Assembly (NCBI GenBank): GCA_904377845.1 | Contig: CAJFGR010000020.1 | Location: forward strand, 1-39,281 | Length of the DNA stretch: 39,281 nucleotides | From: an uncultured Ruminococcus sp. | Lineage (GTDB): Bacteria; Bacillota; Clostridia; Lachnospirales; Lachnospiraceae | Direction: 5' to 3' | Shown: positions 1-39,281 of the stretch, one piece after another | Layout: each line of letters opens with the position of its first letter | How positions within the stretch are numbered: position 1 is the first letter of the stretch | Position numbers and translations under genes: made by a program | Notes under the pieces: generated by a model | What the model was told of the DNA's origin: nothing | Databases searched by the model: none | Seen by the model: the letters and a program-made list of their open reading frames with translations, nothing else

Positions 1-327
1 GATCGCAATGATGATAAATCCGAGCAGAATATAAGATTTCGCATTGATCTTAAAGTTACGGAAGAACTTCGGTCCGGCAATAAAGCCGACAGACGTAACA
101 AAACAGATAAGTCCCAGATCCTGAAACATTCCCAGGCCTTCGACCAGAGCTTCATCATGTCCGAGGAAATGACCGAATACCAGGGCGACAAGCAGCACGC
201 CTGCCGTCCCCAGCTCGACCCCTTTGATCGTAATGCTTCCCACAAGATAGCCGATGGTGGCTACAAGGAATAAGACCATCAGGGTTTCCCCCATTACACT
301 TTCCTGAAACCAGTTAACTAAAAACAT
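1..327 (-). CDS. AspT/YidE/YbjL-type permease, N-terminal part (cut by window edge)
   Basis: Only the first 109 codons are inside the window; the gene runs off base 1. The translation starts MFLVNWFQESVMGETLMVLF and has hydrophobic segments at about residues 14-32, 42-58 and 70-85, with the signature VGSITIKGVELGTAGVLLVA. That is the first repeat of the permease family that includes the aspartate:alanine antiporter AspT and E. coli YidE/YbjL. Its ATG lies 14 bp downstream of the fumarate reductase flavoprotein stop on the same strand, with a GAAAGGGAGAG-type ribosome site, so it is the last visible gene of the redox operon. A dicarboxylate or amino-acid (aspartate, fumarate, succinate) exchange role fits the context, but the substrate is inference. 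Confidence 0.75.
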   Translation of the reverse strand, partial: MFLVNWFQESVMGETLMVLFLVATIGYLVGSITIKGVELGTAGVLLVALVFGHFLGHDEALVEGLGMFQDLGLICFVTSVGFIAGPKFFRNFKINAKSYILLGFIIIAI

Positions 328-341
328 TTTCTCTCCCTTTC

Positions 342-1943
342 CTATCTCTCATGTCTTGCATACTTCGGAAGAAGGAGCGGGGATACATCACCGGTGTCAA
401 TTCCTGCCTTTTTTAACTCCTCAGCGTATGCCTGAATGTGATCCAGATTCATATTACCCAGCTCTACATTCTTCGCTTTCGCAGCGGCAGCCTTACCTGC
501 ATTGCGTCCAAATACGATGATATCCAGAAGCGAGTTGCCCATCAGACGGTTTCTTCCATGAATACCGCCGACAGCCTCTCCTGCTACAAGCAGGTTGTCG
601 ATTACTTTTGTAAATCCGTCTCCGCCGATCTCAAGTCCGCCGTTCTGGTAGTGCAGTGTCGGGTATACAAGAATCGGAAGTTTTCTCATATCGATATCAT
701 ATTTCATGTACATACGGAGCATCGCCGGGATCCGTTTCTCGATCGTTCCCGGTCCGCCGATCATCTCGATCATCGGAGTATCAAGCCATACGCCGCTTCC
801 AAGCGGTGTGTTCACGCCCTTGCCGCGCGCTGTACACTCGCGGATAATGCCTGATGCAGCCACGTCACGTGTCTCCAGCGGATGCATGAACGCCTCACCG
901 TCCACGTTTACAAGCTGTGCACCTACGGAACGTACTTTCTCTGTTACGAGTGCGCCGAAAATCTGGGACGGGAATGCAACTCCTGTCGGGTGATACTGGA
1001 TCGTGTCCTGATACAGGAGCGGAGCTCCCATACGGTATCCGAGGATCAGACCGTCTGCTGTAGCGCCATAGTGGTTTGAAGTCGGGAATCCCTGATAATG
1101 CATACGTCCCGCACCGCCTGTAGCGATGATAACCGTCTTAGCCTTTGCAACAAGGTAATCTTCTGTCTCCAGGTTCTGAAGAACCGCTCCTGCCACCTGG
1201 CCTCTGTCATCTCTGATCAGTTCTACTGCTACAGTGAACTCAGCAACCGGGATCTGGCGGTTTAATACTTCATCGCGGAGTGTACGCATGATCTCAGCTC
1301 CGGAGTAATCCTTGCAGGCGTGCATTCTCTTTCTGGATGTTCCGCCGCCGTGTGTTGTGATCATACGGCCTGTCTCATCCTTATCAAACATAACACCCAG
1401 CTCATTGAGCCATTTGATCGCATCCGGCGCTTCCATAACAAGACGTCTTAAGAGTTCCGGTCTTGCGGCAAAGTGTCCGCCTCCGAATGCATCCAGATAA
1501 TGCTGTACAGGAGAATCATTCTCTTTGTCGGCAGCCTGGATACCGCCCTCTGCCATCATCGTGTTGGCATCGCCGATACGGAGTTTTGTCACGATCATGA
1601 CATTGGCTCCCGCCTCATTTGCCTCGATGGCTGCAGACGCACCTGCGCCGCCGCCGCCGATAACGAGTACGTCAACGTCATAGTCTACTTTGTTAATATC
1701 AACCTTATCTGTGAGCAGACGGCTGTTGGAGTGGAGCAGATGAACCAGCTCCTTCGGCGCCTTCTGTCCTTTGTTCGGTCCTACTTTGATCTCTGCAAAT
1801 GCTTCTTCCCTGTAATCAGGATGGAACTCCTTAAGGAGAGCATCTTTCTCATCCGCCGTCATTCGTCTCGGCTCTACACCCAGACGCTGTGCTCTGGTGG
1901 CCTCCACTTTTTTTACGGATTCCATCATTTCCGGTGTAAACAT
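342..1943 (-). CDS. frdA: Fumarate reductase/succinate dehydrogenase-type flavoprotein subunit
   Basis: A 533-residue flavoprotein of the FrdA/SdhA/NadB superfamily, predicted to reduce fumarate to succinate in the cytoplasm. The FAD dinucleotide motif GGGGAG is at residues 96-101, a substrate-domain motif HGGGTSRKRMHA at about 199-210, HPTG follows mid-protein, and the C-terminal active-site region reads GRNRLMGNSLLDIIVFGR. Where classical FrdA/SdhA has the His that binds FAD covalently (RSHTVAAEGG) this protein has DANTMMAEGG, so the position is Asn (N127), as in L-aspartate oxidases; FAD should be non-covalent. About 90 residues precede the FAD domain, longer than usual. There is no membrane anchor gene nearby, which suggests a soluble enzyme like the methanogen thiol:fumarate reductase TfrA. 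Ribosome site AAGGAGG; 19 bp after the Fe-S subunit. An alternative is another dicarboxylate dehydrogenase, but partner genes favour fumarate reductase. Confidence 0.88.
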   Translation of the reverse strand: MFTPEMMESVKKVEATRAQRLGVEPRRMTADEKDALLKEFHPDYREEAFAEIKVGPNKGQKAPKELVHLLHSNSRLLTDKVDINKVDYDVDVLVIGGGGAGASAAIEANEAGANVMIVTKLRIGDANTMMAEGGIQAADKENDSPVQHYLDAFGGGHFAARPELLRRLVMEAPDAIKWLNELGVMFDKDETGRMITTHGGGTSRKRMHACKDYSGAEIMRTLRDEVLNRQIPVAEFTVAVELIRDDRGQVAGAVLQNLETEDYLVAKAKTVIIATGGAGRMHYQGFPTSNHYGATADGLILGYRMGAPLLYQDTIQYHPTGVAFPSQIFGALVTEKVRSVGAQLVNVDGEAFMHPLETRDVAASGIIRECTARGKGVNTPLGSGVWLDTPMIEMIGGPGTIEKRIPAMLRMYMKYDIDMRKLPILVYPTLHYQNGGLEIGGDGFTKVIDNLLVAGEAVGGIHGRNRLMGNSLLDIIVFGRNAGKAAAAKAKNVELGNMNLDHIQAYAEELKKAGIDTGDVSPLLLPKYARHER

Positions 1944-1962
1944 GATCTTCCCTCCTTATTTC

Positions 1963-2586
1963 TCAATCTCTCTGTTGTTGTAAAGTTCCGTCATAATCAC
2001 CGTGATGGATCTCTTCCACACGTTTTGTAAGGTGTTTGGACTCCGGTGCAATGTATTTGCCTGTAAGTCTTCTTGCCAGTACTCCTACCATCGGGTGGGA
2101 GATCTCTGCCGGACATCTCACGGAGCAGCATCCGCATCCGATACAGTCAAATGACTCTTCCGCACATTTCTCAAACTCGCCGCGCTGCGCATACGCAATA
2201 TACTGCATTACGTTCAGATCCTGTGTGCAGGCCTTTGTGCAGGCGTTACAGCCGATGCAGCTGTAAATTTCCGGATAAAGATCCATCATAATTCTCTGCT
2301 CCGGTTTGATATCTTCAATGTCATAAGTTCTCTTGTCTGTCGGGAAGAACGGAACAGTTGCCACATACATTCCCTCTTCTACCTGGGTCTGACAGGCAAG
2401 GCAGGTCTTCAGCTCATTTTTGCCTTTGATCCTGTAAATTGTCGCACAGGCACCGCAGAAGCCGTGACGGCAGCCGCATCCTCTTTTCAGTGTATAGCCC
2501 GCGTATTCCATGGCTGTCATGATCGTCAGGTCAGCCGGCACACTGTATTTCTTACCGAAAAAATATACATTTACCATATTTTCCAT
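1963..2586 (-). CDS. frdB: Fumarate reductase iron-sulfur subunit (TfrB/FrdB-like)
   Basis: A 207-residue electron-transfer subunit. Residues 1-80 form a ferredoxin-like [2Fe-2S] domain with CGCRHGFCGAC (C37, C39, C44, C47) and a following Cys at 62/65. Two [4Fe-4S] motifs follow: CIGCNACTKAC at 110-120 and CIGCGCCSVRC at 148-158, in an HdrC-like arrangement. In TfrB of methanogens the same layout continues into an HdrB-like CCG domain; here the protein stops after the clusters and a separate hdrB lies upstream in the operon. It should hand electrons to the FrdA flavin. Start: ATG after GGAAAGGAAGAAATATC; a second in-frame ATG three codons in is possible. Only 19 bp separate it from frdA. Confidence 0.87.
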   Translation of the reverse strand: MENMVNVYFFGKKYSVPADLTIMTAMEYAGYTLKRGCGCRHGFCGACATIYRIKGKNELKTCLACQTQVEEGMYVATVPFFPTDKRTYDIEDIKPEQRIMMDLYPEIYSCIGCNACTKACTQDLNVMQYIAYAQRGEFEKCAEESFDCIGCGCCSVRCPAEISHPMVGVLARRLTGKYIAPESKHLTKRVEEIHHGDYDGTLQQQRD

Positions 2587-2603
2587 GATATTTCTTCCTT
2601 TCC

Positions 2604-2684
2604 CTAGTATTCATTCGGCATCTCATCGATTTCATCGCACCGAAATACCGGACCGTCTTTACATACATATTTTGAACCGATGTT
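2604..2684 (-). pseudogene. Out-of-frame 3' remnant of flxA
   Basis: Reading the minus strand from 2684 to the TAG at 2604-2606 gives NIGSKYVCKDGPVFRCDE..., the conserved end of the FlxA/PyrK-like family, in a frame different from the upstream flxA ORF. The original stop at 2604 would leave a normal 17-bp gap to the next gene, whereas the truncated ORF leaves 72 bp. Both facts say the ancestral gene ended here. Confidence 0.85.
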
Positions 2685-3384
2685 CGAGCTCCTCAAGGCC
2701 GGCCAGAGTAAACTTGATCATGATCGGAGGTCCGCAGATCAGTGCTGTCTTGTTTACATCGAATCCCAGTTCCTTCACGTAATTCGGCACAAATCCGACA
2801 TGGCCGTCCCAGCCTTCCTGCTCACGGTCAATTGTCAGGTGGACGTGTACGTCCGGAGCGTTCATCCATACTTCCTGGATTTCTTTTAACTGAACCAGAT
2901 CGTCGGCGGAACGGGAACCATAGACGATATCTACTGTGCCGTAGTCGTCACGGTTGTCCAGCACATAATTGATAACAGAACGCAGCGGCGCAAGTCCGAT
3001 ACCTCCGGCGATAAACAGCAGGTCTTTTCCTTTTAGTTTGTCCTCTACCGGGAAATGATTGCCGTACGGACCTCTGACCGTGATCTCGTCGCCCACTTCA
3101 AGACTGTGAAGATAATCTGTGAGCACTCCGCATTTCTTGATGCTGAATTCCTGATATTCTTTGTTGGTCGGCGAAGAAGTAATCGAAAACATACCTTCGC
3201 TGATTCCCGGTGCGCAGAGCATTGCACACTGTCCCGGCATATGCTCAAAAAGTTTGCCGCCCTCCGGAGCATTGACACGGAATGTTTTCACATCCGGCGT
3301 CTCCTCGCGGATGTCAGTGATCACGCCTACTTTCGGGATCAGGGTATCCAGTGTATAGTTTTTGTGACACGTACATTCACTCAT
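2659..3384 (-). CDS. flxA: FlxA-like FAD/NAD(P)-binding oxidoreductase subunit, 3' end lost by frameshifting deletion
   Basis: A ferredoxin-NADP reductase/PyrK-type flavoprotein, the NADH entry subunit of FlxABCD-HdrABC complexes. The FAD-binding barrel contains FSITSSP (about 66-72) and RGPYGNHFP (104-112); the nucleotide domain has AGGIGLAPLRS (126-136) and CGPPIM near the end. Family proteins finish with a [2Fe-2S] segment of the type KCGxGKCGRCNIGxxYVCKDGPVF. Here residues are native only to about GLEEL (229-233); then HRFKICM and a stop follow, while NIGSKYVCKDGPVF continues in another frame just downstream (2604-2684). About 20-25 codons holding three of the four cluster Cys are missing. 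The gene starts at the TAATG overlap with flxB, after AGGGAGGTG. As written the product should lack its [2Fe-2S] cluster and is probably impaired; an assembly or sequencing error is equally possible. Confidence 0.85.
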   Translation of the reverse strand: MSECTCHKNYTLDTLIPKVGVITDIREETPDVKTFRVNAPEGGKLFEHMPGQCAMLCAPGISEGMFSITSSPTNKEYQEFSIKKCGVLTDYLHSLEVGDEITVRGPYGNHFPVEDKLKGKDLLFIAGGIGLAPLRSVINYVLDNRDDYGTVDIVYGSRSADDLVQLKEIQEVWMNAPDVHVHLTIDREQEGWDGHVGFVPNYVKELGFDVNKTALICGPPIMIKFTLAGLEELEHRFKICM

Positions 3385-4424
3385 TACTTTTCACCTCCCT
3401 GTTTTGCAAATGCCTTGATAACTTTTACGATATTTAAGGATTCCGGACATTTCTCCACGCATCTTCCGCATCCCACGCAGGAATACATACCGTCGTTGTT
3501 GGCCGGGAAGTATACCAGCTTATGCATGAATCTCTGGCGGAATCTCTCTTTCTGTGATTTACGGTTATTACCGTGTGCCATCATCGTGAAATCCGAGTAC
3601 ATACAGGAATCCCAGCAGCGGTATCTCTGCACGCCGTTCTTCCCTGTATCATAATCCTTGATGTCATAACACTGACAGGTCGGGCAGACAAACGTACAGG
3701 TGCCGCACGCAAGACACGGTTTGTACAGTTCGTCCCAGAGCGGATCCTCAAATTTCTCCATAAGCACGTCTCCGTTCCACCCCTCGAGAGAGAGATGCGT
3801 GTACGGAAGCTGCTCCACAATTCCGCGGATCGCTTCTTTTTCTTTCTCAACAGTCTCGTCTGCGTCTGCATCCTCCGTGAGCAGGTCGGCAACAGCTTTC
3901 GTAAGTGCCTCGCCTTTTTCTGTAAGTGCTTTCCAATACAGATCCTCTCCGATCATCCATGTAGCAACATCTGCAGCCGGTTCTGCCGCATCAATGCCGA
4001 ACACCTTACAGAAGCAGGTTTCCTCCGGCTCATGGCAGGCAAGAGCAACGATCGTGCCGTGGTCTCTTCTGGCCGCATAGAATGTATCAAGCGGATCCAC
4101 AAGAAATACTTTGTCCAGCACCTCCACGCCTCTCACGTCGCAGGCCTTCATTCCGAATACGACAAAATCCTGCTCTTTCAGCGCTTCCGGCTCAATATTG
4201 ATCTTCTTTCCGTCCCTGACACAGGTATAGAGTGTCTCACTCTGCGGGAAGAAAGCATCTTTCGGAGATTTTACTGTTTTTAACGTATCGATATCAACCT
4301 GGGCATCCTCAGACCATGCGGCAAAGTTTACCTGGCCTTCGTTTCTTACCGGAAGATATAATTCCTGTTCTGCGGCAATTTTCTGAAATAATGCCGTCAG
4401 ATTTTCTTTCGCTATCTTATACAT
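3384..4424 (-). CDS. flxB: FlxB-like 4Fe-4S dicluster subunit (hydrogenase/sulfite reductase beta-like)
   Basis: A 346-residue electron-transfer protein similar to the AsrA/HydB-type subunit of sulfhydrogenases and anaerobic sulfite reductases. The N-terminal 235 residues are the family's cofactor-free domain, with CACDVRG-like and CHEPEETCFC cysteine patches at about 95 and 130-139. Two [4Fe-4S] motifs follow: CLACGTCTFVC at 237-247 and CVGCGRCVEKC at 316-326. It should pass electrons between the FlxA flavin/NADH site and the rest of the Flx-Hdr assembly. It overlaps flxC by 13 bp and flxA by 1 bp (TAATG), typical of translational coupling. Start ATG at 4424 lies after AAAGGGG; no truncation seen. 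Confidence 0.85.
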   Translation of the reverse strand: MYKIAKENLTALFQKIAAEQELYLPVRNEGQVNFAAWSEDAQVDIDTLKTVKSPKDAFFPQSETLYTCVRDGKKINIEPEALKEQDFVVFGMKACDVRGVEVLDKVFLVDPLDTFYAARRDHGTIVALACHEPEETCFCKVFGIDAAEPAADVATWMIGEDLYWKALTEKGEALTKAVADLLTEDADADETVEKEKEAIRGIVEQLPYTHLSLEGWNGDVLMEKFEDPLWDELYKPCLACGTCTFVCPTCQCYDIKDYDTGKNGVQRYRCWDSCMYSDFTMMAHGNNRKSQKERFRQRFMHKLVYFPANNDGMYSCVGCGRCVEKCPESLNIVKVIKAFAKQGGEK

Positions 4425-5386
4425 ACATTATCCCCTTTCTGCCACAATTCCCGGCTCTGCGTCTTCAGCGGAGTTCTCGGCTCAAGGTCAGCACCCGCCT
4501 GATATTCTCCATAGAGCTCGTTGATATCTTTGATAAATTTCCGGTTGAACAGGTGAAGCCGGATCCCCTGCGGACAGACTCTGCTGCACTCGCCGCAGTC
4601 CGTACATCTTCCCGCTACATGGAATGCGCGGATGATGTGGAACATCTTTTCCTCAAAGGAATCTACATTCGCCTTCTGTGCGCTGTCAAACTTGTTGCTG
4701 TCAAACACACATTTGCGGCAGCTGCAGGCCGGGCATACATTACGGCAGGCATTGCAGCGGATACATTTGCTCAGTTCTTTCTGGAAGAATGCAAATTTCT
4801 CTTCCGGGCTCATAGCCTCAATCTTTTCTACTTCCGCAAATCTGTCTGCGTCTTTTGTCTCTTTGGACTCGCCGATGATCTCGTCAAATACCATGTGGTC
4901 TTTGCCCTTGCATACATGGCATCGCTCAAGCATAGCGTCTGTGTACGCACAGCTCTTCTCTCCATAGATCGTATCGATCGTAAGTGTCTCTGCTTCGTCT
5001 TCGATCTCTGCACCGGAGATGCTCTTGATACCTTTGATCCCCATAGCTTTGATCTTCTCGATGTCAAGCTTTCCTTTGCATCCCACACCGATGATATACG
5101 CTTTGTCTCTGTCCACACGGTGCTCTTTCATCAGCTCCTGGAAGCTGTATGTATCACATGGTTTTAAGCATACAAGCGTCTTACCTTCCAGTTTGGAAGC
5201 CTCGATCATATATTTGCTCAAGTTTGCTCCGCAGAATCCGTTGTACACGAAATCCGCAAAGTCTTCTTCTTTCTCAAAGTAAGCCGGTTCCGGATTGTAA
5301 GGCAGGTCCCCGGCTTTCCATCCGAGCACTCTTGCCACGGTTCCGTCGGCCAGAAGCTCTTTTGCGCGGTTGATTAATTCCTGCAT
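4412..5386 (-). CDS. flxC: FlxC-like Fe-S subunit (coenzyme F420 hydrogenase/dehydrogenase beta-related)
   Basis: A 324-residue protein. The N-terminal half carries the FrhB/CoF420 dehydrogenase-type motifs GFCGANLSKY (50-59), KPCDTYSFQEL and GVGCKGK (101-106), then ERCHVCKG near 155-161. Ferredoxin motifs are CIRCNACRNVC (208-218, followed by PACSC) and CTDCGECSRVC (261-271). This pair of consecutive, partly similar Fe-S genes (FlxC and FlxB) is characteristic of FlxABCD loci. It overlaps the MvhD-like gene by 13 bp; ribosome site TTGGAGG is inside that gene. An electron-wire role is inferred from family and context. Confidence 0.83.
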   Translation of the reverse strand: MQELINRAKELLADGTVARVLGWKAGDLPYNPEPAYFEKEEDFADFVYNGFCGANLSKYMIEASKLEGKTLVCLKPCDTYSFQELMKEHRVDRDKAYIIGVGCKGKLDIEKIKAMGIKGIKSISGAEIEDEAETLTIDTIYGEKSCAYTDAMLERCHVCKGKDHMVFDEIIGESKETKDADRFAEVEKIEAMSPEEKFAFFQKELSKCIRCNACRNVCPACSCRKCVFDSNKFDSAQKANVDSFEEKMFHIIRAFHVAGRCTDCGECSRVCPQGIRLHLFNRKFIKDINELYGEYQAGADLEPRTPLKTQSRELWQKGDNVCIR

Positions 5387-5817
5387 CTTAAATCCTCCAA
5401 TCTTACGTTTTTGCCGAGGGATGTGATCTTGTCCACAAACTCATGCATTGTCTGTGAGAACTTCGCACCCTCTGCGGCTGATACCCACTCCACGCGGGTA
5501 CGGCCGTTTTCCACTCCGATGTAATCAAGCATGGAGAAGAGAAGTGTCATACGTCTTCTTGCGTAGAAGTTACCGGAAGTATAATGGCAGTCTCCCGGAT
5601 GGCATCCGCACATGATAACACCGTCCGCTCCCCTTTCAAACGCTCTTAAGATGAACATCGGATTGACACGGCAGGAGCAGGGAACGCGGATGATCTTGAC
5701 GTCCGCCGAGTAGGTCATACGGCTGCTTCCCGCGAGATCCGCTCCGGCGTAGCTGCACCAGTTGCAGCAGAACGCCACGATCTTTGGTCTGAATTCTTCA
5801 TTCTTTTCTATCGACAT
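5374..5817 (-). CDS. flxD: MvhD/FlxD-like [2Fe-2S] electron-transfer subunit
   Basis: A 147-residue MvhD-family protein that links an electron donor module to HdrA. Cysteine patches are CCNWC (17-21), PCSCR (46-50) and CGCHPGDC (70-77), matching the family's conserved set. A longer reading upstream to 5916 is open, but the start at 5817 is preferred: GCGGAGGTAGATGCGAT precedes it, the length then matches MvhD (about 140 aa), and the extra residues would lie wholly inside hdrA. It overlaps the hdrA end by 10 bp. In methanogens MvhD couples hydrogenase to Hdr; here, with no hydrogenase genes, it should couple the FlxABC NADH module. Confidence 0.87.
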   Translation of the reverse strand: MSIEKNEEFRPKIVAFCCNWCSYAGADLAGSSRMTYSADVKIIRVPCSCRVNPMFILRAFERGADGVIMCGCHPGDCHYTSGNFYARRRMTLLFSMLDYIGVENGRTRVEWVSAAEGAKFSQTMHEFVDKITSLGKNVRLEDLRCRN

Positions 5818-7796
5818 ATCGCATCTACCTCCGCTAGAATCTGTCTGTTCGAGAATCCCTGCAGGTCCATTGCTCCGGACGGACACGTTACGGTACAAGC
5901 ACCGCATCCCTGACAAAGCGCATCGTTTACAACTGCAATACGTCTTGTCTCACGGACTCCGTGATCATTCACCTCTTTATCTTCGTAGGTGATCGCTCCA
6001 TACGGGCACACATTTGCACACTGGGAACATCCGTTACACAGGAGTTCATCAGAATGTGCCGTACAAGGATTGGTCAGCAGTTTATCTTTGGCAAGAAGTC
6101 CGATTGCCTTCACAGCAGCCGCTCCTGCCTGAGATACAGTCTCCGGGATATCTTTCGGTCCCTGACATACACCGGAAAGGAAGATGCCGGCTGTCGGTGA
6201 CTCTACCGGACGAAGTTTTGCATGGGCCTCTGTGAGGAAGTTGTTCGTATCGATACTTGCTGTCAGCATAGTAGCGATCTTTCTTACATCCGGGTTCGGC
6301 TCGATCGCTGCTGCAAGAACAACCATATCTGCCTCTTTTAAGATCTGTTTGTTATCCAGAAGGTCAGCGCCCTGAACGAGCAGCTTTCCGTTGGGCTGCG
6401 GAATGACTTTTCCGACTTGTCCCTTGATGTAGTTTACCCCGTAGTCTTCTACGGCTCTGCGGTAGAACTCATCGAAGTTCTTGCCCGGTGTTCTCACATC
6501 AATATAGAAAACAGTTACATTTGTATCCGGATACTTATCGCGGATAAGCATTGCATGTTTTGCTGTGTACATACAGCAGACCTTGGAACAGTAGCTCTTT
6601 CCTCTGTCGTCTGCGCAGCGGCTTCCAACGCACTGGATAAATACCATTTCCTTCGGAGCTTTTCCGTCAGAGAGACGCTCCAGATGTCCGCCTGTCGGTC
6701 CTGCTGCGTTCATGATACGCTCCAGCTCGAGAGATGTGATGACATCCTTGCTCTGGCTGTATGCATACTCATCATATTTGTCAAGTTTGATCATATCGAA
6801 GCCTGTTGCCACAACGATAGCTCCGTATTTCTCTGTTACGATCTCATCGATCTGATCGTAGTCGATAGCGCCTGCCTGGCACACTTTTGAGCAGATACCA
6901 CATTTTCCGGTCTTGAACTTGATGCAGGCATCACGGTCGATAACCGGAACGTTCGGAACTGCCTGTGCGAACGGTGTGTAAATCGCACTTCTCGTACTTA
7001 AACCGCGGTTGAACTCGCTCGGTGTCTTCTTGCTCGGGCATTTTTCCTGACATACACCGCAGCCTGTACATTTATTCATATCCACGCTTCTTGCTTTTTT
7101 ACGGATCTCAACTGTGAAATCCCCAACGAAACCGGATACGCTCTCTACTTCACTGTATGTATAGATATTGATGAGCGGATGTGCGTTCACTTCTCCCATC
7201 TTCGGCGTCAGAATACATGACGAACAGTCCAGTGTCGGGAATGTCTTGTCAAGCTGTGACATTCTTCCGCCGATACTCGGTGTCTTCTCAACAATATCAA
7301 CCGGATATCCCGCCTCTGCAATGTCAAGCGCTGTCTGGATACCTGCAATACCTCCGCCGATTACGAGCGCTCTCTTTGTAACACGGCTCTCGCCCGGCTT
7401 AAGCGGTGCGTCCAGATTTACTTTCGCTACTGCCGCACGCATCAGGATGACAGCTTTTTCTGTCGCTTCCTCAATATCTTTGTGAATCCATGAACAGTGC
7501 TCACGGATATTTGCGATCTCTACCATATACGGGTTAAGTCCCGCTCTCTCCGCTGCGTTTCTGAATGTCGTCTCATGCATACGCGGAGAACATGAACAGA
7601 CGACAAGTCCGGTCAGATGTTTCTCTTTGATGGCTTTCTGGATCTTCTCCTGTCCTGCCTCGGAACACATATACTGATAGTCCTCGGCGTGGACAACTCC
7701 CGGCTCGTGGAGCGCCATCTCAGCGACTTTCTTTACGTCTACCGTGGCTGCGATATTGGATCCGCAGTGGCAGACAAATACTCCTATCCTCTGCAC
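5808..7796 (-). CDS. hdrA: HdrA: FAD and Fe-S heterodisulfide reductase subunit A (bifurcating flavin)
   Basis: A 662-residue HdrA. An N-terminal domain with FVCHCG (7-12) and VCSCSP (66-71) precedes the FAD Rossmann motif VIGGGIAGIQTALDIAEAG (145-163). The HdrA cluster residues CSSC (191-194) follow, then CTGCGVCQEKC (243-253), CIKFKTGKCGICSKVC (291-306), QCVGSRC and YCSKVCCM in the thioredoxin-reductase-like part, and two C-terminal [4Fe-4S] motifs at 587-597 and 628-638 that in known HdrA enzymes deliver low-potential electrons to ferredoxin. Full-length for the family. It starts with GTG at 7796, preceded by AGGAGGTGAT, a perfect anti-SD match, 6 bp after hdrC. In HdrABC-MvhD systems this flavin performs electron bifurcation; that it does so here is inference. 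Confidence 0.92.
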   Translation of the reverse strand: MQRIGVFVCHCGSNIAATVDVKKVAEMALHEPGVVHAEDYQYMCSEAGQEKIQKAIKEKHLTGLVVCSCSPRMHETTFRNAAERAGLNPYMVEIANIREHCSWIHKDIEEATEKAVILMRAAVAKVNLDAPLKPGESRVTKRALVIGGGIAGIQTALDIAEAGYPVDIVEKTPSIGGRMSQLDKTFPTLDCSSCILTPKMGEVNAHPLINIYTYSEVESVSGFVGDFTVEIRKKARSVDMNKCTGCGVCQEKCPSKKTPSEFNRGLSTRSAIYTPFAQAVPNVPVIDRDACIKFKTGKCGICSKVCQAGAIDYDQIDEIVTEKYGAIVVATGFDMIKLDKYDEYAYSQSKDVITSLELERIMNAAGPTGGHLERLSDGKAPKEMVFIQCVGSRCADDRGKSYCSKVCCMYTAKHAMLIRDKYPDTNVTVFYIDVRTPGKNFDEFYRRAVEDYGVNYIKGQVGKVIPQPNGKLLVQGADLLDNKQILKEADMVVLAAAIEPNPDVRKIATMLTASIDTNNFLTEAHAKLRPVESPTAGIFLSGVCQGPKDIPETVSQAGAAAVKAIGLLAKDKLLTNPCTAHSDELLCNGCSQCANVCPYGAITYEDKEVNDHGVRETRRIAVVNDALCQGCGACTVTCPSGAMDLQGFSNRQILAEVDAICR

Positions 7797-7802
7797 CTGT
7801 TA

Positions 7803-8192
7803 TCACCTCCTGTATCTTCTGAGTGCACTTACGAGAAGCTGCTGCGGTGTATCGGGATCTACAAGTTCCGGGATCTCGTCCGCCAGCAGATAGTTCTGGC
7901 CTCTCTCACGCACAACGATCTGTCTTGCAGCGTCGATCAGCTTGCCCGGCTTTACATCGCGCGGACATCTCTCTACGCAGGCAAAGCAGGAGAGACATTT
8001 CCAGAGTGATTTTGATTTAACCAGAGATTCTATGTCCTCATTGATCACGTAAGAAACGAACTGGTGCGGTTTGATATCCATTTCGTTGTAGGAAGGGCAG
8101 GAAGCGGAACATTTACCGCATTTCATGCATTTCAGCGGATTCACGCCGCTGATCTCTTTGATCATCTCTGCGCGACTGTGTTCTGTTTTCAC
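7803..8192 (-). CDS. hdrC: HdrC: 4Fe-4S heterodisulfide reductase subunit C
   Basis: A 129-residue ferredoxin-like protein with two [4Fe-4S] motifs, CMKCGKCSASC (22-32) and CLSCFACVERC (66-76), flanked by the HdrC helical context. It relays electrons from HdrA to HdrB. It starts with GTG at 8192 inside a GTGA overlap with hdrB, with AGAGGAGGTGG upstream. Length and cluster spacing are normal for bacterial HdrC. Confidence 0.9.
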   Translation of the reverse strand: MKTEHSRAEMIKEISGVNPLKCMKCGKCSASCPSYNEMDIKPHQFVSYVINEDIESLVKSKSLWKCLSCFACVERCPRDVKPGKLIDAARQIVVRERGQNYLLADEIPELVDPDTPQQLLVSALRRYRR

Positions 8193-8986
8193 TGCTCATC
8201 CACCTCCTCTTTAAGTCCCAGCGCCTCTGCCAGAAGTTCTGTAAAGTAGTAAACCGGCAGATTGCCGCCATTGTTCTTGTTCAGGTTATACATACACAGC
8301 GGACAGGCTGTAATCAGCATATCAGCGCCGAATCCTGCTGCGCTTTCTTCGATCTTGCGGCACATATTCTTGGACATATCTTCTTCTTTCAGTGATATGT
8401 ATCCGCCGCAGCACTCATTTCTGTACGGATAGATCACAGGCTCTGCGCCGATGGCACGGATAAAGTCCTCCATGATCGTCGGATTTTCCGGATTATCGAA
8501 CGCCATCAGTTTGCCCGGACGGAGAAGAAGACAGCCGTAGTAGGCTCCAATCTTTTTACCTGTAAGCGGTTTTACGACTTTTTTCTTCAGCTCGTCAAAT
8601 CCCACGCGGTCGCGGAGCACCTCAAGATAATGAAGTACTGTCGTCTCTCCGGCGTAGGGCTCGTCGAGTTTCATATAGTTGTTCGCCCTTGTGCGGATAT
8701 CATCGACATTTTTCATGTCATCATTTACCCTTTTGATCACATGATGGCAGGCCGAACAGACTGTGACCAGATCCTGTCCGTGCTCTTTTGCATCATTCAG
8801 TGCACGTACAGAAGCCAGCTTGGTAGCAATTTCGTCCGTGCCGAGCGGATACACGCCGCCGCAGCACTGCCACTCGCTGATCTCTTCCAGCTCGAAGCCC
8901 AAAGCCTCTGCGGACACTCTGGCATAGTGATCCAGATCCACTGCCTTGTTCTTCAGAGTACAGCCGGGGAAATAGCTGTATTTCAT
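8189..8986 (-). CDS. hdrB: HdrB: CCG-domain heterodisulfide reductase subunit B
   Basis: A 265-residue protein with two CCG repeats: C9, C41-C42, C77/C80 (YFPGCTLKNK, WQCCGG, CSAC) and C152, C192-C193, C228/C231 (YYGCLL, NECCGG, CPLC). In HdrB such Cys sets hold non-cubane [4Fe-4S] clusters that cleave disulfides. The open frame extends to 9139, but the start at 8986 is chosen because AAAGGAGGTAAACACT precedes it, the protein then starts exactly at the first CCG domain, and the extension would overlap the dehydrogenase gene. It lies 14 bp after that gene. No DsrC or other disulfide partner is encoded in the window; the FrdB/FrdA pair may be the electron sink. Confidence 0.9.
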   Translation of the reverse strand: MKYSYFPGCTLKNKAVDLDHYARVSAEALGFELEEISEWQCCGGVYPLGTDEIATKLASVRALNDAKEHGQDLVTVCSACHHVIKRVNDDMKNVDDIRTRANNYMKLDEPYAGETTVLHYLEVLRDRVGFDELKKKVVKPLTGKKIGAYYGCLLLRPGKLMAFDNPENPTIMEDFIRAIGAEPVIYPYRNECCGGYISLKEEDMSKNMCRKIEESAAGFGADMLITACPLCMYNLNKNNGGNLPVYYFTELLAEALGLKEEVDEQ

Positions 8987-9000
8987 AGTGTTTACCTCCT

Positions 9001-9948
9001 TTAGATATCTAACTGAGCGATTACTTCTTTCAGCTTGTTTGCGCTTGCCTGAAGTTTTTCGATCTCTTCGTCTGTCAGGTGCATCGGAACCTTGCCCTGC
9101 ACTCCGTTCGGGCCGACAAGTGAAAGAACACTTAAGCATACGTCGTCAACACCGTACTCTCCGTGCATCATAGAAGATACAGTTGCGACAGAGTCGGAAG
9201 CTGCGAGCACCAGGTTACACAGCTCAACAACAGAAACAGCTACTGCATAGAATGTAGCCCCTTTCTTAGCGATAACCTGTCCGCCTGATTTGTGCACATA
9301 TTCTTCCATTCCCGGTTTGTCAAGCTCTTCAAGATCTGCGCCAAGGGCTTTCATTTCTTTGTAGTAGTCGTCGATCGGCATACTTGCAATGTTAGCTCCT
9401 GACCACGGAACGAAGGAAGAATCGCCGTGCTCGCCGTATACATATGCATGAATATTCTTCTGTGCCACTTTGAAATGTCTGGACAGTCCGTAGCGGAGAC
9501 GTGCTGTATCCAGAAGTGTTCCTGATCCGATGATCTGATTCTCCGGAAGTCCTGAGATCTTTGTAAATACATAAGTCAGAACGTCAACCGGATTGCTTAC
9601 GATGATATATTTTGCATCCGGTGCTGCTTTTACAATCTCCGGCGTAATAGATTTGATGATATTAACGTTTGTCTGTGCAAGCTCGATTCTTGTCTGGCCG
9701 GGCTTACGTGCGATACCGGATGTAATGATAACGATATCGGATCCTTTCGCATCCTCATAATCGCCTGCAACGATGGAGATCGGGCTTCTGAAGCAGGTTC
9801 CCTGCTCGATATCCATAACTTCGCCTTCTACCTTGTCTTTGTTAATGTCGATCATAACGATCTCGGATGCGAAGTCCTCATAGGAAAGTTTGTACGCAAT
9901 TGTAGCTCCGACACTTCCCGCGCCGATGATAGTAATTTTGCTGCTCAT
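9001..9948 (-). CDS. mdh: LDH-fold NAD-dependent dehydrogenase, predicted malate dehydrogenase
   Basis: A 315-residue member of the L-lactate/malate dehydrogenase family. The NAD motif GAGSVG is at 9-14, with the NAD-selecting Asp at the end of strand 2 (VMIDIN, D34). Catalytic His is H174 in GEHGDSS, with D147 and R150 in LLDTARLR. The specificity loop reads GIARKPGQTRIEL: the residue equivalent to LDH Gln102 is Arg (R81), followed by loop Arg R87. ARKPG is what malate dehydrogenases have, and LDH-like malate dehydrogenases have PRQPGQTRIDL-type loops. Automatic annotation may say lactate dehydrogenase. First gene of the operon, AGAGGAG ribosome site, promoter and Rex-like site upstream. Oxaloacetate-to-malate supplies the fumarate branch; a fumarase is not in the window. 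Confidence 0.8.
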   Translation of the reverse strand: MSSKITIIGAGSVGATIAYKLSYEDFASEIVMIDINKDKVEGEVMDIEQGTCFRSPISIVAGDYEDAKGSDIVIITSGIARKPGQTRIELAQTNVNIIKSITPEIVKAAPDAKYIIVSNPVDVLTYVFTKISGLPENQIIGSGTLLDTARLRYGLSRHFKVAQKNIHAYVYGEHGDSSFVPWSGANIASMPIDDYYKEMKALGADLEELDKPGMEEYVHKSGGQVIAKKGATFYAVAVSVVELCNLVLAASDSVATVSSMMHGEYGVDDVCLSVLSLVGPNGVQGKVPMHLTDEEIEKLQASANKLKEVIAQLDI

Positions 9949-10116
9949 AGTTTCTCCTCTGCCTTTCTTTTTTAATTTTTTCTGAAAATAAAAAAGAAAT
10001 CATGATTAATAAAATCGGACCACTGTCTTTGTAGCTCTAATCTTTGTTTATTTTCAAAACATCATTCTACATCGGTTTGTGACTCCTTGCTTCATTAATC
10101 AGATTTCGCTTTTTCT

Positions 10117-10145
10117 ATCATATCACATTGTTAATAATTTGACAA
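10117..10145 (-). promoter_or_regulatory. Promoter of the mdh-hdr-flx-frd operon
   Basis: On the minus strand, TTGTCA (10145-10140) and TATGAT (10122-10117) are separated by 17 bp. The leader to the mdh ATG is about 160 nt and AT-rich. No other comparable promoter is seen within the operon, whose genes overlap or nearly touch. Within 9949-10335 I see this promoter, the Rex-like site, the csoR promoter, and about 130 bp (10146-10278) with nothing recognised. Confidence 0.75.
10128..10145. promoter_or_regulatory. Rex-like operator overlapping the operon -35
   Basis: The 18-mer TTGTTAATAATTTGACAA (plus strand) matches the clostridial Rex consensus TTGTTAANNNNTTAACAA except at one position. It covers the -35 hexamer and part of the spacer, where a repressor would block RNA polymerase. 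Rex releases DNA when NADH/NAD+ is high, which suits an operon that disposes of NADH to fumarate. The rex gene itself is not in the window. Confidence 0.75.
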
Positions 10146-10278
10146 CATATGTTTTAATTTTTTCAATTCAGCCGTCTGTCGGCGTCTGTTTATGAGCAAA
10201 GATACGGTACAGCCACAATAAGCACACCAGCGCGGCTTTACGAATAACGCGGCTGAACTGTTTGCCCCAGGGATAAAG

Positions 10279-10307
10279 TTGACAAAAATCCGTGCTTATT
10301 CGATAAT
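10279..10307 (+). promoter_or_regulatory. Promoter of the csoR-like gene
   Basis: TTGACA (10279-10284), 17 bp, GATAAT (10302-10307), then 28 bp to the ATG with AAGGAGG. No C-rich/G-rich sensor dyad like those at the ATPase promoter is visible here, so the sensor may not regulate itself. Confidence 0.6.
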
Positions 10308-10335
10308 AACAGAAAACAATCAAGGAGGACTGACT

Positions 10336-10611
10336 ATGAAACAGTGTATGGATTCTGACAATCTGCACCGACGTCTGAAAAAAATCATCGGACAGGTGCA
10401 GGCAATCGACCGGATGATCGACGAAGATATTCCCTGTGAAGATATCCTTTCGCAGATAAACGCGGCAAAATCCGCCCTGCATAAAGTGGGACAGATCGTC
10501 CTTGAAGGACACATCAACCATTGTGTCCGGGATGGTATTGAGCACGGAGACGTTGATCAGACAATTGCAAACTTTACCAAAGCAGTAGAGCGATTTGCAA
10601 ATATGAAATAA
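10336..10611 (+). CDS. csoR: CsoR/FrmR-family metal-sensing repressor
   Basis: A 91-residue all-helical DUF156 protein. The family core LHRRLKKIIGQVQAIDRMI is at 10-28. The metal site of copper sensors is present: C34 (IPCED), H59 and C63 (EGHINHC), equivalent to the C-H-C trigonal Cu(I) site of CsoR. That favours CsoR over the formaldehyde sensor FrmR. The open frame starts at 10279, but the ATG at 10336 is used because CAAGGAGGACTGACT precedes it and the upstream codons overlap the promoter. It lies 215 bp before a P1B ATPase on the same strand, whose promoter carries two dyads of the CsoR operator type. Cu(I) is likely but not certain as ligand. Confidence 0.85.
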   Translation: MKQCMDSDNLHRRLKKIIGQVQAIDRMIDEDIPCEDILSQINAAKSALHKVGQIVLEGHINHCVRDGIEHGDVDQTIANFTKAVERFANMK

Positions 10612-10742
10612 ACCAAACATACTCACCTGTTCTGCACGGGGTGCTGTATACTCGCATATATGCATCCTGTCCGGAGCAAATACAGGCGCACAAAAGTATT
10701 CGAGAATTTTTCTCATCTTTTGTGTGTTTTTCTTTTATTTCG

Positions 10743-10796
10743 TTGACAACCTATACCCCTATAGGTATATTATATACCCATACCCACATGGGTATG
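10743..10796 (+). promoter_or_regulatory. P1B-ATPase promoter with two CsoR-like operator dyads
   Basis: TTGACA (10743-10748), 17 bp, TATATT (10766-10771). The spacer and -10 hold ATACCCCTATAGGTAT (10753-10768), an imperfect dyad of ATACC/GGTAT arms. A second, perfect dyad CATACCC-ACAT-GGGTATG lies at 10779-10796 around the expected start site. C-tract/G-tract dyads with A/T ends are the recognised form of CsoR-family operators. Confidence 0.75.
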
Positions 10797-10825
10797 AATC
10801 GTTATCTGCAAGGAGATCTGCTATT

Positions 10826-12709
10826 ATGATAAAGAAACTCGAAGAAATTATGGAATGGGGCGGAGTAAAGCGGGATATTACTTTTCTGTTTCTATCCGGA
10901 GCCGCCCTTCTGTTCAGTATCTTCGGATACTCTCCCTTTTCATTTGATATGGCCTGGATTGCTATTATCCTGTGCGGAGTACCGATCATCATGGAGGCAC
11001 TCATCGGACTTGTTACGGCTTTTGATATTAAGGCGGATGTTCTCGTCTCCATCGCTCTTATTGCTTCCGTTATCATCGGAGAGGACTTTGCCGCCGGTGA
11101 AGTCGCATTTATTATGCAGCTGGGAGCGCTCTTGGAGGATCTGACCGTGGCAAGGGCCCGCGCGGGGATCGAAAAACTGGTCCATCTGACGCCCCGTACT
11201 GCCCGGAAAATCTCGGGCACATCTGAAGAAGTTATCCCCGCAGAAAATGTTCAGGTAGGTGATATACTGCGCGTCCTCCCCGGAGAGGCCATCCCTGTTG
11301 ACGGAGTGATCACTTCCGGCGAAACGTCTGTCAATCAGGCAGTCATGACGGGGGAATCTCTTCCCGTAGACAAAAGCCCCGGAGATGAAGTATCCAGCGG
11401 CACTGTGAACCAGTTCGGCGCTTTTGAGATGCGGGCGTCAAAAGTCGGGGAGGATAGTTCAATTCAGAGGATGATCCGTCTTGTACAGTCAGCTGATGCA
11501 GGCAAGGCAAAAATCGTAAGTCTTGCAGACCGGTGGGCTACATGGATTGTAGTAATCGCGCTGACTTCCGCGGTGCTTACATGGCTGATTTCCGGTGAGA
11601 TCATTCGTGCAGTGACAATTCTTGTCGTGTTCTGTCCATGCGCCCTTGTGCTTGCCACCCCCACTGCCATCATGGCGGCGATCGGGAACGCCACAAAACA
11701 CGGTTTTCTTGTCCGCGAGGGGGACGCGCTGGAACGACTGGCGGCTGTAAAAAAAATCACATTTGATAAGACAGGGACACTCACCTATGGCACACCGCAG
11801 GTGACCGCTGTAGTAAGTTGCCTGAAAGATCTGTCATGGAGAGATCTGTATGCATATGCAGTCAGTGCAGAACTCAATTCCGAACATCCCCTCGGGAAAT
11901 CCATTGTCCGTTCCTATAAAGAAGAAATGAAAAAAACGCCGGCCGCTCCGGAAGACTTTAAAATGCTGCCGGGAAGAGGTGTGCAGGCTTTGACAGGCGG
12001 CCGCAGAGTTCTCGCCGGGAATCCGGAACTATTTGCCGAGAACGATATTTCTCTCACAGAGGAAATGATCGGAAAGGCTGAGGTCTTTCTCGAGAGAGGC
12101 TGCACTGTTATCTACCTTGCAATAGACAAAAAAAGCGCCGGTTTTATCGCTCTTTCCGACACACTGCGCCAGAATGCGGCGGATACTATAGACGCTGTAA
12201 AAGCCTGCGGGGTGACTCCTGTTCTTCTGACGGGAGACCATAAAAATGCTGCCGGACATATCGCCCGACAGCTCCATATCAGTGAAATGCACGCTGACTG
12301 CCTGCCTGAAGACAAATTGAACTGGATTGATTCCTATGAACAGCAGAATCAGCCCGTCTGTATGATCGGAGACGGCATCAATGATGCCCCGGCGCTAAAA
12401 AAAGCCTGCGTGGGCATCGCCATGGGCAAGATCGGAAGCGACATTGCCGTAGACGCAGCAGATATCGCTCTGGTAAACGATGACATCCGGGAACTCCCCC
12501 ATCTGCTCCGGCTTTCCAAAAGGATGATGACGACAATCCGCCTGAACCTTACATTTTCTATGACTTTGAATTTTGTGGCAATCATCCTTGCTATAACCGG
12601 TATTTTGAATCCGGTCGTAGGCGCGCTGGTGCATAATGCCGGTTCCGTACTGGTCATTATAAACTCTGCGCTGCTTCTGGGATGGAAGGCGAGGCTGAGG
12701 AAACCCTGA
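10826..12709 (+). CDS. Heavy-metal P1B-type ATPase without N-terminal metal-binding domain
   Basis: A 627-residue transporter. Motifs: actuator TGES (175-178), transmembrane CPC (270-272), phosphorylation DKTGTLT (D314), EHPLGKS, and GDGINDAP (515-522). The protein begins directly with the membrane domain (no GMxCxxC HMA domain). The last helices read HNAGSVLVIINSALLLGW, which is neither the MxxSS of Cu+ pumps nor the D of Zn/Cd pumps, but recalls the HEGxT of P1B-4 pumps although those have SPC. Metal is therefore uncertain; export of Cu+ or another soft/transition metal is the best guess from the CsoR context. Start at ATG 10826 after CAAGGAGATCTGCTATT; the frame is open upstream to 10724, but that would cover the promoter. 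Convergent with the next gene. Confidence 0.85.
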   Translation: MIKKLEEIMEWGGVKRDITFLFLSGAALLFSIFGYSPFSFDMAWIAIILCGVPIIMEALIGLVTAFDIKADVLVSIALIASVIIGEDFAAGEVAFIMQLGALLEDLTVARARAGIEKLVHLTPRTARKISGTSEEVIPAENVQVGDILRVLPGEAIPVDGVITSGETSVNQAVMTGESLPVDKSPGDEVSSGTVNQFGAFEMRASKVGEDSSIQRMIRLVQSADAGKAKIVSLADRWATWIVVIALTSAVLTWLISGEIIRAVTILVVFCPCALVLATPTAIMAAIGNATKHGFLVREGDALERLAAVKKITFDKTGTLTYGTPQVTAVVSCLKDLSWRDLYAYAVSAELNSEHPLGKSIVRSYKEEMKKTPAAPEDFKMLPGRGVQALTGGRRVLAGNPELFAENDISLTEEMIGKAEVFLERGCTVIYLAIDKKSAGFIALSDTLRQNAADTIDAVKACGVTPVLLTGDHKNAAGHIARQLHISEMHADCLPEDKLNWIDSYEQQNQPVCMIGDGINDAPALKKACVGIAMGKIGSDIAVDAADIALVNDDIRELPHLLRLSKRMMTTIRLNLTFSMTLNFVAIILAITGILNPVVGALVHNAGSVLVIINSALLLGWKARLRKP

Positions 12710-12728
12710 TCCTGTGTTCCGGACTCTC

Positions 12729-13409
12729 TTACAGAGGCTCCATGCCCAGTTTTTCTCTTACCTCGGTCATCCTTGTACGGAACTCATCATAAAATCCGTT
12801 TTCATCCTGAGATATGTAGGATGTCTCATAAAATCTGCGGAGTACATAGAGTGTCAGGATTCTTGTATTATCATCATTTAATGTTTCCAGTGCACCCTCA
12901 CATTCACTTAAAAAGTCATGCCACTCCATGATATAACTCTCGTAGGCTTTCAGATTCGGGATGCCAAGCCACTTTTTGATCTTGACTTTTCCCCGGTCTT
13001 TTTTCGGGCACTCATGAATCTGAATGAAATACTTAAATCCGCTCTCCTCGTAATATCTTCCAAGAGGAAACAGGCGGCAGAGTCCCGGTCTGTGTCTGTG
13101 TACCGAACACCTGCCCGCATTATCAAGAAACGGGCAGGCGTCTCTCCCGGCATCCATTTTCAAATTGGGCAGGATTATGCCGTCCACAACTCCCAGCTCG
13201 ATATAATTCTCTTCCAGCAATGCTGAAAAATGCTTTTTGATTCCTCTGTGAAACCGCCAGATGTCCATCGGATCAAGGATGATCGAACTTCCCATTCCCC
13301 GGCAGCAGTCCGAGCATCCTTTACAGTCATGGCAGTCCGCTTTCACCATATCCCCGGAGGAATAGAGTCTGCCGTCGGATATCTCTTTTATATCTACATT
13401 GCGTTTCAT
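12729..13409 (-). CDS. YkgJ-family cysteine-cluster protein
   Basis: A 226-residue protein with the YkgJ/zinc-or-iron-chelating pattern: CHDCKGCSDCCRG (26-38), ACPFLDNAGRCSVHRHRP and GLCRLFP in the middle, and HECPKK further on. Such proteins are thought to bind a metal or Fe-S cluster; no reaction is established. The ATG follows the galE stop by 2 bp (TAATAATG) without a clear ribosome site, so it is probably translated by coupling to galE. C-terminal 90 residues are helical and hydrophilic. Confidence 0.75.
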   Translation of the reverse strand: MKRNVDIKEISDGRLYSSGDMVKADCHDCKGCSDCCRGMGSSIILDPMDIWRFHRGIKKHFSALLEENYIELGVVDGIILPNLKMDAGRDACPFLDNAGRCSVHRHRPGLCRLFPLGRYYEESGFKYFIQIHECPKKDRGKVKIKKWLGIPNLKAYESYIMEWHDFLSECEGALETLNDDNTRILTLYVLRRFYETSYISQDENGFYDEFRTRMTEVREKLGMEPL

Positions 13410-13411
13410 TA

Positions 13412-14428
13412 TTAATCGTTATATCCGTTCGGGTTCTGACTCTGCCATCTCCATGAATCCTCGCACATCTCGTCAAGACCGCGCTCTGCCACCCAGTTCA
13501 GCTCGTTTTTCGCTTTTGTTGCATCACAGTAGCAGGTAGCGATATCGCCGGCGCGGCGCGGTTTGATCTCGTACGGGATCTCCTTGCCGCAGGCTTTCTC
13601 AAATGCCTTGACCATATCAAGAACCGAATATCCGTTGCCTGTTCCAAGATTGTAGACAGATACGCCTGCTTTTTCTTTCAGTTTCTCAACTGCACGCACG
13701 TGTCCGATGGCAAGATCTACTACGTGGATGTAGTCGCGTACCCCTGTTCCGTCCGGTGTATCATAATCATTGCCGAATACGCCAAGGCATTTCAGTTTTC
13801 CGATGGCTACCTGTGTGATATATGGCATCAGGTTGTTCGGGATACCTTTCGGATCCTCGCCGATCAGTCCGCTCTTGTGGGCTCCGATCGGGTTGAAATA
13901 TCTCAGGAGGACAACGTTCCACTCCGGATCTGCTGTGTGCAGGTCAGTCAGAATCTGCTCCAGCATCCACTTCGTCCATCCGTATGGATTTGTACAGGTT
14001 CCCTTCGGGCATTCCTCTGTGATCGGGATAAATGCCGGGTCGCCGTATACTGTTGCGGAAGAGCTGAAGATGATGTTCTTTACACCGTGGTTTCTCATAA
14101 CATCGCAGAGTGTGATTGTTCCGCCTATATTGTTTTCGTAATATTCCAGAGGTTTCTGTACAGACTCTCCAACCGCCTTAAGTCCGGCGAAATGGATCAC
14201 AGATTCAATTTCTTCCTTCTCGAAGATCTCATTCATTGCCTCTCTGTCACGGATATCTGCCTTATAAAATTTCAGGTCCTTTCCTGTAATCTGTTTTACT
14301 CTGTCCAGAGCTTTCTCTGAAGCATTGTACAGATTATCTGCTACAACTACATCATAGCCCGCATTTAAAAGTTCCACACAAGTATGGCTTCCGATAAATC
14401 CGGCTCCTCCGGTTACTAAAATAGACAT
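13412..14428 (-). CDS. galE: UDP-glucose 4-epimerase
   Basis: A 338-residue extended short-chain dehydrogenase. NAD motif [10 protein letters not shown] at 6-15; catalytic [10 protein letters not shown] with Ser/Thr near 124, and YGWTK giving the YxxxK pair; [10 protein letters not shown] and the sugar-binding RYFNPIGAH are GalE hallmarks. It interconverts UDP-glucose and UDP-galactose for galactose use and polysaccharide precursors. The start at 14428 follows TTAAGGAGGAAACGACC; the ten upstream codons are excluded. A TATACT -10 lies at about 14490 on this strand. The neighbour upstream is a sugar nucleotidyltransferase on the same strand, a sensible partner. Confidence 0.95.
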
Positions 14429-14552
14429 GGTCGTTTCCTCCTTAAGATAAGACTGCAAATTATGTTTTCCTGTTTACGTGCCAAGTATAACACAAGCCGC
14501 GGAATATTTCTTTATACTTTTAAATCATCTTTTGGTAAAAATGTTGCATGAA

Positions 14553-15470
14553 TTACCATAATTTTTCAGGATAGAGTCCGGCGTCCTTGAGAGACTGAAT
14601 CGCAGCCACCACAACAGGCTTATCTTCTTTATAAGTCACACCGTACCATTTATCTTCCGACTCCAGCACAGCTACGGCTGCTTTATTCTCAGCCAGAAGA
14701 CTGCTCACTACTGCCGGGAGATAATACTCGCATTTCAGAGGATTTTCTTTCAGACCTTTTTCAAGGAATCCCGGAAATCCCTTTTTAATTTCGTCAAGCA
14801 TACTGTAGGTAAATCCCCACATATTCATAGAAACGAGTGTATCGCCGTCTATAGCGTTCCATGTTTCTCCGCCGTCTTCAGAGTATGCAATGCCACCGTC
14901 TCTCTTCTCAATCCTCGTACGCTCGGTCACACTGACAAGCTCTTTATTCTCATTCAGTTCACAGACGCCGCGGGAAACATAGCCGTTGTCCGTCACTGTA
15001 TTTTTCAGCCGGTAACCCACCATTGTATAGCGGTATTTATCGTCATCCTCATGAGTGGTAAGATACTCATAGATCACTTTGAAGGCGTGCTGTCCGTAAT
15101 AATCGTCTGCATTGATCACCGCAAACGGCCCGTCAATCTCATCGATCGCACTCAGAACTGCATGGGCTGTCCCCCATGGTTTCACACGTCCCTCCGGGAC
15201 AGAAAAATCTGCCGGGATATTGTTGATGTCCTGATAGGCATATGCAACTTCCATCGACTCCTCGATCCGGTCGCCGATCGCCTCTCTGAAATCATTTTCA
15301 TTTTCTTTTTTAATAATGAATACAACTTTCTCAAATCCAGCCTGCTTAGCATCATAGATAGAAAAATCCATGATAATGTGTCCTTCTTTGTCTACAGGAT
15401 CGATCTGCTTGAGACCGCCGTATCTGCTTCCCATACCTGCTGCCATTATAACAAGAACCGGGTTTTTCAT
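14553..15470 (-). CDS. Sugar-phosphate nucleotidyltransferase family protein
   Basis: A 305-residue GT-A-fold NTP transferase. The nucleotide-binding signature MAAGMGSRYGGLKQ is at 9-22, the metal-binding NADDYYG follows at about 119, and KPWGTAHAV is the substrate loop. It lacks the GalU sequence, so the sugar is unknown; a hexose-1-phosphate with UTP or another NTP is expected. The C-terminal part (WYGVTYKEDK, LKDAGLYP) is typical of this clostridial group. Start at 15470 after AGGAGGATTAGAGTA. A TATAAT lies at 15557-15552 on the same strand with a weak -35. It precedes galE by 124 bp. Confidence 0.85.
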   Translation of the reverse strand: MKNPVLVIMAAGMGSRYGGLKQIDPVDKEGHIIMDFSIYDAKQAGFEKVVFIIKKENENDFREAIGDRIEESMEVAYAYQDINNIPADFSVPEGRVKPWGTAHAVLSAIDEIDGPFAVINADDYYGQHAFKVIYEYLTTHEDDDKYRYTMVGYRLKNTVTDNGYVSRGVCELNENKELVSVTERTRIEKRDGGIAYSEDGGETWNAIDGDTLVSMNMWGFTYSMLDEIKKGFPGFLEKGLKENPLKCEYYLPAVVSSLLAENKAAVAVLESEDKWYGVTYKEDKPVVVAAIQSLKDAGLYPEKLW

Positions 15471-15606
15471 TACTCTAATCCTCCTGACTTTCTGTGTTGT
15501 ATAAAGCGGATAGTGGAAATCCACCCTGCTGCTGCTTTCACAGCTTTTCTCATTATAGCAGATTTCCGGATACTATACCACTGATTTTGACCCTTCTGCA
15601 GCTTTC

Positions 15607-17037
15607 TTACGCTTTATCTATATTTTTCAGTGTTTTCTTAAACTGAACTGCAAACAGGATTGCCGTAAATGTCACTGCCAGCAGATCGGCAATGGGTTCC
15701 GCCATATATACAGCCATTGCCTGGTTTGACCGGATCATATGCGGCATAATATAAATCAATGGTATCAGAAGGATAAACTTCCGCATAACTGCAACGATAA
15801 TGGATTCTGCTGCCTTCCCGAGCGCGTTAAAGGTCATCTGGCACGCCATCTGTATACCAAAGAGGAACATAGATCCCATATAAATACGGAGAGCTGTCTT
15901 CGTGTATTCCATCAACTGTCCGTCAGAGGTAAACATCGCTGCAAATCCTCCCGGCAGCAGCATAACTAAAAGCCACAACAAAACCGAATATCCAAGGCTG
16001 ACTTTAAGCAGAAGTTTAAAAGCAGCCCGCACCCTTCCGGGATCTCCCGCGCCATAACAGTAGCTGATGATGGGCTGTGCTCCCTGCCCCAGTCCCTGGA
16101 GAGGCAGCATTGCAAACTGCATTACACTTGTAAGGATTGTCATAGCTCCGACTGCAATATCTCCCCCGTAATTTTGCAGAGAACTGTTAAAGCATACGGA
16201 AATTACACTCTCGCTGGCCTGCATAATAAACGTGGCAGCCCCAAGCGCCAGGCAGGGAAGTATGATCTTAGGTGTCAGACCCAGATTTCTCTTCTTTATC
16301 TTCAGGAATGTCTTCTTCCCGCACAGGAAAGCGACTACCCAGATACAGGAAAGTGCCTGTGAAATAATCGTAGCAAGTGCAGCTCCTCGCACATCCATAT
16401 TTAGGCCGAAGATAAAGATCGGGTCCAGGATGATATTTGCTACCGCACCGATCAGGACGGAAAGCATTCCCGTCTTTGCAAATCCCTGAGCTGTAATAAA
16501 TGCATTCATACCAAGGGTAATCTCTACAAAGATTGTTCCCAGAGCATAAATATTCATATAGCTGACGCCGTATTCGACCGTATTTTCGCTGGCTCCGAAT
16601 GCCATAAGAAAATCTCTGTTCCAGACCAGCAGAACGGCTGTAAGTATTACAGATATAATAATCTGGAGAACAAAGCAGTTTCCCAGCGTCTTCTCTGCTG
16701 ATTCTTTATCTTTTTTGCCCATAAATATGGAAGCACGCGGAGCACCGCCGTAGCCTACCAATGCCGCAAAAGCAGAAACGATCATAATCAGCGGCATACA
16801 GACGCCTACGCCTGTCAGGGCCGTTGCGCCAATATCCGGGATATGTCCGATGTAAATCCTGTCGACAATGTTGTAAAGCATATTTATCAGCTGTGCCGCT
16901 ACTGTCGGCAGCGCCAGCTTAAGAAGCAGCTTTCCCAGAGGTTCTGTCCGCAGGAATTCTTTGTCTTCGTTTCCTCCCGCGCCGGTGCCGCTTTCTTTTG
17001 TCTGTATTTCTCTCTGGTCCTGTTCTGTCTGTGTCAT
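15607..17037 (-). CDS. MATE-family multidrug/sodium efflux transporter
   Basis: A 476-residue, 12-helix MATE protein: an N-terminal hydrophilic 30 residues, then KLALPTVAAQLINMLYNIVDRIYIG, the MATE start motif, and the second-half repeat LPLQGLGQGAQPIISYCYGAG. It should expel organic cations or metabolites using Na+ or H+. The ATG at 17037 overlaps the marR stop (ATGA), and GGAAGGGATTGGTC is upstream; a TTG two codons earlier is also open. It is co-transcribed with and probably controlled by the MarR protein. Confidence 0.9.
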   Translation of the reverse strand: MTQTEQDQREIQTKESGTGAGGNEDKEFLRTEPLGKLLLKLALPTVAAQLINMLYNIVDRIYIGHIPDIGATALTGVGVCMPLIMIVSAFAALVGYGGAPRASIFMGKKDKESAEKTLGNCFVLQIIISVILTAVLLVWNRDFLMAFGASENTVEYGVSYMNIYALGTIFVEITLGMNAFITAQGFAKTGMLSVLIGAVANIILDPIFIFGLNMDVRGAALATIISQALSCIWVVAFLCGKKTFLKIKKRNLGLTPKIILPCLALGAATFIMQASESVISVCFNSSLQNYGGDIAVGAMTILTSVMQFAMLPLQGLGQGAQPIISYCYGAGDPGRVRAAFKLLLKVSLGYSVLLWLLVMLLPGGFAAMFTSDGQLMEYTKTALRIYMGSMFLFGIQMACQMTFNALGKAAESIIVAVMRKFILLIPLIYIMPHMIRSNQAMAVYMAEPIADLLAVTFTAILFAVQFKKTLKNIDKA

Positions 17038-17483
17038 GACCAATCCCTTCCTTCCATTGCTTTTTTTGTATTGTCAAACAGCTTTTGAAGAAAGCGTGTC
17101 TGCATCTCCAGTTCCTCTTTTGTAAAACCATTTAAAACCGTATCCAGAAATTCATCCCTTACTTCATTGACAGTTTCTGTCACCGGTCCTGCCTGAGGCA
17201 TCAGTCTCAGATGGATCTTCCTTCGATCCTCCGTATCGGGTATTCTCTCCAGAAGGGATTTTTGAATCAGGGAGTCTACTCCCTTCGATACCGCTCCTTT
17301 CGAGAGCATACGCAGCTCTACAATATCTGCCGCTGTATCCTTACCCGGGTTATTCTGCAGGAAACTGATAATATCAGCCTCAATCACAGTAAGATTGTGT
17401 TCCGTGCATACCTTTTTCAACAGCTTATCATACAGACGGAAGAGACTCCGCAGTCCTATAAATAATTCTGTGGTTCTTTTCAT
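17034..17483 (-). CDS. MarR-family transcriptional regulator
   Basis: A 149-residue winged-helix protein: helices 1-2 (LFRLYDKLLKKVC), HTH around NLTVIEADIISFLQNNPGKD and SKGAVSKGVDSLI, wing DTEDRRKIHLRL. Likely represses itself and the MATE pump and responds to a pump substrate. Start: AAGGAGGCGCGATGATG offers two adjacent ATGs; the second (17483) has the better 7-nt spacing, 17486 is the alternative, and an ATG at 17507 lies upstream of the ribosome site and is excluded. Confidence 0.88.
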   Translation of the reverse strand: MKRTTELFIGLRSLFRLYDKLLKKVCTEHNLTVIEADIISFLQNNPGKDTAADIVELRMLSKGAVSKGVDSLIQKSLLERIPDTEDRRKIHLRLMPQAGPVTETVNEVRDEFLDTVLNGFTKEELEMQTRFLQKLFDNTKKAMEGRDWS

Positions 17484-17545
17484 CATCGCGCCTCCTTTTT
17501 GGTTCATTTAAAAACCGTTTCTTTGTAAACTGTTTCCAGTAAAAC

Positions 17546-17573
17546 ATTATAGCGCGGCATTCATGATTGTCAA
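17546..17573 (-). promoter_or_regulatory. Promoter of the marR-MATE operon
   Basis: Minus-strand TTGACA (17573-17568) and TATAAT (17551-17546) with a 16-bp spacer, both consensus hexamers. Such a strong promoter is consistent with control by repression. The leader contains GTTTAC/GTTT-rich partial repeats, but no clean dyad was found. Confidence 0.8.
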
Positions 17574-17634
17574 CAGATGGGAGAGAATATTTCTTATATA
17601 AAAAAGGGGTTCTTCAGAAAGATTACATACGCAC

Positions 17635-17663
17635 TTGAAAAAAGGCATAAAAAATAGTATGAT
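17635..17663 (+). promoter_or_regulatory. Promoter of the DUF368 gene
   Basis: TTGAAA (17635-17640), 17 bp, TATGAT (17658-17663), 79 bp before the ATG. It diverges from the marR promoter; between them lie about 60 bp of AT-rich DNA with no other signal seen. Confidence 0.6.
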
Positions 17664-17742
17664 GCTAGGGTTAAAAGGTCATGTCTATTCATGTCTGCAT
17701 GAATAAGTTTGTAAAATCAGAAATGAAAGGATCAATGAACAT

Positions 17743-18588
17743 ATGAATCAGGAAAAGAAAAAGAGTATAAATCCGCTTCAGTTTCTCTACCGCATTCTGC
17801 AGGGTGCGCTGATCGGACTGGGGGCGGTACTGCCCGGCATATCCGGTGGTGTACTGAGTGTAATCTTCGGTATTTACAAGCCGATCATGGAACTTCTGTC
17901 AAACCCGTTTAAAAATTTTAAGACCCACGTTCCTCCGCTGATCCCGGTATTTATCGGCGGCGTTATCGGATTCTTAGGAGTGGCAAATGTGCTTGCCTTT
18001 TTTCTGGAAAAATACCCGGATCCGTCTGTATGTGTCTTTATCGGACTGATCACCGGAATGCTCCCGTCACTGTTCCGGGAGGCGGGCGAACAGGGACGCA
18101 GCAAAGGATCTTTTATCTCCATGTTTATCTGCATGATCGTGATCTTTGCGATACTGATCGGGCTGCAGATGTTCTCTGTTGAAGTAACGCCGAATTTCGC
18201 ATGGTATCTGTTCTGCGGCTTCTGTCTGGCGCTCAGTGTGATCGCTCCGGGAATGAGCTTCTCCACACTGCTCATGCCGCTTGGGCTTTACACGCCATTT
18301 GTGGACGGAATCGGACATTTTGACATGAGTATCCTGATTCCGGCAGGAATCGGAGCTGTTGTTACAGTGATCTGTCTTGCCAAGGCGATCAATGCGCTGT
18401 TTGACCACTTCTATTCTATCGCATTCCATGGCATCATCGGAATCGTGATCGCGGCGACAATTATGATCATCCCGGTATCCGGATTCATGAGTGCAGGGAC
18501 AGCGATTGTGAACATTATATGCATCGTAGTCGGTATTATAATCGCGTTGCTGCTGGATAAATTTAACAGCAGGGTGAAGGTGGAGTAA
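17743..18588 (+). CDS. popT: DUF368 membrane protein, PopT-type undecaprenyl-phosphate translocase
   Basis: A 281-residue polytopic membrane protein. The DUF368 signature is GAVLPGISGGVLSVIFGIY (27-45), with a second related motif SVIAPGMSFSTLLMPLGLY in the middle; about eight hydrophobic segments. DUF368 proteins have been shown to recycle the lipid carrier undecaprenyl phosphate across the membrane for envelope synthesis; assignment here is by family. The start at 17743 has only a weak AAAGG about 12 nt upstream. Monocistronic, with its own promoter and terminator. Confidence 0.85.
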   Translation: MNQEKKKSINPLQFLYRILQGALIGLGAVLPGISGGVLSVIFGIYKPIMELLSNPFKNFKTHVPPLIPVFIGGVIGFLGVANVLAFFLEKYPDPSVCVFIGLITGMLPSLFREAGEQGRSKGSFISMFICMIVIFAILIGLQMFSVEVTPNFAWYLFCGFCLALSVIAPGMSFSTLLMPLGLYTPFVDGIGHFDMSILIPAGIGAVVTVICLAKAINALFDHFYSIAFHGIIGIVIAATIMIIPVSGFMSAGTAIVNIICIVVGIIIALLLDKFNSRVKVE

Positions 18589-18611
18589 TCCGCCTGCCCT
18601 GCTGTTTTCTT
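18565..18611 (+). terminator. Rho-independent terminator of the DUF368 gene
   Basis: Perfect 10-bp arms AACAGCAGGG (18565-18574) and CCCTGCTGTT (18597-18606), followed by TTCTTT. The left arm is inside the last codons of the gene. Confidence 0.8.
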
Positions 18612-18643
18612 TATCGTCTTCTTAATTTGCCTGCAGCATCTGT

Positions 18644-20155
18644 TTAAAGTTCATGTATATCTCCTTCTTCGGTATTTTTACCATCCGATTTATCTGCTAT
18701 CTCCACTGTCCACACATATGTCCCAGCTTTTACTTCAAAGGATTCCATTCCGGGAAGCATGATACGTGCTGTCGTGTTCGGTGGTATTTCAACTGTATAT
18801 TTCATGCCTGCATCATTTTTCTCCCACCGGCAGGAAACTTTCCCGTATATGCTGTCATAGGATGCTCCTGCATAAATAAAGTTTCCGCCCGGCTTCGGAC
18901 TGATCCTGAAATGATTTTCTCCATCAATTCGGATTCCGCACATAGTCTCAAACAACCATGCGCATACTGCGCCCTTGGAATAATGATTCAGTGATGCTAT
19001 CCCGTTCTGTGCTTCTGTTCCTTCCCATGACTCCCATACAGTCGTAGCACCGTGTTTTGGCATAAAGAGCCAGCCGGGCATCTCCTCATTTTCCAGCAGA
19101 CGGTAGGCATATTGCACATTAATATCGGAAAGTACATCAAGAATCAATGGTGTCGACAAAAAGCCTGTCCCCAGACGCCAACCATAGTTGTCCAACGCTT
19201 TAATCAGACGTTTCTGTGCATACTCTCTGCCATTCTTATCCAGCAGGTTCATATACAGCGGGCGCACCAGCATTGCCTGCCGGTCTGTATCAAGAGTAAA
19301 CTCAGGCAGTTTGCGGATTTCCTGATAGGCTCTGCGCACCTGATCCGCGAACTCCCTGTAAAGGGAGGCATCTTTTTTCTCTCCCAGTTCTGATGCAATT
19401 TCTGCCATATATTCCATAACAAAGCAGGTATATGCAGTGGACACCTCAGGATGCGGCAGGATCATGTCTGTCCACTTGTTCGGGTGGACGTCCTCGGGCT
19501 CTGCCCACTCTCCATAGGACTGTCCCACATTTACTGCATACTTTCTGTATGCTTTCGGGATTCGTAAAGGTTTCGACAGGAGTGTATGCTTCCCGCAGCG
19601 TTTCATCATAAACCGTGCATACTTCTTCATACCTTTATAATACTTCTTTAGAATAGAACTGTCTCCATAGTGTTTCCAGAACCGGTATGGAATGAGGACG
19701 CCGGCATCCGCCCATCCTACAGATCCGTTCATGGTATACATATAGGAATCTACTCCGCCTTCCGGGACAATCTGGGGCAGACAGCCATCCTTTCTCTGCC
19801 AGTCATACATATCCTGTACGTATTTTCTGAAAAAGGCCGCGCAGTCAAAGAGCCACGACGCCGTATCAGAGAAGATCTGAGCGTCGCCGGTCCAGCCGTG
19901 TCTCTCCCGTGTAGGGCAGTCCGTCGGGATATCCAGGAAATTGCTCTTAGCGGACCAGACCGTACTCTCCACGAACCGGTTGAGCAGGCTATTTGAGCTG
20001 TCGAAAAAACCAGTCTGTTTCATATCCGAATAAACGGCGATGGCTGTGAAATCCGCTTCTGTCAAATCGAAGAAATCGTCTGCGTCTACCTCGCAGTAGC
20101 GGAAACCGAAGACCGCAAATCTGGTCTTGTATTCATTTTCGCCTTTCTTACTCAA
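18644..20155 (-). pseudogene. GH78 alpha-L-rhamnosidase, 5'-truncated
   Basis: 503 codons that cover only the catalytic and C-terminal part of a GH78 enzyme. Recognisable: FGFRYCEV near residue 16, DIPTDCPTRERHGWTGDAQ (77-95) with the acid region, GWADAGVLIPY, and GATTVWESWEG with the presumed base Glu. Normal GH78 proteins have 300-400 residues before FGFRY; here only about ten codons precede it. The first possible start is TTG at 20155 with no ribosome site, overlapping the GH43 stop, and an in-frame TGA lies just upstream. The 5' half seems to have been deleted together with the GH43 3' end. Probably non-functional, though coupled translation of a fragment cannot be excluded. Confidence 0.8.
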
Positions 20156-21437
20156 AATATTTATAGCCGATCAATGTATGGTTGTGGATACCGGTAATAT
20201 ACTGCTTTCCATTCTCTTCCACAATACATGGTTTTTTCTTTCTGCATTTTCCGTTGCCCACATGAGGCATTCTTCCATCAGTCAGATTACAGGCAATGGA
20301 CGCCGGATAGGTCCCTCGGGCGGCCAGCGGTCCCCTGTTCAGTCCGCATGAAGTCATACATACCTGCCGGATGGAGCCGTCCTTTTCTATCCGTATTTTT
20401 TCCGCACACCCCTGACGGGAATTTGATGTCAGATGAGTATGCCGGTGATAGAAAATGTACCATATGCCATTGATCTGTTCAATACTTCCGTGGTTGTTTC
20501 CTGTCGCAGCAACCCTGTCCTTTGATTTTCTTCCGTTAACCCCGATGTCGCCATTCGATATGATAACACCGCCGTACTCAAAGCCGCGATCCGGATACTG
20601 ACTTACGGCGTAGCAAAGTTCATGATTTACTGAGGAAGAATAAATAAGATAATACATACCGTTTACTTTTCTTATGGAACTCCCCTCAAAAAACGCATGG
20701 CCTTCAAAGGAAGTTCCTTTTGCATCCATCTCGCATGGGATGATACGCTTCGGGGGCTGTTTTACCGTCAGCATATCGTCTTCCAGTTCAACCATATTTG
20801 CCCCCATGATTCCCGGGGCTGATGAATAAATCTCTTCCATCGTTTTTTTCGGAAACATACCGTGCATTATTTTACGGTATATTTTATCCACCATCCGACT
20901 TTTTGCCGGTTTTACGGGTAATGCCCAGCCATAATACAGATAGATATGGCCGTCGTCGTTGATCACACCCGGATCAAAGGGGATAAAATCCAGCATGGTA
21001 CGTCCGTCCGCGTAATGCACATCCCCATAATATTCATATTTTCCCGCCGGAGTATCACAGACTGCCACAGAGACCGGGCCGTCAAAACCGCCTTTACCGG
21101 CAAAAGCCGACAGGCAGTAATACAGATAATATCTGCCGTCCGGTCCCTACGCCACATCGGGAGCATACAGATATTTCCGTTCCCCGGCTCCCTTTACAGT
21201 TTCAGTGTGATGGGGATCCTGGCCGGCGCTGTAGATCGTTCCCTCGCAGCGCCAGTCCGTCAGATCATGGATATCCGCGGAATACACCACATAGTCCAGC
21301 TCACAGAAAGTTTCTCCTCCCGCCCTGTCGTGAGAGCCGAAAATATAAACTCTGTCCCCGAATACATGAGGCTCTCCGTCAGGAATATATTCGTTAAGCG
21401 GAAGATATGGATTAAACACCTGTTTCAATACTGTCAT
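20148..21437 (-). pseudogene. GH43 glycosidase interrupted by an in-frame amber codon
   Basis: A single open frame of 430 codons apart from TAG at 21147-21149. The first part (residues 1-96) has NPYLPLNEYIPDGEPHVFG with the catalytic-base Asp and YLYAPDVA with the pKa-modulating Asp; after the stop, in the same frame, GPDGRYYLYYCLSAFAGKGG continues and the acid Glu is in FFEGSSIRKVNG. Other family members read APDVAQGPDG, so CAG to TAG is the simplest change. The end, HNHTLIGYKYFE, is where many relatives go on into a C-terminal beta-sandwich; that part is probably lost at the junction with the next gene. Start at 21437 with GAAGGAGC upstream, overlapping GH78 by 26 bp. Expected activity: arabinofuranosidase or xylosidase, cytoplasmic. 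Confidence 0.82.
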
Positions 21438-24171
21438 CCGGTTTTGCTCCTTCCTGCTTATTCAGGGCCTTCACGACTGCTTCATACAGCGGTCTCGCCT
21501 CCGGCGCTGCACCCAGCATCTCAGAGAGCGTCATCTGTTTTGCGAACTCAAGCATCGGATTGTCCAGCATCCCCGGGACCATCTTGTTGAACATCTCCAC
21601 TGCAAGCGGCTGCTGCAGGATCTCTCCAAACGTACTGTCCATACTGAACCGTTCCGTTTTCAGGCTGGTCTGTGTGTCATATTCATAGTCATAGACTCCG
21701 GAACCTGTCTCGATCTTCTTCTCTTTTCCCGGAAGAATGATCACTGCGGTTGTATTTGCCGGTATTTCTGCATGGATATGGATCTTTCCGTTTTTACAGC
21801 TGTATCTGCTGGCGATCTTCCCATATGGGGATTCCAGTTCCGCACCTGCTTCTTCGATTCCCTTTACAAACATTGGCTTTATCAGGATCTTCTTATATCC
21901 CGGCTCCATCTGATTGATCCCCGCGATCTTCCGGTACATCCAGTCCCCGATAGAACCGTAGGCATAATGGTTCAGGGAGTTCATACCCGATTCGTCAAAG
22001 GTACCGTCCGGCTTGATGGAATTCCATCTTTCCCAGATCGTTGTCGCTCCCATATTCACCGCATACAGCCATGACGGATAATCCTCCCGCATAAAAAGCG
22101 TTGACGCCATATCATGGGCTCCGTTTTCTGACAAAGCGTGGCAGATATAGGGCGTTCCGACAAATCCGGTCGCCAGATGATTTTTGTGGTTCTCAATATT
22201 CGTAAGCAGCGTTTTTAATATCCTGCCGCGGTCTTTTTCCCTCGCAAGATCAAAGTACAGAGAAAGGATACATCCGGTCTGAGTCTCGCTGACGATACGG
22301 CCTGTCTCTGTATAATACTCTTTCCGGAATGCTTCCAGTGTTTTTTCATACAGTTTTCCATATCTTTCCTCTTCTTCCGCAAGTCCCAGCACTTTTGCCG
22401 TCTGTTTCACCAGATCCGTCACATAGAGATAATATGCGTTTGCGATCATATATTTATCCGTCGCGCCGGTACGGTCTGCACTCTCCTCTTTGTCAAGGGC
22501 AAGCCAGTCACCGTATTGGAATCCGGTCATCCAGAGGCCGTTTTCCTCACAGTGATCTGTAATATAGTCCACCCACTCATGCATACATTTCCAGTTTTCT
22601 TCAAGGATCCTTACATCGCCGTAAGTCTGATATACTACCCACGGGACAATAACTGCCGCATCGCTCCATGCAGAAGAGCTGTACTGTCCCAGAATATCAG
22701 GCACTACATGGGGTACGCCTTTTTCCAGAGAGGAATCCGCCGACACATCCCGCATCCATTTGGTAAAGAACAGCGCTGTATTTCTCAGATAGGAAGCAGT
22801 CCATGAAAACACCTGCGCGTCTCCCATCCAGCCGAGACGTTCATCTCTCTGCGGGCAGTCCGTCGGAATATCAAGGAAATTGTCCCTCATTCCCCATGAA
22901 ATGTTGCTCTGGAGTTGGTTTACCTTTCGATTGGAACAGGAGAAGGTACCGGTCTGCTCCATATCCGAATGCATGACACAGGCGGTAAACATCTCCGGCT
23001 TCAGCTCCTCGATCCCTTCTACTTTGATATAGCGGAAACCGTGGAAAGTAAAATGCGGGAGAAAGGTCTGTTCTTCTCCATTGCAGATATATGTGTCTTC
23101 CGATTTTGCGGAGCGCAGTGTCTCCGGATAGAAATTTCCGTCCTTATCCAGCGTCTCTGCATGGCGGATCACGATCTTCTGTCCTTTTTCCCCTCTGATC
23201 TTCACTTCCACCAGACCGGTCAGATTCTGCCCGAAATCAACCAGATGCTCTCCTTTAGGCGTCACGATCAGTTCTTTTGCAGGGATCCGTTCCGTGATCC
23301 TGACCGGTTCATTTTCCTGTGCCGTAAGGATCGACTTGTCAAACTCCATGACAGAGACTTTTCCATTCCTGTAATCAGCCGTTACAGTATCGATCGTCTC
23401 GCCCATATAGATCTCGCTGTACCGGATCTCTCCTGTGCGGACACTCCAGTCGGTGTCTGTAGCGACCACTTGTTTTGTGCCGTCTTCATATGTGATATGC
23501 AGCTCCGCAAATGCTCCGACCCGGTCACCGTACCGGTCAGGCTTAAGGTCAAACCCGAAGATTCCCTTATACCATCCGTTCCCCACTGTGATCTCGATCC
23601 GATTCTCCGGATGGATCTGAGAAGTAATATCATACTCCTGATACTGCAGACGCTTATGGTAGCTGGTCCATCCCGGAGTCATACGATCCGCCCCGATCCT
23701 CTCTCCGTTCAGGGACATCTCATAGACTCCCAGCGCTGTGGCATATACGACTGCCTTTTTTACCGGTTTCTCCGCCTGGAAATCTTTCCAGAAAACAGGA
23801 CATGCCGTCTCATCCTCCGGCAAATCATGAGTGATCATCTCCGCCTGAAACTGCATCGGATCAAAAATACCCGTTTCAAACGTTGCCTCCGCACTGTCCG
23901 CATTTCCGTAATTATCCCATACTGTCACTTTTACATTATATACTGTCTCTGAGCTGAGTTCTTTCCCCGCGTAAGGGATCAGGACTGAATCGCTGCTTTC
24001 TTTCATCCCGGTGTCCCAGACGGTCTCCGTTCCGTTCCAAACCTGTATCCGATACAGATTCTGAACAGTATTCTGTTTATCCGCGTTCATTTTCCATGAA
24101 AAACGCGGACTTTTTACGGTTAGTCCAAAAGGTGACCTTCTGTATTCTGTTTTAAAGTCATAGATTTTCAT
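21412..24171 (-). CDS. GH78 alpha-L-rhamnosidase with C-terminal helical module
   Basis: A 919-residue cytoplasmic enzyme (no signal peptide) that should remove terminal alpha-L-rhamnose. N-terminal beta-sandwich domains (about 1-330), FHGFRYIKVEG before the catalytic (alpha/alpha)6 barrel, DIPTDCPQRDERLGWMGDAQ with the acid region, and GATTIWERWNS with the presumed base. After the C-terminal beta-domain, residues 843-919 form an extra helical tail (STFGEILQQP... MTLSEMLGAAP...) that is also found at the end of the GH3 gene in this locus. GGGAGAG precedes the ATG. A hairpin separates it from the upstream transporter, and GH43 overlaps its end. Confidence 0.93.
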   Translation of the reverse strand: MKIYDFKTEYRRSPFGLTVKSPRFSWKMNADKQNTVQNLYRIQVWNGTETVWDTGMKESSDSVLIPYAGKELSSETVYNVKVTVWDNYGNADSAEATFETGIFDPMQFQAEMITHDLPEDETACPVFWKDFQAEKPVKKAVVYATALGVYEMSLNGERIGADRMTPGWTSYHKRLQYQEYDITSQIHPENRIEITVGNGWYKGIFGFDLKPDRYGDRVGAFAELHITYEDGTKQVVATDTDWSVRTGEIRYSEIYMGETIDTVTADYRNGKVSVMEFDKSILTAQENEPVRITERIPAKELIVTPKGEHLVDFGQNLTGLVEVKIRGEKGQKIVIRHAETLDKDGNFYPETLRSAKSEDTYICNGEEQTFLPHFTFHGFRYIKVEGIEELKPEMFTACVMHSDMEQTGTFSCSNRKVNQLQSNISWGMRDNFLDIPTDCPQRDERLGWMGDAQVFSWTASYLRNTALFFTKWMRDVSADSSLEKGVPHVVPDILGQYSSSAWSDAAVIVPWVVYQTYGDVRILEENWKCMHEWVDYITDHCEENGLWMTGFQYGDWLALDKEESADRTGATDKYMIANAYYLYVTDLVKQTAKVLGLAEEEERYGKLYEKTLEAFRKEYYTETGRIVSETQTGCILSLYFDLAREKDRGRILKTLLTNIENHKNHLATGFVGTPYICHALSENGAHDMASTLFMREDYPSWLYAVNMGATTIWERWNSIKPDGTFDESGMNSLNHYAYGSIGDWMYRKIAGINQMEPGYKKILIKPMFVKGIEEAGAELESPYGKIASRYSCKNGKIHIHAEIPANTTAVIILPGKEKKIETGSGVYDYEYDTQTSLKTERFSMDSTFGEILQQPLAVEMFNKMVPGMLDNPMLEFAKQMTLSEMLGAAPEARPLYEAVVKALNKQEGAKPDDSIETGV

Positions 24172-24196
24172 AGTCGCTCTCCCTTATTTACAAATT

Positions 24197-24217
24197 GCCC
24201 CGCCGGATCAGCGGGGC
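24197..24217 (-). terminator. GC-rich hairpin between GPH transporter and GH78
   Basis: Arms GCCCCGC (24197-24203) and GCGGGGC (24211-24217) with a 7-nt loop. On the minus strand it is followed only by AATTTGT, so it may be a leaky terminator or an mRNA-stabilising stem that sets differential expression within the locus. Confidence 0.5.
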
Positions 24218-24239
24218 TGTTTATATAATGTTTGATTAT

Positions 24240-25655
24240 TTACGCCTGTTCTTTTTCTGCGCTCTTCCTTTTTTCCAGTTCTTTCTGGATTTCCGGAAGT
24301 TTCTTTTCCAGATCAAATTTCATAGCCACAATAAACATGATTACGAAAATCGCCAGCGGAGCATAGATATTGAATGTAAAAATTGCCTGTTTCACTGCCG
24401 GAGTCAGGACCGTCATCGTCGATTCATATGCGGCGATCGCCAGGCACCATCCGATCAGTGATGTACCCAGACCGTTTCCTACTTTGGAGCCGAAGCTGGC
24501 TGCCGCCTGAGCTGATCCGACCAATCTCCTGCCAAATTTGTATTCACTATAATCAATGGACATTGCAGTAAGGACACCCAGCAGGCACATCATCGGAATA
24601 TTGGCAAATGTAGAGAAGCAGCCAAGTACCGCATTATAAACAAAGTTGTATGGATTAATAAGCCTGAGCACATTTCCGACAATGCCGATCACAAAGGAAA
24701 AGCGGAGTGTTTTTGTGATACCCAGCTTTTTGATCAGGACCGGGGTGATCACAAAACCGATGATGGTCGGGATCAATCCCACACCGCCGAGAATACCTAC
24801 CAGATTATCATCGCCGTAAATCCATTTGCAGTAGTATGTTCCGGAGGAATTGGAAAGTCCGTAAAATACATTTGCGCAGACAGCAAGAATCAGCGACATC
24901 ACCCAGTATTTATTGTGGAACAGACATTTAAAAGTCTCCTTAAAAGGAATTTTTTCCTCTTCCGGTTCCTTCCCGGTTTCAGATGTCTGTCCATCTGCTG
25001 CCGGGTATTCTTTGCTTGTCTTCCATGTTATAAAGAGCAGCAGTGCGGAGATAACTGCCAGAACCGCGCTAAACATGATCCACGCTTTCTGGTCACCGCC
25101 CAGCATATTGGTGATAGGTATGATCATTACCGCAATGATCATGCCCGATACATATCCTGCCGCTGCACGCCATGTTCCGATATTGGCACGTTCTTCTTGA
25201 CTGTTAGTACGAACAACACTGATTGCCTGATAAGGCACGCAGATGATCGTATAGATTACCGCTGTGAACAAGAAATTTGTAATAAACATATAAAGAACCT
25301 GCAGCGGCGTGCCTACATTAGCCGGAACTGTAAACATCAAAATCATCATAATTGCAGTGGGCAAGACCATGCGCAGGATCCACGGACGATATTTTTCTTT
25401 GCCCGATGCTGTGTGGTCAACAATATATCCCATGATGATATCTGTAAAGGCATCCAGAATCTTAACAATCAGGAGGGTTGTTGCTATCGCTCCGGCGGCA
25501 ACTCCGACTTTTTCTGTATAGAAATATGTAAGCTGTCCGACCAGACCGCTGATTGCGTTCAGCGAGAACTGACCTGTTGCATCTCCCAGGTAATCAGGAA
25601 TCCTCATTACTTTCTGAATCCCCATCTTGTCTTTTCCCAATGGTTTCTTTGCCAT
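24240..25655 (-). CDS. GPH-family (MelB-type) sugar:cation symporter
   Basis: A 471-residue, 12-helix MFS protein of the glycoside-pentoside-hexuronide family. The N-terminal YLGDATGQFSLNAI and KILDAFTDIIMGYIVD with RPWIL are the family's signature region, and the central loop around residues 190-215 is charged. It should import a glycoside or oligosaccharide with Na+ or H+. Located between GH3 and GH78, all on one strand, so the imported substrate is probably a rhamnose/glucose-containing glycoside hydrolysed inside the cell. GAAAGGAAGAGAG precedes the ATG. Confidence 0.9.
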   Translation of the reverse strand: MAKKPLGKDKMGIQKVMRIPDYLGDATGQFSLNAISGLVGQLTYFYTEKVGVAAGAIATTLLIVKILDAFTDIIMGYIVDHTASGKEKYRPWILRMVLPTAIMMILMFTVPANVGTPLQVLYMFITNFLFTAVIYTIICVPYQAISVVRTNSQEERANIGTWRAAAGYVSGMIIAVMIIPITNMLGGDQKAWIMFSAVLAVISALLLFITWKTSKEYPAADGQTSETGKEPEEEKIPFKETFKCLFHNKYWVMSLILAVCANVFYGLSNSSGTYYCKWIYGDDNLVGILGGVGLIPTIIGFVITPVLIKKLGITKTLRFSFVIGIVGNVLRLINPYNFVYNAVLGCFSTFANIPMMCLLGVLTAMSIDYSEYKFGRRLVGSAQAAASFGSKVGNGLGTSLIGWCLAIAAYESTMTVLTPAVKQAIFTFNIYAPLAIFVIMFIVAMKFDLEKKLPEIQKELEKRKSAEKEQA

Positions 25656-25691
25656 TTTCTCTCTTCCTTTCTCTTCATTCTTCCTGATCTG

Positions 25692-27992
25692 TTATACTGC
25701 CTGCTCATTCAGTGCATCCACTAACTGCCGGAGCATCTGGCGCGTCACGCCGGGCACGAAACTCAAAAGCTGTCTCAGCGGCATATCCTCCATCATTGCC
25801 GCCAGCATCTCGCCGCTCACTGCGGCGTCTGGAGACTCTGCCTGCTGTTCCTGCTGTTTCTGCATTTCTTCAACCTCTGTGTGTTCTGACATCGTTCCCA
25901 TGAAAGCCCCCAGGACTGCCTGTGCTTTCGGATCACGCATCATTGGTCCGAGGCAACTGTTCAGAGTATATACTTTCGGGAGTTCTGTTGTTCCCTGCAC
26001 CTGTACGGGCACGCTTAAGACTATCTCCTGAGAATTCTTTCCGATCTGGATCTGATATTCTCCGCTCTCCACATACCAGTCATGGATTTCTTCATTCCAG
26101 TACGCAAATGCTCTCATATCCAGAATGAAGGTTACTTCTTTTTCCTGTTCCGACTCCAGCTCGATCTTCTCAAATCCTCTAAGTTCTGACACCGGGCGGA
26201 TCGTTTCACCTGCAGCCGGTGAGACATAAAGCTGGACCACTTCTTTTCCCTTTCTGCTGCCTGTATTCTTTACTTTCACCGTCACTGTCAGAGTGTCCTG
26301 ATCTGTCATCTTCTCCTTGTCCAGCTTCAGGTCACTGTATGTAAAGTCGGTATAAGACAGCCCGTACCCAAAGGGGAACAGCACTTCTCTGCCTACAGAT
26401 GTATAATACCGGTATCCGACAAACACACCTTCCTGATACACCGCATGATCCCCGCCTTTTCCGTATGTCAGATAGCAGGGCGTATCCTCCAGTCTTGCCG
26501 GGAATGTCTCCGGCAGACGCCCGCTCGGATTTACTTTTCCGTACAGAATATTAACAACTGCCCTTCCTACTGCCTGTCCGCCCAGATATGCCTCAACAAT
26601 ACCCTTTACTTTATCTTTCCATGGCATCAGCACCGGTGAACCATTGTGCAGGACAACGATCACATTTTTCTGTACTTCTGTCACTTTTTCGATCAAGGTA
26701 TTCTGGCAGTCCGGCATATTCAAATGTTTCCGGTCATATCCCTCAGATTCAAAATTGTCCGGAAGTCCGGCAAAAATCACTGCAACATCCGCTTCTTCTG
26801 CTGTTTTCACAGCCTCTATAAGAAGCGCTTCATCTGTTTTATCTTCTGCATCGTCATATCCCTTAGCATAGGTCACTTCCGCAATCTCTTTCACTGCCTC
26901 GAGTGCGGATTCTACTTTCCAGCTGTTGATATGGGAACTTCCGCCGCCCTGATATCTCGGTGACTCTGCATATTTTCCAATGAACGCCACTTTCTTTTCT
27001 TTTGGCAGCGGAAGGATATTGTCCTCGTTTTTCAGCAGTACAATACACTCTTCTTCGATCGCTGCCGCTGTCTCGTGATCTTTTTGTAAATCCAGCTTTG
27101 CATCCGGATCTCTGTTTTCCGCATAACGGAAAATAATATCGATAATGCGCTCACACGCCGTATCCACTACACATTCATCCAGCGTGCCTTCTTTCACCGC
27201 CTCAACAATCAGTGCGTCATTCATGCCGCCACTGGAAGGCATCTCCAAATCCAGACCCGCTTTAAGACCTTCCACACGGTCATTAACTGCACCCCAGTCA
27301 GATACCACATAACCGTCAAAGCCCCACTCATTTCTTAAAATATCCGTGAGATATTCTTTCGACTCTCCCACATATTTCCCATTGATACGGTTATAGGAAT
27401 TCATTACAGTCCATGGTTTTCCTTTTTTAACCGCTCCCTCAAAAGCTGACAGATAGATTTCCCGCAGTGATCGTTCATCTACATCCGATGAGCTGGTCAT
27501 CCTTCTCTTCTCCTGATTATTTGCCAGGAAATGCTTTGCACTGGTTCCCACATTTTTACTCTGTACTCCCTGAATCATGGAAGCTGCAAGTTCAGACGCC
27601 ACATAGGGATCTTCGGAATAGTATTCAAAGTTCCTTCCGCAAAGCGGGGAACGCTTGATATTCATGGCTGGTCCCAGGATCGTGCTTACTCCCATAGCCT
27701 GACATTCCTGCCCGATCGTCTCGCCCAGTTTTCTCAGAATATCTCTGTCAAAGCTGGATGCCGTTGCGCATCCTGCCGGGAAGCAGACAGCCTTCTCACT
27801 CTCATTGATTCCCAGATGATCGGCAGCCTCCGCCTGCTTGCGCAGTCCGTGAGGTCCGTCCGTAACCATGACAGACGGGATTCCGAGACGTTCCACACCT
27901 TTCAGATGCCAGAAATCAGCTCCGGAACACATTCCGGCTTTTTCTTCCAGTGTCATCTGCGACACCAGATCTCTGATCTTTTCTTTCGTCAT
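25692..27992 (-). CDS. GH3 beta-glucosidase-type glycoside hydrolase
   Basis: A 766-residue cytoplasmic GH3. Barrel: TDGPHGLRKQ, GPAMNIKRSPLCGRNFEYYSEDP, KHFLANNQEKRR, nucleophile Asp in GYVVSDWGAV (about 231). Second domain: KYAESPRYQGGGSSH and acid/base region FESEGYDRKHLNMP. A fibronectin-III-like domain follows (about 560-660), then an 89-residue helical, Gln-rich tail (25695-25961) similar to the tail of the GH78 in the same locus. Start at 27992 after TTAAAGGAGGAACAACA; nine upstream codons excluded. First gene of the locus, next to the regulator. Substrate class: beta-glucoside, exact specificity unknown. Confidence 0.93.
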   Translation of the reverse strand: MTKEKIRDLVSQMTLEEKAGMCSGADFWHLKGVERLGIPSVMVTDGPHGLRKQAEAADHLGINESEKAVCFPAGCATASSFDRDILRKLGETIGQECQAMGVSTILGPAMNIKRSPLCGRNFEYYSEDPYVASELAASMIQGVQSKNVGTSAKHFLANNQEKRRMTSSSDVDERSLREIYLSAFEGAVKKGKPWTVMNSYNRINGKYVGESKEYLTDILRNEWGFDGYVVSDWGAVNDRVEGLKAGLDLEMPSSGGMNDALIVEAVKEGTLDECVVDTACERIIDIIFRYAENRDPDAKLDLQKDHETAAAIEEECIVLLKNEDNILPLPKEKKVAFIGKYAESPRYQGGGSSHINSWKVESALEAVKEIAEVTYAKGYDDAEDKTDEALLIEAVKTAEEADVAVIFAGLPDNFESEGYDRKHLNMPDCQNTLIEKVTEVQKNVIVVLHNGSPVLMPWKDKVKGIVEAYLGGQAVGRAVVNILYGKVNPSGRLPETFPARLEDTPCYLTYGKGGDHAVYQEGVFVGYRYYTSVGREVLFPFGYGLSYTDFTYSDLKLDKEKMTDQDTLTVTVKVKNTGSRKGKEVVQLYVSPAAGETIRPVSELRGFEKIELESEQEKEVTFILDMRAFAYWNEEIHDWYVESGEYQIQIGKNSQEIVLSVPVQVQGTTELPKVYTLNSCLGPMMRDPKAQAVLGAFMGTMSEHTEVEEMQKQQEQQAESPDAAVSGEMLAAMMEDMPLRQLLSFVPGVTRQMLRQLVDALNEQAV

Positions 27993-28042
27993 TGTTGTTC
28001 CTCCTTTAACTGTACCCATTGTATGACAGAATCCGGAGACAG

Positions 28043-28080
28043 TATTTTATATTTGTTCTCTATTTTATATTTTTGTTCTG
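28043..28080. repeat. Tandem direct repeats, probable AraC activator sites at the GH3 promoter
   Basis: Plus strand TATTTTATATTTGTTCTC (28043-28060) is directly followed by TATTTTATATTTTTGTTCTG (28061-28080). Two same-direction copies about one to two helical turns long fit AraC-family binding. On the minus strand a TACAAT -10 at 28023-28018 lies 19 bp beyond the near copy, so the sites would overlap the -35 of the GH3 promoter. Confidence 0.65.
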
Positions 28081-28172
28081 TTTTTTTCTTGACTGAGCTT
28101 CTATTTCTTATTAAACTGGTTTATAAGGACATATTGATTATGTCGAATATACGATAAGGAGGATGTGTATAT

Positions 28173-29375
28173 ATGGATTCCGTATATTTCCTTGAGAACT
28201 TTTTAAAAATGCTGTATCTGGACTCTAACATTCCTTCCTATATCTACAACTGCAAAGAGAACCGGATTCTTTACGCACAGCCGGAGCAATCCGCTCTTAC
28301 ATATCCGCCGAAGAAATATATCAGCCGGCTTCGGGAAAATACCGACAAGATCGCCTATATGTCTGCAGAATACGGCATCTATTACGGATGTCTGAATGTT
28401 TTCTTTAACAGGGACTGGCGGCTGCTGTTCGGTCCCGTCAGCCTGACGCCCTACTCGGACTCCGAGATCCATCAGCTGTGTATCGATTATGTCGTCCCGC
28501 AGGAAGAAAGACAGGCTTTTTCCGAATTCATGCATAAGATCCCCCAGCTTCCGCTGAACGGGTTCCTTCTGAAGCTGATTTTTATTAATTTCTGCGTGAA
28601 TCAGGAAATCTTAAGCCTGGCAGATATCATTGCATTAAAGCCATTTGAACAGATAGAGAAAAGCACAGACAGACTGTATGAGCAGAAAACCTATGCCATA
28701 CATAACAATTCCTATGAAGTCGAAAAGATCTTTGCCGAGATCATCCGGACCGGGAACACAGATGCTCTGAGCCGGATCCCGTTCAATGAATCCCTGGTGC
28801 ACGCAGGCATTACCGGACCTACAGCTCTCCGGCAGATAAAGAATAATATTATCATCACCACTACGATCGCAACCCGTGCGGCGATCGAAGGCGGTCTTGA
28901 CTCAGATACAGCTTTTCAGCTTTCGGATGATTTTATACAGACTGCGGAAAAACTTACGGATCCGGACACGCTCAACGAGCTGATGGGTAAGATCAATTAT
29001 ACCTTTGCTGAAAAAGTCCGCAATGCGCAGATGCCCGTTTCCACAGACGGCATGATCCAGAACGCCATCCGCTTTATCCAGCAGAACGTATGCGAACATA
29101 TCACTGTTGCTGACGTTGCAGAACACGTTGGCTTCAGCCGCAGCTATTTTTCGTCTTATTTTAAAAAAGAACTTGGATTTTCAGTAAGCGCCTTTATCCT
29201 GCGCTGTAAGATGGAAGAAGCGAAACAGCTGCTTAAGAACACAGACAAATCTGTCAGTGTCATAAGCAGCTATCTGTGCTTCTCCAGCCAGAGTCATTTT
29301 CAGAGTGCTTTTAAGAAACAATATGGGATCACGCCGCTGCAGTACCGAAAGAACCCGGTGCAGCATGAGCAGTAA
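28173..29375 (+). CDS. AraC-family transcriptional regulator of the rhamnoside locus
   Basis: A 400-residue regulator. The N-terminal 290 residues are a sensor domain without a clear cupin, containing TRAAIEGGLDSDTAFQLSDD, a feature shared with the truncated regulator at 37282. The C-terminal double HTH starts at about 294 (FIQQNVCEHITVADVAEHVG, SRSYFSSYFKKELG, SSQSHFQSAFKKQYG). It faces away from GH3 and the glycosidase genes, with direct repeats in the shared 180-bp gap, so it is probably their activator, induced by the imported glycoside. ATAAGGAGGATG precedes the ATG. Confidence 0.9.
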   Translation: MDSVYFLENFLKMLYLDSNIPSYIYNCKENRILYAQPEQSALTYPPKKYISRLRENTDKIAYMSAEYGIYYGCLNVFFNRDWRLLFGPVSLTPYSDSEIHQLCIDYVVPQEERQAFSEFMHKIPQLPLNGFLLKLIFINFCVNQEILSLADIIALKPFEQIEKSTDRLYEQKTYAIHNNSYEVEKIFAEIIRTGNTDALSRIPFNESLVHAGITGPTALRQIKNNIIITTTIATRAAIEGGLDSDTAFQLSDDFIQTAEKLTDPDTLNELMGKINYTFAEKVRNAQMPVSTDGMIQNAIRFIQQNVCEHITVADVAEHVGFSRSYFSSYFKKELGFSVSAFILRCKMEEAKQLLKNTDKSVSVISSYLCFSSQSHFQSAFKKQYGITPLQYRKNPVQHEQ

Positions 29376-29408
29376 AACTCCTATGGAAATACTTGCTCTC
29401 TTCAGGTC

Positions 29409-30246
29409 TTATTCCTCAAACGGAACGACGTCTTTCACCGCTTCCGCAAGTGTGATCTCTCTGTCCTCATGATCAATGTCGATCAGATGATATCTGTCAT
29501 TTCCCATCTCCAGTTCCTTCATATATGTCAGTTGTCTGAGGCCGTGGCGGGATTCGATCCGCTCAACAAGAGCATGACGGTCCTCTTCTTTCATGGCGTA
29601 CACAAGATCCACACACGCCTGATCAACGGCAAGGATATCAAGGGAAGCCAGAATTCCCACATTCGGCGTGACGACAGGCTCAGCAGCGGTACCCTCGCAG
29701 TCGCAGGACACCGACATATTCCGCATAACGTTAACGTAACTGATATGTTCGCCGAAATGATCGACGACCGCTTTTGCAGATTCTGTCATTCTCTCCATAA
29801 ACTCTTCATCCGAGATATCCCACATATCGTCAGAGCCGGGTGTTGTGTGGATCATTTTCTTGCCGATCCGCGCCGTCTTCGTCCATGATATCCACAGGGC
29901 AGAATGTCCACCCGTTTACTTTCAGCGTCTCCCGATGCTGCTCTGTCGTGTATCTGCCTCCCTCATAGTAAGAATTTGTCTCCACAATGGAAGCACCGGG
30001 CAGATCCTTCTCGATCAGTTCTTTCACCCACGGACGCGGAATGATATTCGGTCCGTGGGACTCGCCGGTATGCAGTTTGATTCCTGTCTTTCCTGTAATG
30101 TTTCCGCTCACACGCTGGAAGATCCTGCGCAGTCCTTCTGCTGACAGATCCCGCGTGAAATAGACAATGGATTCCGCTCCGGTTCTCTCCTCATACGGTA
30201 TGTAATGGTCGCCGCCTGTTCCCGGTATCTGTTTCTTTTCTGCCAT
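29409..30246 (-). pseudogene. DUF362 family gene with frameshifting internal deletion
   Basis: Two overlapping fragments in different frames. The first (30246-29830) starts MAEKKQIPG after TTGGAGGAG and runs through SIVYFTRDLSAEGL, KLHTGESHGP and VDIMDEDG, then goes out of frame. The second (29409 to about 29876) reads ARIGKKMIHTTPGSDDMW, then TESAKAVVDHFG, SVSCDCEG and PNVGILASLDILAVDQACVDLVY, the C-terminal half of DUF362 proteins. The middle segment of the family (about 100 residues, including a region ending near NIGIGCADG) is missing at about 29868-29876. Members are about 370 residues; function is poorly defined. Same-strand neighbour of an esterase. Confidence 0.82.
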
Positions 30247-30265
30247 GTCTTACTCCTCCAATCTT

Positions 30266-31138
30266 TTAATCTATATATTTTTGTATAAATGCAATTTCAT
30301 CATCATTTGCCTCTCGTGCCAGATCCGAACGCATATCCACGTGGAATACATGGCCTGTATTCTCATCTCCATAGATCTTGTACTCACACGGAACGCCTTT
30401 TTCCATAAGGAGCTTTGCCATTGGTTCGCACTGATCCACAAGAAAATCCCCTTTCGCAGTGAGCAGATAAGCCGGCGGGAACTTCTCCGTCACGTAATCT
30501 AGTACATCCAGCTTCTTTCCATACACCAACGGATGCTCTGTAAAATAATCTATCATAAGCTTATTTTCTGAAATGTTTGTGGCCCGTCCTTTCAGATCAT
30601 ACATTCCACAGTTAAGTCCTACTGCTCTTAAGCTGAAATCCGGCGGTGTCACTTCCATCACTTCGGAATATTCCGGATTCGTGCAGATGACCGCATACTG
30701 ACTGGTAAGCTGCGCTCCGGCGGAATCCCCGACCATTGCCACTCTGTCCGTGTCAAATCCGTGGATATCCGCTTTTTTACAGATCCACTCCATCACAAGA
30801 TTCAGATCAAGAATAGGTGTGGGAAATTTAAACTTCGGTGCCAGATGATAATTAAAGCTGACCACCGCAAAGCCTCTCCGCGCCAGATCCATGCAGTAAA
30901 ACTGATACTGCTTCGTACTTCCGTATACATATCCGCCTCCGTGGACATTTACAATGACCGGCAGTTTACCCTTTAAATTTTTCGGCCTGTACACATCCAG
31001 AGTATTCCACTTCACATCCGGGCCGTAGGGGATATCATTAATCCGCAGAATATCGTCCGGTGTGGTATTAAGTCCGCGGTCTCTTTTCGCATCTGAATGA
31101 CCGGCCATCAGACGGAAACTTAACGATTGTAAAGACAT
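30266..31138 (-). CDS. Alpha/beta hydrolase, HSL-type esterase
   Basis: A 290-residue cytoplasmic esterase. The oxyanion motif NVHGGGYVYGS, nucleophile Ser in VGDSAGAQL, Asp in GDFLVDQ and His in TGHVFHVD form the hormone-sensitive-lipase family IV set. It should hydrolyse short acyl esters, perhaps acetyl groups on glycosides. Start at ATG 31138 after ATAAGGAGTGAACATT; a GTG three codons upstream overlaps the ribosome site and is rejected. 19 bp upstream of the DUF362 remnant. Confidence 0.88.
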   Translation of the reverse strand: MSLQSLSFRLMAGHSDAKRDRGLNTTPDDILRINDIPYGPDVKWNTLDVYRPKNLKGKLPVIVNVHGGGYVYGSTKQYQFYCMDLARRGFAVVSFNYHLAPKFKFPTPILDLNLVMEWICKKADIHGFDTDRVAMVGDSAGAQLTSQYAVICTNPEYSEVMEVTPPDFSLRAVGLNCGMYDLKGRATNISENKLMIDYFTEHPLVYGKKLDVLDYVTEKFPPAYLLTAKGDFLVDQCEPMAKLLMEKGVPCEYKIYGDENTGHVFHVDMRSDLAREANDDEIAFIQKYID

Positions 31139-31162
31139 AATGTTCACTCCTTATCTTCTGTA

Positions 31163-31597
31163 TTATTTCTGTTCAATCTCACTCGTTGTCCGTAAGACAA
31201 AGTCCCGACACAGACACACCGCTTTATCTGCTCTGTCTATATCCCTCTCTGTGGGAATAAAGCTGTCATCTCCCGGATATCTGGTTGTAAAATAAAATCC
31301 ATCGATCCGGTCTAATGCGCTCTCCGTTTCATCCGGAATATCAATGCCCATGTCGCCTGATATATAACGCATCAGTCTCCTTAGACTGTATGTCCGTAAC
31401 ACGCTTTCCTTGGATGCTGCTTCAGATTCATTTTCCGGATGAGCACATTCAGAAACAAGATGTTTCAAATATCTCTCACATATACTCTGTCCTAAAGCGG
31501 CAAGCGCTGATCCTTTATTTCCGCTGTCATATGACTGTCTGAAAAATTTATAGTCATTTTCGGCAAATTCTGCATAAGTATTCATTCGTCCTGCCAT
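31163..31597 (-). CDS. HEPN-domain protein of an MNT-HEPN pair
   Basis: A 144-residue helical HEPN protein: AENDYKFFRQSY, ALAALGQSICERYLKHLV and YFTTRYPGDDSF match the family. The RX4-6H ribonuclease motif of active HEPN toxins is not evident (ERYLKH has three residues between R and H), so it may not be an RNase toxin. It overlaps the nucleotidyltransferase gene by 16 bp and starts at ATG 31597 after AGGGAGAG. The pair is organised like MNT-HEPN toxin-antitoxin loci. Confidence 0.78.
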   Translation of the reverse strand: MAGRMNTYAEFAENDYKFFRQSYDSGNKGSALAALGQSICERYLKHLVSECAHPENESEAASKESVLRTYSLRRLMRYISGDMGIDIPDETESALDRIDGFYFTTRYPGDDSFIPTERDIDRADKAVCLCRDFVLRTTSEIEQK

Positions 31598-31965
31598 ATG
31601 TCTCTCCCTTCTTTTTTTATATTTTCAAAATAAAGCATATGCTCGTCTTTCCATTCATCACCTATCACAACTTTTAAATCCACTTCGGGCATATCCAACT
31701 GTCCCGGATTCACGCGGCTTTTCAGGAGGATGATCTCATCCCTGAGCTTATTGATATCAAATGTCGGTTTCAATTCCAACATCAGATCTACATCGCTCCG
31801 ATAAGTCTGTTCCTCTCTCACGCAGCTCCCATACAAATACAATTTCGACACATAAGGAGCCACCGGTGATTCCTCAATCTGCCGGCGGGCATACTCGATA
31901 GCTTTCTCACTGCGTTCTCTATAAATTTCTCTTACCTTAGGTGAATTTTTATCTGAAACGATCAT
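31582..31965 (-). CDS. Minimal nucleotidyltransferase (MNT) of an MNT-HEPN pair
   Basis: A 127-residue protein with the polymerase-beta-type motif GSCVREEQTYRSDVD: G46-S47, D58 and D60, and a third acidic residue at EVDLKVV (about 96). Such proteins AMPylate and neutralise the cognate HEPN toxin in HepT-MntA systems. It is the upstream gene of the pair; ribosome site AGAGG five nt before the ATG. Short and intact. Confidence 0.82.
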   Translation of the reverse strand: MIVSDKNSPKVREIYRERSEKAIEYARRQIEESPVAPYVSKLYLYGSCVREEQTYRSDVDLMLELKPTFDINKLRDEIILLKSRVNPGQLDMPEVDLKVVIGDEWKDEHMLYFENIKKEGRDIWQDE

Positions 31966-32022
31966 GACTGCCTCTTTTCATATCATATAATATTGTTCAA
32001 TGAATGACACATATCTATAGTT

Positions 32023-32031
32023 ATTATATCA
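32023..32031 (-). promoter_or_regulatory. Extended -10 promoter of the MNT-HEPN pair
   Basis: Minus strand TGATATAAT (TGnTATAAT), about 60 bp before the MNT start; no good -35. The rest of the 312-bp gap 31966-32277 holds the MerR-type promoter and about 130 bp in which I recognise nothing. Confidence 0.5.
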
Positions 32032-32183
32032 TATTTGTCTGTGTATTCTACAGTCATTTTCATGTCCCCTTAGGATGCGCCATTTATCCCCGCGAGCATC
32101 GAGCCAAGCGGATATGTTTGTATGTCCAATTGACTTCCTTACAGGCTGCATTGTATCTATACATAGATTTAACAATTCTCCGC

Positions 32184-32214
32184 TTGACTGTAAACCCGCT
32201 TTACACCGTATACT
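32184..32214 (+). promoter_or_regulatory. MerR-type promoter with 19-bp spacer and central dyad
   Basis: TTGACT (32184-32189) and TATACT (32209-32214) are 19 bp apart, the over-long spacing used by MerR-family activators. The spacer contains the perfect dyad GTAAA-CCCGC-TTTAC (32190-32204; with flanks TGTAAA/TTTACA). It lies 64 bp before the MerR-RDD gene, so autoregulation is expected. Confidence 0.8.
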
Positions 32215-32277
32215 CTATACAAACAATAGCCGGACAAAGGCAAGCTTATCCGGCGCAATGAAAGGGGAATATCACCC

Positions 32278-33792
32278 ATGACAATCAGGGAAATCGAAGA
32301 GCTCTCCGGCATGACGAGAGCCAATATCAGATTTTATGAAAAAGAGGGGCTTATCGCGCCCGAGAGAAATTCAAACGGATACAGAAATTATTCCGAAGAA
32401 GATCTGAGTATTTTAAAACGTATCCGGCTTCTTCGTACTCTCCATCTCAGTCTGGAAGATATCAAATCCTTAAGCCGTAATGAACAGGAGCTCTCCGGAC
32501 TGCTGATTCGACACCTTACGGCTCTAAAAAAGGAACAGCAGGCCCTTGGACATTCTGTAAAAGTCTGCGAACAGCTCTGTAAAGATCGGGCTGTTTACAG
32601 CAGCTTTGATGCACAGCACTATCTTGATCTTCTTGACACTTCGGTTTCGGAATTGCCTTCAGAATTGAAGGAAGATACGATGCCGAAAGTAACTTCGCCG
32701 TGGATCAGATACTTCGCGCGGAGTATAGATGCAGCCATATATATGATCCTGTGGAATATGTTTCTGTCCCTCGTCCTTCACATCAATATTATGGAAACGG
32801 GATTCGCCGGTCTTGTTGCGGATCTTATTGCATATAACTGCCTTTTTCTTCTGGCAGAACCGCTCATGCTGTCCCGGTTCGGAACGACGCCGGGCAAGTT
32901 CCTGTTCGGTCTGCGCGTGACAGCAGAAACCGGAGCACGGCTGACACACGGCGAAGCACTTCACCGGACTTGGACTGTACTGAAAAAAGGCTGTGGCTTC
33001 AATCTTCCCGTATACTGGATCATACGGATGTATAAGTCCTACAGAGCCTGTAAAGACGGAGAGACACTTGACTGGGAGCAGGAAACGCTCCTCTGGCTGA
33101 ACGACAGGTATATTCCGCTGAAAGTATCTGGCTCTGTCGTCATCCTGACTCTGTTAAATACACTGGCTTTACTTCTTGTATGGCAGGCAGGCGCCCTGCC
33201 GCAGAACAGAGGTGATCTGACTGTTGAGCAGTACGCGGAAAATTTTAATGATATGGAGAAATATTTCGGTATCGACCGGCAGCTGAACCTGCCCGGAGAT
33301 TCATCCTTTTACGGAATTTTGATGGATGATTCCCGCCTGATCCTGAACAAAGACGGGGAATGGGAAAAGATGCCGGGAACCCCTTATGTCACCGGGACTT
33401 CAGAGAACTATGCAGAACTTCCGCAGCTTGATTACACAGTAGAAGACGGTGTAATAACCGGTCTGAATTTTTCTGCATCCTATGAAAATGAAGATATAAC
33501 GATTGCATCCTATGGCGATCTGATGGCAGTCTCTGCCCTTGCTTTTCTGTGCGCACAAGACGACTACCATCTTCTTCCTGACGCGCCTTCTCTCCTTTAC
33601 ACGCAGATTAAGCTGAACGGAGACAATTTCTCCGGCTTTACAATAAACGAAGCCGGAGTGAGTGTCAGCTGTACAGTCGAATATGAAGGATACGAGCTGC
33701 ATCCGGATGTGTGGAGCACGGATCAGGTGCTTGTCCCGGCATACGGAGGGAAGCCATCATTTTCTATCAAATTTTCTGTTACAAAGGCATAA
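32278..33792 (+). CDS. MerR-type regulator fused to an RDD membrane domain
   Basis: A 504-residue fusion. Residues 1-70 are a MerR winged helix (MTIREIEELSGMTRANIRFYEKEGL, NGYRNYSEEDL), then a coiled-coil dimerisation helix (about 70-105). Residues 140-260 are an RDD domain (WIRYFARSIDAAIYM, helices near 152-172 and 177-198, FGTTPGKFLFGLRV). A further membrane helix at 284-302 is followed by about 200 residues probably outside the membrane (LPQNRGDLTVEQYAENFNDM onward). This suggests a membrane-anchored regulator that senses an envelope or external signal directly. AAAGGGG lies about 11 nt before the ATG. The frame has no break, so the fusion is genuine within this sequence. Confidence 0.85.
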   Translation: MTIREIEELSGMTRANIRFYEKEGLIAPERNSNGYRNYSEEDLSILKRIRLLRTLHLSLEDIKSLSRNEQELSGLLIRHLTALKKEQQALGHSVKVCEQLCKDRAVYSSFDAQHYLDLLDTSVSELPSELKEDTMPKVTSPWIRYFARSIDAAIYMILWNMFLSLVLHINIMETGFAGLVADLIAYNCLFLLAEPLMLSRFGTTPGKFLFGLRVTAETGARLTHGEALHRTWTVLKKGCGFNLPVYWIIRMYKSYRACKDGETLDWEQETLLWLNDRYIPLKVSGSVVILTLLNTLALLLVWQAGALPQNRGDLTVEQYAENFNDMEKYFGIDRQLNLPGDSSFYGILMDDSRLILNKDGEWEKMPGTPYVTGTSENYAELPQLDYTVEDGVITGLNFSASYENEDITIASYGDLMAVSALAFLCAQDDYHLLPDAPSLLYTQIKLNGDNFSGFTINEAGVSVSCTVEYEGYELHPDVWSTDQVLVPAYGGKPSFSIKFSVTKA

Positions 33793-33793
33793 A

Positions 33794-35158
33794 TCAATTC
33801 CGACTGTCCGCGACAGCTGAACTGCTGCCAAACTTGTGCATCTTATAGAAATAGTAAGGCACAAGCGGAATCAGGGCCGCGATCCATGCCGCCGGATCTG
33901 AAAGGCATACACCAGCAAAGCTTGTATGTCCGGCTACGATCATAACAATGGCGCTTCTGGCCACAAGTTCGAAGATGCCTCCCAGCATCGGCACAAGACC
34001 GTATCCCATTCCCTGCAGTGTATTTCTATAGAGGAAGATGCTGCCGAGGAACGGATAGCACCAGAATACCGTATGGAAGTACGTCACGGAAGCATTCACC
34101 ACTTCTGTCTCTGACGGGCTGATGAACAGCCATGTCATATATTTACCGCCAAAATACATAACCACCATAAGGACAACACTCCATATGAGGATCATGATCT
34201 GGGTACAGCGCACACCCTGTTTTACACGATCCAGCCTTCCTGCTCCCCGGTTTTGCCCCACGTACGTGGCAATCGTTGCGCCAAACGCCGTAAATACTGT
34301 TGCGATCAGGTTCTGCAGCTTTCCTGCCGCAGAGAAACCTGCCATGTAGATCTCTCCATATATATTCACTGCTCCCTGTACGATGATCGTACCGATCGCC
34401 GTGATAGAAAACTGTAATCCCATAGGAATGCCAAGCGCCAGAAGTCTTCTGAAACTTTCAAGACTGATCTTATAATCTTCCCGTTTCAGGTGCAGGATCG
34501 GGAAACGTTTCAGTATGTAAATAAAACAGAGCAGGGCTGAGATTCCCTGTGCGATCACGGTGGCATATGCGCAGCCTTCCACACCCATTCCAAATACAAC
34601 AATAAATGCAATATCCAGCACTACATTGATTGCCGCAGAAATGACCAGAAAATACAGCGGCGATTTGGAATCACCCAGCGCCCTTAAAAAAGCCGCCAGA
34701 GAGTTATACGCTGCAGTGACAATAAGCCCTGCATAAATAATCCCCATATACAGTTTCACATCCGGCATGATGTCATCCGAATAGTTCATGAGTCTCAGAA
34801 TCGGCTCGTTCGCAATCAGCAGACCGGCTGTCATGAGAATCGCAAATGCCGCAGCCAGATAAACTGACATTGCCACGTAGTGGCGCATTCGGTCATACTG
34901 CTTTGCCCCGAACCACTGGGATACGAGAATCGCGAAACCGCTGCTCAGTCCGTTGAGCCACCCGGTCACGAAAAACATCAGCGAGCCTGTGCTGCCGATC
35001 GCCGCCAGAGCGGTCACGCCGATGAACTGCCCTGCTACGATAGAATCTGCTATATTATAAAACTGCTGAAAGACATTGCCCAGAAACATCGGAATCATAA
35101 ATCGTATGATCAGTTTGACCGGGCTGCCTGTCGTCATGTCATGTATCTTATTGTCCAT
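33794..35158 (-). CDS. MATE-family efflux transporter
   Basis: A 454-residue, 12-helix MATE protein beginning MTTGSPVKLIIRFMIPMFLGNVFQQFYNIADSIVAG, with the middle repeat ALGIPMGLQFSITAIGTIIVQGAVN and FGATIATYVGQNRGAG. This subgroup differs from the MATE at 15607. Substrate unknown. Ribosome site CAGGGGGACAG. It converges with the MerR-RDD gene (stops 1 bp apart), so the two are not co-transcribed, but the regulator could still control it. Confidence 0.9.
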   Translation of the reverse strand: MDNKIHDMTTGSPVKLIIRFMIPMFLGNVFQQFYNIADSIVAGQFIGVTALAAIGSTGSLMFFVTGWLNGLSSGFAILVSQWFGAKQYDRMRHYVAMSVYLAAAFAILMTAGLLIANEPILRLMNYSDDIMPDVKLYMGIIYAGLIVTAAYNSLAAFLRALGDSKSPLYFLVISAAINVVLDIAFIVVFGMGVEGCAYATVIAQGISALLCFIYILKRFPILHLKREDYKISLESFRRLLALGIPMGLQFSITAIGTIIVQGAVNIYGEIYMAGFSAAGKLQNLIATVFTAFGATIATYVGQNRGAGRLDRVKQGVRCTQIMILIWSVVLMVVMYFGGKYMTWLFISPSETEVVNASVTYFHTVFWCYPFLGSIFLYRNTLQGMGYGLVPMLGGIFELVARSAIVMIVAGHTSFAGVCLSDPAAWIAALIPLVPYYFYKMHKFGSSSAVADSRN

Positions 35159-35310
35159 ATCTGTCCCCCTGATTCTCTTTTCTTCTTTGTAGACCGTGGG
35201 TAATTATACGCCCAAACATCAGCCGTTACAAGTGCAATTTTTTTATCGAACAGTATAAATTTTAATCGGCTTTTATGATGCAGTTTTACTTGCTATAATT
35301 TGCCACATAA

Positions 35311-35355
35311 AACACGGGGTGAAAAATCCGTTTTCCGGATCTTTCACCCCGTGTT
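35311..35355 (-). terminator. Strong terminator of enolase (bidirectional stem)
   Basis: Perfect 14-bp arms AACACGGGGTGAAA (35311-35324) and TTTCACCCCGTGTT (35342-35355), extended inward by ATCCG/CGGAT around a TTTT-containing loop. On the minus strand it is followed by TTTTATG, 30 bp after the eno stop. Confidence 0.85.
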
Positions 35356-35385
35356 CCCGTACAGTATTCTTTTTTTTATCGTCTT

Positions 35386-36729
<1,344 letters not shown>

Positions 36730-36761
36730 TTATGGGGCAAAGGAGTTTCCATGATTCATTC

Positions 36762-36791
36762 ACATATAGTTAGTCTTTACTAACTATATGT
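36762..36791. promoter_or_regulatory. Perfect 12-bp inverted repeat at the enolase start site
   Basis: ACATATAGTTAG (36762-36773), loop TCTTTA, CTAACTATATGT (36780-36791). It abuts the -10 and covers the expected transcription start, the position of a repressor operator. The binding protein is unknown. Confidence 0.7.
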
Positions 36792-36820
36792 ATATTAACA
36801 GAATAAAAAGATTTAAACAA
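36792..36820 (-). promoter_or_regulatory. Promoter of enolase
   Basis: Minus strand TTGTTT (36820-36815), 17 bp, TAATAT (36797-36792). The leader of about 100 nt contains a stem TGCCCC/GGGGCA (36714-36719 with 36734-36739). Confidence 0.6.
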
Positions 36821-36927
36821 GAACTTTATTGAGATTGATTATCATTTATCAAGAATTAAGTCAATTATCGAAATTATTTTCTCCGATATCGTATATAATA
36901 TACTGGAAGTATTAATTTATTCTATTC

Positions 36928-37233
36928 TCATAATCCATATTTTGTCCTCATATCCGCTACAACATCGTCCGCTCGTCTACATTGTCCCTGATCAGCATAT
37001 TTCTTTGATTCATCAAGTTTTTTCAGCATACTTTCTTCTGACATAGGAGTATATGGACTATTTACAGTTGAATTTCTCCTTATCTCGAAGGGAAATCCAT
37101 TATACGCTACTGCCTGCGTGAGAAAAATGCGAATTGCCGTTGTTGTGTCTGTTCCAAGATCTTTAAACAAACTGTCTGATTTTGCTTTTAACTCATCATC
37201 CACTCTTACCTGTATTGTACTATACTTGAGCAC
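36928..37233 (-). CDS. RelB/DinJ-family antitoxin, probably 5'-altered, no toxin partner
   Basis: A 101-residue protein: STIQVRVDDELKAKSDSLFKDLGTDTTTAIRIFLTQAV is the ribbon-helix-helix DNA-binding and dimerisation part of RelB/DinJ, followed by a toxin-binding tail with SEESMLKKLDESKKYAD. The first four residues (MLKY) come from a GTG at 37233 with no ribosome site, and they lie in DNA that reads as AraC coding sequence on the other strand, so the native start is probably lost. No RelE/YafQ toxin gene follows in 36682-36927. Orphan antitoxin, perhaps silent. Confidence 0.75.
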   Translation of the reverse strand: MLKYSTIQVRVDDELKAKSDSLFKDLGTDTTTAIRIFLTQAVAYNGFPFEIRRNSTVNSPYTPMSEESMLKKLDESKKYADQGQCRRADDVVADMRTKYGL

Positions 37234-37281
37234 GCAAGGAGTAACGAGGATCCGCTGATTCTGACCAGTTCGATCCGGCTG

Positions 37282-38283
37282 ATGTGGACCGCCGCATTTG
37301 AGAAACAGGATGACATTCTGCAGAACATCTACATACTTGGGCCGTATTTTATCGATGACAATTCACCCCAGAATATTGAACAGCGGCTCCAGAAAATGGA
37401 TCTGTCCACAGCATTCCGCAGAAATGCAGTCGCTTTCATGCGGTCCCTCCCTGTCATCTCACTGAATCGTATCATGGAGTACAGTATCATGCTCCATTAT
37501 GCAGTCACTGAGAAACAGATCTCGGTCAGCGACCTGACATACCGGGATACAGACTATAAGCAGCCTGTATCCGATATCACAGCATCCTCTAATATCGAGC
37601 CGGTCGTCCACGGTTCTTATGAGGCGGAACAGGAGATGCTCCGCATGGTGCGTGAAGGTGATCTTAACTTTGAGAAGAAGAAACAGAAGCTTTCTCTGGG
37701 CGGAAATATCGGAAAACTGAGCAACAGCAACGACGGAAGACAGTTTAAGAACGCAGTGCTCGTCTGCATCGTCCTCTTCTCCCGTGCTGCAATCGAGGGC
37801 GGACTTGCACCGGAAGTATCTATGACGCTTACAGACCACTACTTCCAGAGCGTAGAAGCCTGTACCTCCATTCAGGAATTAAAAGATATCAGTGCCACCA
37901 TGCAGTCCGATTTCATCCGACGTGTCCACAAATGCCGGCAGAATCCGGATTATTCAAAGCCTGTGAGAAATTGCTGCGACTACATCGAGCTTCATCTGGA
38001 AGATCCCATTGTTCTGTCCGAGCTTGCCGAGCAGCAGGGATATACAGAATATTATCTGTCAAGAAAATTCAAAAATGAGACGGGAAAGACTGTCAAAGAT
38101 TATATCAGAGAAAAAAGAATCGATCGGGCAAAATTTCTACTCACAAATACAGATATGAGTATCCATGAAATCAGCGAACGGCTGCAGTTCGGCTCCCAGA
38201 GCTATTTTACGGAAAACTTCCGGAAAGCTGTCGGGATCCATCCCACAGCCTTCCGGGAAAACAACCGCGAGCTGTCAAAATAA
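37282..38283 (+). pseudogene. AraC-family regulator, 5'-truncated
   Basis: 333 codons ending in a complete AraC double HTH (ELAEQQGYTEYYLSRKFKNETG, RLQFGSQSYFTENFRKAVG). The sensor part resembles the 400-residue regulator at 28173, including SRAAIEGGLAPEV. Upstream of the ATG the same frame is still coding-like (EHARSNEDPLILTSSIRL) back to about 37228, then meets the relB gene and a stop at 37189. No start or ribosome site is present before 37282, so roughly the first 50-60 residues and the promoter are lost. Likely inactive. Convergent with ribokinase, which it may once have regulated. Confidence 0.75.
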
Positions 38284-38295
38284 CATGAGCAGACG

Positions 38296-39180
38296 TTATT
38301 GTAACTCTTTTTCTACAGTATCATAATCGGGCATACCGCTCTGCGCGCCCATATGCTCTGCTGATATTCCTGCAGCAATATTTGCGAAACGGAGCGCTCT
38401 GTCGATTGGATATTCATTTGCGAGAGCGTACGCAAACGCTCCGTTAAATGTATCTCCCGCGCCGGTGGTATCTTTTACATCGGAAATGCGTGCCGGAATC
38501 TGTATCACTCTGCCGTCACAAAAAGCAGCTGCGCCCTTTTCGCCAAGTGTTACGATCAGACTTCCATTCTGTTTCTCCAACAGCGTATTCAAGTCATTTT
38601 CATCCGGGAACAAGAGGGCTGTTTCATGCTCATTCGGTGTCAGGTAAGTCACTTTATCTATGATTTCCCGCTTTACCGGAACAGCCGGTGCAGGATTATA
38701 GATCACTGTCTTTCCTGCCTGTTCCGCAAGGTGAACGGTTAATTCTACAGATTCCAACGGGATCTCATTCTGCAGTAATATAATATCTGCCTGCATGATC
38801 TTATCTTGCATTTTCTGGAGATAATCGGGCGTCACACTGTGATTTGCCCCCGGAACGACAACGATCGTATTGTCACTTTCAGCAACCGTGATCAGGGCGA
38901 TGCCGCTGGACATATGGGGAATCCTGAGCATATGCTCTGTCTTCACTCCGTTTTCTTCCAGATTTTTCAGAAGCTGTTCTCCAAAAATATCATCTCCGAC
39001 GCAGCCGAACATGGTAACGTCTCCGCCCAGCCTTGCCGCAGCCACCGCCTGATTTGCACCTTTCCCGCCCGGTATGTACTGAAGGTCGGATCCGGACACA
39101 GTCTCTCCTTTGTTCGGATGTCTCTGTGCCTTTACTGTCAGATCCATATTGACAGAACCTACAACTGCTATCTTTTTCAT
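38296..39180 (-). CDS. rbsK: Ribokinase (PfkB family)
   Basis: A 294-residue carbohydrate kinase: GSVNMDLTVKAQRHPNKGET at the N-terminus, GGKGANQAVAAARLGG (38-53), anion-hole and catalytic Asp in DTTGAGDTFNGAFAYAL. The pattern matches ribokinase more than fructokinase. It phosphorylates ribose (or a related pentose) with ATP. Weak ribosome site CAGGAATTAGAAA before the ATG. A gene further upstream on the same strand ends about 70 bp away, perhaps its transporter. Confidence 0.9.
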   Translation of the reverse strand: MKKIAVVGSVNMDLTVKAQRHPNKGETVSGSDLQYIPGGKGANQAVAAARLGGDVTMFGCVGDDIFGEQLLKNLEENGVKTEHMLRIPHMSSGIALITVAESDNTIVVVPGANHSVTPDYLQKMQDKIMQADIILLQNEIPLESVELTVHLAEQAGKTVIYNPAPAVPVKREIIDKVTYLTPNEHETALLFPDENDLNTLLEKQNGSLIVTLGEKGAAAFCDGRVIQIPARISDVKDTTGAGDTFNGAFAYALANEYPIDRALRFANIAAGISAEHMGAQSGMPDYDTVEKELQ

Positions 39181-39199
39181 TTTCTAATTCCTGGTATAT

Positions 39200-39229
39200 T
39201 GTAACTGACTCATCTAACAGTCATTTACA
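39200..39229. repeat. Inverted repeat upstream of ribokinase
   Basis: TGTAACTGAC and GTCATTTACA, 9 of 10 paired around a 10-nt loop. It may be an operator for rbsK or a weak terminator of the preceding gene; no T-run follows on the minus strand. Confidence 0.4.
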
Positions 39230-39249
39230 AATATACCTTCTCCTTTCTA

Positions 39250-39281
39250 TCAACCTTTTAATCCGTGGTTGATTACGATAT
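39250..39281 (-). CDS. Possible 3' end of an upstream gene (cut by window edge)
   Basis: On the minus strand the last bases read IVINHGLKG then TGA (39250-39252). Too short to identify; a C-terminus ending in GLKG is compatible with a membrane or sugar-metabolism protein, but this is only an open frame. Confidence 0.25.
   Translation of the reverse strand, partial: IVINHGLKG

Follow-up and report, generated by a model that had tools for sequence, protein, structure and literature searches.

The window, a contig of 39,281 nucleotides from an uncultured Ruminococcus sp. of the Lachnospiraceae (CAJFGR010000020.1), carries ten genes on the minus strand in the order mdh-hdrBCA-flxDCBA-frdBA (9948-342), which confirms the operon proposed in the initial annotation. 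Adjacent genes overlap by 1-13 nt or are separated by gaps of 6-19 nt, with the single exception of the 72 nt between flxA and frdB. An eleventh gene for an antiporter of the AspT/YidE/YbjL type starts at position 327 and leaves the contig end. The features of the locus, all on the minus strand, are as follows:

10128..10145 (-): Rex-type operator TTGTCAAATTATTAACAA, which differs from TTGTTAANNNNTTAACAA at one position (motif scan)
10117..10145 (-): sigma-70-like promoter TTGTCA-17-TATGAT, second hexamer preceded by TG (10/12 matches)
9001..9948 (-): mdh, malate dehydrogenase of the LDH-like group as judged from Arg at the substrate-specificity position
8189..8986 (-): hdrB, two CCG domains with ten cluster cysteines (PF02754 in two stretches; matches to solved structures)
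7803..8192 (-): hdrC, two [4Fe-4S] sites (profile matches, Cys conservation)
5808..7796 (-): hdrA, subunit for FAD and Fe-S clusters that carries the bifurcation signature E359/K413 (alignment to 5odc_A)
5374..5817 (-): flxD/mvhD (PF02662, E 9.1e-53)
4412..5386 (-): flxC, Fe-S protein (profile matches)
3384..4424 (-): flxB, HydB/AsrA-like Fe-S protein (PF17179)
2659..3384 (-): flxA, HydG/AsrB-like FAD/NAD(P)H subunit with broken 3' end (profile matches, relatives)
1963..2586 (-): frdB, [2Fe-2S] and two [4Fe-4S] sites, no CCG domain, altered 3' end
342..1943 (-): frdA, fumarate reductase flavoprotein (profile matches, alignments)
1..327 (-): 5' part of the AspT/YidE/YbjL-type antiporter gene, the rest of which is located on contig C30

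Contig C30 of the same genome shares 76 exact bases with the end of the window and harbors the remainder of the antiporter gene, followed by the alpha and beta genes of a class I fumarase; the antiporter ortholog in locus L055 matches PF06826. The addition of the AspT-like transporter and the class I fumarase thus unites the route from oxaloacetate to succinate in one cluster. The operon picture of the initial annotation stands for its ten genes, but it lacked the fumarase and the transporter, which lie beyond or at the window edge, as well as the Rex-type site and a lesion in frdB. The nearest FrdA matches place the bacterium as a Mediterraneibacter-like member of the Lachnospiraceae.

The protein of the first gene exceeds the cut-off of the NCBIfam model for L-lactate dehydrogenase (343.9 versus 303.55 bits), and its best solved relatives carry the name L-LDH. 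The LDH/MDH specificity rule concerns Arg or Gln at the substrate-specificity position. This position is occupied by Arg in the window (IARKPG) and in 56 of the 57 loci with a match (51 recognized by pattern, five by eye), while the match of the 57th does not cover the site. Lactate dehydrogenase was set aside because of this residue and the position of the gene by fumarase and frd, and the name malate dehydrogenase given in the initial annotation holds at the sequence level despite the L-LDH score. Of 50 named loci with enough upstream sequence, 35 have MDH there, and 54 of 65 with enough downstream sequence have fumarase alpha. In 11 loci a class II fumarase, whose identity was checked for one of them (L129), is located between mdh and hdrB or just 5' of hdrB.

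Profile searches detected RnfC (509.6 bits) and PEPCK (675.3 bits) elsewhere in the genome. No DsrC was found in the genome and no membrane anchor among the scanned operon genes of the window and the transporter and fumarase orthologs of L055, in agreement with what had been noted for the window. DsrC was consequently rejected as disulfide partner. MenD had no genome match above the cut-off, and menaquinone-linked fumarate reduction was set aside on this basis for the MenD route, as distinct from the futalosine route.

Two genes of the window are damaged. In flxA a 74-bp deletion (junction 2684..2685, minus strand), which occurs in no relative compared, has removed the cysteines of the CGxGxCGRC motif and left a protein of 241 aa instead of 284; all three cysteines are kept in 84 other FlxA sequences. 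This deletion relative to the relatives rules out a programmed frameshift at flxA-frdB. The second lesion is a net 44-bp deletion in frdB at about 1990-1991, due to which FrdB has 207 aa compared to 224 and eight foreign residues replace the final 25. Given the loss of the conserved cysteines and of the conserved C-terminus, the window copy may not work as drawn. It is an even bet that this copy is not the working form, either as part of an operon decaying in the strain or due to assembly errors. Both deletions are non-triplet and located about 700 bp apart and less than 2.7 kb from the contig end, and FlxA (89/89) and FrdB (94/94) are full-length in every relative whose sequence includes the start of the gene. 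Breaks are also present in draft relatives, namely in hdrA of L034 and L068 (2/76), as a short frdA in L128 (1/100) and as a short flxC in L130 (1/83). The seven other operon genes compared (hdrBCA, flxDCB and frdA) speak against decay or artefact, as they differ from those of L057-L063 by indels of at most one residue; flxD was compared with L060, L061 and L033 only.

HdrA is a full-length subunit with an inserted ferredoxin domain. Its residues 3-660 align to 5-649 of 5odc_A (E 1e-205), the inserted Fe-S motifs included, and most of the cluster cysteines are invariant. The published bifurcation signature of HdrA, E356/K409 in the numbering of M. thermolithotrophicus (PMC9430772), corresponds to E359 and K413 in the window, with E and K kept in 81 of 81 sequences. 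This signature marks bifurcating enzymes by correlation only, and three unlinked HdrA carry it too. HdrC has eight cysteines that are invariant in 79/79 sequences, a count that leaves out partial hits and includes two duplicate genomes, as do our other counts of conserved cysteines. The NADH module is represented by FlxB and FlxA, which score 192.7 bits (ShyB) and 157.1 bits (PRK08345) with NCBIfam models, both below the equivalog or subfamily cut-offs. The alignment over its length with the bifurcating HdrA 5odc_A, the signature and the mostly invariant cluster cysteines argue against a non-bifurcating NADH:fumarate reductase, in which every electron would go to fumarate and the Hdr part would be a wire only. 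The latter enzyme would be a plain NADH sink compatible with Rex-type control, and succinate formation alone would regenerate NAD+, but its seven-subunit wire would presumably waste a span of ~350 mV; we regard it as quite unlikely.

FrdA has an N-terminal extension of about 85 aa, and the closest fold match of its predicted model is FrdA of E. coli. Residues H318, T334, E335, R359, H431 and R466, which we take to be those of dicarboxylate binding and the proton shuttle, align with SdhA 7d6v and are invariant in sets of 15 and 27 sequences. Fold and dicarboxylate residues are thus shared with complex II and quinol:fumarate reductase. However, the scanned operon genes encode no membrane anchor, FrdA lacks the Succ_DH_flav_C domain, and its invariant Asn127 occupies the aligned position of the histidine that presumably carries covalent FAD. 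FrdB furthermore has two 4Fe-4S motifs, in contrast to the 4Fe-4S and 3Fe-4S clusters of complex II. The best NCBIfam model of FrdA is TfrA of the methanogen thiol:fumarate reductase, but its 324.2 bits fail the equivalog cut-off of 718. FrdB (207-225 aa) contains 13 cysteines that are invariant in 95/95 sequences and is matched by the TfrB model at 19-86 only; the quality of its predicted structure (pLDDT 57) was insufficient for further use. FrdB, HdrC and HdrB each weakly match a different part of TfrB (35.8, 25.8 and 38.2 bits). Unlike in TfrAB, FrdB has no fused CCG domain (PF02754) and HdrB is a separate protein.

The best structure matches of HdrB are 9sfi_C (E 1e-36) and also 5odc_B, and its top NCBIfam score is that of SdhE from methylmenaquinol:fumarate reductase (143.7 bits compared to 139.6 for HdrB, both below the cut-offs). 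Both CCG cluster sites are complete, with their ten cysteines invariant in 79/79 sequences, and HdrB may thus also carry out a thiol/disulfide step. The retention of both sites, for which FrdB reduction creates no obvious need, is a counterpoint to a direct transfer from HdrB to FrdB. Flx-HdrABC might accordingly reduce a low-molecular or protein disulfide at HdrB with bifurcation to ferredoxin, while FrdAB would separately oxidise the thiol to reduce fumarate like the methanogen enzyme. The kept cysteines of the non-cubane clusters and the preference of FrdA for TfrA are in line with this thiol-coupled scheme, and electrons of Flx-Hdr are described to reach ferredoxin and thiols (PMC7282089). 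On the other hand, FrdB is devoid of the thiol-oxidising CCG domain, which leaves FrdAB by itself without a recognizable site for thiols, the genome search revealed no DsrC, and the SdhE score of HdrB is in line with a possible role of CCG subunits as wires or anchors. The pulldown of MetF by a HdrB in Sporomusa points in the same direction (PMC9430772), and we consider the thiol-coupled scheme unlikely.

The association of FrdAB with Flx-Hdr is conserved in relatives. The exact nine-gene order hdrBCA-flxDCBA-frdBA is present in all 75 of the 100 examined loci that have more than 7.6 kb of upstream sequence (73 distinct genomes; L034 and L068 with their broken hdrA frame are counted as having it), which is not explicable by chance. 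FrdB is located directly 5' of FrdA in 94/94 cases. In a sample of 250 genomes of the family, 24 contain a HdrA of at least 70% identity; frdA accompanies it in 23, and in G163 frdB is cut by the contig end. The initial annotation had named missing conservation of frdAB with hdr-flx in relatives as a refutation of its proposal, and the conservation is clear; together with the signature residues of HdrA it ties a soluble FrdAB to a bifurcating-type Flx-HdrABC.

Outside the family we fetched 19 loci, seven of which contain HdrBC-FrdBA sets with other engines. No Hdr was detected in the remaining 12, thus indicating that FrdBA can use other donors; it is located beside malic enzyme (L185, L198), FMN_bind or cytochrome proteins (L183, L191) and isocitrate/isopropylmalate dehydrogenase (L197). 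These neighborhoods would suit two separate enzymes whose common role as redox sinks accounts for the shared operon, with another donor for FrdAB and another acceptor for Flx-Hdr. However, the two are never separated across 73 genomes, and the HdrBC-FrdBA sets of L184 and L186 occur on stretches without HdrA and Flx. Moreover, six linked loci from other families have HdrB with 45-46% identity to that of the window, compared to 29-31% in three unlinked genomes, whereas HdrA, where in view, shows 51-62% and 53-55%, respectively; the linked locus L189 departs from this pattern with HdrB of 42% and 34%. HdrB identity thus appears to follow the linkage to FrdAB, as judged from distances and three unlinked genomes, and we regard separate enzymes as highly improbable. 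The topologies of the HdrA and HdrB trees are without conflict; unrooted trees of three groups cannot conflict, so tree conflict was dropped as a proof of partner switching and distances alone were used.

The Rex-type site upstream of the operon matches a motif that we take to be the Rex operator, and it spans the first promoter hexamer and extends into the spacer. The other four Rex-type motif matches in the window have three mismatches each. Shuffled sequence yields 1.2 promoters of this quality per region, and the promoter match alone is therefore weak. A Rex-type match with at most two mismatches is present in 36 of 72 upstream regions, the window included, with 0.85 expected; the other 36 have no site within this limit. 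The 72 regions remain from 80 after exclusion of mis-sized (L034, L135), too short (L052, L059, L064) and duplicate ones (L082 and L095, equivalent to L036 and L039); L139 was left out too, despite a site with two mismatches, an omission to the disadvantage of the Rex interpretation. The genome also encodes a Rex-type repressor (PRK05472, 245 bits, cut-off 126), a family presumed to be Rex.

The best reading of the locus, and in our judgement a fairly probable one, is a cytoplasmic bifurcation from NADH to fumarate and ferredoxin in which HdrB would hand electrons to FrdB. Oxaloacetate would be converted to fumarate by malate dehydrogenase and the class I fumarase encoded just past the contig end. 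FlxABCD would take the hydride of NADH and pass electrons via FlxD to the FAD of HdrA, where bifurcation would occur; low-potential electrons would exit by the HdrA ferredoxin domain to ferredoxin, and high-potential electrons would run through HdrC, HdrB and the Fe-S chain of FrdB to FrdA in the direction of fumarate reduction. Fumarate would thereby replace the heterodisulfide as acceptor, as the initial annotation had proposed. The net reaction would be 2 NADH + fumarate + Fd(ox) -> 2 NAD+ + succinate + Fd(red). Ferredoxin potentials range from -500 to -420 mV, for which the calculated energy would be about -33 to -49 kJ/mol. The potentials of NAD (-320 mV) and fumarate (+33 mV) were taken from PMC5861303. 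Reduced ferredoxin might be used by Rnf or a hydrogenase, succinate may leave the cell via the AspT-like carrier, and Rex would derepress the operon at high NADH.

FlxABCD-HdrABC of Desulfovibrio vulgaris (Ramos 2015), which reportedly is linked to ethanol metabolism and thiols, has matching kinds of subunits, but here they are fixed to FrdAB, mdh and fumarase. The idea of a bifurcating fumarate reductase, put forward in the initial annotation, is already in print for Pseudoclostridium thermosuccinogenes. Its "succinate operon" combines fumarase, Flx-Hdr, fumarate reductase and a putative succinate transporter, and fumarate reduction is assumed to be coupled to ferredoxin reduction (PMC7282089, citing the preprint of Koendjbiharie & van Kranenburg 2019). 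Compared with the description in that source, the operon of the window starts with mdh, has a class I fumarase downstream and a Rex-type site. In tubeworm symbionts and Thioflavicoccus, tfrAB genes are interspersed with flxABCD-hdrABC in reverse-TCA clusters and a complex with direct transfer was suggested, but these autotrophs are Gammaproteobacteria that possess KorABCD and ATP citrate lyase, unlike the gut Clostridium considered here (PMC6315080). In HdrBCA-MvhD-MetVF of Sporomusa and Moorella, HdrABC and MvhD are likewise combined with a further reductase, and MetF interacts with both HdrB and HdrA in pulldowns; the acceptor is methylene-THF, not fumarate, and FlxABC is not named in the relevant part of PMC9430772. 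The consulted portions of the open-licence PMC literature contained no enzymology of a Flx-Hdr-FrdAB complex.

Our analysis adds the conservation in gut Clostridia, the putative Rex-type control, the fumarase and transporter, and, outside the family, HdrBC-FrdBA sets that are combined with other engines. The sets invite a broader proposal, to which we give equal chances of being right or wrong: HdrBC-FrdBA may act as a "split Tfr", a cytoplasmic module for fumarate reduction that can be exchanged between bifurcating engines (FlxABCD-HdrA, GltD-HdrA fusions or HdrA alone), to which HdrB would connect FrdB. It would provide a Rex-controlled, quinone-free and energy-conserving fumarate respiration, widespread among gut Clostridia, that yields succinate and supplies Rnf with reduced ferredoxin. 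If the bifurcation reading of the operon is right, many gut Lachnospiraceae and relatives would gain energy from fumarate without quinone or membrane fumarate reductase while loading ferredoxin for Rnf, models of succinate yield, H2 and redox balance in gut and rumen would change, and fumarate would be a further high-potential acceptor in flavin-based electron bifurcation. The claim is directly testable, since the nine-gene order is carried by named strains, among them Mordavella massiliensis An420c, Blautia luti, B. schinkii and [Clostridium] asparagiforme DSM 15981.

The ten-gene operon described in the initial annotation was confirmed, and its gene assignments match Pfam and NCBIfam, with a caveat for the lactate dehydrogenase score of mdh. 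Adjacent genes overlap by 1-13 nt or are separated by 6-19 nt, with the exception of a 72-nt gap 3' of flxA.

9948-342, minus strand: mdh, hdrB, hdrC, hdrA, flxD (mvhD), flxC, flxB, flxA, frdB and frdA
327 to contig end: eleventh gene of the operon, an AspT/YidE/YbjL-type antiporter, recognized via its full-length ortholog in a relative (L055; PF06826, TIGR01625)
10128-10145: near-perfect Rex-type operator (1 mismatch)

The window spans an entire contig, and a second contig of the same genome (C30) starts with the same 76 bases as the window's end, an exact overlap. C30 carries the rest of the antiporter gene followed on the same strand by class I fumarase alpha and beta, the former being the one class I fumarase alpha found in the genome.

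The initial annotation had proposed to search for this gene order in relatives, and the order of the nine genes from hdrB to frdA proved to be conserved in every locus long enough to show it. In a sample of 250 Lachnospiraceae genomes, the source genome included, FrdA is present with 67-100% identity in 23 (the following matches reach at most 167 bits) and HdrA with at least 70% identity in 24, of which 23 harbor frdA and one (G163) has frdB cut by the contig end directly after flxA. Three further family genomes with an HdrA of 53-55% identity (54-56% by another computation) contain a different Flx-Hdr operon, and frdAB was not found in these stretches (L136, L137 and L138). A FrdA-alignment scan of named genomes yielded at least 590 candidate stretches, at least 559 of which are relatives (E <= 1e-3). 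The top 80 of these were kept and include Mediterraneibacter, Mordavella, Blautia, Dorea, Oscillospiraceae MAGs and one Synergistaceae MAG, with Mediterraneibacter MAGs nearest in FrdA (98-99% identity). Both sources together provided 100 loci, and the order hdrB-hdrC-hdrA-flxD-flxC-flxB-flxA-frdB-frdA is present in all 75 with sufficient upstream sequence (73 distinct genomes, two counted twice), while frdB lies directly 5' of frdA in 94/94. Among the 80 named loci, 35 of the 50 with room have mdh upstream; on the downstream side, 54 of the 65 with room carry fumarase alpha, and two more have a class II fumarase in the locus. A class II fumarase gene is placed between mdh and hdrB or immediately 5' of hdrB in 11 loci (L129: TIGR00979, 716.8 bits). 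Short or broken frames are rare among the relatives (hdrA 2/76, flxC 1/83, frdA 1/100), and none was seen in the copies of hdrB, hdrC, flxB, flxA and frdB in view; the single cases (hdrA in L034 and L068, frdA in L128, flxC in L130) stem mostly from drafts or MAGs. The flxA-frdB spacer, counted from the end of the FlxA match, is 318-575 bp in L064, L083, L094, L100 and L113 versus usually about 174 bp.

The signature residues are conserved as well. HdrA aligns over residues 3-660 with 5odc_A (E 1e-205), and the bifurcating-flavin marks E356/K409, given for M. thermolithotrophicus HdrA in excerpts of PMC9430772, correspond to E359/K413, which are present in 81/81 sequences including the three from operons without frd. 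Ten cluster cysteines of HdrB (79/79), eight of HdrC (79/79) and thirteen of FrdB (95/95) are invariant; FrdB has motifs for one [2Fe-2S] and two CxxCxxCxxxC, but lacks the CCG domain of TfrB. FrdA, which bears an N-terminal extension, retains the dicarboxylate residues and exhibits Asn127 in place of the covalent-FAD histidine of complex II; the Succ_DH_flav_C domain was not found in the Pfam/NCBIfam scan. Without this histidine, fumarate reduction is favoured over succinate oxidation. The best match of the predicted FrdA structure (pLDDT 77, pTM 0.83) is E. coli FrdA (1kf6_A, E 9e-28, TM 0.64). The first gene product exceeds the NCBIfam cut-off for L-lactate dehydrogenase (343.9 versus 303.55 bits) and its best solved relatives bear this name. 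Nevertheless, this identity was set aside and the naming as a probable malate dehydrogenase kept, because Arg replaces the Gln that lactate dehydrogenases presumably carry at the specificity position; Arg is present in 56 of the 57 loci with a match, and the remaining one does not cover the site.

Three findings suggest that the link to FrdB is HdrB. The first is linkage outside the family, for which 19 FrdA loci were collected from 18 of the 38 other genomes with full-length matches (15 families, each represented by one to three genomes). In seven of them hdrB clusters with frdBA, and in two of these seven, L184 and L186, hdrBC adjoins frdB, with hdrA and flx not detected in the stretches. 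No Hdr was detected in the other 12, and FrdBA is therefore not tied to Hdr everywhere; among the loci examined, it lies next to malic enzyme in L185 and L198, to FMN_bind or cytochrome proteins in L183 and L191, and to an isocitrate/isopropylmalate dehydrogenase in L197. Secondly, HdrB identity to the window's protein is 45-46% in six linked outside loci and 42% and 34% in L189, versus 29-31% in the three unlinked family genomes, whereas HdrA, where in view, is similar in both (51-62% versus 53-55%). HdrB identity thus appears to track FrdAB linkage, a distance argument based on three unlinked genomes. Finally, CCG subunits can dock other enzymes: the best NCBIfam score of HdrB is SdhE, below cut-off, and excerpts of PMC9430772 report that Sporomusa HdrB pulls down MetF, even though copurification of the complex failed.

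The genome encodes ATP-PEPCK (675.3 bits), so that with the genes of the operon and C30 the predicted route PEPCK - MDH - fumarase - FrdAB is complete. Reduced ferredoxin could be discharged via Rnf, of which RnfC was the subunit looked for (509.6 bits), or via hydrogenase (five [FeFe]-hydrogenase-domain matches above cut-off). No match to DsrC and none above cut-off to MenD was found in the genome. The proposed cytoplasmic bifurcation from NADH to fumarate and ferredoxin by FlxABCD-HdrABC-FrdAB is plausible and, judged from sequence, better supported than before, but it is not a new idea. In excerpts, PMC7282089 proposes a coupling of fumarate reduction to ferredoxin for a P. thermosuccinogenes system, and PMC6315080 describes tubeworm symbionts with tfrAB interspersed among flx-hdr and suggests a complex; the central hypothesis is therefore already in print. 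The window locus is a further member of this previously proposed system, and no test of the bifurcating fumarate reductase was found in the excerpts of open-licence literature searched.

The Rex-type operator overlaps a predicted promoter (TTGTCA-17-TATGAT). Sites within two mismatches are present in 36 of 72 upstream regions, window included, which share ancestry and are not independent, versus 0.85 expected (sd 0.89; 60 shuffle rounds, at most three regions with sites), and within one mismatch in 15/72 versus 0.02; the other 36 regions have none within two mismatches. The sites vary in sequence and distance. We take the consensus to be that of Rex and the PRK05472-family protein encoded in the genome to be Rex itself.

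Two genes of this copy are damaged. Compared with the nearest relatives, flxA has a 74-bp deletion with loss of three cysteines, and frdB a net 44-bp deletion whereby the final 25 residues are lost and eight others take their place; with the start in view, FlxA (89/89) and FrdB (94/94) are full length in relatives. The lesions (positions 1963-2700) may reflect either genuine decay or assembly error. They are seen in this assembly only, and the contig break inside the antiporter gene lies less than 2.7 kb from both. The conservation and signature evidence is unaffected, because it is drawn from relatives.

Several other loci deserve mention. The FrdBA cluster of L189 encodes an HdrA of 1489 aa with a fused GltD/NAD(P)H domain (6422-10891), which resembles the Moorella HdrA architecture described in excerpts of PMC9430772, as well as another HdrA and two HdrB. 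In L183 (8376-11216) and L191 (4878-6290), FrdBA is accompanied by FMN_bind and small Fe-S proteins; L183 additionally encodes a neighbouring protein that combines NapC/NirT-type with c7-type cytochrome domains. This is a putatively quite different electron-transfer setting for this fumarate reductase family. The second kind of Flx-HdrABC operon (L136:2123-16328, L137 and L138 from G219, G021 and G050) may be connected to a prenylated-quinone or Mo-enzyme chain. In L136, one flank of the operon encodes a molybdopterin oxidoreductase (AhtL/DMSO-reductase-like) along with an Fe-S protein and a polyprenyl synthase, the other flank a UbiA/MenA-like prenyltransferase plus a radical SAM protein; the ORFs of L138 are comparable in size and arrangement. 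In the window, a CsoR-type metal repressor gene (PF02583) followed by a presumed P-type metal ATPase, named by eye from its sequence, is divergent from the operon (10279-12709, plus strand), and positions 18644-29375, with alpha-L-rhamnosidases, GH43, GH3, an MFS sugar transporter and an AraC regulator, look like a plant-glycan utilization locus.
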